Positions 1 through 53,203 of a stretch of 53,203 nt of DNA are shown piece after piece. A program made the position numbers and the translations under genes. The stretch covers positions 1 through 53,203 of the IMG/VR virus record IMGVR_UViG_3300020469_000062. The stretch is one strand, 5' to 3'. The notes under the pieces are model-generated. The model searched no databases and had not been told where the DNA came from. It saw nothing but the letters and a program-made list of their open reading frames with translations. Numbering within the stretch: position 1 is the first letter of the stretch; each line of letters opens with the position of its first letter. The DNA is from a virus.

Positions 1-378
1 AATATCATTCAAGAAAATTTGATACTTAATATTAAAAATATTTCCAGGAACAACACTAGACGCACCAATTTGACTATAAACATTAGTAATACTCAATACA
101 CCAGGAGGTAAATCAACATACTCAGTTCCTTCATACCAAGCAGTAGAACCAATTTGAGCAGATGCTTGTGCAGCGGTCTTGATAGCTTCAGTAACTTCTA
201 TTTTAATAAAAGTTTTGTAACTACCATTGTAATGATACTCTTGATAGTAGTCAATCGCCTCTTCAATTAAATCATCGAGTTGCGTTGTAGCAACGTTGAT
301 GTCAATCGTTGGAAATCCCAAACGACGAAGAGCATAATCTCTTAGTTCGGTTTTAGTTGCGGGTCTAGTTGCTGACAT
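1..378 (-). CDS. gp13: Neck protein gp13 (5' part, truncated by window edge)
   Basis: This is the N-terminal 126 codons of an open frame that runs off the left edge. It begins MSATRPATKTELRDYALRRL, followed by LDDLIEEAIDYYQEYHYNG. That start (an RxELxDYxLRRLGxPxxxINV motif, then an acidic helix with YYQEYHYxG) is what I recognise as the N-terminus of the gp13 neck protein of T4-like cyanophages. In T4, gp13 and gp14 join the filled head to the tail. The ATG at 378 lies 6 nt after the stop of the tail fibre gene, so it is probably translated from the same late transcript. T4 gp13 has about 309 residues, so more than half should lie outside the window. The order (fibres, then 13) matches the T4 order ...10-11-12-wac-13. 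Confidence 0.75.
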   Translation of the reverse strand, partial: MSATRPATKTELRDYALRRLGFPTIDINVATTQLDDLIEEAIDYYQEYHYNGSYKTFIKIEVTEAIKTAAQASAQIGSTAWYEGTEYVDLPPGVLSITNVYSQIGASSVVPGNIFNIKYQIFLNDI

Positions 379-384
379 GGGTTA

Positions 385-3300
385 TCAAGAGAATGAAGAT
401 ATAGTTAATGTGGTAACATCATTTGCACTGACGACTTCTCCTTTCTTAAAGAATCCATCTACATTATCAACAGTGATTGCGTTAGTGCTAAGAGCAGTAA
501 CAACACCTGTGGTGCCAGAAGTAGCACCTGTAACAGTTGCTCCAACTTCCATCGTTGTGATGTCAGTAAGAGTTAATGTTGCGTTTGTTGCAACAGTAGC
601 GATATTAACTGTTGCTCCATTACCATGAATTGCTGTAACATCAAAGGTGAGAGCAGCACCGCCACCACCGCCAAGTTGGGCATCAGCAACTGTGACAGTC
701 TCATTGACGATGAATCCACTACCATCATCTGTGACGGTAACAGAATCAACAGTTCCACCAGTACCGATTACAACAGTGAATGTTGCATTAGCACCAGAGT
801 TTTGAGTGCTATAATCAGATGTGCCTAAGGTGTAAGTGCCAGGTGTTCTTGATGCATCAGTTGCACCAAAGTTTCCTACAGTCTTAATACCAGATGCATT
901 AGCATTAGTAATAGTTATAGTCTCACCTGCTGCAAAATCAGTTCCACCATTATTAACTGTTACGTTAGTGATAGCACCACCAGATGCTGTAATGTCAGCA
1001 GTCATAGAAGAACCAGATCCTCCAGTAACTGCGACTCCAGTTGCAGATGTGTAACCTGTTCCACCAGATAATGTTGCTAAGTTCAATGTAAGAACCTTAC
1101 CTGCATTAGCATTGGTGATTGTAACAGTGTCTGTGATTAGATATCCAGAACCACCTGCGTTTACTGCAGCAGCAGTAATGTTTCCATCAGAATCAACTGT
1201 AGTATTAACAGTCAAACTAGATCCAGTTCCACCAGAAGTTGCGACTCCTGTTGCTCCTGTGAATCCCCCGCCACCACCAACACTGACTCCTGTTGTAACA
1301 ACTGCACCTGGTGTTGGGTCTCCACTAAGTCCTAGTGTAAGTGTAGTTGATGTAGCAAGGTTAGTTAACATTGCTCTTAGTTGCTCATAAGCATTGTCAA
1401 GTTTTGCTTGAACTCTTGCTTCTGTATAGTATTGATTTGTTCCTTCAGATAGATTAGTTGTTGATTTATTGGATAGATCTAAATTTGCACCAGTCTGTAA
1501 GTTAACTCTTGCATCAGCACGAGCATTTGTATAGTATTCATTAGTTGATCCTTCACTAACATTGTCTGTGTCAAACTCAGTAAAGTCTAATGCTAGATCA
1601 GCAGTAGTAAGTTTGATACCAGTTCCATATGTGAAATGTGTCCTAGTTCTCGCAGCAGTTGTAAAGAGGTTAGATGATCCTTCAGTTACATTATCTGTAT
1701 TAATATCTGCCTGTGTGACTGATAGAGTTCCAGAACTATGTGTAATACCAGTTCCATATGTGAAGTGTGTTCTAGTTCTTGCAGCAGTTGTGAATAGATT
1801 TGTTGATCCTTCAGTTACATTATCAGTGCTAATGTCTGCTTGAGTTACAGAAAGTGCACCACTGCCAGACAACTCAATTCCTGTTCCGTAAGAAAAGTGT
1901 GTCCTCGTTCTTGCAGCAGTGGTGAATAAATTGCTTGATCCTTCAGTTATTGTGTCAGTATTAATATCTGACTGTGTTACGGATAGTGTATATGTATTAG
2001 CAGTGTCATCATAAACTCTAGTGATACCAGTACTTGCAACGAATAGAGCATTGATTCTATCGTCAACTCTTTCGTCAGTGTAGTATAGATTAGATCCTTC
2101 TGTTAAAGCACCAGTATTATGATTTGAGATATCTGAAACTTGTCCAGTGAGGTTCGCAGTAATAGTTCCTGCAGCAAAGTTACCAGATGCATCTCTTAGA
2201 ACTAAGTTGTTAGCAGAGTTAGATGCTGATGAAGCAACGTTGATTACAGTATTACCAGAAACACCATCAGCGTTTGTTAGTGTAATACCAGAGGATGATG
2301 TAGCAGAAAATGTTCTTTGTGCATAAGTGTTAGCAGCAGTCCTTACAACGTATCCTGTGCCAGCCATTGCTGCTAAAGCAGTAATATCATCATCAACATA
2401 TGTTGTTGTGATTGTTGGAGCAGAACTACCATCTACAGATACAGAACCAGATACAACACCTGTAATAGTGAATGTTCTAGCAGTCTTCCATGCATCAGCA
2501 GTAGAAGCGTTACCTAAGAAACCTGCACCAGATCCTGTAGCACTAGCAGCAGTGATTTGATTAGCAGCAAAGTCACCAGATGAGTCACGATTTACAACTG
2601 TAGAGACTGTTGCAGCAGTCGCAGTTGTCATACCATCTAGTAAGTCTGCGTTTAGATTATTAATCTTGTCGGTTGTAGGAATAACAAGAGCAGGTCCAGA
2701 TGATACTTGAGATATAATCTGTCCATCTACTGTTGCTGTACCATCAACATTTAAGTTATTATCGATATCTACTGAAGTACCTGCACCAGTTACATTAATA
2801 GATCCAACTCTTAATGCACCGTCAGTACCACTTAATACTTCTGAACTATTAGTTGCGCTTGTTAAGAATGAGAATTCTTGTGTTGATCTATCAAAACCAA
2901 AGAAACCAATTTTAGCAGAACCGTCGTAGTAGCGAAACTCCACACCCCTATCCTTACCATCGTTAGACGCGGGTGCTGTGTCACCACCAACAGTAATAAT
3001 AGGGTCATCGATAGTAGTGACTGTGCTGTTAACTGTTGTTGTTGTTCCATTGACTGTTAAATTACCTGTGACTGTAAGGTCAGACTGAAGTGCAGCATCA
3101 CCTGCTACAGTTAGTTCACCTTGTGATACGACATTACCATTATCAGTGTCAACTGTAAACTTGTCAACTCCTGCAGCAGTTTGAACTTTAAAGAACTTAT
3201 TATCTGCCTTGACAATAGTTTGATCAGAGACTGTTAATGTTCCTGATATGTCAGCATTGTTATTAAGATCTAGTGCACCTGTTAGTTCAGTGCCACCATA

Positions 3301-6300
3301 GACTCTTAATCCTTGCCCAACAGCAAGGTTTTTACCGATACCTGCACCACCAGTAAGTCTTATCGCACCATCAGCACTATAAGATCCTGTTAATGTTTGA
3401 TCGCTATTATTAGTTAGCGTATTTACCCCAGTCGTTCCTAGAGAATTATTGATTTGAGTAGCACCTGTTACAGTCACTTGACCTGCAATAATAGTGTTAC
3501 CATTATCAGTATCAACTGTGAACTTATCTACTCCAGAACCATTCTGAATTGCAAACTCTTCGTTAGATGCATTGATGATTAGAGAGTCAATGATCTGTGT
3601 TTCACCTTGAACTGTTAGTGTACCATCAGTTGCAATGTTACCTGTGGAAGATGCAACAGTCATCTTATCAGTTGAACCTGATCTGACTGCAAAGTTTGCA
3701 TCAACATCTACAGTTCCGTTGAACTCGGAGTTACCAGTTACTGTAAGTTGTGCACCAAGTGTTGTATTACTATCAACGTTAAGAGTGCTATTTAATTCTG
3801 TGTGACCATCAGCAGTTAGACTTCCCTCAATATTAGTATTACCAGTTACATTGTCAACGAAGAACTTATCAGTAGTTCCGTTTCTAACAGCGAAGTCTGC
3901 ATCAACGTCTAGTGTGCCATTAATATTTGTGTTACTTGCAACGTCAAGTGTACCTTGAATATCTGTATTTCCAGATGCACCAACAACAGAGAACTTAGCA
4001 GTATCTCCACTGTTTAGTTTACCAACGTAGAATCCTTCACCTGACCCTGTAGCACCAACGTACAAGGATTTCATAATACCTGCACCACCATGTGCCTTTA
4101 AGGTAGAGAAGTTATGAGATGCATAAGATGGAGATGCTTGGTAACTGTCACCAAAACGACCTCTGTATCTAACTCTCAACCAGTTCAATCTAGATTCAGT
4201 TTCTGTTGCACTATCCTTAATCTCAAGAGGACCGTTAACGTGTAACGTACCATCAATCAGAGCAGAACCTGCAACGTATGCACCACCGTCAACTCTTAAT
4301 GAACCATAATCATTTGATTGGATCTCCCAAGCACCAGATGTTCCGTTCTTGGCAGCAGTAATATCATTTGTGCTTTCTGAGTGAATGTTACCTGATATTG
4401 CAACGTCACCGTTTGCATCAATATTATTAGAGAAGGTAGCAATGCTTGTAACACCCAATGTACCTGCAATAGTTGTGTTACCAGAAGCAGCAACAACGTT
4501 AAACTTGTTAGTGTTAACGTTAAGGTTGCCTGTAATATCAGTTATACCTGTAATAGATGCATTACCAGTTGTAGATTGGAACTCAATCTTAGTAGTTCCA
4601 GATCCATTGTTTAGTTGTAATGTCTTAGAAGCACCTTGTAAAACAATATTATCATCAAATCTAGATGTGCTGTTTGCTCTGAATGTGCCATCAACATCTA
4701 GTAGACCACCAATATTAACATCATCTCCTATACCTGCACCACCTGCAACTACCAAATCTCCAGTAGTATTAGATGTTGAGTTTGTGTTTGTTGTAAGTTT
4801 TAAGTTACCTGCAGTTATACCACTCGCTGTTCCGCTAAAGACCTCAGAAGTATTTGTGGCGTCGTGTAAAAATGTGAATCCTCCGACATGTCCTCCAAGG
4901 TCGGTGTAGTTGTCGTCGTAACCAAAGAAACCAACTCTTGCTTGAGAGTCGTAATATCTGAACTCAACCCCACGATCTTTATTGTCATCACTAGCAGGAG
5001 CAGAATCCCCACCAAGAGTAATGATGGGATCATCCACTGTTGTAACTGTTGAATTAATTGTCGTCGTCGTACCATCTACTTGAAAATCTCCGTGAACTCG
5101 TACTAACCCTGTTATTGCTCTATCATCACCTGGGTCAAGGTGTAAGGTTGAATCTGTTGATCCAATATAGTTTGTTTGAACTCTTACATTTTCAATATGA
5201 ACTTTACCAGTAGCAGCAGATGCATCAATATCAACGACATCTTCTGCAGTAAGAGTTAATGTACTTGTGCCAGATCCTGCGTTTGTAGAAGCAACAGTAA
5301 GGTTTCTAGCAGAAGAACTGTTCTGTGTTAGTTCTATATTGAAATCACCATCACCAGTCTTATCAATCTGTTGTGCTGTAGCACCATCTAGAATGAAATC
5401 TGGATCACTGAATAATGTTTTTACATTTATATCTACCTCTCCATTTCCACTATCTCCTGTGTTGTTAGCACCGAAAAGTAAACTACCAGAAGTGTTGTTT
5501 ACTTTAACGTAGTTAAGATAGTTAAATCCTCTGTATCCAGATGTTGCTGTAAGTTCTTGATCTAGTTCAAAAGTCTCTATTGTATTACCGTCAGCAAATC
5601 CAATTCTATTATTTTGTAGTTGAGTGTTGTCAACTCCTAAGGAGGAGATCGTGACGTGCCCATTGCTGTCAACGTCGAAATCTTCCTGTGCAAAACTAGC
5701 CAATCCTTTCTGCTCTGTTGCCTCGGCAGCGAGATATCGCCACCCGCCAGAGTCACCGCTAGTATGAGTGGGAGCACCACTACCTGCTGCGATTCCTTGG
5801 ATTGCTTGATAAACCTTTGATGCGTTAGCAATGATGTCATATCTAACGTAAGTTGTACCTGCACTGTAGCTAGCGTACTTACTACCTTCTGCAGCAGTAG
5901 CGATTGGTACATTTGTCGCAGATGTTAGTCTGCCACGGTCATCAACAGTGAACTTAGTAGCGTTAACTGTAGCAGTACCAAAGGGTTCTCCACTTCCACC
6001 TGCTCCAGATACGGATGTCAGGGATTCCGTATTATAGTTACCTGCTGTAACAGCAGTTGTAATGATATCTAGAGTTGGGTTTCCTGATACACCGTCTCCA
6101 TTATTTACTGATATATTTCCTGACGTTCCAGTAATTGTTCTGGTTGCCATTGCACCACCAGAGGTTCTAGATATCAAACCTGTAGTAGTAAGACCTGCAA
6201 TTGCAACAAGGTCTAAGTCATATGGTTGAGCAGAAGATCCTTCTACAGTTCCATTAAGATTATAGTCTGCAAGTGTTGTTGGGTTTGAAGCGTTTGTTAT

Positions 6301-6753
6301 TCTTCCTTTCGCATCAACTGTTACTTTAGTATAAGTTCCTGTAGCAGATGCTGAACCATCGTAATGAGGTAGTGTTGATTGAAGTGCTAATGCAGCAGTT
6401 AAATTTAAGTTCTGTGATCCGTCAAATACACCAGTTGCTAGTACATCACTGGAAAGTTGGATCTGTCTAGTTGAAGCAAGTCTAGCAGAAGTAGAAGAGT
6501 TACCAATAAGAGTTGCAGTAATAGTACCTGCAGCAAAATTACCATCAGCATCCCTTTGTACTAATGTATTTGCAGTGTTAGAAGTAGATTCAACAGGTCT
6601 CTCATAAGTCAGAGTATTCCACGCAGTTACACCGTCACCAATCTTGAACCTTCCAGTATCAAGTTCGATGCCAAGTTCACCTTGTGCAAGAGTTGGGTTA
6701 GAGTTTGCCCATTCTTGTGCGCCACCTCTTCTTAATTGTAGTCTATTTGCCAT
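385..6753 (-). CDS. Tail fibre-like protein, 2122 aa, Mtd_N-like head and long repetitive shaft
   Basis: Residues 1-52 (RRGGAQEWANSNPTLAQGELG, then TGRFKIGDGVTAWNTL) match the head found on many phage fibres and named after the major tropism determinant N-terminal domain. The rest is a repetitive, Ser/Thr/Asn/Gly-rich beta protein. Two copies of a module with DPIITxGGD...DRGVEFRYYD...GFFGxD lie at about residues 558-640 and 1231-1306. Between and around them are many units of the type FTVDxxNGNTxxxGxLxVxGxT. Residues about 1589-1721 hold three near-identical 43-44-residue units (TEGSxNLFTTAARTRTHFxYGTGI) with related ends on both sides. The C-terminal 360 residues are Gly-rich and contain degenerate GSGY-type repeats. 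It is inferred to be a trimeric tail fibre or spike for host recognition. It follows a terminator and a late promoter, so it appears to start its own late unit, which includes gp13. I see no chaperone or intramolecular peptidase domain. Confidence 0.8.
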   Translation of the reverse strand: MANRLQLRRGGAQEWANSNPTLAQGELGIELDTGRFKIGDGVTAWNTLTYERPVESTSNTANTLVQRDADGNFAAGTITATLIGNSSTSARLASTRQIQLSSDVLATGVFDGSQNLNLTAALALQSTLPHYDGSASATGTYTKVTVDAKGRITNASNPTTLADYNLNGTVEGSSAQPYDLDLVAIAGLTTTGLISRTSGGAMATRTITGTSGNISVNNGDGVSGNPTLDIITTAVTAGNYNTESLTSVSGAGGSGEPFGTATVNATKFTVDDRGRLTSATNVPIATAAEGSKYASYSAGTTYVRYDIIANASKVYQAIQGIAAGSGAPTHTSGDSGGWRYLAAEATEQKGLASFAQEDFDVDSNGHVTISSLGVDNTQLQNNRIGFADGNTIETFELDQELTATSGYRGFNYLNYVKVNNTSGSLLFGANNTGDSGNGEVDINVKTLFSDPDFILDGATAQQIDKTGDGDFNIELTQNSSSARNLTVASTNAGSGTSTLTLTAEDVVDIDASAATGKVHIENVRVQTNYIGSTDSTLHLDPGDDRAITGLVRVHGDFQVDGTTTTINSTVTTVDDPIITLGGDSAPASDDNKDRGVEFRYYDSQARVGFFGYDDNYTDLGGHVGGFTFLHDATNTSEVFSGTASGITAGNLKLTTNTNSTSNTTGDLVVAGGAGIGDDVNIGGLLDVDGTFRANSTSRFDDNIVLQGASKTLQLNNGSGTTKIEFQSTTGNASITGITDITGNLNVNTNKFNVVAASGNTTIAGTLGVTSIATFSNNIDANGDVAISGNIHSESTNDITAAKNGTSGAWEIQSNDYGSLRVDGGAYVAGSALIDGTLHVNGPLEIKDSATETESRLNWLRVRYRGRFGDSYQASPSYASHNFSTLKAHGGAGIMKSLYVGATGSGEGFYVGKLNSGDTAKFSVVGASGNTDIQGTLDVASNTNINGTLDVDADFAVRNGTTDKFFVDNVTGNTNIEGSLTADGHTELNSTLNVDSNTTLGAQLTVTGNSEFNGTVDVDANFAVRSGSTDKMTVASSTGNIATDGTLTVQGETQIIDSLIINASNEEFAIQNGSGVDKFTVDTDNGNTIIAGQVTVTGATQINNSLGTTGVNTLTNNSDQTLTGSYSADGAIRLTGGAGIGKNLAVGQGLRVYGGTELTGALDLNNNADISGTLTVSDQTIVKADNKFFKVQTAAGVDKFTVDTDNGNVVSQGELTVAGDAALQSDLTVTGNLTVNGTTTTVNSTVTTIDDPIITVGGDTAPASNDGKDRGVEFRYYDGSAKIGFFGFDRSTQEFSFLTSATNSSEVLSGTDGALRVGSINVTGAGTSVDIDNNLNVDGTATVDGQIISQVSSGPALVIPTTDKINNLNADLLDGMTTATAATVSTVVNRDSSGDFAANQITAASATGSGAGFLGNASTADAWKTARTFTITGVVSGSVSVDGSSAPTITTTYVDDDITALAAMAGTGYVVRTAANTYAQRTFSATSSSGITLTNADGVSGNTVINVASSASNSANNLVLRDASGNFAAGTITANLTGQVSDISNHNTGALTEGSNLYYTDERVDDRINALFVASTGITRVYDDTANTYTLSVTQSDINTDTITEGSSNLFTTAARTRTHFSYGTGIELSGSGALSVTQADISTDNVTEGSTNLFTTAARTRTHFTYGTGITHSSGTLSVTQADINTDNVTEGSSNLFTTAARTRTHFTYGTGIKLTTADLALDFTEFDTDNVSEGSTNEYYTNARADARVNLQTGANLDLSNKSTTNLSEGTNQYYTEARVQAKLDNAYEQLRAMLTNLATSTTLTLGLSGDPTPGAVVTTGVSVGGGGGFTGATGVATSGGTGSSLTVNTTVDSDGNITAAAVNAGGSGYLITDTVTITNANAGKVLTLNLATLSGGTGYTSATGVAVTGGSGSSMTADITASGGAITNVTVNNGGTDFAAGETITITNANASGIKTVGNFGATDASRTPGTYTLGTSDYSTQNSGANATFTVVIGTGGTVDSVTVTDDGSGFIVNETVTVADAQLGGGGGAALTFDVTAIHGNGATVNIATVATNATLTLTDITTMEVGATVTGATSGTTGVVTALSTNAITVDNVDGFFKKGEVVSANDVTTLTISSFS
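1590..1985 (-). repeat. Three tandem ~130-bp repeats coding TEGS...RTRTHF units
   Basis: Within the tail fibre gene the block beginning GATCCTTCAGTTA (plus strand) recurs at 1676, 1805 and 1937, spacings of 129 and 132 bp. It encodes the TEGSxNLFTTAARTRTHF units. More diverged copies (YYTxxR variants) flank it near 1430-1560 and 2060-2110. The near-identity of the three central copies suggests recent duplication or gene conversion. Confidence 0.8.
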
Positions 6754-6757
6754 TTTT

Positions 6758-6769
6758 GAGTTATAACTC
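6758..6769. other. 12-bp perfect palindrome GAGTTATAACTC in fibre gene leader
   Basis: GAGTTATAACTC equals its own reverse complement and lies 4 nt before the ATG of the 2122-aa fibre gene, where a ribosome binding site would be expected. No AGGAGG-like sequence is present. In mRNA it could fold on itself only with a minimal loop, so a protein-binding dyad is as likely as an RNA hairpin. Confidence 0.5.
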
Positions 6770-6791
6770 TATAGGGATTACACTTCCAAGT

Positions 6792-6799
6792 TATTTATG
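6792..6799 (-). promoter_or_regulatory. Late promoter CATAAATA
   Basis: CATAAATA on the minus strand matches the T4-like late octamer (NATAAATA in marine relatives). It lies 38 nt before the tail fibre ATG, immediately downstream of an intrinsic terminator. The position between terminator and start supports it over a chance A+T-rich match. Confidence 0.65.
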
Positions 6800-6800
6800 A

Positions 6801-6830
6801 TAGAAAGAAGGGGGTTCTAGACCCCCCTTC
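6801..6830 (-). terminator. Intrinsic terminator after the coiled-coil gene pair
   Basis: On the minus strand, GAAGGGGG and CCCCCTTC form an 8-bp G+C-rich stem (plus-strand arms 6807-6814 and 6823-6830) with an 8-nt loop, followed by a short U-rich tail (TTTCTA). It lies right after the stop at 6834 and ahead of a late promoter, separating the baseplate transcript from the fibre/neck transcript. Confidence 0.75.
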
Positions 6831-6833
6831 AAC

Positions 6834-7073
6834 TTAATCTGTCAATTCTGGAGTTTCTGGTACTGTTTCTGTTACCTCAGGTGCTGCTCCATAATACTCT
6901 AGGGTTTCTATTGCTCCTTGGAGTTTTAAAGCAGTCACTTCATTTTCCTTGATCTTTGCTGTAAGATCTTGATTTTCTTTGATCAATGCTGCGTATCGAT
7001 CTTTGAACTGTTTAAGCATCTCATCTTGTGAGACCTTTTCAACAGGTGCCTCTGCAGGTGCTGATGTTGTCAT
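6834..7073 (-). CDS. Small coiled-coil protein (79 aa)
   Basis: The protein has a low-complexity Ala/Pro/Glu N-terminus, a charged heptad-like stretch at about residues 18-60 (FKDRYAALIKENQDLTAKIK, then LKLQGAIETL) typical of a coiled coil, and an acidic Pro/Thr/Glu tail. Its ATG overlaps the stop of the preceding gene as ATGA, so the two are translationally coupled. Short coiled-coil proteins of this kind follow the large structural genes in other marine T4-like phages as I recall. The role is unknown: perhaps a minor virion component or a fibre assembly factor. It is the last gene before the terminator at 6801-6830. Confidence 0.7.
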   Translation of the reverse strand: MTTSAPAEAPVEKVSQDEMLKQFKDRYAALIKENQDLTAKIKENEVTALKLQGAIETLEYYGAAPEVTETVPETPELTD

Positions 7074-7294
7074 GATGTTTTTTGAACTAACGTTAGTAAG
7101 AGTGATTTTATTTCACTCATATCTGATTTTAACCCATTAACTTCGTTTTGTAAAGTAGAAAAATCTTCTTTTGCTTTCTTACTTGCTGCATGTGATTTCA
7201 TGTATTTGTCGTAAGTGGATTCATCAACACAGTCAAATGATCCACTTTGTGAATCACGAAACCAGTTATCTTTTCCTTTTACAGGTTGATACAT
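7070..7294 (-). CDS. Small coiled-coil protein, MYQPVKG type (74 aa)
   Basis: The N-terminus (MYQPVKGKDNWFRDSQSG, then FDCVD) resembles a short conserved protein of T4-like cyanophages that starts MYxPVK...RD..TGxI. Residues about 38-70 (AKEDFSTLQNEVNGLKSDMS, then EIKSLLLTLV) form a likely coiled coil. The ATG is in TAATG overlap with the stop of the 2408-aa gene, and the stop overlaps the next start by ATGA, so all three are coupled. No enzymatic motif is present. Function unknown, probably virion-associated given its position. Confidence 0.7.
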   Translation of the reverse strand: MYQPVKGKDNWFRDSQSGSFDCVDESTYDKYMKSHAASKKAKEDFSTLQNEVNGLKSDMSEIKSLLLTLVQKTS

Positions 7295-10200
7295 TATACA
7301 GCGAGAGCAATTGCTCGGAAGTCTTCAATGATGGGTGCTGAAGATTGATTTGGTGAAACAAATACAATCTTGATTTGATACTGGTCGAAACTCAAACCAG
7401 AGACTTCATATTCGTAATCTTTGAAAACGAAAGTTTCTGTAGTCGAAGGTGTTGATGCTGAAGAATCTGGGAAGAACTCAAATCCAAATGTTTCGATTGA
7501 ATCTGTTGATCCAGTAGGTCGTATTCTATATAGGACCTTTATGAAAGTGTTACTTGGGCGATAACCTGCAAACATAACTTTCAATGCACCAGAGGGATTT
7601 GAAAGATCTGCAGCACGAGTTATATACACACCATCGTGTAAATCACCAACAGATTGTTTAGCTGTGTTAGGATCAGCAGGACTATTAATCCTATTCATAA
7701 CACATGTCATTGACATCCTATCCGTATCAAGAACAGGAGATACATTAGATTTACCACTAGTCATTGTTAGATCTAATCTAAATGACTTAGCACCAGAGAG
7801 CTCAGATGATTCATTGATTGTTGAACATATAAGTTGAGGTGCTAGTAGTTGATTATCTTCACTCAATATAATGTCAGAGAATACACCATCATTTGCAAAT
7901 GATTCTTGTAATCTTGTTTGACCATCATTGATTGATGTACCACTTATACCATTAATTCTTGCAGTTACACCTGTTTGAGGTAATAACATTCTCTCGATTT
8001 GAGGAACTAAGATATCATACTGTATATTTTGTGTTGCAACAACTCCTGTACCACCAGATCTAATACCAAGTCTAGCAATAGATGTTGTAGATATCTCGTA
8101 AGTATCTAATGTTGGATTCAATATACCAGTATGAGTTTTATTAATCTCGATTAGTGGTATACCATCAAGGTTATAGCATTCAACAATTGATTCGTCAACG
8201 TGTGATACTCCAGATGTTCCATCTAGTCCTCTTTCTGATACTGTTATAGTCTTAAAGTCACTTGATATTGCTGTATAAGATACAATTTCAGTTCCTGCAT
8301 TACTAATGATTCTTGCATATCCTTTTACAGTAGAACTTATTGCATTACCATTAATAACTTGATGGAATGCAGAAGCATCGTTTACGTTTACCGTAGTATC
8401 AGTTGCTGATATAGCAGCAGTTAAGTATGTTGGAGATACTTCTGATTTTACACCAGTGATAATAACGTTGTTTGAAGCACTGTACATACAGTGATTACTG
8501 TGTGCAAATCTTACTTTTCTTTGTGTTGCTGAGAATGTTGGAGTTGCAGTTGGGTATGCGTCAGATATTGCACTTGCTTCAACAGCGTCACCTGCATAAG
8601 TTATAGAACTTACAGTTGCAGTAACAGTTGATGTTCCACCAGTGATTGTTTCACTAGAGGGAGTAAACTCAGTAGAGACATATCTCAATGTTAATGTATT
8701 TGATCCTGCAGTCCATGTTACAACTTCAGCAGTAGGAGTTGTTGCTGAGTTACCTGTGATTGTCTCACCGACAGTAAAGTCACCAGATGCACCACTAACA
8801 ACCATAGTTGCAGTAGTTTTAGATGAAACAATTCTTTGAGTAATAACACCACCAGTATTAGAACCTGCTTGGAATGATCCAGTGATATCTTTTACTGTTA
8901 ATATTACACCACCTGCATTATCAGTTCTCTTAGCAATAGTACCTTGTGCAAGAGTTGTCTTCTGATATATTCTCGCTCCAACTGTATAAGGTAGAGAAGT
9001 TGAGTTTAGAAGTAAATCTTGTTCTGGTAAGAATGTTTGTACTGGATCTGATGCAAGGGTTAACTTACCACCATTACCAATATCAAGAGGAGCATTATTT
9101 AACGTTACTATAGAACTAGCACCAGTATTAAACTCTGCTCTATTAACTTTAAACTTAAGATCTTCATACTGATCAGCAGTCCAAGTAGATGCGTTCTGTG
9201 ATTTGAATAGAACACCTGCATATGGTTGCTCAGATATAGTTCTGTCACCAGTAATATCAACCTCACCCATTCTAGATATCCAAACCGTGTATGTATTGGA
9301 GTCAGATAGGAGAACAAAACAATGTTCTATAGATTGTGGAATATAAACAGGTGCTTTAAATGTAAATTTAGTCGCAACAGCAGCAGTTTCAGATAACTGA
9401 ATAACAGATGGTTCAAGAGTTACATCAGAGAATGGTAGGATACTTGTTGTAGGATATCCATTTTCCATTGTTCTGACCTGCATAGAAACAGGAATGTTTG
9501 CGTCTTTAGTTTTAAAGTATACTTCAACAGAAGTTAAGAATACACCACCTTCTTCGTCAGTAATAAATGACTGTGCAAGAGGGTCATACCAACCAACCTG
9601 TCTTGTCTCAGTTCTGATTGTATTGAAGTTTCTTTCTTGTGTAGTTGTATCACGAACAACTTCAGCGTTTCTAACAGCAAGGATGTTTTCACGAACTCTG
9701 TTCAATGTACCTCTTGCTTCATATTCTGCTTCAGCAGATGATGCTACTGCACCACCTATTCTAGAATCACTATCAGATGTTGAGAATCTAAGAGTTCTAG
9801 TTCCAGTTGCCCAACGTGGATTGGTGTCTACAGCAGAAGGAGGAATAAAGAATGATGCTCCCATCTTACCAAATCTGTCAGAGATTAATCTACGATCTTT
9901 AACAACTGCTCTAGCACCAGAATCAGCAACCAATACTTCACCAACAATCACATTACCGTAGAATGAACCAACTGCCTGTGCAGCAAGATCATCAGTATTG
10001 ATGTTTACGAATGCTGTAGTAGAAGCATATGATGTAGGCATTGCTGTATCATCATATGGGTTAAAGTTATACAAATCATTAGGTGCTGCTACCTTTAGAA
10101 CACAACCACTAGTTTGACCTCTCACAGTCTCTCCTGGGATGAATGGAGTAGAGTTTGTACGAGCATCTGTAGCAGGGTTCTTAATCAGTTCAACTAATTT

Positions 10201-13200
10201 TGGTGTCATATAATCACTAACTTTTCTACCATCAAAGAATCCGTAGAAACGAGTTCTTGGTTTTAGTCTTTCAACATTAACTTTAACGTTTCTAGATCTG
10301 ATCCATGGAATCTGTGTAGCAGATATAATACTATCTCCTAGTGACTGTCTATCAATTCTAGGGATAACTCTAGATCTAATACCAGTTCTTCTTTGTCTAA
10401 CTGTAGTAGCAATAGTTTCTTCTCTATTAACACGTCTCATACCACGACCACTCCATACATCAGGTCTAGGTGATCTACCGATATCTTCTGCTAACCAGAA
10501 ATTATTTCTTGTAGTTGTACTTGCAACAGTTCTAGATGTTGTCCACTGATCTCTCCATGCACCCCATTGGATAGGAGCAAAACCATTTTGGTCAACACGA
10601 AGTTCTGATGATACTGCTTGGAAATCACCTTCTACTTGTTGTACCTGTGCAGGTAAACGTTGTGTTTCTAACCAGTCATCAGATGCAGGAGTTAAATCAA
10701 CACGTCCAATGTAAGTAAATACGTTGAATGGGTTAATGTTCTCAACTCTAGAAGCATATGGTTGTTCAATAATAGTCAACTCAGTGTATGGCAGAGTTAT
10801 ACAAGGACCCGTTTGCTGATAGTTTTGAGATACTGTTGTATTAACTTGTAATGCAACGTTAGTTGTATAGTGTGAAGGATGACACTGACCGTCTGAAAAT
10901 GATAATGCAGCAGCAAAATCTTCATGTGATGTCTGAGATTTACTATGATCAGAGAAATCATCAACAATAAATCCATTCTTAAGTCTATCTTTACCATCAA
11001 CATCAATAATTTTAGTATTGAAAGTATCAGCCTCAAGCATATTAAGTGATGTATAATACTCAACTTGATCTAATCTACGTTCAAGACCACCAATATCTCT
11101 CATGGTATAGCGTTTATTATCCGATCTAGTAATAACTACATCAGTTTCTGCATCAAAACCATATGGTTTATGTGACATGGTTGCTAGAAGCATACCATCT
11201 TTTAGATCATCAGGTTCTTGAGGTGACTCAGATGATTTACCTTTAACTATTTGGAACTCACCTGCAGGTGTTAAGAATGCTTTATCAATTCTAGGTAGAT
11301 ACCAGTCAAAGTCTGCTCGGAAGTTACTATTAAGTTTTGGAACATCAAATATAGTAGCATTTGGAGATCCAGATACATTGAATACTCTTGACTTAAAGTC
11401 AAATGTTGAACAGTTAACATATGCAGGAGATGCTACTGTACCAGTTCCACTATAAAGATTCTTAGATGAAGGTCTAAAGTCTAGATAATCGGCAAGATAT
11501 TTTGTACCGAAGAATGGAATATCATTATAAGTTGTATCGAGATATGATTGACCACCGAAATAATCACCAGTTGCAGAGTGAGTGTAGTAATCAACAACCA
11601 TTAATACTTTTCTGATAGGTGTTGATACGCCTTTCTTACGCACAATTCTTGACTGATCGTACATGAAGTTTGTTTGTGCAACTTCTAGGAAGTAGTTATC
11701 TGTAATAACTTTTGATCCTACAATAACAGATCCTGCAGAGTCATTAATAATAGCATTGATTGCAGTATTTGCACTATCAAATCCATCAATAGTTTCACCT
11801 GCTTGTAGTGCACCGCTAATGTAAACTAGACTTAATTTTAAGGTACCAGAACTAAATGCAACAACCTTTGCTCTTGCACCAGAAGTTCTACCAGTTACGA
11901 TAGTTCCTGTAGCAAAGAAAGTTGGTTCTACTAATGTTACACTAGGTATGATTGGATCATTATCATCATTAGATTCATATACAGCATGTAATCTATAAGA
12001 GTCTACGAGACCAAGAGACAGGTCTCTATCTTGTACTCTAGTTCCATATAAGTTTGAATATACTAAACCATAGTTTTGCTTGTCAAGGTTCTCGATTGTT
12101 TTGTTAACCTTGATAACAAACATCTGTTGTCCTGCTTTTGTTTTCTTAGTTGTAACGTTCTTAGATATTGTCGCAGTAACTTTAACAGAAGTAATACTTG
12201 TTAAGTTTTCAATCTGGATAGTAGTTCTATCAGCAGAGGTGAACGTGGTATAACCAATAGCACTACTAGAGGTAGTATTGATAGTGATCTGATCACCAAC
12301 TGGGTGAGTAGAGTTTGAACCTGCAAGAACTGTGATTGTATAGTTCTCATCGGAGATGGATTGGAACTGTTCATTAGCAGGTAGAGTAATTGATATTGAG
12401 TTTGAAGCAACTGATCTAGCATCAAATGTTCTTCTAACGATCATAGATTCGTCAGATATACTCTTAATATATTTCTTAGGCATTGCACTAAGAAGATCGG
12501 CATTATCAATATTGTTTAACTTAGCACGTTGTCTTAGTAGAGCAGGATAATCTCCTGCAGTAGGAGCAGCACTACCTGCACCAGGGGTTACATTTACTGT
12601 TTGTGCAGCATAATCAAAGATAGTAGAGTTTTGACTACCAGTCAAAGCAGCAGGGTTAACTTTATCTACAGTAACAAATTTAGTTGTGTTGAATAATATT
12701 TTGTCTCCAGGTTTTAAATCTAAAGCAAAGTTTGATTGTAAACCAGTAATCTTTTCAGCACTACCTGTAGCATCATAAGTAAACTGTGAACCTTGAACCC
12801 CTATATTATCATTGAGTATGATATCAGAAGTAAATTCTACAGCATTTGAACTTTCATCTCTTGCTAAAAGTTGTCTTGTATCTGAGAAATTATATGAATG
12901 TACAACCTCAATAGTATCTTTGTTTAAACCATCAACTGTTATCATTTCACCGACAGCAAATGTACCTTCTACACCATATAATGTGGCGTGATCAGCAGCA
13001 CTCAAAGCATTTACAAGGTATCCTCTCGCACCAGATGTAGCACCAACTAATAGTGATCCTAGGTCTATAGTCTGTGCAGTTGCTAATTCGATGACAGTAA
13101 ACATCTGTACATCAAATAGATTCATTTTATATGTGTCATCAGCATCACCAAAGGTTGTATTGTCACCATCAGAAGTATGCTCCATAGTAGCAAGTCTTGC

Positions 13201-14520
13201 GAAACCTACAACATTCCCCGCACCAGTACCACCAGAAGATGTAAAGTCATCTCTCAGTTCAATAGTTTGATATGCGTTTGATAATGTAGATCCAGTTGCA
13301 TTAGGAAAACCGTAGACATTTGTTACAACAACATCATTACCCATTTCAAATGGTATGATAGTGTTCTGTGCTGATTGTGTATCTCTTGGTTTGTCTAAGT
13401 CAACATATGTTGGCGATAATGTTTTAACTCTATATCCTCTAACGTATGCAGTTCCAGGTCCAAACTCCATGGCATACAATCTTTCTGCAGCAGTATTACC
13501 AGTTGCAGTTGTACTACTTGCTGCATATACACCGTTATTAAATCCATCATCAAGGTTCTCTCTAGTTGTAATAGCAAAATCTTTTACAACATAATCACCA
13601 GACTCTTCAAAAGTTCTACTTGCTAATGATCTTTCTAGTTCATCATATGCACTTCTATCAACAAGTTTTTCAACTTTACTGTTGTTGATTCTTAATAGTT
13701 CTAGGAAATCTTTATCAGCATCATCTGTAAGTAGTTTCTTAACTAATCTTGTTGTGATTCTAAATCTATGAGAACCAGGAGCAGCATAGTTAGATGTTCC
13801 TGCAGCATTATCATTGAGGGATAAGTCATCCTCTGGAGTGATAATTGATTCTTGTATGTCAAGTCCGATACGATAGGAGGGGTTGCTTCCATACTGATCT
13901 AATAGTAAATACTGGTATGCTACATCAACAAAGAAACCTCTGATGAAAAATACACCATCTTGTATGTATGCTACTGATCCAACTTGTAAAGCAGATGTGG
14001 GAAGTAGTTGAGTAAATGGTGATCCAACTTCAATCAAAGTTGTACCAAATGTTATTTCTGTATCTGTTATTAACTGTTCGTTGTTAGAAAAAGTAGACTG
14101 AGTGTTTCCTGTACCACCAGACTCAATATACTTAACATATAATGTGATATAACCTTTTGATGATTCTGTTGCAGATATACTGAATAATACTTTTGCTTTT
14201 ACACCAGATGTAAGACCCTCAATAATTTTACCAGTCAACTGTGTACGATAATTCTCTACATCGGCACCTAAGAATGACTCTTGTAACTGGATAGCATCGA
14301 CATTTAGATCATATCCTATCTGACCTGGAATAACCATTGATCCATCTTTGAATAGATGTGATCCGACGTTCTCTACCTGATTCTGCAGTATAGACTGCAT
14401 GGTAGTAAGTTCTCTCGCTTGGATTGGAAATCCAGGACGAAATAGCACTCGATAAAAGTTTTTCGTTTTATCAAAGTCGTCGTAATATGGGGTGACGTTT
14501 AGATTGGTGTTTTGTGCCAT
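7294..14520 (-). CDS. DUF4815-type virion structural protein, 2408 aa
   Basis: Residues about 8-70 (TPYYDDFDKTKNFYRVLFRP, then ARELTTMQSILQNQVENVG) match the N-terminus of large structural proteins of T4-like cyanophages annotated as DUF4815. Conserved-looking segments continue through about residue 1450. The middle contains several (T/V)G.TSGA.a.V modules (for example VTGRTSGARAKVV) common in marine phage fibres, and an Arg-rich stretch at about 1340-1420. The C-terminus (FAGYRPSNTFIKVLYRIRPT onward) looks like a conserved beta domain. It lies just downstream of gp8, where T4 has 9, 10, 11 and 12, so it probably takes the place of the T4 baseplate-to-fibre connector and short-fibre proteins. 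The ATG is in TAATG overlap with the gp8 stop. No catalytic motif is seen. Confidence 0.75.
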   Translation of the reverse strand: MAQNTNLNVTPYYDDFDKTKNFYRVLFRPGFPIQARELTTMQSILQNQVENVGSHLFKDGSMVIPGQIGYDLNVDAIQLQESFLGADVENYRTQLTGKIIEGLTSGVKAKVLFSISATESSKGYITLYVKYIESGGTGNTQSTFSNNEQLITDTEITFGTTLIEVGSPFTQLLPTSALQVGSVAYIQDGVFFIRGFFVDVAYQYLLLDQYGSNPSYRIGLDIQESIITPEDDLSLNDNAAGTSNYAAPGSHRFRITTRLVKKLLTDDADKDFLELLRINNSKVEKLVDRSAYDELERSLASRTFEESGDYVVKDFAITTRENLDDGFNNGVYAASSTTATGNTAAERLYAMEFGPGTAYVRGYRVKTLSPTYVDLDKPRDTQSAQNTIIPFEMGNDVVVTNVYGFPNATGSTLSNAYQTIELRDDFTSSGGTGAGNVVGFARLATMEHTSDGDNTTFGDADDTYKMNLFDVQMFTVIELATAQTIDLGSLLVGATSGARGYLVNALSAADHATLYGVEGTFAVGEMITVDGLNKDTIEVVHSYNFSDTRQLLARDESSNAVEFTSDIILNDNIGVQGSQFTYDATGSAEKITGLQSNFALDLKPGDKILFNTTKFVTVDKVNPAALTGSQNSTIFDYAAQTVNVTPGAGSAAPTAGDYPALLRQRAKLNNIDNADLLSAMPKKYIKSISDESMIVRRTFDARSVASNSISITLPANEQFQSISDENYTITVLAGSNSTHPVGDQITINTTSSSAIGYTTFTSADRTTIQIENLTSITSVKVTATISKNVTTKKTKAGQQMFVIKVNKTIENLDKQNYGLVYSNLYGTRVQDRDLSLGLVDSYRLHAVYESNDDNDPIIPSVTLVEPTFFATGTIVTGRTSGARAKVVAFSSGTLKLSLVYISGALQAGETIDGFDSANTAINAIINDSAGSVIVGSKVITDNYFLEVAQTNFMYDQSRIVRKKGVSTPIRKVLMVVDYYTHSATGDYFGGQSYLDTTYNDIPFFGTKYLADYLDFRPSSKNLYSGTGTVASPAYVNCSTFDFKSRVFNVSGSPNATIFDVPKLNSNFRADFDWYLPRIDKAFLTPAGEFQIVKGKSSESPQEPDDLKDGMLLATMSHKPYGFDAETDVVITRSDNKRYTMRDIGGLERRLDQVEYYTSLNMLEADTFNTKIIDVDGKDRLKNGFIVDDFSDHSKSQTSHEDFAAALSFSDGQCHPSHYTTNVALQVNTTVSQNYQQTGPCITLPYTELTIIEQPYASRVENINPFNVFTYIGRVDLTPASDDWLETQRLPAQVQQVEGDFQAVSSELRVDQNGFAPIQWGAWRDQWTTSRTVASTTTRNNFWLAEDIGRSPRPDVWSGRGMRRVNREETIATTVRQRRTGIRSRVIPRIDRQSLGDSIISATQIPWIRSRNVKVNVERLKPRTRFYGFFDGRKVSDYMTPKLVELIKNPATDARTNSTPFIPGETVRGQTSGCVLKVAAPNDLYNFNPYDDTAMPTSYASTTAFVNINTDDLAAQAVGSFYGNVIVGEVLVADSGARAVVKDRRLISDRFGKMGASFFIPPSAVDTNPRWATGTRTLRFSTSDSDSRIGGAVASSAEAEYEARGTLNRVRENILAVRNAEVVRDTTTQERNFNTIRTETRQVGWYDPLAQSFITDEEGGVFLTSVEVYFKTKDANIPVSMQVRTMENGYPTTSILPFSDVTLEPSVIQLSETAAVATKFTFKAPVYIPQSIEHCFVLLSDSNTYTVWISRMGEVDITGDRTISEQPYAGVLFKSQNASTWTADQYEDLKFKVNRAEFNTGASSIVTLNNAPLDIGNGGKLTLASDPVQTFLPEQDLLLNSTSLPYTVGARIYQKTTLAQGTIAKRTDNAGGVILTVKDITGSFQAGSNTGGVITQRIVSSKTTATMVVSGASGDFTVGETITGNSATTPTAEVVTWTAGSNTLTLRYVSTEFTPSSETITGGTSTVTATVSSITYAGDAVEASAISDAYPTATPTFSATQRKVRFAHSNHCMYSASNNVIITGVKSEVSPTYLTAAISATDTTVNVNDASAFHQVINGNAISSTVKGYARIISNAGTEIVSYTAISSDFKTITVSERGLDGTSGVSHVDESIVECYNLDGIPLIEINKTHTGILNPTLDTYEISTTSIARLGIRSGGTGVVATQNIQYDILVPQIERMLLPQTGVTARINGISGTSINDGQTRLQESFANDGVFSDIILSEDNQLLAPQLICSTINESSELSGAKSFRLDLTMTSGKSNVSPVLDTDRMSMTCVMNRINSPADPNTAKQSVGDLHDGVYITRAADLSNPSGALKVMFAGYRPSNTFIKVLYRIRPTGSTDSIETFGFEFFPDSSASTPSTTETFVFKDYEYEVSGLSFDQYQIKIVFVSPNQSSAPIIEDFRAIALAV

Positions 14521-16052
14521 TAGAACTCGATTACGATTTTAATATCTTCTACTTGGTCGTTCGCACGACTGATTGATCTCCTATTATCTATGTACACAAC
14601 GTCACCAGAGTTTGAAGCAACTTCGGGTTTTGCATACCCATTATTGAACTTCATACCTAAGTCATATTCAGTGTTGTTAATAGTTCTAGAAGATGAGTTT
14701 GGAACAGCAGGGAAGTTTACATCAGGTTGTCCCGCAGCACCAGAGGTTGCCCCACTGACTACGTTAGAACCATCAAACTCATTCTGTGTACCAGTAACTT
14801 CTGGGAATATACCGTCAACAGAGTTCTGATAATATTTTAGAACTTTAGTTGTAGCATTCCATGATATAACACGACCTCTAGCAGTAACTGTTGTACCACC
14901 AACGACTCGTGATTGTGTAATAATTTCATCAGGAACGTAGTTACCTTGGAATGTAGGAGAGAAGATAACCGCTTTAGCAGAGGATATCGTCAAGTCAGAG
15001 ATAAGTTCTGATGTACCAAATTTAAGTGGGTTTGTAATCAAACCAATACGACGGTAATCGTTATCAACAGGGAAGTCACCTGCACCCTCATCGTATGAGA
15101 GTTTAGCATTGATCATTACCCTAAATGCACCAATTTCAGTAACAGCACCAAAACCGTGTCCACCAGGAGGGGGAAGGATTACGTCAACTTGTCCACCACT
15201 ACCAGTACCAATACCAGTAATGTTATCGATAGTGATTTTACCAAATGTATATCCAGTACCACCAGATGTAACAGTAGCAGAGATAACTTTACCACCATCT
15301 ACAACGATTGATACACGACCACCAGTTCCATCACCGTTGATCGCTACATTATCATAGGTTCCATTGTTGTAACCAGACCCTGCAGCGTTAATAACAACAG
15401 TATCGACTTCACCTGAGACTGCGTTTGTTTGAACAGCAGTGTTGGTAAAGACGGGCATGTAATCGTTTGAGAAAAACTTAAGAACGCTTGCAACTGGAAT
15501 AGTGTACATGTACTTCCAACGATACCCATCACCAGTAGTGATGATGCTAGTGCTAGTACCAGTAGGCTCGACAGTGCTAGGTTTACCATTTGGATCGGAC
15601 GGAGATGTTCCATTATAGATGCATTTGTATACTTGATATTGGGAGTTTACAACATAGAAGTCAGAATCATAAAGTTTAGTCGCACCAGAGGCAGCAGTTT
15701 TGGATGGACTATAATCATGTCTGTACATATCGTAAGTGAAACCAAGTCCACCAGTAGTTTGTTCTGGGGATACCCAGTCAATTCTACGACAAACTTGCAC
15801 GGTATCAGAAGCAAGTACTCGCTTCATCGATACCATGTCGTCATAAGAACCTGAGAACTCAGAGAATGAGTCCACCGCTTGAGGCGGTGAGTTTTCATTA
15901 TCCCACGGTTGTGGTCTTCCAATAAACAGATACAAACGATCTCTCGTTGTACCTGCTACTGTGTCAGATTGAGTTGAGTCAGGACCTTCTAATGCTTTAA
16001 TAAACTTTTTCGCAGAAAAAATTCTAAACTGGTCTGTTAATAGGGCTGCCAT
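14520..16052 (-). CDS. gp8: Baseplate wedge protein gp8
   Basis: The N-terminus (MAALLTDQFRIFSAKKFIKA, then LYLFIGRPQPWD), the TTGDGYRWKYMYTIP segment and the later HGFGAV..IGAFRVMI...DFPVDNDYRRIGLITNP block are the signature of T4-family gp8. In T4, gp8 is a dimeric component of the baseplate wedge with gp6, gp7, gp10, gp11 and gp53. At 510 residues it is longer than T4 gp8 (334), partly through a GSGY-type repeat segment at about residues 215-290 just before the HGFGAV block and extra C-terminal sequence. A good ribosome site (CAGGAGG) precedes the ATG, and a late octamer GATAAATA lies 25 nt upstream. The gene ends in TAATG overlap with the DUF4815-type gene. Confidence 0.88.
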   Translation of the reverse strand: MAALLTDQFRIFSAKKFIKALEGPDSTQSDTVAGTTRDRLYLFIGRPQPWDNENSPPQAVDSFSEFSGSYDDMVSMKRVLASDTVQVCRRIDWVSPEQTTGGLGFTYDMYRHDYSPSKTAASGATKLYDSDFYVVNSQYQVYKCIYNGTSPSDPNGKPSTVEPTGTSTSIITTGDGYRWKYMYTIPVASVLKFFSNDYMPVFTNTAVQTNAVSGEVDTVVINAAGSGYNNGTYDNVAINGDGTGGRVSIVVDGGKVISATVTSGGTGYTFGKITIDNITGIGTGSGGQVDVILPPPGGHGFGAVTEIGAFRVMINAKLSYDEGAGDFPVDNDYRRIGLITNPLKFGTSELISDLTISSAKAVIFSPTFQGNYVPDEIITQSRVVGGTTVTARGRVISWNATTKVLKYYQNSVDGIFPEVTGTQNEFDGSNVVSGATSGAAGQPDVNFPAVPNSSSRTINNTEYDLGMKFNNGYAKPEVASNSGDVVYIDNRRSISRANDQVEDIKIVIEF

Positions 16053-16077
16053 TTGCGGATACTATTGTCCTCCTGTT

Positions 16078-16085
16078 TATTTATC
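16078..16085 (-). promoter_or_regulatory. Late promoter GATAAATA upstream of gp8
   Basis: GATAAATA on the minus strand lies 4 nt after the stop of the 1394-aa gene and 25 nt before the gp8 ATG. The leader holds CAGGAGG. The promoter-leader-SD layout makes this the best-formed late promoter in the window. Confidence 0.7.
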
Positions 16086-16089
16086 GTAG

Positions 16090-19000
16090 TTACGAGCGAA
16101 CTGTTGTAAGATATGCAATGCTCTTTATCCTATAGGTTGCTCCACCATTACCTACAAGGTTCTCTCCACCTAATACTGCTTGTGCAGCAGCATTCGCACC
16201 TGTTGTATCTCCACTCGCATTTGTAAATGTTACAGTTGGGTGTAAAGCGTAGGTGCCATCTACCGTTTGAGGGATTGCATACCCTCCATTATTAATGGTG
16301 ATTGAAGCAACTTGATCTCCTGCAGTCGTCATAACTACAGTACCAGTTGCCTGTATATCTCCTGTATTTTCTATTGCTATTGTTGGGACTCCAGTATAGT
16401 TAGTTCCAGGATTTGAAATGATAAAGTCAACTACACTGCTATTTTGAGAGAACTCATATAGCAATCCACCAATACCAATGTTAACATTACTAGTATTATA
16501 AGGGACTATATCCTTAACTTGTAACAGTCCAGTTTGAGAATTCCAAGAAACAACAGTTGCTTGTACTCCAGAAATTGAACCAGTTACAACCTCATTGGTT
16601 TGATAATTTGTAGCAGTTCCACCTGATATATCTAATGTTATATCTAGGATAGCAGTATGTGCAACACCATCACTCAATCCACCTGCAGAAGTAACTGTAG
16701 CATACTTAAATGGTATGTCACCATCTTTAATGTTGTCACCAACTTGGAATAGAGTTGTGTTAGTACCACCTTGAGTCTCCTCAATACCATAAAGTGAACT
16801 GTATATACCACCATCAAGACTAATTTGGTTAGCATAATCAGTTGACGTATTGACTAGATCTGCTATACCATCTCCTGCTCCTGCGTTTTCGTCAGTATCT
16901 CTAAATGCTTTATCTACTATCGTTCCAATAGGATCTGTTAATGTTATAATATTATTTCCTGTTGAATCAATAACAACGTGTGGTAAAATTCCAGATCCAG
17001 ATGATGCTGCAACACCTCCATCAAACTGTACGATAGCATCTTCAGTTGCTGCTCTACCACCATCAATAAATGCTAGTTCATCAACTTCAAATGTAACTAA
17101 AAGTTCTCTAGTTTCAGCATTCCAGTCATATACTTTAGCAACTTTGTTGTTTGCACTTTCAACACGACGTATAACTCTATCACCAACGTTAAATTTATAG
17201 TTTGATATACCAGTAGTAGAATCGTTTTGATTACCATCTAATATAACTCTTTGATCATAGTTAAAATTAACACCTCTAGTAATACCACCAAATACACCTG
17301 TTGCTTTAGATGTATATGTGATAGTTTCCTTGTTAACTATTATTTGACCTGATCCTGGATATGCTGCAGTAGAGTCAACATATATGTTAGTATCATTTGC
17401 ACTAACATCTTTTACAAGACCTGTGAGATATATTGCTGATGAGTTAAATGCCTGTCTTGCTCTAGTCTTACGTTTAAGATTTACAAGTTTTGTGAATATG
17501 ATATTAGGTACTGAAGTATATCCTTCACCTGGATCGGTAATATTAATGCCTGTAATAGCACCCTGTGATATAGTTGCTTGTGCTTTTGCACCTATACCTC
17601 CACCACCTGATACAAGAATGTAAGGTTCTTCTTGATAGAACTCACCTGGATTTACAATATTAACAGATGTGACCTTACCTAGTGTATCAATTTCAGCAGC
17701 ACCTTGTGCACCTTGTCCACCACCACCTTCAAAGATAAGTGTTGGAGGAGTTGCATAACTTCTACCTTGATTTAGTAGAGATAAACCAGTAACAGTCTGA
17801 ACTATAGGAGTTCCTAAAGCACCACTTCCTTGTCCACCTAATATTTTTGATTTTGCAGGACCGAAATAGTTATCACCCTTAAGGGTCATTTTTACATACG
17901 CAACTGCTCCGTTCGCATCTAATACAACATCTCCACTTGCTAATGATGGAAATACTGATGGTTGTGCAGGGACTGTATCACCTTCAAATATAGGAGTACC
18001 ATAATATTTTGGACCTATAGCATAAGGATATGTGGGATTACCACTACTATCCTCTGTCATATAATAAGCATAAGTTCCGTTAGGATACTCTGGTGTTACA
18101 CCAAACTTACCATTATATTCATCTAAAGTTCCTACAGTAGAATCGTAAATATAATCTGATGTGAGGTCTCCAAGAATATAACCATCGTTAACAAGTCTTA
18201 GACCATAACCAGAGGCAATATATCCAAAAAGGTATAGGACGGAAGGTGCATCTACAGGAACTGTAAATGTTAGTGACCGACTAGAAGCAGCATTGAATCC
18301 ACTGAGATACTGTTGATATGTAACTGTACTACCATTAATCTGATAAGTTATCCCTTGACCCGTATACAAGAGAGATGTCTGACCAATAACTACTGGATTG
18401 CTTGAATGCCAACCGTCGGTTTGCGCTGATATAAGTATATGATTCGACCCTGTGTTACTTGCGTCGTCTTGGTTGAATATATACGTTCTTCCCCTTTTTA
18501 AATTTAAAAACTCAGGTGATGATCCATTGAATGCAAACTGACCACCTGCAACGGTAACTGTATAAGTTTCTGTTGCTGCAGTGTTTACAATCGGTCTGGC
18601 ACCTTGCAGTTCAGCAGTATTTCTTAGTCTATAACTAGAAGTTTCCCTTGCTGCAACGCCAGAAGAATTATATCCCCATGGTCCGTATATTGGATATCCA
18701 TCAAAGGACATACCAATGATCCTGGAGTGACCATCTGCGTATCTAGAGTAATCTAAAGTTCCTGCTGCTGCAGTACCATAATAACCCTGGATATAATATG
18801 TATTCGGAGTAACTCCTGCTGTTCCAGTTTGTGTTGCAGTATCAAGTTGCATGTAACCTTCGTCACCTGCGTATCCTGACATATATCTGTGATTAGCACA
18901 ATAATAATATATTTTCTGCGTCTCATCACCATTCATGATGAACCATGGTTGCAAGTTATTTTCGTAATCTGCAACAACGTTTCCTGATGATCCTGTGCTT

Positions 19001-20274
19001 GTGTAATATAATGTACCACCATTTAAAGTTCCATCTGCAGTTGTAGAGAACCGCATAGGATGTGGTGCATTACCTTGACTATTTGAACTATCTGATTGAT
19101 TCCATATTATGAGATTATTCTGGTGAACTTTAATATCTTCTGGAGCAAGATAGTATTGACCTGATACAAAAGAACCAAACTCACTTGCATTAGTACCAAA
19201 GTCGATATAAAACAAACCATTAGGAAAAGTAATAGGAGTATTTGCCACTCTAAACTTAAATCCATTTGAACCTAAACATAAATCTTGATCTTGAAAAGCA
19301 GCACCACTTGTTGCTCTCAAGTATACTCTGGTTATAACTCCTAGACTATTTCTAACAATTTTTGCAATAGTTCCACGACCAGTTCCTGATATTTCATCTA
19401 CTATTCTACCAACTTCTATATTACCTAATGTTTCATCAATCTGATCTACAAGTAACATCACATTATCAAATTCTACTTTAATATTCCAAATGAATACTCT
19501 TAATAGACCCCACTCAAATACACCCTTTCCAATTTTAAACTCATCTATAGTTTTGCTAGTATGGTAGTAATGTACTTGACTATCAAGTATAGTATCATAT
19601 GCACTTGTATTTTTTACATAATCATATTTTATTACATCAATCGGTAAGTTTGTGGGTGCATTACCTGCTGTACCCCAATCAGCAGTGTGTAATAGACCAC
19701 CATTTGCTAATATACCAACTGCCTTATTGTTTTGAAATTCTCTTGTCCCTGGATTTGGGACATCTTTACCACCACGAAATACAAACTCTTGATTAAAAGT
19801 TCTATCAAGAATATCTGTAGAACCTCCAGGCTGTCTTTCATTTACATAAACCTGTGAAGGTTTAGGATGATTATCCGATACGATAGTTAATCTATCAGTT
19901 GTTACTGGTGGTGTACCAGTTGTAGCGAACGTTCCCTGTGTTAATGAGTTAGGATGACGCTGCCATATTCTATTAAAATCAAATGAATTTACTACGTTAG
20001 GTGTTTCTTGTTCTGGAATGATCTGTAAACGTAATGGATCATATCCACTTCCCCTCTCTAAAACTCTTACATGGATTATCTGACCACCAGAATCGATGAT
20101 TGGATATAATAATGCTTCTACAGTTGGTGTACCACAACCAGTCACAGTAAGTCTAGGTGGATCAGATTGTAAATAACCTGATCCTCCGTTTAAAACTTTT
20201 ACTGCACGAACACCGAAAACTTCATCAAAGATTGGTTCAATACTCGCACCTGACCCTGGGACAGTTCTTGCCAT
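16090..20274 (-). CDS. YHYH-domain virion protein with cupredoxin-like domains, 1394 aa
   Basis: The layout that I read is: N-terminal GSGY repeats (about 25-90); a region conserved in look with marine phage structural proteins (to about 360); a cupredoxin-like domain at about 365-478 with HPMRF and YYYCANHRYM, giving a His...Cys-x2-His-x2-Met ligand set; a YHYH domain starting HSRIIGMSFDGYPIYGPWGY at about 516 and resuming with LDEYNGKFGVTPEYPNGTYAYY at about 716; and between these halves a second cupredoxin-like domain at about 570-697 (NLKRGRTYIFNQDDASN...FTVPVDAPSVLYLFG) without the Cys/His/Met ligands. The rest is GSGY repeats (about 800-950) and beta-rich sequence. Only 3 nt separate it from the preceding stop. 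It is inferred to be a tail fibre or baseplate-peripheral protein; copper binding is not demonstrated. Confidence 0.75.
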   Translation of the reverse strand: MARTVPGSGASIEPIFDEVFGVRAVKVLNGGSGYLQSDPPRLTVTGCGTPTVEALLYPIIDSGGQIIHVRVLERGSGYDPLRLQIIPEQETPNVVNSFDFNRIWQRHPNSLTQGTFATTGTPPVTTDRLTIVSDNHPKPSQVYVNERQPGGSTDILDRTFNQEFVFRGGKDVPNPGTREFQNNKAVGILANGGLLHTADWGTAGNAPTNLPIDVIKYDYVKNTSAYDTILDSQVHYYHTSKTIDEFKIGKGVFEWGLLRVFIWNIKVEFDNVMLLVDQIDETLGNIEVGRIVDEISGTGRGTIAKIVRNSLGVITRVYLRATSGAAFQDQDLCLGSNGFKFRVANTPITFPNGLFYIDFGTNASEFGSFVSGQYYLAPEDIKVHQNNLIIWNQSDSSNSQGNAPHPMRFSTTADGTLNGGTLYYTSTGSSGNVVADYENNLQPWFIMNGDETQKIYYYCANHRYMSGYAGDEGYMQLDTATQTGTAGVTPNTYYIQGYYGTAAAGTLDYSRYADGHSRIIGMSFDGYPIYGPWGYNSSGVAARETSSYRLRNTAELQGARPIVNTAATETYTVTVAGGQFAFNGSSPEFLNLKRGRTYIFNQDDASNTGSNHILISAQTDGWHSSNPVVIGQTSLLYTGQGITYQINGSTVTYQQYLSGFNAASSRSLTFTVPVDAPSVLYLFGYIASGYGLRLVNDGYILGDLTSDYIYDSTVGTLDEYNGKFGVTPEYPNGTYAYYMTEDSSGNPTYPYAIGPKYYGTPIFEGDTVPAQPSVFPSLASGDVVLDANGAVAYVKMTLKGDNYFGPAKSKILGGQGSGALGTPIVQTVTGLSLLNQGRSYATPPTLIFEGGGGQGAQGAAEIDTLGKVTSVNIVNPGEFYQEEPYILVSGGGGIGAKAQATISQGAITGINITDPGEGYTSVPNIIFTKLVNLKRKTRARQAFNSSAIYLTGLVKDVSANDTNIYVDSTAAYPGSGQIIVNKETITYTSKATGVFGGITRGVNFNYDQRVILDGNQNDSTTGISNYKFNVGDRVIRRVESANNKVAKVYDWNAETRELLVTFEVDELAFIDGGRAATEDAIVQFDGGVAASSGSGILPHVVIDSTGNNIITLTDPIGTIVDKAFRDTDENAGAGDGIADLVNTSTDYANQISLDGGIYSSLYGIEETQGGTNTTLFQVGDNIKDGDIPFKYATVTSAGGLSDGVAHTAILDITLDISGGTATNYQTNEVVTGSISGVQATVVSWNSQTGLLQVKDIVPYNTSNVNIGIGGLLYEFSQNSSVVDFIISNPGTNYTGVPTIAIENTGDIQATGTVVMTTAGDQVASITINNGGYAIPQTVDGTYALHPTVTFTNASGDTTGANAAAQAVLGGENLVGNGGATYRIKSIAYLTTVRS

Positions 20275-20277
20275 TTA

Positions 20278-21522
20278 TTATGATACTATGTTAATGGTTC
20301 CTTGCATTGCAGCATGGAGTGTACATTGATAATAAAGAGTTGATGGAGCATCAAAAGGAATTGTCCAGTATAATACTGCAGTTATACTACCAGTCTGTCC
20401 TGTTGTATATGGTGTTCCTGATAAACCCTGTGTGGATTGAATCCTAAATGGGTGTCCTCCACCCTCAACTGTATTATCAAATGCATAAGTAAATCCTCTA
20501 TGCAGATACAGCGTTGGGTCACGGTTTTCTCCTGCAGGAAGTCCAGGTCCGTTGATTAGGAAGTCACTACTTGCGTTCTCTACAGGTGCACCTACCTCAT
20601 ACCAAATGATAGGACCAGATGTAGGAGTTGGAATCCATTCAGATCCAGACCAGTACAACATATCACCTTGAGTTAAACCTGATGTATTAGTATCAGTCAG
20701 AGCAGCAAGTGTTGTTGTCAAAGTTCCAGAGAAGTTCACTGTTACAGTGTCTCCAACAACTGCAGTAGTAATGTTAGTACCACCTGCAATAGTTAGTGTG
20801 TCTGTTTGACTGTTAGCAGTTGTAGATCCAGTGTCACCTGCAACAGAGGCGAATACGTTAATACTACCAATACCTGCAGCATCATCAGCAGGTAACCATT
20901 TGCTACTACTAGTGCTCCATTTTAAAACTTGATCATTATTAGGAGGTGTTGTAGTTGTATCGACGTCGGATAATAAATTTATACTTGATTTTTCAGTTAC
21001 TAATTTTACTTGAGCATTACCTACACCACCTGCAGTAATATTCATGTTTACATATGGATTATCATCACCACTTACTGTAAAGAAATATCCTCTATACGTT
21101 CCAACTGCAGGAGCACCACCTAATGCACTATATTCATTATCATATGTTATTGATGTGGGAAAGAGAATAGTTCCAGTAGCACCATCGAATGTAGAAGTAA
21201 CACCACCTGCAGCGAGAGTGATGTCTCCAGATCCATTTGAAGCAACTGCAATATTACCATTACTTGAAGAAACAATAGAGTTTCCATTTACATCCAACGC
21301 TGCAGTGAGGTTAGTGTAATCTGATGGTAGAAATGTACTACCGTTATATCTTAATACCTGTCCCACAGCAGGGTTTGTGGTATCGACAGTAAGTGTCGTA
21401 CCATTTCCTAGTGCGGTATATATTTCATTAAAGTTGTCATTGACCTTATCGCCTCCGACTCTCAGGGTATCTCCCGTGTTGTCGTTAGCAGCAGATCCTA
21501 GACCTATCGACTGTTTTGCCAT
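20278..21522 (-). CDS. Fibre-like protein with plastocyanin-like C-terminal domain, 414 aa
   Basis: Residues 11-37 (ANDNTGDTLRVGGDKVNDNF, then NEIYTAL) are the short head motif that starts many phage fibre and spike proteins. A Ser/Thr/Gly/Asn-rich shaft follows to about residue 300, with QVLRYNGS, QVLKWS and DMLYWSGSEW repeats typical of fibres. Residues about 305-414 look like a cupredoxin: WYEVGAP...LYLHRGFTYAFDN...GGGHPFRI...WTIPFDAPSTLYYQC, then TLHAAMQGTINIV. The likely ligands are about H357, C400, H403 and M406, the type-1 copper order. The ATG lies 22 nt after the giant gene's stop, and a late octamer overlaps that stop. Probably a minor fibre attached to the baseplate; metal binding is an inference. 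Confidence 0.72.
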   Translation of the reverse strand: MAKQSIGLGSAANDNTGDTLRVGGDKVNDNFNEIYTALGNGTTLTVDTTNPAVGQVLRYNGSTFLPSDYTNLTAALDVNGNSIVSSSNGNIAVASNGSGDITLAAGGVTSTFDGATGTILFPTSITYDNEYSALGGAPAVGTYRGYFFTVSGDDNPYVNMNITAGGVGNAQVKLVTEKSSINLLSDVDTTTTPPNNDQVLKWSTSSSKWLPADDAAGIGSINVFASVAGDTGSTTANSQTDTLTIAGGTNITTAVVGDTVTVNFSGTLTTTLAALTDTNTSGLTQGDMLYWSGSEWIPTPTSGPIIWYEVGAPVENASSDFLINGPGLPAGENRDPTLYLHRGFTYAFDNTVEGGGHPFRIQSTQGLSGTPYTTGQTGSITAVLYWTIPFDAPSTLYYQCTLHAAMQGTINIVS

Positions 21523-21541
21523 TGTTCGCTACAATTTTAGT

Positions 21542-21549
21542 TATTTATG
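21542..21549 (-). promoter_or_regulatory. Late promoter CATAAATA overlapping the giant gene stop
   Basis: CATAAATA on the minus strand contains the TAA stop (21547-21545) of the 6587-aa gene and lies 19 nt before the ATG of the 414-aa fibre-like gene. It would allow the downstream genes to be transcribed without the preceding 20-kb gene. Confidence 0.6.
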
Positions 21550-24500
21550 GGGTTTCGGGGTCAACTAACTCTTCACCGTAAGTTGAAATGTCTGGAGCAA
21601 CCCAGTCATCAGGGACCGAAGTCTCAACAGCGATGTCTGGATTTGAGTAACCAGAACCAGTTGCACTCAGTTCAATACCTGCAACACCAACTAGTGCACG
21701 GATATTTCCATCAAAACCAGAGATGGAATCTATTCTAACAGTAGGTCTGGTTGTGTAACCAGAACCTCCATTAGTAACTTGAACTGTGTCAATGAATCCA
21801 GATGTCAAGACCGCAGTTGCAGTTGCGTTTTGACCGAATACAGATCCAAGATAATCAAATGTGATTAGAGAGTTTGATGATTCAATAACAGCAACTTCTC
21901 TATCTGCAGTCTCACCTTGAATGTCAATAAAGTCACCAGGTTCAATCGGTGGTACAACTTCAGCAGCGTCAACGTCTGCCTCAGAACCAACGTATGAGAA
22001 GGCAACAAATGTTGATCCAAATCTAGGAACTTCAGAGAAGATAATTCTAGAACCAACAATTTCAAATCCAACTCCAGGTTCTTGGATAACACCATTGAGT
22101 GAACAAATAATGTTGTTCTCAGGTCTTATCACACTAGATTGTACACCATCAGTTAGTGTCAATGAGTAGAATACATCATTACGTTTCAAGTTGAATGATT
22201 GTCTCAATGAGTCAAACTCGAATGAAATATCATCTAACTGTCTTAGTTTACCAATGTAGAATCCAGTGAAAGATGCTCCTAGATCTGGTGGTTCAGTAAA
22301 CTGAATCTGGTTGGAGAACGCTGTGTATGCGTTAGTAGCACCTGGAGGTTGCAATATACCATTAACGAATATTAGGAGGTGTCCTGCGGGATCTGGGAGG
22401 TAAGTAGTACCATTTGTAATAGTAAGTGGGAACGTTGTTGTAGTTCCATCAAATCCTTTAAATGATCTCTTGACTCTTGCCTTAAGATCAACTTGTGAGA
22501 AGATAACAGCACCGTATGAATCTGGTCCCTTAATAGCATCTCTAACACCAAATGATCCTGTAACATCACTTAGGTATAGACGCTTGTTAATACCATCAAC
22601 ACGAACGTCTTGTACAAGAGCAGCACCTGCACCTGCAGTTGTAACTATAGTTGAGATAGAAGCATATCCAACTGGGAATGATGCTGCTAAACCATAATCA
22701 CCTATTTGATCACCATTAGTAAATGTTCCTTGATACTCAATCATGTAGACGTAGTTGTTAGCAATATCTACGTCAGTGATAATACCATATGTGGCAGAAT
22801 CTTGAACACCAGATACAACCTTATAAAGTCTGTTACCAACTGAGAAGTTGTTAAGATTACTAATAATGTTAATACCAAATCTCTTATATCCTCTTGATGC
22901 AATTCTATCACCAACACCGATATCAAGACCTGCATACTTACTTACTACAATGTATTGTCTAGAAGACTCTGGATATACAACAGCAGTAGTTTCAAATGAA
23001 CCTAATAATGTTTCAGTATCAACAGTCAACTTACCACCTGTGTTATCAGTTACAGATGCCTGTACTTTTAAGAATGATGTAGGTTGTGCGATAGCACCAG
23101 ATGTATAACCTTTGAATGGGATGTCAGCAACAAAGTCACCCTTAAGATCAATGATGTGAACACGAGTTTCAATAGCACTAATCTGAGCAGTAGTAGAGTT
23201 AGTTGCACCAACAACATTATCTGATATTGCCCATGGACCTGCGGTAATCTTAACATCAAGATACTTGAAGTTAGCATCTTCAAAGAATCCGTACACAGTA
23301 CCTGTGATAGATGATGCACCCTGTTTTGCAACAGTTTCATTCATTGTGTATGGACCATCAGTTATATTACCATCAATTCTAAATCTTGAATATACTTGAA
23401 CAACATAACCTTGGTTTAGAGTTATATTCTCAATTTCAGCGTATGTGTTACTTAATAAACCATAAACATAATCAGCATTATTTGCTCCACCTTTGATAGA
23501 CACTGGTATAGTTCTTCCAGTAGTATAAACCTTAGTTGGAAGTTCAATATTTCTATTTGTTGTGATTTGTATGTATGTACTATCATCAACTAATTGATCT
23601 TTAATAATCTTGATTAAGTATCTGACAACTGCAGCAACAGATGGTTTACTGTAGTCTGCTGCAGCAGTACTATCATAGAATGAATAGAATCCTGAGTTTG
23701 GAGCAGGAGATGTGAGTGTACCATCAAGAGATGCCAACATATATGTTTGTAGCAAGTCAAGAATGTAGTTCTTAGTGTTAAATCCAGTATCAGCGTAGAA
23801 TAACTTACCACTTTGTGCTTGATATGGATCAAGAGCATTCTTAGTAAGTTTAGCACCCCAAACAAGAATACCAGTAGAAGCATCACCAGTCCAAACACTA
23901 CCGCCAGTAGAACTCTTAATAATAAACTTGTTCCTTAAGGTTGTAAATCCGAAGGAGAATGTAGCAGTAATATAACATCTGAACCAACCATTTCCAAGAG
24001 GAATAGCACCAAATGCATCACCAGTTATACCACCTTGAGGTGTGAATAATGTTCCAGTAGTACCATTTGTAAGATTGAGATCAAAGAATATATTTTGTTC
24101 ACCTGCACCACCTGGATCAAGTTGCATTTGGAATCTGATTCCTTGTGATCCAGATTCTTTAACAAATGCAGAGAAGGTAAATGTCTGAGTTTCACCTGCA
24201 CCAACAGCACCAGTATCGAATGATTCTGTATTATTATCGAATGTAGTTGTACCAGAGTCAAATGTTTCAAATGCAGTTAGACTATAGTCTCTGTTAATTT
24301 CATGTTGACCATTTTGACCATTATTAGGAGTTACATCTTCTGCAGTCTGAGTATCATCAGGAGCAAGAGTTGAAACGTTATCTGTGATTGTTACATTGGT
24401 TGTAGGAGTCCAGTTGACTGAGTATGCCTCTGGGTTAGTCCAAAGGTTAGTACCTGCAGTTTGACCAGAAACAGTAGATATTATTGTTCTCGCATTAGCA

Positions 24501-27500
24501 AGAGTTCTTGTATTTCCAATCTTAGTATACCAAGTATATCCAGTACCAACTCCACCACTAGAGATAGTAGCAGTTGCACCAGATGTCTTACCTGTCAATG
24601 TATTACCTGCAACCCATGCAGTTCCTGTGAATGCACCAACAATTAAGAAGTTGGTTTCTTCTTCATATTCAAGGATAGTAGCATATCCTCCAATGTTAGA
24701 TCTAACAACCTCACCTAACTGGAATGCTGTTGAACTTACACTCTGTATAGTAATCTGATATGCGGTTGTACTGGTTCTAATATTTGTAGTTTGTAAATCA
24801 TGTATGATATCTTCAAGAACATCAGTTACAAATGTATCATAAGTCCATGAACCTGCACCAAACTGAGCAAGAGTTTGTGTTTGTATTTCTTGTAAGTAGT
24901 AGTTCTTATTGTAAAGTAAATTCTTAGAAGCACTTCTACCAACTTTTCTAGCAGGTGAAAGTATATTGACTGCAATCTCTATTAACTCTTTCCATCTGTT
25001 CTTAACCGATATAGCATCACTTAATGTTAATGAATCACGAACAGCAGCAATGTTATGATGTACAAAATTGTATGCACCTGCTGTACCACTATTATCTTCA
25101 CCTTGTGTGTATAATAAGTTATCTATTGCTTTCAATCCAATAGTTTCGAGTTGCTCAACACCATAGACAGTTGCAATCAATAGTTGTTCAACTCCACTAG
25201 TGCTATAGTTGTATTCTAAGGCAGAAGTTAAGAACTTCTCTATTTCTAGAATAATACTATCATTACCACCAGTTTGTAAATCTGATATTGCACCTATGAG
25301 TATATCTTCAAGAGTTTGTTGGAATGCCGATTCACCTAATGCACCACCTGGGAACTGGAACGCTTGATATTGAACTTGGTTTAGGAGGTAGTTAAACTCA
25401 ACACCCATTAATCCAGTTATTTCTGCTCTAATACCTTCTCTGTTAAAGTATATTCTATCTGCAGCAGTATTAAAGTCTGCAGCAGTAGGAGCAATAATAT
25501 CATTGAGTAGTGTAATAAGAGTATCGATTGCAGTCTTAACGTTTGCACACCCACCAGAATCATTTGTTATACCCCAATCACCAACAATAATACCATCAGT
25601 GTTAGTGTAATCTAGATCTCCTGTAACTGCCTGTTTAGCATAGAATGCTAATCTCTCATGTGCATAAGCAGACTGATGAACCTGTAGACGGATATAACGT
25701 AACTCACTATTGTTACCAATATAGAAACCTACAGCAGTAAGTATTCCATCATTACCACCATCTTCAATATCTTGTGCTAATCCATCTAATATTAATCCTA
25801 AGTCAGTCTTACAACGTAATGTACCATCTGTAGATGTACCATTAGCATTTCTAGGCATATCTAGTGCAAGAGCAGGATATCTTGTAAGCATATCATATGC
25901 TGCTTTATCTACAATAACTTTTCTGTTTGCACGAATTAAGTTAGCAGCATCACGGAATCTACCACGAGCATCTACGTCTATCTGATTTGTGTATATTGTA
26001 TCATTTGTGCCATTATGATAATCAACTGTTAATGGAACTTCAGAGAATGCATTTATTGTTCCACCAACAAACTCGTATGCAGGTGTAGATTTAGTTACAG
26101 TTGCAAGATGATCTACAGCAGGGGATTGTGATGCATATGTTAATGTATCAGTGATGATATCAAATAGGTTTGCTATTGTAGATTGAACATCTTGACAATC
26201 AGTTAATGTATATTCAGATTTTGTTATACCGTTAGTGACAGCACTAGAGAAGGTATGTGTATATTGATCATCTGCACTAGATGCACCTACGTTGATCGTG
26301 AACGTATCGTTGGTATGTGAAGAAATTTTAAGAACTTGCTTAGACGCAGGGTCTGTTTTTCTTGGGTATGCAGTAATCTTTGAGTTACCATCCTTGGAAC
26401 AAGTGAATGAGACAGCACCATCCGCAAGGAATACAGAATCACCAGAAACAGTGATGCCATTAGTGGTAGCAGAAACGAATGCATGTGTGTAGTTACCTCC
26501 TGTTATTACGGTGTTAGATAGAGCACTAGAGAATGTATGTGTACTTGTATTGGAATCGGTTCCAATATTGACAGTTATAGTATTATCTCTCTTGATAATA
26601 CCGTTTGCTGCAGCAGATACGAATGTATGAACATATTGATCAGCAGCAGAAGAAGGACCAACATTAACTGTAAATGTGTTGTCTGTCTTTGCTGTAATTC
26701 TTAACCATCTACCAGAGAAAGGATCTGTTGAACGAGGATATGTTTTAGTCTCATGATTACCATCTTTAGTACAAGTAAATGATAGTGAGTTATCAGCAAT
26801 CCTGATCTTGTCTCCTACAACAAATCCGTGAGCATTTTGAGTGATGACTAAAACACCGTCGGAAGTACTATAGGTTGCACCTGTAGCAGTTGATGTTACA
26901 CCATTTTGTGTGATGTTAACATATTTGTCTGTTGCAGGAAGAGTTCCATTTCCACCAGTTCCTCTAGCAAATGTTAGAGAGTTTGCGGTAACCTTAACAT
27001 AAGTTCCTATTCCTAAGTTGTTATCTGGTAGTGTTAATACAGCAACACCAGTGGAAGGATCGTAAGTTGCACCTGTTGGTTGATAGTTTACTATTGGTGA
27101 CTTACCAACATCAAGAGTGAAGTTATTAGCATCAACTCTTGTAACTTCTTGCCAACCTTGAGCAGCAGGATCTTTTGCTCTTGGATAGGTATGGTTTGTA
27201 GCATTGCTGTCCATTGAACATGTAAATGTCAATGAGTTATCAGCAAGTTGAATCTTATCACCAGTTGCAAGATTGTGACTGTTAGAGGTAATATTTAAAA
27301 CACCAGTAGCAGCATTATAAGTTGCATTGGATGCAGTAAGATTTGTATCACTTGTCAATCCATGTCCGTTGCTAGTAACAACCATGTCACCAGTAGCAGG
27401 ATTATATGTTGCAGTTGATGGAGTAAATTGAGTTACAGACTGAGTAAGATAGTTTGATTCTGTGATTGTAGTATCGTACTTCTGTGTCAAACCATGATCA

Positions 27501-30500
27501 CCTAATGTAGACCATGGATGATTGTTAATAACAAATCTAGCTAACTTCTCTACTATATCGTAAGTGTATAATGATTCTTTAAGATCATCTGAAACATGTA
27601 ATAGAGTGATAGGGTTAGTAGTTCTATTAACGTATAATGCTGCAGCATCCCATGTATGACTGTTAGATCCATTTCTAAGATCTTCAACCATTGCTTTAAG
27701 AATATCTCTTACATCATCTTCACAGTTAACTTCTCCACCAACAATAGTAAAGAATGGATAACGCTCTTTCATAATATACACTGCTTCATTAGCAATGTAA
27801 TCGTAGTTCAATATTAGAAGGTCTGCAGCGTTGATATATCTGTGTGTCTTCTGATCAAATCCTCTACTTGCAAGACCTACATTAACTGTGATTGTATCTC
27901 CTGTAACTGCAGTGATAGCAAGGGTTGCTCCGTATGAAGGATCTGTCACTCTTGGATAAGAATGATTTGTTGCGTTATTATCTTTTGTACATGTGAATGT
28001 TAATGAGTTTGCAGCAATCGTAATAGTATCAGATGTTGTATAACTATGAGATCCAATATTGATTTCCATCAAACCTGTAGTTGCATCATAATCAACTGCA
28101 GTTGGAGTGAAACTACTTGATCCAGTTACACTGATTGCATTAGTTGTTGCAGAAACAAATGTATGTACACCACCGATTAATCTAGCAGTTGCTCTGATAG
28201 CATCATTATTAACATATTCATCGATAGTAAAGTCAGGTGCACCAGACCAGTCTTCTAAGAATACTTGCTTATCAGCACCATCAAAATGCCATAATAGTTT
28301 TGTATTAGCATCACCTTGGAACATTCCATTTTGAGGAGTGAATGGTATTGTTGAGTAACGACTTTCTGAACTCAATCTTAGTTCATCAATATGTCCAAAG
28401 AATGCATTTGCTCCTGCATAATCTGCACCAATTCTTAATGGTTTAGCAGCATAGTTTTGACTATCAGTACCAGTTCCTCTTTCAGTACCATCTAGGAATA
28501 TTTTAACAGTAGTAGAAGTTTTCTGTACAACAATATGTGTCCATGTATCTGTAGCAAGAACAGTAGCACCAGATGTTACTAGATCAGAGTTATTAACGTT
28601 ATAACGAACTTGACCACCATTTGTATATAAACGACCTGCTACATCATTTGCTGTTGTTCTAAAGTCAAGTAAAGTTGTAACACCAGATATAGATGCTGCT
28701 GCTGCCTTAACATAAAGTTCTATAGTAAATGCTGCAGTTCCCCATGCAAAGTCACTGGATGAATCTACATTCAAGTAATCTAATGTGACCTGTGCAACAC
28801 CAACACTAACAGTAATCGTATCTGAAGTTACTGCGCTGATTGTTAATGCTTGTCCAGATGCAGGGTCAGTTGATCTTGGATATGGATGATTTGTTGTATT
28901 GCTATCAGCAGTACATGTAAATGTAATCGCACTGTCAGCAATAGTAACCTTATTGCTTGTTGTTAAACTATGAGTTCCAATATTGATTACTAATGTTCCT
29001 GCCTCAGGATCGTAAGATGTACCTGTCTGAGCAGTGTGTGTAGAAGTAGCACCATTTGATGCCTGGATTCCGTTAGTAACACCACTTACAAAGGTATGAG
29101 TATGATTTGCTCTTCCTAATAATAAAGATCCAGTACCAAACTTCTTAGTTGATGTATCAATCTGTGCTTCACCATACCATGTTGGAGGGTTGTAATCTAA
29201 TCCACCACGTTGTGATCTACCAATCTTACCGAGATAAATTGTATTTCTTGCTTGGTTATAACCAACAACTTCTGCTTTACTATCTCTAGATCTGATAACT
29301 TGACCAGTCTGGAATATTCCATCACCAATTCTATCAGTGATTGTTAGTTTTCTAATTCTAGCACCTTCGGTAGCAAGGAAGTCGCCATTATTATTACCGT
29401 AATCAATCTTATAGTTACGAATATATTCATTCTCTTGGAATGTTCCAGTTAAGTTATCATAAGGAATCACATAGTTATTAACTTGCTCATTAGCAGGGAA
29501 ACTACTATCAAATGCAGTTAAGTTATCAGTGAAGTTAACTATACCAATCTGTGATTGTGAGATATTATCAAGAACAATGTTTGGATAAGTCTGTGATGTA
29601 ATTCTGTTGAATAGTAATCCAAAGAATGATGAACCTTCAGATATATTGACCTGTCCTATAAACTCATTAGTTGTAGGATCTTGATAAGTAGATGTTGCAG
29701 TTATTTGAGCAACTACACCAGATTGTGCACCAATAATGTAATCATTTAATACTATATCAAATAATCCTGGTGTTGATTGATATGTACCTGCAGTCTTACT
29801 TAATGTTAGTGTATTTGTAACTGTGATATCAGTTCCATATATCGGATTATATTCTTGATGAGATACTGCTGCTGTTCCATTTTGTGCTCTAGTTACAGTT
29901 AATGTTGTTGAGTTATTATTTTGTACAATAGTGTTTACTAGGAATATTTCTGATTCTACCTGATAGTTTTTACCTGTAACAAATGTACCTGCAGTAACAG
30001 GAGCATCAGCAGCAGTGTTATCGGTTCTATATGCTACCATCTCAATAGATGTAGTTGAAGCACCAATAGTATAACGTAACTGAGCAAGAGGAGTTTCAGC
30101 ACCACTCTGTAAGTTAATTTGTTCAACTTTAGCAGTGTTGCTAGTGAGGTTAGATACATTTTCCCCAAATACAAATAATCCAATATTAGATACATCAGTT
30201 ACCGTACCAATATTAGCAGCAAATCCAGTCGCACCAACAGTTGCTAGTTCACCTAGTGTAAATGTTCCTTGTGTAATAAATCCATCAATATCATTACCAG
30301 TAATCTTAGTAACAGTTAATCTTGCTCCTGATGAAGTACCAACTAATGCCATTCCGATAGTTGGGAAGATGCCACTAATATTATTGAATGTGACAGTCTT
30401 AGTTGCAATCTGATTTATAGTGACATTTACATACTTAATACTTGCAGGAGGTTGTGGTGGTTCGCTGAATACAATAGCATCACCTTGTAACTCAAATGCA

Positions 30501-33500
30501 GTTCCTGGAGTTTGTACAACACCGTTAAGAACAATCATTAACTGGTTAGCATTCGCAACAACGTTGTTACCATCAACAGTTAGAGGGAATGATATTTTTT
30601 GACCATCAAATTGAGTTGATATATCATCTAATCTCTGTACAACAGAAGTTAGAATGTTTTCAGAAGAAGTAAGACGTTTTTGACGGAATAGAACTTCAGT
30701 ATTATTGAACTCAGAATAAACAGGTTCAACAAGAGCAAAGTTTTGGATGTTAGGAACAATCGCATCTCTAGCAAGCTCAACAGATTTAGTTAACTGGAAT
30801 GCAGTTTCTTTATTAGGAATGACACCATAATCATTTAGGTCTAACTCACCAAATACTTTAAATGATGCGGGGTGAACGTTCTTGATAAGAATCTCTTTCC
30901 AATCACCAATAGAAACAGCAGACTTAACAGCATATGAGAAGTCTTGATAGTAGTAACTATCTTGAATCTTTTGAATAATTTCAGATGGTTTACCAACGTC
31001 ATCGATAAACTGACCAGTAGTTTTAGTGATAGAACCAATCTCTAGAACACCAGTAGCAACCTTGATATCAGACATGATACCAGAAGACTTAGAAATAACA
31101 CCAGTTATTCTTGATCCTTGACTGAATGTACCAGTGTAATCGACAATCTTAAGGACTCTAGGTCCTATCTGCCATCCTGAGTTAGTTGAAACATAACCTT
31201 GTGCAGTAGAAGTAGCAAGTGAATCACCTTGATATACAAGTTCTCCTTCTAGGAAGGTTGATGTAATAACGTTTGCTGTAGCAGCACCACCAAATGATTC
31301 AGTTAATACTTGTTGACGACCTGTACCTGCGTTGACATATGATAATGCATCACCAAGTGCAGCGTTAGCAGCAGTAATGGCAAGTTTTAACTGATCTGTT
31401 TCTAGTGAGTTTGCAGTACCAGATATAGCATAGTAAGTTGTAGATGAGTTTAATCTACCAGTCGCACCTGCAGATAGCGGGAAGTCTGCTCCTTCACCAG
31501 TATCAACAACATTCAATGTAACTGCAGAACCATTTGCAATACCATGTGGGAAAGCAAACTGTAGTAATCCTAAGTCAAGGTTTACAACATAGTTGAATGA
31601 TGATCTTAGGTTAACTGCAGGAGTTGATGAATAACCTGCACCTGGGTCTTTAACAATAATAGTATCTAATCTACCGTTCTTAATTGATGCTTCTGCAATA
31701 GCACCACTACCACCACCTCCAGTGATGACAACAGCAGGTGCTTGTGAATATCCAGTTCCAGGGTCTGTAACTGTAATACTGTCTAGTATGCTTGTAGATG
31801 TTAACTGAGCATTGATTGGGAATGTAATCTCAGGACGTAATGTATAATCATGAGGATAATCATAACCAAAGTTATTGTTCTTAAGTTTCTTAATCTTACC
31901 AACACTATCACCTTTAGTAAAGATAGATGCACCAGAACCAAATGGAGGTATAACAACTACAATTTCTGCACCAGATCCAGTCAAACCAGATCCTAATATA
32001 CCACTGATTGCTTCAATGTCTATTGTTGCTGTAGTATAGTTTTTACCTGGAGATGTAACTACAACGCTGTTTATCTGACCTGGAATAGTTACACCGTTAG
32101 CATCAGTTCCATCAGCAACAATAATTTCTACAAATCCACCTTCTCCATCACCACCAATAGGTACACTACTATAAGTTCCTACAGCATACTCAGTTCCAGG
32201 ATTATTGATTTGTACTCTCTCTATCTGTCTTGTAGATTGTATGCTAGTTACAATAGGTAATCTAGTATAGAAACCACCTGGGTTTACAATACGAACAGCA
32301 TTGATTGATCCAACTGCTCTTAATGAAGATGTTGCATATGTTGCTTGATTAATGTCAGCAGCACCTTCTGGTTCATTCAATAGAGGATATTTGATTATAT
32401 CAGCACCACGAGTAATAGTAGCACCTGCAACAGAACTGATTTCAAATACACCCTTATATGGAGAATCAACAACGTCTAAGTAACTTCCTGCAACAACAGG
32501 TGAATCTGATCCAGTTCTAGAAGGATCAAAGTAATATGAAATATTGGTAACTATAGTTTCATCAACTTTAAGTGTTACAGATGGATTAGGTTGTCCTGCA
32601 CCAGTGACACCAGGAGTTCCGACTCTTTCAATAGAGTTGAATGAATATTCAAGTTTGTATAGACTATCTTTAGCAAATGATAAGTTACCACCAACAAGAG
32701 ATGAATGACTGAGGTCAAAGATATACTGATGACCATAGTACATCTTCAAGACAGGTGACTTAACAAATATATTGACACTCGATGCTGATGTAGCAGGACT
32801 TGTTTGTGCTACTGTTGGTAGTTTATATACAAATTCTAGAGGACTGATTACCCTATTAACAGCGAATGCACCATCATATTCATCATACACAGTGCTACCT
32901 ATAGTCTGGCTAGGGTTACCATCAACATAAATCATATCTCCAGTGGAGAGATAATGACTTGTGTTAGTGATTACATACACTTCATCACTGTTAGCTACTG
33001 CAGTGACTTGTAAAATTTTGTCAAGATTTGCAACTAATGTAATCTTGAGTACGCCAGTAAGGTTTGTTATCTGTGTTGTGCTATATGCAGTGTTGAATGA
33101 TATATCACCCGATGTTAGTTGTACAACAGATCCAACAATGTATGCTGATGATCCAGAGACTTCATCGATTCTTACAGAGTAATCTGCAGTTGCAAATGGT
33201 TTGAACTTGGCAAAACTATCTAAGTTACCAGAACCAGTTGATGTGGTGCCATCAAGGTTAAAATCATTAAGATCAATATCAAAAGTTCCAGGAGTTGTAT
33301 TAGTGATTGTCGCAAATGTATATCCTTCTATAATGTTGATATCGTTAGGTATAGGTCCTACAATACCATAAGTTGATTGCTCACTAAACTGTTCAGTAAC
33401 AAGTTGACCAGTATTTAAGTCATCTGTCCATGTATTATTGTTTACAGCAAGATATATCTGATTATTATCAACATCTCTTCTAACAACATAACCGCTATTA

Positions 33501-36500
33501 ACAAATACACCAGATGAGTTATTAAGGCGTAGTTTTGAACCAATACTAAAGTTGAATGCTTGATTTATAGTTAACTTCTGTACATTATCAATTTTGATAG
33601 TAGGTGTTACCTTAAAGAAGTATCTGTCTTTAACAACAGCAGATACACTAAGTTTTTGTGATCCAGGTGAAGGAACTGTAGCAGTTCTAGAACTCCATAT
33701 GTCTTGTGTATATGTAAGTGTCTGAGTACCTTCAGTCATAGTGATTGTAGCATCATCAAAGTCTAATGACTGGAATCCTGCCTCAGATAATGCGTAACCA
33801 GTATTCTGTATTGTAAGTGTACTACCAGTTACAGGAGTAACTGCAGTTCTTGTAAATCCTATCTGTGTATTAGTTCCTGTAGAAATAGTACCAATTCTTG
33901 CAGCATCTGCATTTTTATCAGACTTAAGTGCAAATCCTTCAAAATCTATAAGATCATAACGATTAGTATTAGTAGTAAACCATGCTGTATTAGTCCAACT
34001 ATATGCAAATCCAAATGCACCTGCTGTAGGTAAAGCACTGACATCACTTGGTACAGTTGGTGTAACTGCTCTATTTCTCAATCTAAGATTATCAACAAAG
34101 AACTGACCCTGTTCATTTGCTCTAAAGTTACCTATAGTACCACTTCTTCCAGGATACTGTCCAATGTAAAGATCTTTACTACCTAAACTTGTACCTGCAA
34201 TAGTACTCTGTATAACTTGTATACCATTAACATAAACGGTATATACGTTTCCTTCTTTCTTCAATCCAATAAACTGCCATGTATTATCAGCATACATGTT
34301 ACTTAAAGCAGATTGTGCTGCTCCAGATGCAGAGTTAAGTTTAGTAGAACTATTTGTTATAACAAGTTCTAACTTACCTCCTGATATATCATAGTATAAC
34401 CAAAGACCACCAGTTGCTACTTCAGCGTCACCAATACCAATCAGTGTTTGTTGTGTAGGCGATACAGAAGTTACAGTAGAATCTTTGTATACCATCATCT
34501 CGATAGTAAAGTCACTAGCGAGTTTAGTACCTAGTTGAGCAGAAGTAATCTGAAGATTTGCTTGTGTCCAAGATGTTTGTCCTGTTTGATATCCATTGAT
34601 CTTAGCAACGTTGTCGGCATATGTAATAGAGTTACTAGTTGATGTAGATGTTAATGTATATGCAGTAGTACTATCAGCAGTAGAACCTGCAGTGAATGGG
34701 AATAAGAACTCATTTCTATTCCATTGAGTCTGACCTACAGCGTGAATATCACCAGAGTTATCAACATCTATTGAGTGAACAGTAAGTCCTTCAATCTTAT
34801 TTGCAGTTGATTGATTGGTTGTATGATTTTTAATTTTACCATCATAACCAATTTTAACAGTATCGATAGTTGTTAATGTACTTGTATTGTCTATTCTTGT
34901 AAATGCTACGTTCAAATCACCAAAGATATCAATAGCAGAAGTTGCTGCCATAGTAAGATCTCTTCCTGGAGCAAGATATCTATAGTTCCAAATAAGAGCA
35001 CCTGTTGTGTCTATCTTACCAACCCACCAACTATCTCTAGTTGCATCATCTGCTTTAAGTCTTAGTCCACCAGTAATATAGATTTCGTTAAACTCATCAA
35101 TATCAAGACTTGAGTTTAGTATAGAATATAGACTATTTGCATACTGATTAACCCAGTCTACTGTTATAACAGTAGTACCAAAACTAATCTTAGCAACTGC
35201 AACATCAATATCTGCAGCAGAAGAAGTAGCAGCAATTTCTAATGAAGCATATACGTCTGTTCCATTAACTATAATGTCGGTGATCTTCTCAGACTTATTA
35301 GAAGAAGCAAGTTTTCTCTTGATTGCAAAATTACCAGAAGTATCAATAGATGCTATAAATGCATCATAAGGTGCACCTGAGTTAGTATTGGTAAATCCTC
35401 CAATAATAAATCTAGTGCTAGAATATTTCTTAATGCATGTAATGTGATCAGCACGAGTTGAACCAGAGATACCTGCATATCCTTTTTGGAATGATAGTGC
35501 AGCAGTCAGACCGTTTGATGCTTCAACATACTTAGCAAGTACAATATCTGGATTATATTGCGAAAGAATTGAACTATTTGGTCTATTCTCACCAACAACC
35601 CAAATATCATGACCATCAACAAATAATCTAATAAATTCGGACTCTTCTTGACCAGTTGCTAGTTCTAATGTCTTCTCCCATTCTTTAACACCAGATGCAG
35701 ATAGTTTTGCTAAAAATGCAACTGCATTACCTGATGAGTCTTTAGTTTTACCACAAAGATAAACTTCTTTGTCAGAGTTTACATAAACGTCATTTACTTT
35801 TACATATTGTGCGTTACTAAACTTAGCGATATAGTAATCTGCCTTTTTGAATACTTGAGGATGTGAAAGGATAACTCTAGGATTACTTGTATAACCAAAA
35901 CCTGAGTTTACAATATTAACAGTTTCAATAGATCCAACTGATGTTACAACTGCTTCTAACTGACCACCAGTACCATTACCATCAATAATGATAGTAGGAG
36001 GAATATCACTATTATATCCAGATCCTGTTGTATTAATAACTATTTCTTCAATACCTTTAAACTGTCTGACTGAATATGTCTTATTGGTATTTGCCATGAC
36101 AGGAGTATAGTCAACAAATACACTATCACCTGCTTGTAAGTTATGTGGATTGACTGTAGTAAGAACACCAAAGTTATTACCACTTATATTTTCAAATGTA
36201 TATGCTTCAACTGTTTCACCTACGATTCTTGAAATACGAGCAGAAACACCAGAACCATCAGTATCAGTGTTGTCAAAGATTAGTCTATCATTGACCTGAT
36301 AAGATATACCTGGGTTTTCAACTGTAAATCCAGTTACCGAAGCATCTTCAAACTTAGTTGTAGTCTCAACTTCAATATCAACCTTAGAATCCAACTTAAC
36401 AGTTGGGAAGTAATCAAATAATTGTAATGGTGACTCTTCAAAGACCTGATCGGGATCAGCAGTCTCATCCGCTTCAATAACACCACTTCTATCTTCGTCT

Positions 36501-39500
36501 TCTATCTCAAATAGTAGTATATCACCATTCTCTAGTGTTAGAGCGTTTGTAGAGGCATTTGGTGCCCTCTCAACGTCAATATCAACATTCTCATAAGGAT
36601 CACGATATCTAACAACACCAGTAGGAATATTTTGCTGAATAGCAGTTGCACTTAAGTTCCAAGTGTCTACAACCGAGTTGAAATCAGGTCCTAAAACATA
36701 TGGGAATAATGCACCACCATCTTCAGTAGAATCAATAGTAACAAAGTAACAATATCTACCTGTTGGATAATCAGGTGTTTTACAGAATCTACCGTTATAT
36801 TGATCGAGTGCACCTAGACCAAACACATATTCATAGTCTTCTACAAAATTACCTGCAACTTCAGCAGTTAATAATGGTCCTGCTGTTCTAACAGGAGTGG
36901 GATTAGAATCTACATTATATACTAGATTAGTTTTAAGTCTGTATGAAGTATTTAATTTTGCTATTGATGAGGATTGATCTGTAGGATCTGAGTATCCATA
37001 AGGACCGTATATTGGGTTTCCATCAAATGCCCAACCAATAATAGGAGAGTGTTCGAGTCCATCTTCCTTTTCTTTTATTAAACCTGCTGTATTTTCAAAT
37101 AAGTTATCACCAAGAATATATCTAAGTGTTTGAGGATTGCTTAAGTGTGCATATTCACCACCATACTGATTATTATATCCTTCAAATACAGAACCTTTAG
37201 CACTATCAAATGTTGTTGATTTTTGTAAGTTATAAGTCCACTCAAATACGTTAGCATTAAATGAAGCACCTGCACCAACTGAGTTTAGACTTATTACAGT
37301 AGTTCCCTGTACATAACTAATACCTCTGTTAACAATAGTGATACCAGTCACTCTACCTGCATTTTCTCCATCAGTGTCTATAGTTGCTCTAGCAACAGCA
37401 CCAAAACCTGCACCTTGTATAGTGATCTCAGGAGCAGTCGTATATCCAGATCCAGCAGATATAATCGCAATAGATATGATTCTACCGTTATTGACTATAG
37501 CTTGTGCAACAGCACCACTACCAGAACTTAATGTTACAGTAGGAGTTGATGTATATGAAGTACCACCTGCTGATATGGCAACTGATTGAATAGGACCACG
37601 AACAGATGCTGTAGCAGCAGCACCGCTTCCACCGCCACCTACAATAGTGATTTGAGGTTGTGAAGTATATCCAGTACCACCTGAGTTGATTAATATTCTA
37701 GATACAACTCCTTTTGTAATGATAGCAGTTGCAGCAGCACCAGAACCGCCACCGCCAACGATTGAAACTAGAGGAGAAGAAGTAAATCCTGTACCACCAG
37801 TAGTAACAGTAATTTCACTAACAGAACCGTTAACAACAACCGCAGCAGTTGCACCAGTTCCTCCACCACCACTGATAGTTAATACTGGTGGAGATGCAGC
37901 ATCATATCCAGATCCTGCATTAGTAATACCAACACTAGTAACAGCACCAAATGTTTTCTTCCTAGTTGATTTGTATGACCATATTGATACTCCATTTACC
38001 CATGTACCTATAGGTCCTGGAGATATAGTATTTTTTGTTGATATAGTTGTAGAAACTATAGGGAAACGATTTAACTTTCGTTGGTTGCCTGGTAATAGTG
38101 CAGACCCTGGAAATGGACCAATTTTATAGTTTGGTATACCAGTTGAAGCTAGGTATGCATAGGTTGTATTAAAAAATGAGTTTTGTACGTTAGTTGTGTA
38201 TGGTCCAATAGCATTGAATACTGCAGTGCTATCAGATTTACCTTTGTTCAAGTCAACAGATACAAGTATATTACCCTGTGGTACCACAGTTGCGGGTTGG
38301 GGTAACTGATATTGGAATACTGTGCTTGTATCTCTAGATGTGACTAAGAATGAACCATTATAGATGATTGGGTTAGCACCATATACAGTAACTTGATCTC
38401 CAACCAACAAACCATGATTATTTGCACAAGTTACAGTAGCAAACTGATTATTAACACCACCGAAGGTTATACCAGTAACTTGAATAAGTTTCTTAACGTT
38501 ATACAACCATGTTGTAAGGTGAGGGTCAAGACTAGTACCACCTAACTTAGAAACTGTTAGTTTGTCCCCTGGTAGGTAGTAAGAACCTGTATCAACTAGT
38601 GTTGTTTGCTGTGCATCAACTATACCTACTATGTTCATCACTACTTCTTGTAGTGTTCCCTTATTAACGTATACTGTAAAGTTAGAAGAAACTTGTGTAG
38701 CAGAATCCCAATCTTCTACAACACCATTTGCTGAACGAGTACATTCAATAAACTGGTTAAGTGATTTTTCCTTATATTGTACAACTTCTGTTCTAGTACC
38801 AGATCCAATAACAAATTCACCGTTTCTTTCTGGCCAACCTACAGTAGAGTCAACCGTAATGATTGAGTCGGTTGTATTGAGAGGTTCTGCAAGTTTTGTC
38901 TTATAAGGTACGGTAAATGTCCCAGTAATAGTCTCTTCTGATAAAACAAGTTCAAATATCTCTACATCTGAGGTTTTAATCGAAATATAGTTCTCTACTA
39001 ATGCACTTGCTGCTAAAACGTTTGGATCAGCAATGTCCGCATCTTGTGTAAGTAATCCATCTCTTATATTAGTTGCATCTCCAGAAACTTTAGTTGCTCT
39101 GAGAATTGTATCAATAGACCAAGTTGCAGCAGATGGTTTGATGATCTGATCTTTTGGATATGTAACTGAAACACTCTCACCATAAAGAAGTTTGAAAAGA
39201 TATGCAATACTGAAGGATGTACCTTTAGAAGAGTAGAAATCTTTTACAGTTTTGATAGATGTTCTTACATCAATCTTAGAATAGTCAAGTTCGGGAACAT
39301 CAGGTAAGAATTGTTCAGTGTATTTGTCTAATAGTCTTTTTACAAACAATGCATCAAGACATTTTACACTAGCACCAACTATTGCGGGTGCTGCAGTAGT
39401 ATTACTTGTAAATACCGCATTACCATCTTCAGTATATGAAGTGATACCAGATGCTGCTCTAGCACACCCAGTAAATGCTGCTTTCTTGTATCCAGATCCA

Positions 39501-41308
39501 TTTTCAGTAACTGCAAAACCAGTAACTTCGTTTAGACCTATTTCAGCAGATGATTTAGCACTCGGAGGTGATTGAATGACAATTTCTGGAGGTGTAGCAG
39601 CAGAATAACCAGAACCAAAGGCAGTTATGTTAATATCTGTGATTTGACCATTGAAAATAGAAGCAACTGCAGTAGCACCAGTTCCACCGTTAGTTCTATT
39701 ATCTACAATGTATACTGAAGGTACATCATCAAATCCACTACCACCATTAAGTAAATCAACTCTTATAACACGCCCATCTCCATCAACAACTGTTTCTAGT
39801 ATCTGTGCACCTACAGGATCGACTATAGCGACTCTAGGTGAAGTTGTATATCCTTGTCCCGCATTTAATACAGATATGCTACCAACTTTACCTTCGCTAG
39901 TTAAGTTTGCTCTTAATGCTGCTTTGATTGGGTTAGAACCTGTTGGTTCATCAACATACACTGTTGGTGCGGTAGTATATCCAAATCCGTTTGCGGTAAC
40001 GGGTATAGAAGCGATCTGTTCATTAGAAAGTACAGGAGTTCCTAGTTTCGCACCACCTGGTTGAATAAAAGTGATTCTAGGTGTAAATGTATATCCAGAA
40101 CCAGAGTTAGTAATGTTAAGTCCAGTAACTGCACCGTCAGCAACTGTTGCGGTGATTGTTGCTTGAGAGGATCCTGCTTTAGTTGGTGTTTGTACTTGCA
40201 CAACAGGAGGATTAGTTGTACTATATCCCTTTCCTCCGTCTAGTAGAGTGATTGATTTTAAACCATTGACAAGTGCGGTAGCAGAAGCACCAGAACCTGC
40301 TGCGGAGTTAATACTAACTTGAGGTGGATACTCAAAACGATATCCAGATCCAATCGCACTAGATGATACACTTGTTAAAGTTCCAGTATCACTAATACGA
40401 GCAAATCCAACCGCACCACTACCAAATGAAGGTATTGGTGCTTCTATAGAGTGGATTGATAAGAAACGCCCATTTAGAGGTGCTGTTTTAAATATAAACT
40501 GATTCTTATCTATGAAGTAGTCTACTTTAGGTACTAGCAGTCTATTATCATAGATTACGTTTAAATATTCTTCGTTCTGCGGTTCATATGATACTCCGTT
40601 ACGAGTCATAGTAAATTGCTTCTTTCCGTCACCAAATGCGCCAGATAGATTATCTAATCCGTAAATTGTACTTTCTACAAAACCACTAAGGTAATAAATG
40701 TATGTTTCTCCCGCATCATCAGCAGGGAGTTTAGTTCTTGGCGCGGTAGTGAAGACAATATTGCTACCAGAAACAGTATAGTCCGTGTTTGGTATTAATA
40801 TCTGACCATATAGTGATACAATCAAATGCTGTGCACTAGGAGGTCCTATTGGACTATCTTGAGATGTTAGAGGAAATGATGTTGTATTTCCGTTAAACTG
40901 AGTTATTATTGTTGCAAGTGTTGTCCACTTAAGTTTTACCTGATCATATGAGATTCCTGGAGCAAGTGAGATGTTTGGTGCATTCTCAACATCTTCATAG
41001 AATATAACTTCATCGCCTATTAGAATAGATCCATTCTTTTCTAAGAACGGATCTACACTCTCTACTACAATTTTATCATCTGTTGCATTTATTGCTTCTA
41101 CAACAGTTGTTTGTCCATCAAGTATTCCGATATCCAATTTATCGATATCAAGATACTGAAGGAAGTTATTAAGTATATTTTGTCCTAAACCAGTTTTTTC
41201 TTGTGACTTATAATAGTATTCAAGAAATTTATTAAACAGGGGGTATTCTGACCCAATAAAATCGGGTGATTGTGAAACAATCGACTGAGAAACCTTATTA
41301 ATGTTCAT
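21545..41308 (-). CDS. Giant modular baseplate-associated adhesin/fibre, 6587 aa
   Basis: One uninterrupted frame of 19.8 kb. Approximate layout by residue: 1-60 helical anchor (SPDFIGSEYPLFNKFLEYYY, LNNFLQYLDIDKLD); 130-295 two units of the NGVxQ..xY.v.G..I.F..aP type; 300-640 GSGY repeats; 648-732 second half of the anchor (LLDKYTEQFLPDVPELDYSK, DFYSSKGT, LFKLLYG, YPKDQIIKPS); 1120-1346 GSGY repeats; 1413-1543 YHYH domain; 1823-2203 beta-propeller-like; 2203-2425 LamG/ConA-like; 3003-3226 GSGY repeats; 3556-3636 NGV unit; 4030-4356 second LamG-like domain carrying an insertion; about 4000-5060 five HTF/FTCxxDxN..YPR units; four helical units around 4480-5510; 5613-5840 jelly-roll-like binding module (NGWFRCYI, WGAKL); 6276-6436 two NGV units; 6490-6587 GSGY repeats. 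It lies between gp6 and gp8 where T4 has gp7. The likely role is a giant fibre anchored to the baseplate that binds host surface glycans. Confidence 0.8.
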   Translation of the reverse strand: MNINKVSQSIVSQSPDFIGSEYPLFNKFLEYYYKSQEKTGLGQNILNNFLQYLDIDKLDIGILDGQTTVVEAINATDDKIVVESVDPFLEKNGSILIGDEVIFYEDVENAPNISLAPGISYDQVKLKWTTLATIITQFNGNTTSFPLTSQDSPIGPPSAQHLIVSLYGQILIPNTDYTVSGSNIVFTTAPRTKLPADDAGETYIYYLSGFVESTIYGLDNLSGAFGDGKKQFTMTRNGVSYEPQNEEYLNVIYDNRLLVPKVDYFIDKNQFIFKTAPLNGRFLSIHSIEAPIPSFGSGAVGFARISDTGTLTSVSSSAIGSGYRFEYPPQVSINSAAGSGASATALVNGLKSITLLDGGKGYSTTNPPVVQVQTPTKAGSSQATITATVADGAVTGLNITNSGSGYTFTPRITFIQPGGAKLGTPVLSNEQIASIPVTANGFGYTTAPTVYVDEPTGSNPIKAALRANLTSEGKVGSISVLNAGQGYTTSPRVAIVDPVGAQILETVVDGDGRVIRVDLLNGGSGFDDVPSVYIVDNRTNGGTGATAVASIFNGQITDINITAFGSGYSAATPPEIVIQSPPSAKSSAEIGLNEVTGFAVTENGSGYKKAAFTGCARAASGITSYTEDGNAVFTSNTTAAPAIVGASVKCLDALFVKRLLDKYTEQFLPDVPELDYSKIDVRTSIKTVKDFYSSKGTSFSIAYLFKLLYGESVSVTYPKDQIIKPSAATWSIDTILRATKVSGDATNIRDGLLTQDADIADPNVLAASALVENYISIKTSDVEIFELVLSEETITGTFTVPYKTKLAEPLNTTDSIITVDSTVGWPERNGEFVIGSGTRTEVVQYKEKSLNQFIECTRSANGVVEDWDSATQVSSNFTVYVNKGTLQEVVMNIVGIVDAQQTTLVDTGSYYLPGDKLTVSKLGGTSLDPHLTTWLYNVKKLIQVTGITFGGVNNQFATVTCANNHGLLVGDQVTVYGANPIIYNGSFLVTSRDTSTVFQYQLPQPATVVPQGNILVSVDLNKGKSDSTAVFNAIGPYTTNVQNSFFNTTYAYLASTGIPNYKIGPFPGSALLPGNQRKLNRFPIVSTTISTKNTISPGPIGTWVNGVSIWSYKSTRKKTFGAVTSVGITNAGSGYDAASPPVLTISGGGGTGATAAVVVNGSVSEITVTTGGTGFTSSPLVSIVGGGGSGAAATAIITKGVVSRILINSGGTGYTSQPQITIVGGGGSGAAATASVRGPIQSVAISAGGTSYTSTPTVTLSSGSGAVAQAIVNNGRIISIAIISAGSGYTTAPEITIQGAGFGAVARATIDTDGENAGRVTGITIVNRGISYVQGTTVISLNSVGAGASFNANVFEWTYNLQKSTTFDSAKGSVFEGYNNQYGGEYAHLSNPQTLRYILGDNLFENTAGLIKEKEDGLEHSPIIGWAFDGNPIYGPYGYSDPTDQSSSIAKLNTSYRLKTNLVYNVDSNPTPVRTAGPLLTAEVAGNFVEDYEYVFGLGALDQYNGRFCKTPDYPTGRYCYFVTIDSTEDGGALFPYVLGPDFNSVVDTWNLSATAIQQNIPTGVVRYRDPYENVDIDVERAPNASTNALTLENGDILLFEIEDEDRSGVIEADETADPDQVFEESPLQLFDYFPTVKLDSKVDIEVETTTKFEDASVTGFTVENPGISYQVNDRLIFDNTDTDGSGVSARISRIVGETVEAYTFENISGNNFGVLTTVNPHNLQAGDSVFVDYTPVMANTNKTYSVRQFKGIEEIVINTTGSGYNSDIPPTIIIDGNGTGGQLEAVVTSVGSIETVNIVNSGFGYTSNPRVILSHPQVFKKADYYIAKFSNAQYVKVNDVYVNSDKEVYLCGKTKDSSGNAVAFLAKLSASGVKEWEKTLELATGQEESEFIRLFVDGHDIWVVGENRPNSSILSQYNPDIVLAKYVEASNGLTAALSFQKGYAGISGSTRADHITCIKKYSSTRFIIGGFTNTNSGAPYDAFIASIDTSGNFAIKRKLASSNKSEKITDIIVNGTDVYASLEIAATSSAADIDVAVAKISFGTTVITVDWVNQYANSLYSILNSSLDIDEFNEIYITGGLRLKADDATRDSWWVGKIDTTGALIWNYRYLAPGRDLTMAATSAIDIFGDLNVAFTRIDNTSTLTTIDTVKIGYDGKIKNHTTNQSTANKIEGLTVHSIDVDNSGDIHAVGQTQWNRNEFLFPFTAGSTADSTTAYTLTSTSTSNSITYADNVAKINGYQTGQTSWTQANLQITSAQLGTKLASDFTIEMMVYKDSTVTSVSPTQQTLIGIGDAEVATGGLWLYYDISGGKLELVITNSSTKLNSASGAAQSALSNMYADNTWQFIGLKKEGNVYTVYVNGIQVIQSTIAGTSLGSKDLYIGQYPGRSGTIGNFRANEQGQFFVDNLRLRNRAVTPTVPSDVSALPTAGAFGFAYSWTNTAWFTTNTNRYDLIDFEGFALKSDKNADAARIGTISTGTNTQIGFTRTAVTPVTGSTLTIQNTGYALSEAGFQSLDFDDATITMTEGTQTLTYTQDIWSSRTATVPSPGSQKLSVSAVVKDRYFFKVTPTIKIDNVQKLTINQAFNFSIGSKLRLNNSSGVFVNSGYVVRRDVDNNQIYLAVNNNTWTDDLNTGQLVTEQFSEQSTYGIVGPIPNDINIIEGYTFATITNTTPGTFDIDLNDFNLDGTTSTGSGNLDSFAKFKPFATADYSVRIDEVSGSSAYIVGSVVQLTSGDISFNTAYSTTQITNLTGVLKITLVANLDKILQVTAVANSDEVYVITNTSHYLSTGDMIYVDGNPSQTIGSTVYDEYDGAFAVNRVISPLEFVYKLPTVAQTSPATSASSVNIFVKSPVLKMYYGHQYIFDLSHSSLVGGNLSFAKDSLYKLEYSFNSIERVGTPGVTGAGQPNPSVTLKVDETIVTNISYYFDPSRTGSDSPVVAGSYLDVVDSPYKGVFEISSVAGATITRGADIIKYPLLNEPEGAADINQATYATSSLRAVGSINAVRIVNPGGFYTRLPIVTSIQSTRQIERVQINNPGTEYAVGTYSSVPIGGDGEGGFVEIIVADGTDANGVTIPGQINSVVVTSPGKNYTTATIDIEAISGILGSGLTGSGAEIVVVIPPFGSGASIFTKGDSVGKIKKLKNNNFGYDYPHDYTLRPEITFPINAQLTSTSILDSITVTDPGTGYSQAPAVVITGGGGSGAIAEASIKNGRLDTIIVKDPGAGYSSTPAVNLRSSFNYVVNLDLGLLQFAFPHGIANGSAVTLNVVDTGEGADFPLSAGATGRLNSSTTYYAISGTANSLETDQLKLAITAANAALGDALSYVNAGTGRQQVLTESFGGAATANVITSTFLEGELVYQGDSLATSTAQGYVSTNSGWQIGPRVLKIVDYTGTFSQGSRITGVISKSSGIMSDIKVATGVLEIGSITKTTGQFIDDVGKPSEIIQKIQDSYYYQDFSYAVKSAVSIGDWKEILIKNVHPASFKVFGELDLNDYGVIPNKETAFQLTKSVELARDAIVPNIQNFALVEPVYSEFNNTEVLFRQKRLTSSENILTSVVQRLDDISTQFDGQKISFPLTVDGNNVVANANQLMIVLNGVVQTPGTAFELQGDAIVFSEPPQPPASIKYVNVTINQIATKTVTFNNISGIFPTIGMALVGTSSGARLTVTKITGNDIDGFITQGTFTLGELATVGATGFAANIGTVTDVSNIGLFVFGENVSNLTSNTAKVEQINLQSGAETPLAQLRYTIGASTTSIEMVAYRTDNTAADAPVTAGTFVTGKNYQVESEIFLVNTIVQNNNSTTLTVTRAQNGTAAVSHQEYNPIYGTDITVTNTLTLSKTAGTYQSTPGLFDIVLNDYIIGAQSGVVAQITATSTYQDPTTNEFIGQVNISEGSSFFGLLFNRITSQTYPNIVLDNISQSQIGIVNFTDNLTAFDSSFPANEQVNNYVIPYDNLTGTFQENEYIRNYKIDYGNNNGDFLATEGARIRKLTITDRIGDGIFQTGQVIRSRDSKAEVVGYNQARNTIYLGKIGRSQRGGLDYNPPTWYGEAQIDTSTKKFGTGSLLLGRANHTHTFVSGVTNGIQASNGATSTHTAQTGTSYDPEAGTLVINIGTHSLTTSNKVTIADSAITFTCTADSNTTNHPYPRSTDPASGQALTISAVTSDTITVSVGVAQVTLDYLNVDSSSDFAWGTAAFTIELYVKAAAASISGVTTLLDFRTTANDVAGRLYTNGGQVRYNVNNSDLVTSGATVLATDTWTHIVVQKTSTTVKIFLDGTERGTGTDSQNYAAKPLRIGADYAGANAFFGHIDELRLSSESRYSTIPFTPQNGMFQGDANTKLLWHFDGADKQVFLEDWSGAPDFTIDEYVNNDAIRATARLIGGVHTFVSATTNAISVTGSSSFTPTAVDYDATTGLMEINIGSHSYTTSDTITIAANSLTFTCTKDNNATNHSYPRVTDPSYGATLAITAVTGDTITVNVGLASRGFDQKTHRYINAADLLILNYDYIANEAVYIMKERYPFFTIVGGEVNCEDDVRDILKAMVEDLRNGSNSHTWDAAALYVNRTTNPITLLHVSDDLKESLYTYDIVEKLARFVINNHPWSTLGDHGLTQKYDTTITESNYLTQSVTQFTPSTATYNPATGDMVVTSNGHGLTSDTNLTASNATYNAATGVLNITSNSHNLATGDKIQLADNSLTFTCSMDSNATNHTYPRAKDPAAQGWQEVTRVDANNFTLDVGKSPIVNYQPTGATYDPSTGVAVLTLPDNNLGIGTYVKVTANSLTFARGTGGNGTLPATDKYVNITQNGVTSTATGATYSTSDGVLVITQNAHGFVVGDKIRIADNSLSFTCTKDGNHETKTYPRSTDPFSGRWLRITAKTDNTFTVNVGPSSAADQYVHTFVSAAANGIIKRDNTITVNIGTDSNTSTHTFSSALSNTVITGGNYTHAFVSATTNGITVSGDSVFLADGAVSFTCSKDGNSKITAYPRKTDPASKQVLKISSHTNDTFTINVGASSADDQYTHTFSSAVTNGITKSEYTLTDCQDVQSTIANLFDIITDTLTYASQSPAVDHLATVTKSTPAYEFVGGTINAFSEVPLTVDYHNGTNDTIYTNQIDVDARGRFRDAANLIRANRKVIVDKAAYDMLTRYPALALDMPRNANGTSTDGTLRCKTDLGLILDGLAQDIEDGGNDGILTAVGFYIGNNSELRYIRLQVHQSAYAHERLAFYAKQAVTGDLDYTNTDGIIVGDWGITNDSGGCANVKTAIDTLITLLNDIIAPTAADFNTAADRIYFNREGIRAEITGLMGVEFNYLLNQVQYQAFQFPGGALGESAFQQTLEDILIGAISDLQTGGNDSIILEIEKFLTSALEYNYSTSGVEQLLIATVYGVEQLETIGLKAIDNLLYTQGEDNSGTAGAYNFVHHNIAAVRDSLTLSDAISVKNRWKELIEIAVNILSPARKVGRSASKNLLYNKNYYLQEIQTQTLAQFGAGSWTYDTFVTDVLEDIIHDLQTTNIRTSTTAYQITIQSVSSTAFQLGEVVRSNIGGYATILEYEEETNFLIVGAFTGTAWVAGNTLTGKTSGATATISSGGVGTGYTWYTKIGNTRTLANARTIISTVSGQTAGTNLWTNPEAYSVNWTPTTNVTITDNVSTLAPDDTQTAEDVTPNNGQNGQHEINRDYSLTAFETFDSGTTTFDNNTESFDTGAVGAGETQTFTFSAFVKESGSQGIRFQMQLDPGGAGEQNIFFDLNLTNGTTGTLFTPQGGITGDAFGAIPLGNGWFRCYITATFSFGFTTLRNKFIIKSSTGGSVWTGDASTGILVWGAKLTKNALDPYQAQSGKLFYADTGFNTKNYILDLLQTYMLASLDGTLTSPAPNSGFYSFYDSTAAADYSKPSVAAVVRYLIKIIKDQLVDDSTYIQITTNRNIELPTKVYTTGRTIPVSIKGGANNADYVYGLLSNTYAEIENITLNQGYVVQVYSRFRIDGNITDGPYTMNETVAKQGASSITGTVYGFFEDANFKYLDVKITAGPWAISDNVVGATNSTTAQISAIETRVHIIDLKGDFVADIPFKGYTSGAIAQPTSFLKVQASVTDNTGGKLTVDTETLLGSFETTAVVYPESSRQYIVVSKYAGLDIGVGDRIASRGYKRFGINIISNLNNFSVGNRLYKVVSGVQDSATYGIITDVDIANNYVYMIEYQGTFTNGDQIGDYGLAASFPVGYASISTIVTTAGAGAALVQDVRVDGINKRLYLSDVTGSFGVRDAIKGPDSYGAVIFSQVDLKARVKRSFKGFDGTTTTFPLTITNGTTYLPDPAGHLLIFVNGILQPPGATNAYTAFSNQIQFTEPPDLGASFTGFYIGKLRQLDDISFEFDSLRQSFNLKRNDVFYSLTLTDGVQSSVIRPENNIICSLNGVIQEPGVGFEIVGSRIIFSEVPRFGSTFVAFSYVGSEADVDAAEVVPPIEPGDFIDIQGETADREVAVIESSNSLITFDYLGSVFGQNATATAVLTSGFIDTVQVTNGGSGYTTRPTVRIDSISGFDGNIRALVGVAGIELSATGSGYSNPDIAVETSVPDDWVAPDISTYGEELVDPETP
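28793..29118 (-). other. HTF/FTC repeat module inserted inside the second LamG-like domain
   Basis: In the giant protein, a LamG-type first strand (KKFGTGSLLL) is followed by about 108 residues of an HTFVS...FTCTADSN..HPYPRSTDP module before the expected continuation (DYLNVDSSSDFAWGTAAFTI...) appears. Four more copies of the inserted module follow downstream near 27.9, 27.2, 26.7 and 26.35 kb. Confidence 0.6.
37270..37950 (-). repeat. Run of GSGY beta repeats in the giant gene
   Basis: About seven consecutive units of roughly 30 residues (90 bp) fit the pattern (I/V)xxGGxGYTxxPxVxIxGGGGSGAxAxAxVxxG. Other runs lie near 39.4-40.4 kb, 31.6-32.3 kb and 21.55-21.8 kb in the same gene. Related units occur in gp8, the 1394-aa protein, the 832-aa protein and the end of the 2122-aa fibre. 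Confidence 0.8.
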
Positions 41309-41314
41309 TTACAG

Positions 41315-43348
41315 TTACGAGAAGCAGACTGAGGTGTTTAGACCACCACTATTATCTATCGGTGCAACTTCCACTACGGACGGTGTACTATCAAATGTCG
41401 TTGGTGTCAAACTATTTAGAGGGATTGAAGGAGGTGGTGTTGTACCAATAGGTGATACTGTTACCTCAGGACTTATAATATTAATAATTGTTCCTGGTGT
41501 TGAGGCAGGAATAGTGCCACTGTTAGCAGGAATCATAACAGTTGGAATCTGTAGATTCCCTGGAAGGAGTGTTTCATCAGTAACACTTCCTGCACCAGTT
41601 ACACTGTCAACAATGTTAACTGCTGCTGAAGATGGAACGTTAGATCCTGTACTGATAATATTAATAGGTCCAAAGCAAACTTCACCTGTCATATAGTTTA
41701 CTGTACCTGCTGTACTGTTAGTGTATACCTTTTTATTACCTGTATTATAAAATGTCTTTAAGTTTCCGTAACCATCGTCCTCAAACTGTTGATCTACACC
41801 AGGTCTGTCTGCAGTTCTGAATGTACCAGATAAAATAACTGGTTCTTTTGTACAAGTTCCATTATCACCATCCTTACTAGGTGCAGAGTTGTATAACTCT
41901 CCTCCAGTACTAATACAATAGGTATTAGTCTGATTACTATTAGGATTGATGTATTTTAGAATAGTTGTTTGAACAGAAACGTCAGAAATAGCATTATCTG
42001 CTAATGTTATTGCTTTCTCGTATGCTTGACCTCTAAATGTTGAGTTAAAGTTGTTTATTTGTGTTTGACTTGCCCATTGACTGATTGCACTCTGAATATT
42101 CGTCTTAATTTGAGATGATGATGATCCTGCACCAGTATCGTATAGTGCAAACACTTTTGTGTAGATGTAGACGTTATCAGGATCGACTACAACAGGGTCA
42201 ATTGACGCCATAGCATATTTCCTAAGGTTTGCTGCTATTTCTTTCTTTGTAGCGTCATTTAGAAGGGATCCAGTCTTTGTTTTGATTGAAATAAAGACTT
42301 TACCGTAAACTGGAGGATTTAGACTGTCTCCACCATAAGCAACAACAGAATCTGCGTTATTATAGATCCTTTGAGTGATTAAAGCATAGTCTTGTGCAGT
42401 AACTGCTCTATACTGTGAGGAATAGTATCTTGGTGCGTTATATTTGATTGATTCTATACTTTCTGCAGCACTACCAAGTTGTGCACGGTGGTTGACTGTT
42501 AAAGTAGTCGATGATGCAGTATAAGACTGACTTAATGAGTCAGTTAATGATCCGATAAAATTAAATAACTTAACTTCGTTTGCTTTGAACCCAGAAGTGA
42601 CCAAATATTCTAAAACTACAACTTCCCCATCTTTCAATGCTCTTCCAACACTATCATCACCGAATCTAACGTTGAAACGCATATCTTCACCTTCTGAAAG
42701 GAAGTATGCTCTTGTTGCTGCAGTTAGATTAGTTACAGTGTCAACTCTATTGTAAATATCTGATGCTGATGATGTTTCGTTTGCTCTTACACTTACAGCA
42801 AGTGTATTAATGTCTGCTTCAGCAGAAGGAATGGTATATGTTTGATTTGCGAATGTATTTACGACGTATTGGAAGGTAACAACTGATCCTTCGTATACAC
42901 AAAGGTCTGCAAAGGTTCCAATACCTGTTGTAGGACTAACTTCTACAGTAGTGTCTCTTAAAATGTTCCAAACGTAGTTACCACCTGTTGCAACTGCACC
43001 TTTTCTCAAAGTAACAGTGCTAGGGTATACTCCATTTGTCTGAACTGTCTGTATATCTAATTTTAGTGATGCTCTTGCTGATATTACACTTCTAGGAGTG
43101 TAGTTCATTAACTTGGCAATATTAACAACGTTATCTCGAACAGTGGAAGAAGGTAAGAATGCTTCGTTCAATGACATATTCGCATTGAATGATGAATAGT
43201 AAGTATTATATGCCAACATGTCTATCATGTATGACAATGCGGATCCATCGAAGTCATAATCAGTAAACTCTGTACGAGTTCTTAAATATGATTTGATACT
43301 TGCTTTGACATCATCAAAGTCTAGTGCTGTTAGGTTATTCGGTTGCAT
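41315..43348 (-). CDS. gp6: Baseplate wedge protein gp6
   Basis: The start (MQPNNLTALDFDDVKASIKS, then YLRTRTEFTDYDFDGSALSY and MIDMLAYNTYYSSFNANMSL NEAFLPSSTVRDNVVNIAKL) is the clear signature of T4 gp6 and the wider baseplate J-like family. In T4, gp6 dimers form the continuous inner ring of the baseplate. Its 677 residues are close to T4 gp6 (660). The middle segment RYYSSQYRAVTAQDYALITQ is also typical. The C-terminal 80 residues are Pro/Thr/Ser-rich and may be a flexible extension. The ATG overlaps the gp25 stop as TAATG, and the stop lies 6 nt before the giant gene. Confidence 0.92.
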   Translation of the reverse strand: MQPNNLTALDFDDVKASIKSYLRTRTEFTDYDFDGSALSYMIDMLAYNTYYSSFNANMSLNEAFLPSSTVRDNVVNIAKLMNYTPRSVISARASLKLDIQTVQTNGVYPSTVTLRKGAVATGGNYVWNILRDTTVEVSPTTGIGTFADLCVYEGSVVTFQYVVNTFANQTYTIPSAEADINTLAVSVRANETSSASDIYNRVDTVTNLTAATRAYFLSEGEDMRFNVRFGDDSVGRALKDGEVVVLEYLVTSGFKANEVKLFNFIGSLTDSLSQSYTASSTTLTVNHRAQLGSAAESIESIKYNAPRYYSSQYRAVTAQDYALITQRIYNNADSVVAYGGDSLNPPVYGKVFISIKTKTGSLLNDATKKEIAANLRKYAMASIDPVVVDPDNVYIYTKVFALYDTGAGSSSSQIKTNIQSAISQWASQTQINNFNSTFRGQAYEKAITLADNAISDVSVQTTILKYINPNSNQTNTYCISTGGELYNSAPSKDGDNGTCTKEPVILSGTFRTADRPGVDQQFEDDGYGNLKTFYNTGNKKVYTNSTAGTVNYMTGEVCFGPINIISTGSNVPSSAAVNIVDSVTGAGSVTDETLLPGNLQIPTVMIPANSGTIPASTPGTIINIISPEVTVSPIGTTPPPSIPLNSLTPTTFDSTPSVVEVAPIDNSGGLNTSVCFS

Positions 43349-43767
43349 TACTCAGGTCTCTGTAAGACGAATGTGATGGATTCAACGATAGGCAATCCAA
43401 CAATTCTATATTCAACAGATACGTTGATTTTATTCTGCTCATATAAGGGCAAAACAGTCACTTCGGTTAGATCTACTCTTGGTTCATTCTGTTTGATGGT
43501 ATTTATTATCTCATCCTTGATAGAATCAGCAATAAATGGGTCTAATGGTTCAAAAAGTAACTCATTTACTCTAGAACCAACTAAAGGTTGGAAAGGTTTT
43601 TCACCTGGAACGGTTAAAACAAGATTTTTGATGGATTGCTTGATCGCATTCTCATTTTTGACACTATAAATGTCTTTTGTGAATGGATTTATAGGCAAAG
43701 AGATATTTACGTCGTCGAATCTACGAGAACGCTTAAAATCTGAACCATCTATGTTCTTTAACGCCAT
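43348..43767 (-). CDS. gp25: Baseplate wedge protein gp25 (lysozyme-like fold, TssE family)
   Basis: At 139 residues this matches T4 gp25 (132). The NPFTKDIYSVKNENAIKQSI segment, the GEKPFQP...VNELLFEPLD core and the NEPRV motif (the conserved EPR of gp25/TssE proteins) identify it. In T4, gp25 joins the wedge to the hub/sheath side and helps start sheath polymerisation; despite the family name it has no lysozyme activity in that role. The start overlaps the end of a 37-aa gene, and the stop overlaps gp6 as TAATG, so 25 and 6 are coupled as in related phages. Confidence 0.92.
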   Translation of the reverse strand: MALKNIDGSDFKRSRRFDDVNISLPINPFTKDIYSVKNENAIKQSIKNLVLTVPGEKPFQPLVGSRVNELLFEPLDPFIADSIKDEIINTIKQNEPRVDLTEVTVLPLYEQNKINVSVEYRIVGLPIVESITFVLQRPE

Positions 43768-43871
43768 TTACTAAGTGGTTTTACATCCTTTTCTTTTTTT
43801 GCAGGATACTCACTTATCAAGACTTTGCCACTTTTGACAAATTCTTCGCTTTTGTCTACTTTTACAACCAT
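43758..43871 (-). CDS. 37-aa basic protein upstream of gp25
   Basis: MVVKVDKSEEFVKSGKVLIS, then EYPAKKEKDVKPLSKWR and a TAA stop inside the gp25 start (10-nt overlap). GAGG lies 6 nt before the ATG, and a late octamer AATAAATA lies 19 nt before it, so this is the first gene of that late unit. A very short lysine-rich protein at this place is, as I recall, seen in other marine T4-like phages. Function unknown; it is easily missed because of its size. Confidence 0.7.
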   Translation of the reverse strand: MVVKVDKSEEFVKSGKVLISEYPAKKEKDVKPLSKWR

Positions 43872-43890
43872 AATTACCTCGATCCTGTTT

Positions 43891-43898
43891 TATTTATT
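43891..43898 (-). promoter_or_regulatory. Late promoter AATAAATA upstream of the gp25 unit
   Basis: TGAATAAATA on the minus strand: the octamer touches the TGA stop (43900-43898) of the PAAR-like gene and lies 19 nt before the 37-aa gene. The arrangement is the same as at 21542-21549, with a late promoter on a stop codon. Confidence 0.6.
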
Positions 43899-44470
43899 CA
43901 ACTTCCGATGAAAACATTGGGACTTGATCCAGAAACTACACTTAAACAATCAAATGGTACAGTATTATTCCCAAATGGGTCTGCAAATCTCCCTGCTCTC
44001 ATCCCTTCGATGAAAACTGTTTTACATGTTGCAAATAACCTTCTATTATGTCCAACAGAAGGTTCACGACCATTACCACCTACACCAGTAGTACAATGCC
44101 ATGCAGGAGTCGATCTAACAGTCAAACATTTGAACCCTATCGATATTGTAGTAAACATCGTGGGGGTAGGATGAGTTATTAAGTCATCTTGATCAATAAT
44201 TGGTACTAAGTCGTTTACTATTACAGTTCTATTAAAAGGATCGTTCCCACCAGACTGGGGATCTCTAGGTCTTTGGGGATGTGGTGGCCATGTTGCAAAA
44301 TTATTAACAAACGGAACTCTTTTATTTACAATCGTCTCTTGTAATGATGAATGAGGGCATGGACTAACAAATCCTCCACCTGGACCAGGTTGCCAAGTAA
44401 CACCATTACCTCTTCCGTGTCCGCTACACGTTCCTGTAAAGAGTGCACATGCTTGATGTCCGCTTGCCAT
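43898..44470 (-). CDS. PAAR-like spike tip protein (190 aa)
   Basis: The C-terminal half carries the PAAR-type ending VFIEGMRAGRFADPFGNNTV followed by PFDCLSVVSGSSPNVFIGS, the pattern V.v.G...aR.gD....C.....GSpnVfinG. The N-terminus (GHQACALFTGTCSGHGRG) is rich in His and Cys, and a second related segment (VIVNDLVPIIDQDDLITHP) lies near residues 84-103. PAAR proteins cap the central spike of contractile tails and bind an iron or zinc ion with His/Cys; T4 gp5.4 is the analogue. It is coupled by TAATG overlap to the 832-aa gene before it. It probably sharpens the spike below the gp5-like hub, which lies outside this window. Confidence 0.7.
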   Translation of the reverse strand: MASGHQACALFTGTCSGHGRGNGVTWQPGPGGGFVSPCPHSSLQETIVNKRVPFVNNFATWPPHPQRPRDPQSGGNDPFNRTVIVNDLVPIIDQDDLITHPTPTMFTTISIGFKCLTVRSTPAWHCTTGVGGNGREPSVGHNRRLFATCKTVFIEGMRAGRFADPFGNNTVPFDCLSVVSGSSPNVFIGS

Positions 44471-46968
44471 TAGGTTACTTGATAAGGATTACCATACGCA
44501 GCAGTTGCTTTACTCAAAGTCCTCGTTGCGGAAGTAAAATCATTCAACATGATCATGTTTCCTGATGCGGACCAGTTCTGACATCCTGGACCTTGTACTC
44601 CACCAAGGAAACTAAAAGTTGATCCGCTTCTAGTTGATGCAGGAGGTTGAGGGCAACTGAAATGACTCGTTCCTTCTTGTGCTACGTTAACACTAAGAGT
44701 TACAGTGATATTAGTATCAACTCTAGGATCAGGACGAAACTGCCTTAAGAAGTATTTAGTTAGGTTCGATGCATATGGTAACTCAGAGAAGGGTCCTTGT
44801 GCAGTTTCAATATAAGATTCATCATAGTTCTTTACTATTGGTCCATCTTGAGTTATTCTACCCATATATGACTCAACTGCTTCATTCTCATCTTGTTGTG
44901 CTTTAATAATTGATCTTTTAAACTCTCTTGCCTCATTTGAGTCTCCAAAGTCATAAGATGTGACTTGAGAATAGTCCGCATTGTTTTTCATTTCATTTTT
45001 ATACTGTTCTAAGTCAGATGCATGGAACGCAGACTGTGGAAGTTCGTGGATTCGCTTATTATTTGGGTCAGTTTTGATTTCTATACTATCTGCAGTGTTT
45101 TCAAACGCTCTTTGTGCAGGAGGAAATGACGCAGACTCAGATAATGCTGCTCTATCGCGCTGTTGATCCTCTGGAGTGTACGTTGGGAACGCATTTCCAA
45201 GATCAGGGAACGCATCAAGTATAGATGTAGCATCTGATACGCGGTTTTCCGAGAATGCAGCATTCGGTGCTACGGAATTGAGCACTTTATGCACATTTAC
45301 GATACTAACTTGTGGTAAATTGGTGCTAGAGTATCCGCTTCCCCCATTTTTAACAGTAACAGCAGTCAAAACTCCGTTACTAAACGTTCCTTCTACCTCT
45401 GCAGGTGTTCCAGTTGCTATAATTGGTGCAGTAATACTCAATTCTGGTATTCTTCCAAGTGTATCCCACCCAGAACCTCCTCCATTCGTATCTACTGAGA
45501 CACTTGAGACTCTTCCATTCGTGATTGTAGCAGTACAACTAGGTTGAGTTAAGGTATTGTATATGTCTGGAGCATTTCTATCGACTGTTCCTATAGTGTA
45601 TTGTATAGATTTCTCACTAAACTCATACAATCCACCAAAAAATCCTCTATCTACAACGCCTTTACCTGCTCTTACCGTAACTTGGTGTGCTCTGTTGCTT
45701 GTATATTGTGTATCTTTAGTAAAATTACTTCCATTCCCATCCAAATAAGCAAAATGGTAAGGGAAAAGACCTGTTGATGTATCATAATCGCTATCAATTG
45801 ACGGTCCGTGGACTACTTGAGTGATTTGATGACCATTTAGAGTGTCACCTGTTCGTAAAACATCAGAGATTGTACCAGACTGACCAGAAATCGGTCCTAC
45901 GCTAGTCACTTTGATGTTCAGTGTGAACGTGGTTGTCGTGTTATCGGGGTGTGTATGAGCGTGGGTAAGCGAAAATACGTCGTCCACAGCATAATTTGTG
46001 CCAGGTTGCATGATTTCCTGTATTTGCCACCTCGTTCCAGTGAATGCTACTGTGGATCCCGACTCGTCGATGATCGGTTCGACCTTGACATTCAACTTAA
46101 GACCCTGTTTTGACCCAGAGTTCAACTCATAGATGTTAAAAGTACCTGCTGCCTCGTCCCCTGCTTGCCAAGTATTCTGTGTGGAGTCATATATTATACC
46201 TATTCCCTCTCCTTCATTCCATGCATCACTATAAGTTACCCCATCATAAGACGCAGAGAGGTCTAGAACACCATTAGGAATGATGCTCGAAAGGGAATCA
46301 TACTCAAATACTATCTTATTACTATTCGTACCAATACCAAATAAGGTTGGGTGAGGGCAATCGGGATCACCTGTGTAGTCAATATCACTCTCTACAGTAT
46401 ACGCACACCCTGTGGAAGCGGGGGTACAGGTAAAATTGCTACAAGGAAAGCAGTTAGTATTACTAATCGTACTTCCATCATCAGCACCACCTGTAACTGT
46501 CTGCTCTTCATTCTCTAAATGAAACGCAGGAGTACCAATAATACCTGCATTGCTGCTAGTATCATACAAATAAGAGAACCAAGTATCACTCCCCTGTATA
46601 TCAAATGACAACTGAGAAGGGAAATGGTCGTATATTAATACAGCACCATCATCACAAGGAGGATCACATACTGCAGAACGAGTTACTTTACCACAATTAG
46701 CACCACTTGAAGGAGTAACAAACCCAGATTGTCCAAAAGAAGCATTACCCTGAGTTAAACACACACGAATACTATCGTACATGACTGCTTGTCCAGTACG
46801 ATTCGGAACATTTGCATCTACTTGACGTATAATATCAGTAGGATACTCTCTGTATGTTAAACTAATCTTCCTATCAGCAGGAAGAGGTTCGTAGTTTAGA
46901 CATGCATCAGTATCCGCACAAGGATCGGTAATAATATTACCTAGGTAATCTTTTCTTTTACATCCCAT
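44470..46968 (-). CDS. Cysteine-rich virion protein next to PAAR (832 aa)
   Basis: I do not recognise a named family. The first 205 residues hold about a dozen cysteines, many in close pairs (VTRSAVCDPPCDDG, NCFPCSNFTCTPASTGC, DPDCPHP), unusual for a cytoplasmic phage protein and suggesting metal binding or disulfides. The middle is beta-rich (residues 215-470), followed by two GSGY-type units near 465-555. Residues about 600-700 are charged and probably helical (LPQSAFHASDLEQYKNEMKN; FKRSIIKAQQDENEAVESYM). The last 130 residues are again beta-like. Its stop is in TAATG overlap with the PAAR-like gene, so a spike- or baseplate-associated role is likely. The ATG overlaps the preceding gene by 11 nt. 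Confidence 0.65.
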   Translation of the reverse strand: MGCKRKDYLGNIITDPCADTDACLNYEPLPADRKISLTYREYPTDIIRQVDANVPNRTGQAVMYDSIRVCLTQGNASFGQSGFVTPSSGANCGKVTRSAVCDPPCDDGAVLIYDHFPSQLSFDIQGSDTWFSYLYDTSSNAGIIGTPAFHLENEEQTVTGGADDGSTISNTNCFPCSNFTCTPASTGCAYTVESDIDYTGDPDCPHPTLFGIGTNSNKIVFEYDSLSSIIPNGVLDLSASYDGVTYSDAWNEGEGIGIIYDSTQNTWQAGDEAAGTFNIYELNSGSKQGLKLNVKVEPIIDESGSTVAFTGTRWQIQEIMQPGTNYAVDDVFSLTHAHTHPDNTTTTFTLNIKVTSVGPISGQSGTISDVLRTGDTLNGHQITQVVHGPSIDSDYDTSTGLFPYHFAYLDGNGSNFTKDTQYTSNRAHQVTVRAGKGVVDRGFFGGLYEFSEKSIQYTIGTVDRNAPDIYNTLTQPSCTATITNGRVSSVSVDTNGGGSGWDTLGRIPELSITAPIIATGTPAEVEGTFSNGVLTAVTVKNGGSGYSSTNLPQVSIVNVHKVLNSVAPNAAFSENRVSDATSILDAFPDLGNAFPTYTPEDQQRDRAALSESASFPPAQRAFENTADSIEIKTDPNNKRIHELPQSAFHASDLEQYKNEMKNNADYSQVTSYDFGDSNEAREFKRSIIKAQQDENEAVESYMGRITQDGPIVKNYDESYIETAQGPFSELPYASNLTKYFLRQFRPDPRVDTNITVTLSVNVAQEGTSHFSCPQPPASTRSGSTFSFLGGVQGPGCQNWSASGNMIMLNDFTSATRTLSKATAAYGNPYQVT

Positions 46969-47179
46969 TTTCGAGTTTATCCAATCGTTTATAGATTAGA
47001 TCGAAGTTTTCCTTTATATTTAAGTAATCTGAATGGTTAGTTGGTTTATAAAGTAACTTATCATGCACATGTATTGGCATTTCAGAAACATATTTCTCAA
47101 CTTCTTCTAATCTCTTACCAATAACTACCATACACTCATTAATAGTGTTAAGGGCAAGTGCTAGTTCCTGTTCATTCAT
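46958..47179 (-). CDS. Small helical protein of unknown function (73 aa)
   Basis: The start chosen gives MNEQELALALNTINECMVVI, then GKRLEEVEKYVSEMP. This ATG overlaps the stop of the AbrB-like gene by 8 nt, the usual spacing here. A frame-consistent ATG 33 nt further upstream (47212, giving 84 aa) is possible but would overlap the preceding gene by 41 nt. The protein is mostly charged helix (1-30 and 52-72) with a central IHVHDKLLYKPTNHSDYL segment. It ends 11 nt inside the next gene. No family recognised; the position at the head of the virion operon suggests a small structural or assembly protein. Confidence 0.6.
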   Translation of the reverse strand: MNEQELALALNTINECMVVIGKRLEEVEKYVSEMPIHVHDKLLYKPTNHSDYLNIKENFDLIYKRLDKLENGM

Positions 47180-47336
47180 TCTCTGATTGTTTAAAAATAA
47201 TCTTACCGTCAATTATATCATATTCTAACTCAGTTTCACGATACCATCCAAGGTCTTCACATATCTCGTAAGGAATAGTAAGTACTAGATCACCAAAATC
47301 ATCTTCGTCGAGTTTTGTGGTGAATCTTTTTGACAT
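47172..47336 (-). CDS. AbrB/MazE-like small protein (54 aa)
   Basis: MSKRFTTKLDEDDFGDLVLT, then IPYEICEDLGWYRETELEYD and IIDGKIIFKQ. The pattern GDLxLxIPxEIxExLGW...xxLEyxxxDGxIxxK is that of the swapped-hairpin AbrB/MazE/SpoVT DNA-binding fold, and matches a short protein that I have seen in other T4-like cyanophages. Such proteins are antitoxins or transition-state regulators in bacteria. No toxin gene of MazF/VapC type is visible next to it, so a regulatory DNA-binding role, or a co-opted non-DNA role, is more likely than a toxin-antitoxin pair. It starts 3 nt after the preceding stop and overlaps the next gene by 8 nt. Confidence 0.62.
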   Translation of the reverse strand: MSKRFTTKLDEDDFGDLVLTIPYEICEDLGWYRETELEYDIIDGKIIFKQSENE

Positions 47337-47339
47337 ACG

Positions 47340-47579
47340 TTATAGTTTGTATCTAGTGTTCGGATGGTTAGATTTCCATCCATTCCATAGTGTATATAGC
47401 ACATCCTGATTTTTAGCATTATTCAACCCAATATACAAGTCAGCAACTGTATACATCTTCGTATCTAGGAACCCCTCCTTACGGATAAGAGTTTGAAGTG
47501 CCCATGTTCTCAAGTCCTGGTCAATAGGTAGAGGTCTCATTTTTTTACTGGGAAATTTTTTATTTTCTATGGTAATCAT
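47340..47579 (-). CDS. Hypothetical basic protein (79 aa)
   Basis: MITIENKKFPSKKMRPLPID, then QDLRTWALQTLIRKEGFLDT. A Lys/Arg-rich N-terminus is followed by an amphipathic helix and an aromatic C-terminus (LYTLWNGWKSNHPNTRYKL). No family recognised. It is the first gene after the regulatory boundary at 47580-47790. A CCTAAATA late-like motif lies 63 nt upstream and no clear SD precedes the ATG. An internal ATG at residue 14 is a weaker alternative. It is followed after 3 nt by the AbrB-like gene. Confidence 0.55.
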   Translation of the reverse strand: MITIENKKFPSKKMRPLPIDQDLRTWALQTLIRKEGFLDTKMYTVADLYIGLNNAKNQDVLYTLWNGWKSNHPNTRYKL

Positions 47580-47642
47580 AATACTGAATAATATGTAGGT
47601 CGCTTTCGGGTACCTTTGTAGGTTAGGGACTTAAGCGTTTTA

Positions 47643-47650
47643 TATTTAGG
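47643..47650 (-). promoter_or_regulatory. Possible late promoter CCTAAATA
   Basis: CCTAAATA on the minus strand differs from NATAAATA at the second base (C for A). It lies 63 nt before the first gene of the structural block and directly after the G+C-rich islet. The location at the early/late boundary makes it the natural candidate for the first late promoter; the sequence match alone is weak. Confidence 0.4.
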
Positions 47651-47720
47651 GGCGCGACGACCCGCGAGAACCCGCGCCACGACTGCGATCTGGGCGACTG
47701 TGCTTGAGACTGGCGAGACT
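47651..47720. other. 70-bp G+C-rich islet at the early/late boundary
   Basis: By hand count 48 of 70 bases are G or C, against clearly A+T-rich surroundings. It has a 6-bp GGCGCG/CGCGCC stem (47651-47656 with 47673-47678) and four GACTG pentamers at 47681, 47696, 47708 and 47717. No open frame with a start spans it on either strand. It could be a structured leader or small RNA, a binding array, or a recent insertion. Confidence 0.6.
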
Positions 47721-47733
47721 GAGATTAGACCAT

Positions 47734-47761
47734 AAAAAAAAGAGGGTTGTTGTTCCCTCTT
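47734..47761 (-). terminator. Intrinsic terminator at the end of the small-gene region
   Basis: On the minus strand AAGAGGG, an 8-nt A/C loop and CCCTCTT form a 7-bp stem, followed by a run of seven or eight T. It follows the last of the small genes and would stop transcription before the structural block. Its 5' arm overlaps the start region of the sigma70 promoter at 47762-47790. Confidence 0.85.
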
Positions 47762-47790
47762 ATTATAGCACCGTGTGAGATGTTTGTCAA
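47762..47790 (-). promoter_or_regulatory. Perfect consensus sigma70 promoter
   Basis: TTGACA (47790-47785), a 17-bp spacer and TATAAT (47767-47762) on the minus strand: both hexamers and the spacing are exact consensus. It starts directly after the TAG stop of the 78-aa gene. The expected transcription start is near 47755. Confidence 0.8.
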
Positions 47791-48027
47791 CTAGGCAAGT
47801 GCTTCGATTTCCTTCTGTGAAATTGTCTCGAACTCTGGGAAATCAGAATGACCATCTTTTAACCATTTGTTTATGTGGCGTGAAGTGGTAACGCTGAAGA
47901 ACTGCTCAGTTTTTACGAACCCTCTGCCAAAGATATAAGCAGCAACTGGGGTACGGTAAGAAAAAAATACTCTTGCTGTGTCTGTCTCTACTTCTGTACC
48001 GTTTGCAAATACTGGTGTTAAGTTCAT
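47791..48027 (-). CDS. Conserved small phage protein (78 aa), TTSRHINKWL type
   Basis: VFFSYRTPVAAYIFGRGFVK, then TEQFFSVTTSRHINKWLKDG. The SYxTPVAAY...TxxFxSxTTSRHINKWL pattern is one I associate with a small protein of unknown function found in many marine and enteric phages. It probably folds as a small beta-alpha domain. No catalytic residues are evident. It has its own promoter module (48059-48117) and an AAGGA sequence 11 nt before the ATG. It is the last gene before the terminator at 47734-47761. Confidence 0.72.
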   Translation of the reverse strand: MNLTPVFANGTEVETDTARVFFSYRTPVAAYIFGRGFVKTEQFFSVTTSRHINKWLKDGHSDFPEFETISQKEIEALA

Positions 48028-48058
48028 TTTAGAATGTCCTTTGTTTGTTTATACTATT

Positions 48059-48117
48059 ATTATAGTACTTCTTTCCCCTCTGTGGTCACTGTGTGTGCCA
48101 CTTCTTCAACTGGCACA
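48059..48117 (-). promoter_or_regulatory. Promoter/operator module E
   Basis: Minus-strand order: TGTGCCA-N10-TGGCACA dyad (48117-48094), 29 nt containing a degenerate CCACAGAGGGG dyad, then TATAAT (48064-48059), 31 nt before the ATG of the 78-aa gene. The whole module lies inside the 3' coding end of the 72-aa gene, whose stop TAA is part of the -10 box. Confidence 0.75.
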
Positions 48118-48278
48118 TAGTAGCATAATCCCTCCTCTAAGAAGTAAATACACCTCTGCATTATTTCAGTACTGAAGAAGTGTTGCTCTGTGTCTAACAA
48201 ATACTGGCATAAGTCTATTTGCTGTTTATTACTTAAGTGGGGATACTTGTCATACAGTTCTTTATACTTAGGGGTCAT
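48060..48278 (-). CDS. Hypothetical protein (72 aa) whose 3' end carries a promoter
   Basis: MTPKYKELYDKYPHLSNKQQ, then IDLCQYLLDTEQHFFSTEIM. Residues 1-45 look helical. No family recognised. The C-terminal codons (YVPVEEVAHTVTTEGKEVL) are the promoter module E read in frame, and the stop TAA lies inside that promoter's TATAAT. A separate sigma70-like promoter with an extended -10 (48314-48343) lies upstream, so this gene may be expressed early by host polymerase. Confidence 0.65.
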   Translation of the reverse strand: MTPKYKELYDKYPHLSNKQQIDLCQYLLDTEQHFFSTEIMQRCIYFLEEGLCYYVPVEEVAHTVTTEGKEVL

Positions 48279-48313
48279 AAGTTACAGTTAACCTTTTCAT
48301 TCCTTACAGTCAT

Positions 48314-48343
48314 ATTGTACCATAATTCTTTATACATTGTCAA
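48314..48343 (-). promoter_or_regulatory. Sigma70 promoter with extended -10
   Basis: TTGACA (48343-48338), an 18-bp spacer ending TGG, and TACAAT (48319-48314) on the minus strand. It lies 36 nt before the ATG of the 72-aa gene, in the 169-bp non-coding gap 48279-48447, which shows nothing else that I can name. Confidence 0.65.
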
Positions 48344-48447
48344 GAATGTTCCGATATTCTGATATACTTGACACTCGGTAAGTTGCGTGCTAAGAGTACA
48401 TTAACCTGAGAGATTAATCCATCTATATAACACTTAATAAGATTTAT

Positions 48448-48588
48448 TTACATATTTTCGTTATTATCCGCTAGATGCCATTTTCCATCTTTTCTAACAT
48501 AATCCCAAGTAAAATAGGTTAGTTCTTTAACAACTATCCATACCATAGTGAAGTCCTTATTTATTACATAGTGATCGAACTTCCGCAT
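48448..48588 (-). CDS. Hypothetical protein (46 aa)
   Basis: MRKFDHYVINKDFTMVWIVV, then KELTYFTWDYVRKDGKWHLA and DNNENM. GGAG lies about 11 nt before the ATG, and the start is 6 nt after the preceding stop, so it is the last member of the operon that begins at 49771. A small aromatic-rich protein; no family recognised. An internal ATG at residue 15 would give a shorter product without a better ribosome site. Confidence 0.6.
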   Translation of the reverse strand: MRKFDHYVINKDFTMVWIVVKELTYFTWDYVRKDGKWHLADNNENM

Positions 48589-48594
48589 GCTAAA

Positions 48595-48861
48595 TTAACT
48601 CCAATCATCCAAAGTTAAAGAGTTCTTATTACTCTTATTTGCAAATCTGTTTGGTTGTTCTAATTTAGTCATTGCTTCATACTCATTTTTGTATACTAAT
48701 ACCTTAACTTGAATATAATTTAGTCTGCTTCCTTTTGCCTGTTCGTTATCTCTTTGTATCTCTCTAACACATAGAGTAATATAATCATTACATATGAAAT
48801 CTATGTAACCTATATCATTTTTTGATTGATAATAGTCTCCCCTATTAAATGTTACTTTCAT
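48595..48861 (-). CDS. Conserved hypothetical protein (88 aa), GDYYQSKN type
   Basis: MKVTFNRGDYYQSKNDIGYI, then DFICNDYITLCVREIQR. The start GDYYQSKN.IGYxDFIxxxYITLCV resembles a small conserved protein of marine T4-like phages that I cannot name further. It is mostly beta in the first 65 residues, then a basic and Asn-rich tail. It overlaps the preceding gene by 4 nt (ATGA) and is followed closely by the 46-aa gene. Role unknown. Confidence 0.65.
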   Translation of the reverse strand: MKVTFNRGDYYQSKNDIGYIDFICNDYITLCVREIQRDNEQAKGSRLNYIQVKVLVYKNEYEAMTKLEQPNRFANKSNKNSLTLDDWS

Positions 48862-49070
48862 ATCTTAATATAGGGAAACTCGTTGTTATCAAAGAAAATA
48901 AGTTTGTTATGTGCTAAACACTTAGCATCTAAATGTTCATCATAGATAGCAACATTTTTCTTTAACTGATTAGGGTTTAATTGTTGTAACTCTTCCAGTA
49001 AATCTTGATAGGTCATTGTTGCCATAATGTTAGATGTTTGTTCTGACCATTGTATTAAGTTCCAACTCAT
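48858..49070 (-). CDS. Conserved hypothetical protein (70 aa), MTYQDLL type
   Basis: The conserved-looking part begins at residue 19 (MTYQDLLEELQQLNPNQLKK, then NVAIYDEH), a pattern (MTYxxLLxELQxLxxxQLxxxVxVYD) found in small cyanophage proteins. The ATG at 49070 overlaps the preceding stop as ATGA and is kept for that reason; the start could instead be the ATG at residue 19 (49016). No enzymatic motif. Part of the operon starting at 49771. Confidence 0.6.
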   Translation of the reverse strand: MSWNLIQWSEQTSNIMATMTYQDLLEELQQLNPNQLKKNVAIYDEHLDAKCLAHNKLIFFDNNEFPYIKI

Positions 49071-49288
49071 TGCAAGTGAAGTAACTGGTTTATATAGTTA
49101 TCATGTATAGTCTTTAATCTGTGTATAATGTCAATAAGTGCTTTTTGCTCGTCTGTCATTGCTCCATATTGTTCCATTTCTGCTTCTAGATCCTCTGGAA
49201 TATACTCGACTGCTTGATACAGTTCTGTTAACTCATCATAGTTGTTAAAACTCAAATGCGGTATAGGTGCGGATTGATTTAGGTTCAT
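49067..49288 (-). CDS. Hypothetical acidic protein (73 aa)
   Basis: MNLNQSAPIPHLSFNNYDEL, then TELYQAVEYIPEDLEAEMEQ. Largely helical with an acidic centre and a C-terminal IHRLKTIHDNYINQLLHLQ helix that could mediate oligomerisation. No family recognised. Third-last gene of the operon starting at 49771, coupled to the next gene by ATGA. The 36-nt gap before it has no clear SD. Confidence 0.6.
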   Translation of the reverse strand: MNLNQSAPIPHLSFNNYDELTELYQAVEYIPEDLEAEMEQYGAMTDEQKALIDIIHRLKTIHDNYINQLLHLQ

Positions 49289-49324
49289 TTGCGTGTAGTG
49301 CGGATAAGTGTTAGAATAATGGGG

Positions 49325-49771
49325 TTATCTCCTGTATAGATAACCACCTGCCCAATCTACATTTTTTGACTGGAATAAGAAATTTCTGTGTGTAACGTCT
49401 GCAAGATTGAAGCGAACTCCTTTTGCTGGTTTGTTATAACCTGCAGGTTTGAAAACCTCGCCTGTCTCCTTATTAATGAAAGCATGCACACTAGCGTCTC
49501 TATACTCGCCATTTCTGAAATCCTGTTGAACGACCTTGAAATACTTGCGACCCTCGTAGCATGCAAATTTCATTAACTTTTCAGTTCCATTCTCAATATT
49601 GCGAAGTTGCTCCTGTGCATAGTCTGATAAGTCTGTTCTGTTTTGAGACTTAAAACTTGTGAAGTTTGTTTCATGCATTCTGATACGATACTCTTTATAG
49701 TTCCTTTCGAGAGAATCACATAGTTGACTTACATAACCGTAGATGTCTGTTTTTACCATTGTGTGTGTCAT
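49325..49771 (-). CDS. Conserved cyanophage-type hypothetical protein (148 aa)
   Basis: The C-terminal half (VHAFINKETGEVFKPAGYNK, then PAKGVRFNLADV and WAGGYLYRR) fits a pattern (HAFVdk.TGevyKPAsw..PAKGVRyNL...DWaGGYLY) that I associate with small proteins of marine myoviruses. The N-terminal 75 residues look helical and charged. It is the first gene after promoter module D, 25 nt from the -10 box. An alternative ATG at residue 5 exists. Function unknown; early or middle expression is inferred from the promoter. Confidence 0.68.
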   Translation of the reverse strand: MTHTMVKTDIYGYVSQLCDSLERNYKEYRIRMHETNFTSFKSQNRTDLSDYAQEQLRNIENGTEKLMKFACYEGRKYFKVVQQDFRNGEYRDASVHAFINKETGEVFKPAGYNKPAKGVRFNLADVTHRNFLFQSKNVDWAGGYLYRR

Positions 49772-49786
49772 AATAATCTTTGTTGC

Positions 49787-49969
49787 TTATACCTCTATTA
49801 TAGTGGCGTCCGACCCACAAATGGGGGGCGAGTGTGACAGTTTAACAAGTGGCACAATATCGGTTGACATTATCATAGGTTTCTGTTCTATATTAGAGAA
49901 GAACATATACCCATGATCTTTGAAACTTGTTTCTTTTCTCAAGTAAGAGATCTCTTTAAAAGTTTTCAT
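49787..49969 (-). CDS. Hypothetical protein (60 aa) reading through a promoter module
   Basis: MKTFKEISYLRKETSFKDHG, then YMFFSNIEQKPMIMSTDI looks like ordinary protein. The last 23 codons (VPLVKLSHSPPICGSDATII) are promoter module D read in frame, ending at TAA just past its -10 box. The frame through the dyad is the same as in the 72-aa gene at module E. Its start overlaps the preceding 50-aa gene by 14 nt. It may be a real gene extended through the regulatory DNA, or one whose original stop was lost. Confidence 0.5.
   Translation of the reverse strand: MKTFKEISYLRKETSFKDHGYMFFSNIEQKPMIMSTDIVPLVKLSHSPPICGSDATIIEV
49797..49856 (-). promoter_or_regulatory. Promoter/operator module D
   Basis: Minus strand: TGTGCCA-N10-TGTCACA dyad (49856-49833), 30 nt including CCCCATTTGTGGG (49826-49814), then TATAAT (49802-49797), 25 nt before the ATG of the 148-aa gene. 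The leader (GTATAAGCAACAAAG...) matches those of modules A and F. Confidence 0.75.
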
Positions 49970-50108
49970 AGTGTTGTTTAAGTTGTTTAGTCTTTTGCCT
50001 GATTAAATAACCCTGCTCGATTTGGGAAAAATAGATGTAAGAAGTATCTTGATATTTTTTATAATCTCCCCATCTTTTAGACTTCCATAACTTTTGATTA
50101 TATTCCAT
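49956..50108 (-). CDS. Hypothetical protein (50 aa)
   Basis: MEYNQKLWKSKRWGDYKKYQ, then DTSYIYFSQIEQGYLIRQKT. The ATG is in TAATG overlap with the stop of the preceding 71-aa gene, and the stop lies 14 nt inside the next gene. Very basic and aromatic; possibly a nucleic-acid-binding peptide, but there is no recognised family. Chosen because it fills an otherwise empty 140-bp gap with the coupling typical of this region. Confidence 0.58.
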   Translation of the reverse strand: MEYNQKLWKSKRWGDYKKYQDTSYIYFSQIEQGYLIRQKTKQLKQHYENF

Positions 50109-50323
50109 TATCCTAGAATCTCCAACTCTTTAAAGTTATGACAATAAACTCTTTTACCTCTATCATTAATAAGGATAGTAAAGTTTTCAGTTGGTATAAA
50201 TCCCTTCCTATCCTGATCTCCTTTAATGTAGTTTATCAAGACTTGATACTCTTTATTTTTAAAGAGTACATTATCCCCGACTCCAATAGAGTCAGGTTTT
50301 TTGTATCGTTGTATAGTCTTCAT
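50108..50323 (-). CDS. Hypothetical small beta protein (71 aa)
   Basis: MKTIQRYKKPDSIGVGDNVL, then FKNKEYQVLINYIKGDQDRK. The start at 50323 overlaps the preceding stop as ATGA. A frame-consistent ATG at 50368 would overlap that gene by 49 nt and is less likely. The GVGDNVLFKNKEYQVL...NFTILINDRGKRVYC pattern suggests a small SH3-like or KOW-like beta barrel, but this is only an impression. Member of the operon from module B. Confidence 0.6.
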   Translation of the reverse strand: MKTIQRYKKPDSIGVGDNVLFKNKEYQVLINYIKGDQDRKGFIPTENFTILINDRGKRVYCHNFKELEILG

Positions 50324-50655
50324 AGATATGTGACCTCGCCATTTTCGACTGCTTCCATATATTCGCACATATCAGAATGTGCCTTCTCTTGATTTTTATT
50401 ATTTTCCTTCCATGTAAGATCTCTGTATATGTTCATTAGTTCCCCTATGTTGAGACCTTCCATGTCTGTCCAGTTAGCAACATAATCCAGTTGACTCTCA
50501 TCATATCCACCTGACTTGAGACTAGGTGCTGATATAAACTCAAATGCGAGATCTATGAAAAAATGTCTTCCATAGAATTCTGACTCAATAGTCTGTAATG
50601 GCATAAACTTCCCATGCGGGTCGTTTACATAGTTTCCAAAAATCCAAGTTCTCAT
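50320..50655 (-). CDS. Hypothetical protein (111 aa)
   Basis: MRTWIFGNYVNDPHGKFMPL, then QTIESEFYGRHFFIDLAFEF. A mixed alpha/beta protein with conserved-looking WIFGNY, FYGRHFFIDL and DESQLDYVANWTDMEGLNI segments. I do not recognise a family. It begins 4 nt after the preceding stop and is coupled by ATGA to the following gene. Larger than its neighbours, so it may have a defined enzymatic or binding role, but no catalytic signature is visible. Confidence 0.65.
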   Translation of the reverse strand: MRTWIFGNYVNDPHGKFMPLQTIESEFYGRHFFIDLAFEFISAPSLKSGGYDESQLDYVANWTDMEGLNIGELMNIYRDLTWKENNKNQEKAHSDMCEYMEAVENGEVTYL

Positions 50656-50659
50656 TTGA

Positions 50660-50869
50660 TTAAACTCCTTTTACGTCATTAGTTAAATAAGTTTGCTTTG
50701 CGTTGCAAACATTATCAACTAGATTATCAAAGGTTTGAGTATCCCAACCTTTTTGATCTGGAATATCCAAATCGTATGCTGACATAACTAGGTCATAAAG
50801 AAAATCGTACTGAGAATCAGTTACTTGAATGTTTAGACCTTTTTTGTTGCTTCCGTAAATACCTGACAT
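50660..50869 (-). CDS. Hypothetical protein (69 aa), first gene of module B operon
   Basis: MSGIYGSNKKGLNIQVTDSQ, then YDFLYDLVMSAYDLDIPDQK. A helical acidic protein of unknown family. It is the first gene after promoter module B, 36 nt from its -10 box, and is followed after 4 nt by the 111-aa gene. The longer leader lacks an SD, as do the other module leaders. Confidence 0.62.
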   Translation of the reverse strand: MSGIYGSNKKGLNIQVTDSQYDFLYDLVMSAYDLDIPDQKGWDTQTFDNLVDNVCNAKQTYLTNDVKGV

Positions 50870-50905
50870 AATGAATAAAAGTTGTTGAATGTTTGTTATA
50901 CTATT

Positions 50906-50964
50906 ATTATAGTGGATTGTATCCCCAGATGGGGATACTGTGTGCCAGTTTGTTTATTGGCACA
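50906..50964 (-). promoter_or_regulatory. Promoter/operator module B
   Basis: Minus strand: TGTGCCA-N10-TGGCACA dyad (50964-50941), a perfect GTATCCCCA-TC-TGGGGATAC dyad whose core is 50934-50923, an 11-nt spacer, then TATAAT (50911-50906). The upstream 54-aa gene ends inside the first dyad (codons TGC CAA TAA). Confidence 0.8.
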
Positions 50965-51118
50965 TCATCTCAAATTTTTGGTTAGCATGCTTTGATGCTA
51001 TTGCTTCGAGGTGTTCCATAGGTAACATAATACCTAGTTGGATGTTTTTTGCTGTAAGATCGTCTAGAATCTCCTCGTATAAGTTTTCTAGGATTTCTGT
51101 GTTTGCTGAATGACTCAT
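50954..51118 (-). CDS. Hypothetical protein (54 aa) ending in an operator
   Basis: MSHSANTEILENLYEEILDD, then LTAKNIQLGIMLPMEHLEAI. A small helical acidic protein, no family recognised. It is the only gene between modules C and B, so each module serves as few as one gene. Its last codons and TAA stop are part of the TGTGCCA dyad of module B. The ATG is 32 nt from the -10 box of module C. Confidence 0.6.
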   Translation of the reverse strand: MSHSANTEILENLYEEILDDLTAKNIQLGIMLPMEHLEAIASKHANQKFEMMCQ

Positions 51119-51150
51119 AATAAAGTTGTTTGAACTGTGTTTATACTAAT

Positions 51151-51208
51151 ATTATAAAGGATTATGACCACAAGTGTGGCATAAGTGGACACTTTATAAA
51201 GTGGCACA
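51151..51208 (-). promoter_or_regulatory. Promoter/operator module C
   Basis: Minus strand: TGTGCCA-N10-TGTCCAC dyad (51208-51185; the right arm is degenerate but the centre CTTTATAAAG is symmetric), 28 nt including CCACACTTGTGG (51179-51168) flanked by TTATG and CATAA, then TATAAT (51156-51151), 32 nt before the ATG of the 54-aa gene. Confidence 0.72.
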
Positions 51209-51219
51209 TTTTTCATTGA

Positions 51220-51399
51220 CTAGTCCTCCCTCGGTAGTCCATACTCATTATAAATGAATGGAAATTTTTGTGCGATTGCTATATGTGCCTGATATATGTC
51301 AGTCGTAAATTTCTCTTCGTATTCCTCGTGATACTCTCGCCATTTTTGCTCTGTATCGTTAAATGATGGAATAGTCCAGTTAAATGGTTTAGTTGACAT
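51220..51399 (-). CDS. Hypothetical protein (59 aa)
   Basis: MSTKPFNWTIPSFNDTEQKW, then REYHEEYEEKFTTDIYQAHI. A strong SD (AGAGGAGG) lies upstream of the ATG, which is 3 nt after the preceding stop. An acidic, aromatic, probably helical protein; no family recognised. Its stop is 11 nt before the dyad of module C. A longer open frame in another register over the same bases is a shadow. Confidence 0.62.
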   Translation of the reverse strand: MSTKPFNWTIPSFNDTEQKWREYHEEYEEKFTTDIYQAHIAIAQKFPFIYNEYGLPRED

Positions 51400-51402
51400 T
51401 GC

Positions 51403-51645
51403 TTAAACCTCCTCTCTGATGTAACCGTTTTCTGACTTGATAAACTCATCAAGTTTAACAATATCGTCAGAAGTTAAATCATCAAAATCAACTCCGCCTA
51501 ACTTGTAGATTCCCCACTCTTCGATCTCGATAACATACTCTGCCCAGTCAGCACAACAACATGCCATATTCTGTAAGTTGTCATCAAATAGGATTCTCTG
51601 TTTGATTCTGTTTGTTGGTTCTGTGTAAGTTGCTGTTGAGTTCAT
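51403..51645 (-). CDS. Hypothetical protein (80 aa), Cys-Cys-Cys motif
   Basis: MNSTATYTEPTNRIKQRILF, then DDNLQNMACCCADWAEYVIE. Contains three consecutive cysteines (about residues 29-31) followed by an acidic C-terminal half (GGVDFDDLTSDDIVKLDEFI). No recognised family. First gene after promoter module A, 25 nt from the -10 box, with the conserved AACAAACATTATT leader. Cotranscribed with the 59-aa gene. Confidence 0.62.
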   Translation of the reverse strand: MNSTATYTEPTNRIKQRILFDDNLQNMACCCADWAEYVIEIEEWGIYKLGGVDFDDLTSDDIVKLDEFIKSENGYIREEV

Positions 51646-51670
51646 AATAATGTTTGTTGCTTATACTATT

Positions 51671-51729
51671 ATTATAGTGGGTTGTATCCCCAGATGGGGT
51701 AACTATGTGCCACTTTAATAACTGGCACA
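51671..51729 (-). promoter_or_regulatory. Promoter/operator module A
   Basis: Minus strand: TGTGCCA-N10-TGGCACA dyad (51729-51706), 6 nt, CCCCATCTGGGG (51699-51688), 11 nt, TATAAT (51676-51671), then the GTATAAGCAACAAACATTAT leader to the ATG at 51645. The dyad starts 4 nt after the stop of the 60-aa gene. Confidence 0.8.
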
Positions 51730-51733
51730 ATGC

Positions 51734-51916
51734 CTATTGATTTTCATATTCAAATGGTGTATAAGAATCTTTGAGTGCTTTTGAAACATTCGGTACTTTA
51801 AACGATACTTCCCACATTTTAGTTTTTGGGTTGTAGTCCATACCGCCAGTTGTATAATCCCCATAGGGGCAAGTGTTTAACCACTCATTGAATATTGTAA
51901 AAGTTGATCTTTTCAT
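51734..51916 (-). CDS. Hypothetical protein (60 aa)
   Basis: MKRSTFTIFNEWLNTCPYGD, then YTTGGMDYNPKTKMWEVSFK. A basic small protein with a probable beta-hairpin (TGGMDYNPKTKMWEVSFKVP). No family recognised. It is coupled by ATGA to the preceding gene and is the last gene of the module F operon; its TAG stop lies 4 nt before the dyad of module A. Confidence 0.6.
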   Translation of the reverse strand: MKRSTFTIFNEWLNTCPYGDYTTGGMDYNPKTKMWEVSFKVPNVSKALKDSYTPFEYENQ

Positions 51917-52116
51917 AGGAATGACGTTAGAGCGTGTGGTCTGTTTTTTTCATACTCTACATTTTTGAGAGTATAGGGTTGAATGTAGTTTTGTACATCA
52001 TCCCATAGTTCATGATCTTTTGATGTCCAACATCCGAGACCATTGTCTATCTTAAACTGGATATCGTCATCCAGTTTTTCATAAACGTCTATGTGAGTAA
52101 CTAATAGCATTACCAT
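51913..52116 (-). CDS. Hypothetical protein (65-67 aa)
   Basis: MVMLLVTHIDVYEKLDDDIQ, then FKIDNGLGCWTSKDHELWDD. Two starts are possible: 52116, or the second Met at 52110, which makes a TAATG overlap with the preceding stop and may be the true one (65 aa). No family recognised. Middle gene of the module F operon, ending in ATGA overlap with the 60-aa gene. Confidence 0.58.
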   Translation of the reverse strand: MVMLLVTHIDVYEKLDDDIQFKIDNGLGCWTSKDHELWDDVQNYIQPYTLKNVEYEKNRPHALTSFL

Positions 52117-52394
52117 GTACCGTCTTTGTGATCATAGTTTAGTTTGTCTAGTAGAATGTCTCTTACTCTCTCTCTGTCAAGTGAATCACCATCACCCCAT
52201 GTACAAAACTCGAAATCATCGTTGTTGCACTGGTCGAGGTAGATAACTGTTGCTGTTAGAATATCAGTCTTTGTTAATGGTTGACCTTGATAAACTAAAG
52301 GGTATAAAGGGTCATTCTGACCATAGAATGAATCAACATAATCAACGAAATCATCGATTTGTCTTTTTGCTGTTACTAGGTCTGTTGGTCTCAT
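52110..52394 (-). CDS. Hypothetical protein (94 aa), first gene of module F operon
   Basis: MRPTDLVTAKRQIDDFVDYV, then DSFYGQNDPLYPLVYQGQPL. A helical N-terminus, then LTKTDILTATVIYLDQCNND and an acidic GDGDSLDRERVRDILLDKL helix. I do not recognise a family. It lies 25 nt from the -10 box of module F with the AACAAACATTATT leader, and is followed by two overlapping small genes. Confidence 0.63.
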   Translation of the reverse strand: MRPTDLVTAKRQIDDFVDYVDSFYGQNDPLYPLVYQGQPLTKTDILTATVIYLDQCNNDDFEFCTWGDGDSLDRERVRDILLDKLNYDHKDGTW

Positions 52395-52419
52395 AATAAT
52401 GTTTGTTGTCGTTATCCTT

Positions 52420-52478
52420 ATTATAAGGGATTTTATACCCGATGCGTGGAAGTGTGTGACACATATTTAACTGTCACA
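52420..52478 (-). promoter_or_regulatory. Promoter/operator module F
   Basis: Minus strand: TGTGACA-N10-TGTCACA dyad (52478-52455), 29 nt with only a degenerate CCACGCATCGGG dyad, then TATAAT (52425-52420). The A-for-C change in the left arm is matched by a T-for-G change in the right arm, so symmetry is kept. The upstream 55-aa gene stops inside the dyad. Confidence 0.75.
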
Positions 52479-52634
52479 TATGCTATTGACTTCCACACCT
52501 CGATTGATTAAGATATCCTCTATCTTAAAAGATATTCTCATCAACTCTTCTTCAATATCGTCAGCAATATTTGGTTGCTCACAATATTTGTCTAGAGTGC
52601 GAACTATTGAGATAAGTTCATTATCAGTTAACAT
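52467..52634 (-). CDS. Hypothetical protein (55 aa) ending in an operator
   Basis: MLTDNELISIVRTLDKYCEQ, then PNIADDIEEELMRISFKIED. Acidic helical protein, no family recognised. The start overlaps the preceding stop by 7 nt. The last codons (TGT GAC AGT TAA) are part of the dyad of module F, the same arrangement as the 54-aa gene at module B. Confidence 0.6.
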   Translation of the reverse strand: MLTDNELISIVRTLDKYCEQPNIADDIEEELMRISFKIEDILINRGVEVNSICDS

Positions 52635-52819
52635 TGTATGTTCTCCTCTATAAATGCATCAAGTTCTTCAGCACAATGACCACACCGCCATCCCTCTACT
52701 TCGTCTCCATAATATGCATACCTATTCACAAATCGACCTGACCCGATACTACAGTTTTTACTACAGTCCACACAAGTTTCAAGTGAGAATAAGTTTTTTG
52801 GTGTAATAACTACTTGCAT
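52628..52819 (-). CDS. Zinc-ribbon-like protein (63 aa)
   Basis: CVDCSKNCSIGSGRFVNR near residues 17-34 and WRCGHC near 44-49 give two CxxC pairs about 25-30 residues apart, the layout of a small zinc ribbon. The SIGSGRFVNR segment is one I recall from small conserved cyanophage proteins. It may bind nucleic acid or protein. The start is 1 nt after the preceding stop, and the stop overlaps the next gene by 7 nt. Confidence 0.66.
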   Translation of the reverse strand: MQVVITPKNLFSLETCVDCSKNCSIGSGRFVNRYAYYGDEVEGWRCGHCAEELDAFIEENIQC

Positions 52820-52820
52820 T

Positions 52821-52997
52821 TTACGCTCCTTGATAATGTTGTGAACTAGGATGAGTTTTGACTAGGTAGTCTCCTGTTTGTATCTTTTCAAATACACTCA
52901 TTTGTTTTGGTGTTAAAGGCATATCCATATCCCTGAGTATGTCATACAGTTTAATAAACTGATATGCTTCATCGAATGTAATCTGTACATTTATCAT
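52821..52997 (-). CDS. Hypothetical protein (58 aa)
   Basis: MINVQITFDEAYQFIKLYDI, then LRDMDMPLTPKQMSVFEKIQ. The ATG is in TAATG overlap with the preceding gene, and the TAA stop is 1 nt before the zinc-ribbon-like gene. Mostly helical; the TPKQMSVFEKI segment resembles the end of a small helical domain. No family recognised. Confidence 0.6.
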   Translation of the reverse strand: MINVQITFDEAYQFIKLYDILRDMDMPLTPKQMSVFEKIQTGDYLVKTHPSSQHYQGA

Positions 52998-53203
52998 TAA
53001 TCTAACTCTCCATTGTAACGTAGTGCATCGTCACTAAATTCCATAAGTCTATCTAAAACTTCGCCCATAGAATAGTTACGATTGATGGCATCATCCCCGA
53101 AAGCGATTTCAAAAACCTCTTCAATAAACTGTTTAGGATTCTGGACGTAACCATAATCCCATGTCTCTCCCTCTGTTCCTACTTTCCATTGCTTAAGATC
53201 GTT
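52997..53203 (-). CDS. Hypothetical protein (3' part, truncated by window edge)
   Basis: The last 68 codons of a gene entering from the right edge: NDLKQWKVGTEGETWDYGYV, then QNPKQFIEEVFEIAFGDDAI and a C-terminal EVLDRLMEFSDDALRYNGEL segment. The start is outside the window. Acidic and probably helical. No family recognised. Coupled by TAATG to the next gene. Confidence 0.6.
   Translation of the reverse strand, partial: NDLKQWKVGTEGETWDYGYVQNPKQFIEEVFEIAFGDDAINRNYSMGEVLDRLMEFSDDALRYNGELD

Follow-up and report, generated by a model that had tools for sequence, protein, structure and literature searches.

The window, a stretch of viral DNA of 53,203 nt that was analysed at its full length, encodes a protein of 6587 aa that is very probably the gp7-class baseplate wedge protein of a cyanomyovirus, with a gp7 core that is cut into three pieces by two insertions and followed by an extension. 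We base the gp7 reading on a three-part homology, on the conserved place of the gene after gp25-gp6 and on the lack of any other gp7 candidate in related genomes. Such a gene is ordinary for its family, i.e., it is a normal, already catalogued baseplate gp7 of T4-like cyanophages. The gp7 annotation of orthologues, their giant size and the virion presence of an orthologue of the same size are already known. For the three-way split of the core we found no description in the open-licence literature. It forms, together with a graded insertion series from 503 to 8573 aa, the new detail, which can guide structural studies of cyanophage baseplates and makes it easier to annotate the many cyanophage genes recorded only as ‘virion structural protein’.

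The giant reading frame and its neighbourhood

The frame starts with ATG, shows no internal stop and lies in a window without any N. The calculated mass of its product is 702.8 kDa (~703 kDa). An earlier note on this DNA had described a single open frame of 6587 residues over 19.8 kb, which is confirmed by the start codon, the absence of internal stops and the coding composition. That is, the third-codon-position GC is low throughout (0.13-0.26 per 300-aa bin) and the two alternative frames are stop-rich throughout, which leaves no room for a hidden frame switch. The probability of an open frame of this length by chance is about 1e-203. Furthermore, 20-kb stretches of ~60 other (environmental) loci show the homologous frame open over 4.5-6.9 thousand residues, and the frame is therefore not an assembly artefact. 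The source record is a 53-kb linear virus fragment, and the window's own genome is known from this fragment alone.

The baseplate genes around the frame are the following.

43348..43767, minus strand: gp25 (baseplate wedge); phrog_261, E 3e-63
41315..43348, minus strand: gp6 (baseplate wedge), directly upstream of giant gp7; phrog_219, E 2e-221
21545..41308, minus strand: giant gp7 gene
20278..21522, minus strand: gp9-like wedge/tail fibre connector, directly downstream of giant gp7; PF07880, E 8.3e-10; phrog_677; same position as gp9 of P-SSM4
14520..16052, minus strand: gp8, three genes downstream of giant gp7; PF09215, E 7.5e-18; phrog_438

Read along the minus strand, the order is an 832-aa wedge subunit, a 190-aa PAAR-like protein, gp25, gp6, giant gp7, the gp9-type connector (414 aa), a 1394-aa YHYH-domain protein, gp8, a 2408-aa DUF4815 protein, a structural protein of 2122 aa and, at the edge of the window, a homologue of a neck protein. 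The order in P-SSM4 is identical (gp25, gp6, gp7 of 7312 aa, gp9, hypothetical, gp8, VrlC, YadA-domain protein, gp13), and gp25-gp6-giant, or the fetched part of it, is common to P-SSM4, S-SM1, S-TIM4 and S-SZBM1. The giant gene thus directly follows gp25-gp6, the place of a gp7-class gene. It had been placed between gp6 and gp8 before; the slot after gp6 stands, but the gene that follows resembles gp9, and gp8 comes only three genes downstream.

Sequence evidence for a gp7 core in three pieces

Three segments of the protein align, in order, with T4 gp7.

41123..41308, minus strand: core segment 1 (aa 1-62), N-terminal helices; hhalign onto T4 gp7 646-684, a weak match by itself but collinear with those of segments 2 and 3
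39104..39388, minus strand: core segment 2 (aa 641-735), DFYSSKG...LFKLLYGE motif; hhalign onto T4 gp7 725-759; PF23786 sub-threshold at 39143-39301
30809..31003, minus strand: core segment 3 (aa 3436-3500), YYYQDFSYAVKS...HPASFKVFGE motif; hhalign onto T4 gp7 863-895; PF23786 positions 235-280 at 30845-30970

Seven gp7 sequences from T4-like phages served as targets of the alignments, with 150 column shuffles as controls. Segment 2 scores 63.3 (shuffle maximum 24.4) and segment 3 scores 45.4 (shuffle maximum 24.7), while the 22.9 of segment 1 is reached or exceeded by 2/150 shuffles. When 16 T4 proteins are compared singly, gp7 is top for all three segments, clearly so for segments 2 and 3, whereas segment 1 alone is not significant (gp7 16.5 vs. 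15.7). When the core segments of 13 diverse relatives are joined, the score over gp7 643-889 is 94.2 (200-shuffle maximum 31.3; reversed alignment 17.3), and this joined core prefers gp7 among the 16 T4 proteins (72.7 vs. 18.6 for the runner-up). The ordered match thereby covers the gp6-pairing helical core that characterizes the gp7 class (T4 gp7 ~643-760 and 860-895). It also bears out the earlier expectation that residues 1-60 joined to the part from 648 onward would match gp7.

Searches with single sequences agree with this for segment 2. With aa 639-1110, the sole phmmer match in the PDB is gp7 of a KP1-type T4-like phage (9f4a, E 0.37), in which DFYSSKG...LFKLLYGE is aligned to DFYATKG...LFKLLYNE. 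The region of segment 3 alone finds no PDB match with phmmer, and the one PDB sequence matched by a profile of aa 1-1120, an amino acid transporter subunit (E 0.49), is a chance hit. Statistics for individual segments are modest, and every PDB E-value from these searches exceeds 0.1. The second motif, YYQ-FSY...HPAGF--FGE, is common to compact relatives of the protein; T4 gp7 859-890 reads RSYYVMKIKSNLPSSRWKSDVIRFVHPVGF. In the giant protein it is found at aa 3453 and thus 2763 residues past the first motif, compared to a distance of 126 in T4.

With regard to Pfam, PF23786 (Baseplate_wedge) reaches 23.4 bits on the giant protein, which is below the curated cut-off of 27; the two stretches that match at this sub-threshold level are correctly ordered. 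The compact relatives phiM12, IME-SM1 and Melnitz-1 pass this cut-off. None of the T4-type domains Gp7_helical, Gp7_5th and Gp7_6th is found on the giant protein, while T4 matches all three. We therefore place the protein in the gp7 class but outside the T4 (Straboviridae) subfamily. Among NCBIfam models the giant protein is unmatched; TIGR02242 gives matches under its cut-off to phiM12, Melnitz-1 and, at a very weak level, IME-SM1.

Compact relatives and predicted structures

The slot after gp6 is also occupied by compact relatives, i.e., proteins of 503 aa in IME-SM1 (Stenotrophomonas), 896 aa in Melnitz-1 (Methylophilales) and 1007 aa in phiM12 (Sinorhizobium), and relatives of intermediate length are given by S-B68 (1915 aa) and S-CAM1 (3032 aa). 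The compact relatives share the gene place and the core motifs with the giant protein, but in compact and intermediate forms the insertions are absent or far smaller, so that the relatives grade by size into the giant form. In phiM12 and IME-SM1, segment 1 is not detected by single-sequence search.

In the PDB, a profile built from Melnitz-like proteins alone retrieves gp7 and nothing else, through three ordered stretches (E 0.26). The AF2 model of a Melnitz-like protein (896 aa) is poor overall (mean pLDDT 53). Nevertheless, its only Foldseek matches in the PDB with E<0.001 are the gp7 proteins of the KP1-type phage (2.4e-4) and of T4 (5.8e-4). VIA-align places its aa 225..617 on gp7 760-851 (domain V) with Z-scores of 8.7 (rmsd 4.8, 91 residues) and 8.6, compared to ~6 for unrelated barrels. 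T4 gp7 domain V is thus matched in the compact relative's model, and, judging from this model, the outer edges of the second insertion of the giant protein may represent gp7 domain V in split form.

For aa 1-1120 of the giant protein, the AF2 model has a mean pLDDT of 57, with a mostly confident beta insertion (aa 64-623) and low-confidence core helices. It has no PDB match with E<0.001 and does not find gp7; VIA-align reports middling matches only (best Z 7.7). The isolated core chain may fail to fold without gp6.

We also observed in the Melnitz-like gp7 model (L169, 4001-6688) that aa 363-506 are similar to a domain of the T4 tail sheath protein gp18 (VIA Z 8.3 to 3fo8); this part separates one half of the domain V-like barrel from the other. 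In the IME-SM1 gp7, a match to PF22639 (Gp18 domain I) falls just short of the cut-off.

Compared to T4 gp7 (1032 aa, PDB 5iv5), the giant protein has the three core segments in order and the place after gp6 in common. T4 gp7 differs in the location of its extra mass, which lies N-terminal of the core (~640 aa), and it ends with domain VI. Its segments 1 and 2 are not separated by a large insertion, its segments 2 and 3 are only ~100 aa apart, and the YHYH, LamG and repeat domains are all missing.

Insertions, extension and domains

The extra mass of the giant protein is made up of two insertions (~580 and ~2700 aa) and a C-terminal extension of ~3100 aa. The protein had been suggested to be a gp7 equivalent with one huge extension. 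The assignment to gp7 holds, but the third core piece at aa 3436-3500 divides the supposed single extension into two insertions and a C-terminal part. The respective regions and domains are as follows.

39389..41122, minus strand: insertion 1 (aa 63-640), beta-rich; aa 64-623 mostly modelled with confidence by AF2; missing in phiM12 and IME-SM1
31004..39103, minus strand: insertion 2 (aa 736-3435), with YHYH domain, GSGY repeats and weak LamG
36728..37327, minus strand: YHYH domain (aa 1328-1527); PF14240, E 3.8e-32, 112 bits vs. cut-off 25
34154..34387, minus strand: possible LamG (aa 2308-2385); PF02210, E 0.0067, 17.3 bits, below the Pfam cut-off of 22.9
21548..30808, minus strand: C-terminal extension (aa 3501-6587)
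28364..28777, minus strand: LamG domain (aa 4178-4315); PF13385, E 1.2e-15
23609..29158, minus strand: zone in which orthologues vary most (aa 4051-5900); median identity 47-70%, close to 50% in most bins
23834..24181, minus strand: jelly-roll (aa 5710-5825), which resembles the GTA head spike fibre Rcc01080; PDB 6tb9, E 1.9e-7

Within insertion 1, aa 214-291 resemble phage tailspike/gp10-type domains with middling Z-scores of 5-7.6. The C-terminal extension is absent or short (~60-170 aa after segment 3) in T4, phiM12, IME-SM1 and S-B68.

Of the domain mix listed in the earlier note, the YHYH domain is confirmed by PF14240, albeit without the namesake histidines: the domain keeps an HSPIIGWAFDG-type motif, RYCYF replaces the expected YHYH, and the string YHYH occurs neither in the giant protein nor in 430 translated frames of family loci. 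The histidines of YHYH are predicted to bind metal, along with a predicted role as metal-dependent hydrolase (PMC7824862). This role is doubtful for the giant protein since these histidines are missing. From the two LamG domains, the one at aa 4178-4315 holds, while the one at aa 2308-2385 stays under the Pfam cut-off. The jelly-roll is supported by the match to Rcc01080. No support was obtained from Pfam or PDB searches for a propeller (~aa 1815-2205), for which region the PDB search returned nothing useful. Repeat families had been put at five or more in the note; three are clear from motif counts, namely the GSGY-type turn (22 hits), FTC..YPR..DP (5) and HTF-SA-TN (6).

Distribution in cyanophages and presence in virions

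The family phrog_701 (6136 positions) spans nearly the whole giant protein. A tblastn search with aa 1-1050 found 479 phage records, nearly all of them cyanophages, with at least 80% of the query covered in 290. Identity within this part is up to 87% for metaG-MbCM1 and ~74% for P-SSM4. Annotated lengths are 6171 (S-SSM5), 6180 (S-SM1), 6405 (S-RIM50) and 6603 aa (S-TIM4), with longer forms in P-SSM7 (7124 aa), P-SSM4 (7312 aa) and P-RSM6 (8573 aa). Cyanomyovirus gp7 (phrog_701) shares with the giant protein the slot after gp25-gp6, a size of 6.2-8.6 thousand residues and domains over most of its length, and differs in the zone of aa 4051-5900, which varies in length and make-up. Here, orthologue identity is ~50% across much of the zone, compared to >80% near the core. 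The domain mix had been taken to go beyond that of usual fibres, but the rarity implied by this is not supported, as both size and make-up are usual in Kyanoviridae. Two orthologues are already named gp7 (P-SSM4 PSSM4_080; S-RIM50 R290704_094, baseplate wedge initiator gp7), and many cyanophage records label the orthologue merely as ‘virion structural protein’.

We also searched five other cyanophage genome records (S-SM1, S-SSM5, S-TIM4, P-SSM4, metaG-MbCM1) for a second gp7 candidate with PF23786 and found none. In each of them the model matches the giant gene only, in three places (model positions ~4-54, 158-221 and 235-280); in metaG-MbCM1, the matched gene is split into several annotated genes. 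The giant gene is near single copy, and the earlier statement that no other gp7 candidate is visible extends to these five records. A separate gp7 elsewhere was considered and rejected, given that searches of cyanophage records with PF23786 and Gp7_helical gave no candidate. Gp7_helical is present in no cyanophage record searched; T4 alone matches it.

Orthologues are found in virions, and much of the proteomics called for in the earlier note is already available. For S-SZBM1_208 (baseplate wedge initiator, 6619 aa, 724 kDa), mass spectrometry of CsCl-purified virions yielded 71 peptides, which cover 13.5% of the protein (PMC9146016). Its gene lies after gp25 and gp6, and the protein shows ~42% identity to the giant protein over most of the first 3970 aa and again at the C-terminus. 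T4-GC969 was detected in virions of S-SM1 (PMC3037559), and SSM1_102, the S-SM1 orthologue of the giant protein, carries this label. The T4-GC labels in metaG-MbCM1 looked unreliable (GC_117 is gp14 in P-SSM4) and were left out of the evidence. In S-CREM2, a 1937-aa protein between gp6-like and gp8-like proteins was detected with 91 unique peptides (PMC10665884); its position and size suggest an orthologue.

Proposed architecture and alternative explanations

The three segments would meet in space with two copies of gp6 as a T4-type core bundle, with about six giant gp7 copies (~4 MDa) per baseplate. The inserted domains (YHYH, LamG, jelly-roll, repeats) would protrude from the wedge and contact the host surface or anchor fibres. 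We consider this arrangement as a whole moderately probable. Host contact is suggested by the adhesion-type domains and by the drop of orthologue identity in aa 4051-5900, and host binding by the inserted domains is plausible.

Minimal gp7-class proteins offer a comparison. In XM1 gp17 (a gp7 orthologue of 242 aa from a Vibrio phage), a loop and the C-terminus hold the tail spikes (PMC10457771), and in Anabaena phage A-1(L) the long tail fibre is anchored by a loop at the C-terminus of the wedge protein gp32 (PMC10966104). Insertions at such places in giant gp7 fit these observations. The likeness is one of class, and spikes and fibres are separate proteins in both phages, whereas the cyanophage giant gp7 carries large domains in the same chain at places comparable to these holding sites.

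A more far-reaching and only tentative idea is that wedge founder and main host-binding adhesin are one molecule, i.e., about six 700-kDa gp7 chains with their core threaded thrice through the wedge and the binding domains on loops. If so, receptor contact could act directly on the contraction-triggering (gp6)2-gp7 core bundle, and a separate fibre relay as in T4 would be less needed.

Among the alternatives to an intact gp7-class chain, cleavage in the virion of a single translated chain, which would release adhesin parts from the gp7 core, fares best, although we regard it as unlikely. The core is spread over 3500 aa with a modular remainder, and the published peptide coverage for S-SZBM1 is too low to exclude processing. 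On the other hand, neither a protease site nor a self-cleaving domain was identified in the giant protein, and the open frame is intact in dozens of contigs. Moreover, segment 3 lies beyond insertion 2, such that a cut there separates core pieces in sequence. In addition, we know of no cleavage of T4 gp7.

Less credible still is a fibre or adhesin that merely lies beside gp6, with another protein as the true gp7, which was the second option of the earlier note. Most of the length is indeed beta-rich, repeat-rich and adhesion-like, and the ‘virion structural protein’ label of many cyanophage records is compatible with a fibre. This explanation is countered by the three ordered gp7 segments, the match of the compact relative's model to gp7, the near single copy of the gene and the five cyanophage records without another PF23786 match. 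The first option of that note, a gp7 equivalent, is well supported by the same ordered match and model.

An assembly or annotation artefact, for which only the annotation of the homologous metaG-MbCM1 stretch as three genes speaks, can practically be dismissed given the steady codon composition, the ~60 open environmental loci and the single annotated gene in the records of P-SSM4, S-SM1, S-TIM4, S-SSM5, S-RIM50, P-RSM6 and S-SZBM1.

Further observations on annotation and the gene cluster

The metaG-MbCM1 stretch (L001, 18001-37767; ~19.8 kb) is a case where split annotation hides a single large protein. Within the window, a gp9-type gene and the 1394-aa YHYH gene lie between gp7 and gp8 (14520-21522), as in P-SSM4, whereas gp8 directly follows gp7 in T4. 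Between gp25 and the 832-aa wedge subunit, positions 43898-44470 encode the 190-aa protein with a PAAR-type PHROG match, a possible spike tip. The 832-aa protein itself (44470-46968; phrog_719) contains GSGY-type repeats that resemble those of the giant protein.

What the first reader, a model, noticed from the sequence alone, without database searches (positions are those of the whole stretch)
48059..52478. Six copies of an unusual two-dyad promoter module drive the small-gene region
Six minus-strand promoters (TATAAT boxes at 48059, 49797, 50906, 51151, 51671 and 52420) share one plan: a 24-nt dyad TGTGNCA-N10-TGNCACA, then 28-30 nt holding a second dyad of the CCCCATCTGGGG type, 11 nt, TATAAT, and a leader rich in AACAAACA without an SD. 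If the hexamer is -12 to -7, the second dyad covers about -35 to -24 (centre near -30) and the first about -65 to -42. No TTGACA-like box is present. A box centred at -30 replacing the -35 element is how T4 middle promoters (MotA box) work, but the sequence is unrelated and I recall no MotA in cyanophages. This suggests a separate activator or repressor system. The compensating changes in module F argue for selected symmetry.
Basis: partly seen in the sequence, partly recalled or inferred. Interest (0 to 1): 0.78.

Follow-up and report, generated by a model that had tools for sequence, protein, structure and literature searches.

The report
Phage promoters copying host Yfr2 operator
Viruses of marine cyanobacteria put a copy of a host control sequence, the one in front of the host's Yfr2 small-RNA gene, upstream of batteries of their own small genes, so a regulator already present in the cell probably switches these genes on; this offers a concrete, testable answer to how these viruses start transcription.

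Summary
The six promoters are real: a 24-bp dyad, 28-30 nt, TATAAT, leader, ATG (five exact modules; zero in 100 shuffles). The module recurs in many T4-like cyanophages (P-RSM1, P-SSM2, S-TIM4 and others; the viral scan hit its 120-stretch limit), with TATAAT at 28-31 nt in 35 of 39 nearby cases. It is absent from T4 and a pelagiphage.

The second dyad is not part of the promoter code. Its sequence differs at each promoter, and such hairpins are enriched only where a same-strand gene ends at the module, so it is most likely that gene's 3'-end hairpin.

The first dyad is a host element. The same sequence, at the same distance from the RNA start, lies upstream of the sRNA Yfr2 (Rfam Cyano-1) in many cyanobacteria. 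Picocyanobacterial yfr2 promoters carry the same half-site TG[AC]CAGTT, over 50-fold enriched. Published work says that the cyanobacterial GntR regulator PMM1637 (PlmA) binds yfr2 promoters. No GntR gene was found in 14 phage records.

Best reading: these phages exploit host PlmA, probably as an activator of early genes. Not MotA-like, not phage-encoded. Direct binding, direction and timing remain untested.

The parts
48094..48117 (-). operator dyad, module 1 (TGTGCCAGTTGAAGAAGTGGCACA)
   Evidence: exact match; 0.01 expected in the window
48059..48064 (-). -10 TATAAT, module 1; gap to dyad 29 nt
47791..48027 (-). 78-aa ORF served by module 1 (phrog_5643, unknown function)
49833..49856 (-). operator dyad, module 2
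   Evidence: exact match
49797..49802 (-). -10 TATAAT, module 2; gap 30 nt
49325..49771 (-). 148-aa ORF served by module 2 (phrog_818, unknown function)
50941..50964 (-). operator dyad, module 3; overlaps the 3' end of ORF 50954-51118
   Evidence: exact match
50917..50938 (-). spacer hairpin of module 3 (about GTATCCCC-ATCT-GGGGATAC), read as 3'-end hairpin of the upstream gene
   Evidence: MFE -14.3 kcal/mol, z -7.0; class test
50906..50911 (-). -10 TATAAT, module 3; gap 29 nt
50660..50869 (-). 69-aa ORF served by module 3
51185..51208 (-). operator dyad, module 4, two mismatches in the arm nearer the promoter
   Evidence: read directly
51151..51156 (-). -10 TATAAT, module 4; gap 28 nt
50954..51118 (-). 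54-aa ORF served by module 4 (phrog_9309, unknown function)
51706..51729 (-). operator dyad, module 5
   Evidence: exact match
51671..51676 (-). -10 TATAAT, module 5; gap 29 nt; spacer hairpin CCCC-ATCT-GGGG
51403..51645 (-). 80-aa ORF served by module 5 (phrog_9580, unknown function)
52455..52478 (-). operator dyad, module 6
   Evidence: exact match
52420..52425 (-). -10 TATAAT, module 6; gap 29 nt
52110..52394 (-). 94-aa ORF served by module 6 (phrog_7799, unknown function)

Best explanation
The module is a sigma70-type promoter with a weak or absent -35 box and an operator centred near -53.5 that the phage shares with its cyanobacterial hosts: the control element of the conserved sRNA gene yfr2 (Cyano-1), built from half-sites TGTG(A/C)CA(G/C)TT. 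The regulator is most likely the single cyanobacterial GntR-family protein PlmA/PMM1637. Because it is in the cell before infection, it can act with host RNA polymerase on phage DNA at once. The strict dyad-to--10 spacing and poor -35 suggest activation of early genes. The spacer is free to vary and often holds the 3'-end hairpin of the preceding gene. Shown here: the promoter family, its spacing, the same element at host yfr2, and no GntR gene in the phage records searched. From the literature: PMM1637 binds yfr2 promoters carrying the CGRE1 motif. Inferred: that this dyad is a CGRE-type site, that PlmA binds the phage DNA, that it activates, and that the genes are early.
For: Spacing: TATAAT at 28-31 nt after the dyad in 35 of 39 cases in a set chosen without TATAAT. 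Recurrence in cyanophage isolates, not in T4 or HTVC008M. Same dyad 62-66 nt before Cyano-1/yfr2 in ten of 20 host loci tested, usually with a -10-like hexamer at gap 30; seen also, often degenerate, in loci found through the RNA alone. Half-site TG[AC]CAGTT 4.14/kb in yfr2 promoters against 0.06-0.08/kb in flanks. PMM1637 binds and mediates induction of yfr2 (PMC6778093); PlmA is universal in and restricted to cyanobacteria (PMC7344720). GntR domain in 0 of 14 phage records, 1 per picocyanobacterial genome in two tested. Precedent for cyanophages using a host regulator: PhoB (PMC10976474).
Against: No binding or expression data. The CGRE1 sequence itself could not be read (paper not held). 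Picocyanobacterial yfr2 promoters mostly lack the exact phage arrangement of half-sites, so host PlmA must accept both. Several cyanomyoviruses have few sites or none (S-CAM8 0), so it cannot be the only early promoter type. Upstream operators can also repress.
Confidence: 0.7

Rival explanations
1. The host regulator binds these sites but represses or times the promoters, or the many sites act mainly as a sponge that takes PlmA off yfr2 and other host targets.
For: GntR proteins are often repressors (general knowledge); 5-11 sites per genome in many phages.
Against: Sites lie upstream of the core promoter at a strict distance to a full -10, with a poor -35, as for activators; Yfr2 induction is described as mediated by PMM1637. 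A sponge needs neither promoters nor spacing.
Confidence: 0.18
2. A phage-encoded regulator unrelated to GntR recognises the dyad, and the host element is a coincidence or a second binder.
For: Phages carry small DNA-binding candidates such as the AbrB/MazE-like protein.
Against: The AbrB-like protein is missing from P-SSM2 and P-HM2, which have modules; the gp230-like protein occurs also in HTVC008M, which has none. Sequence, spacing and RNA start all agree with host yfr2.
Confidence: 0.09
3. One reading: two operators per promoter, with a MotA-like box centred at -30 replacing the -35 element.
For: Spacer dyads are real and spacer-specific (mean z -0.83; 23% below -2 against 3-7% elsewhere).
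Against: No common sequence. Enriched with a co-directional upstream gene (z -1.28, n=95) and not without one (z -0.10, n=48), p=8e-5. Six have the hairpin-plus-T-run form of terminators.
Confidence: 0.03

Closest known systems
Cyanobacterial yfr2 (Cyano-1, RF01701) promoter bound by GntR regulator PMM1637/PlmA (CGRE1 element; PMC6778093, PMC7344720)
   Same: Same dyad or half-sites, same distance to the RNA start, same place of the -10
   Different: Phage copies drive protein genes, are multiplied 3-11 per genome, have a full TATAAT, and use the inward-facing dyad, whereas most picocyanobacterial yfr2 promoters use other half-site arrangements
Host PhoB-controlled cyanophage promoters (P-SSM2 pstS; S-PM2d genes, PMC10976474)
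   Same: A cyanophage exploits a host transcription factor through its operator
   Different: Different regulator and site; Pho boxes are loose and serve nutrient-response genes, while this module is strict and serves arrays of small genes
T4 middle promoters (MotA box/AsiA)
   Same: Good -10, no -35 consensus, upstream activator element
   Different: MotA box is centred at -30; here the operator is at -65..-42, and cyanomyoviruses lack motA/asiA (PMC2984593)
NtcA-box promoters reported in cyanophages (PMC3037559)
   Same: Proposed use of a host nitrogen regulator
   Different: Different site (GTA-N8-TAC, general knowledge) and a CRP-family factor

Membership tests
PlmA/GntR-controlled (yfr2-type, CGRE) promoters | Half-sites TGTG(A/C)CA(G/C)TT upstream of a sigma70 -10 at the yfr2 distance | tested here: met
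PlmA/GntR-controlled (yfr2-type, CGRE) promoters | Matches the published CGRE1 sequence | not testable with these tools
   DNA Res 2018 25:489 not held; only position and half-site compared
PlmA/GntR-controlled (yfr2-type, CGRE) promoters | Binding by PlmA | not testable with these tools
   Needs EMSA or footprint
T4 middle (MotA) promoters | MotA box centred at -30, conserved in sequence | tested here: not met
   Region -41..-19 at most 0.33 bit per position over 103 modules
T4 middle (MotA) promoters | motA and asiA in the phage | not tested
   Reported missing from cyanomyoviruses (PMC2984593)
Phage-encoded GntR system | GntR domain in the phage | tested here: not met
   0 of 14 phage records; positive in host controls. 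The window's own genome is only a fragment
Intrinsic terminator (second dyad) | Hairpin at the end of an upstream same-strand gene | tested here: met
   p=8e-5 across modules
Intrinsic terminator (second dyad) | T-run after the stem | tested here: not met
   Only 6 of 41 hairpins, none in the window; so a 3'-end hairpin, not a proven terminator

The most novel reading that the evidence does not exclude
T4-like cyanophages, which lack MotA/AsiA, run a large early regulon from the host regulator PlmA through multiplied, near-perfect copies of the yfr2 operator. This would tie phage gene expression to the PII-PipX-PlmA nitrogen and redox network and compete with yfr2 for PlmA.
Probability: 0.5. 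Interest if true: 0.85.

Novelty: new variant of a known kind. Interest (0 to 1): 0.74.

Why it matters
A 2010 review calls the mechanism of early and middle transcription in cyanomyoviruses 'still unclear' (PMC2984593), and a 2020 review calls the PlmA regulon 'yet unknown' (PMC7344720). This finding links the two: it gives a strict promoter motif that predicts phage regulons, names a host protein, and can be tested with one gel-shift. It also suggests why arrays of unknown small phage genes are expressed together, and that the host's nitrogen and light state may gate infection.

Tried and rejected
AbrB/MazE-like 54-aa protein (window 47172-47336, phrog_661) as binder: missing from P-SSM2 and P-HM2, which have modules. 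gp230-like 'transcriptional regulator': no Pfam domain, and present in HTVC008M, which has no modules. 'Phd-like antitoxin' and 'plasmid stability' proteins: no Pfam support; the latter looks like a membrane-anchored peptide. The gap-40 peak as a helical-phase signal: mostly a divergent consensus promoter of one locus family, chance second TATAATs or unrelated sequence. Dyads shared by divergent promoters: many 'pairs' with one mismatch look like chance or coding sequence, so not claimed. Hits in Nonlabens and TMED113 genomes as a bacterial regulon: they look like cyanophage contigs. Ordinary CRP site: half-site spacing does not fit (inference). Timing: published P-HM2 clusters are in supplements that could not be read, and the Syn9 transcriptome paper was not held.

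Full report
WHAT IS THERE. The window is a 53-kb fragment of a T4-like cyanophage (baseplate genes match PHROG wedge families; nearest isolate P-RSM1, 55% identity on one wedge protein). On the minus strand, six TATAAT boxes precede small ORFs of unknown function. Each has a 24-nt dyad 28-30 nt upstream. Five dyads are exact, one has two mismatches. Exact dyads number 5 against 0.01 expected, and full modules 5 against 0 in 100 shuffles. In L226 and L230, contigs that carry a 100%-identical wedge protein, the array runs on past the window's end: about ten modules in 10 kb.

IT IS A PHAGE-WIDE PROMOTER FAMILY. A scan for dyad + 20-50 nt + TATAAT in IMG/VR hit its 120-stretch limit; the gap peaks sharply at 29 nt. 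A set chosen without TATAAT (wedge-protein relatives plus isolate segments) gives 76 distinct dyad orientations; TATAAT falls at 28-31 nt in 35 and anywhere else in 0-79 nt in 4. Whole-record dyad counts with up to 1 mismatch: P-SSM2 11, the record of S-TIM4 length 9, P-RSM1 8, S-PM2 7, P-HM2 7, S-SSM5 6, Syn9 5, P-SSM4 3, S-RSM4 3 (weak), S-CAM8 0, S-TIM5 0, Ma-LMM01 0, Syn5 0, P-SSP7 1 (chance-like), T4 0, HTVC008M 0. The reversed-pattern control is near zero (2 in P-HM2). Some copies, notably in S-PM2 and Syn9, lack a perfect TATAAT. Dyads also lie upstream of the gp150-like peptidase gene and of the 'porphyrin biosynthesis' (CobS-like) gene in P-RSM1. At the orthologous promoter in relatives of the window phage, dyad and TATAAT are kept while the spacer diverges.

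ANATOMY. In 103 non-redundant gap-29 modules the dyad is TGTG(C/A)CA(G/C)TT-N4-AA(G/C)TG(G/T)CACA at -65..-42 (outer bases fixed by the search). The -41..-19 region has at most 0.33 bit per position, with a weak mixture of TTGA and CCCA near -34..-31. Information returns at -18..-13 (ATGCCC), in the -10, and in an ATAACAAACAAA-like start of the leader. Arms vary almost independently at positions 5/20, and positions 8/17 favour G..G or C..C, so the site is a pair of half-sites rather than a strictly symmetric dyad.

THE SECOND DYAD. Spacers do hold hairpins more often than flanks or random stretches (23% with z below -2, against 3-7%), but of different sequence each time. They are enriched where a same-strand ORF ends at the module (n=95, mean z -1.28, 32% below -2) and not otherwise (n=48, mean z -0.10, 8%; p=8e-5). 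They are best read as 3'-end hairpins of the previous gene placed inside the next promoter. Only 6 of 41 have a T-run, so termination itself is not shown.

WHO BINDS. The scan of bacterial genomes gave about chance numbers. In cyanobacteria, however, a stricter dyad occurs, about once per genome, in 38 of 291 genomes. Rfam shows why: in ten of 20 such loci tested the dyad sits just upstream of Cyano-1, the sRNA Yfr2, 62-66 nt before its start. A -10-like hexamer usually follows at gap 30 (TATTAT, TATCAT, TAGATT, TATCCT and others), matching the phage geometry. Loci found by the RNA family alone show the element at the same place, often degenerate. In picocyanobacteria, the phages' hosts, the exact dyad is rare (8 of 251 genomes), but yfr2 promoters carry the same half-site in other arrangements; over 54 yfr2 loci its density is 4.14/kb in promoters against 0.06-0.08/kb in flanks, with at least one half-site in 13. 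The literature states that the GntR regulator PMM1637, common to all cyanobacteria, binds yfr2 promoters with the CGRE1 motif, and that Yfr2 induction in nitrogen starvation and high light is mediated by it (PMC6778093). PlmA is the name used elsewhere, with links to PII-PipX and thioredoxin (PMC7344720). GntR domains: none in 14 phage records, one in each of two picocyanobacterial genomes.

MECHANISM. Shown by computation: the promoter family, its spacing, the same element in host yfr2 promoters, and no GntR gene in the phages. Inferred: PlmA binds the phage dyad and helps host RNA polymerase at promoters with a poor -35, soon after infection. A fixed upstream operator fits activation better than repression, but direction is not proved. 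Exploitation of a host factor by cyanophages has precedent in PhoB (PMC10976474), so the kind is known; the regulator, the strictness and the scale are new as far as the accessible papers show. The 2018 CGRE1 paper could not be read and may already mention phages.

VERDICT.

Noticed in passing
L162, L223 (NZ_RMVE01000006.1, 188 kb); L172, L197, L221 (NHFO01000061/63): Contigs filed under Nonlabens xiamenensis and a Flavobacteriales MAG carry arrays of this cyanophage module with matching leaders and gene starts, so they are probably cyanophage contigs mixed into bacterial assemblies.
   Followed up: partly
all modules, +1..+12: The start of the leader (ATAACAAACAAA-like) is conserved across phages although there is no Shine-Dalgarno sequence; unexplained, perhaps a translation or stability element.
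   Followed up: no
-18..-13 of modules: An ATGCCC-like stretch just upstream of the -10 (C at -13 in 60%) is shared by many modules.
   Followed up: no
L064, L065, L081, L034: A divergent promoter (TTGACA-like box and TATAAT about 40 nt from the dyad) shares one dyad with a module in a family of related loci.
   Followed up: partly
window 47172-47336 (-): 54-aa AbrB/MazE-like protein (phrog_661), next to the baseplate genes, found in several but not all cyanophages.
   Followed up: partly
window 21545-41308 (-): A single 6587-codon ORF among the baseplate and virion genes; P-RSM1 has a large 'gp7-like' virion gene in the matching place.
   Followed up: no
L315-L321: A second conserved host dyad (TGTGCCACTTGCAAAACTGGTACA-like) beside a WD40-repeat gene in several cyanobacteria, with no Cyano-1 nearby in the two tested; perhaps another target of the same regulator.
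   Followed up: partly
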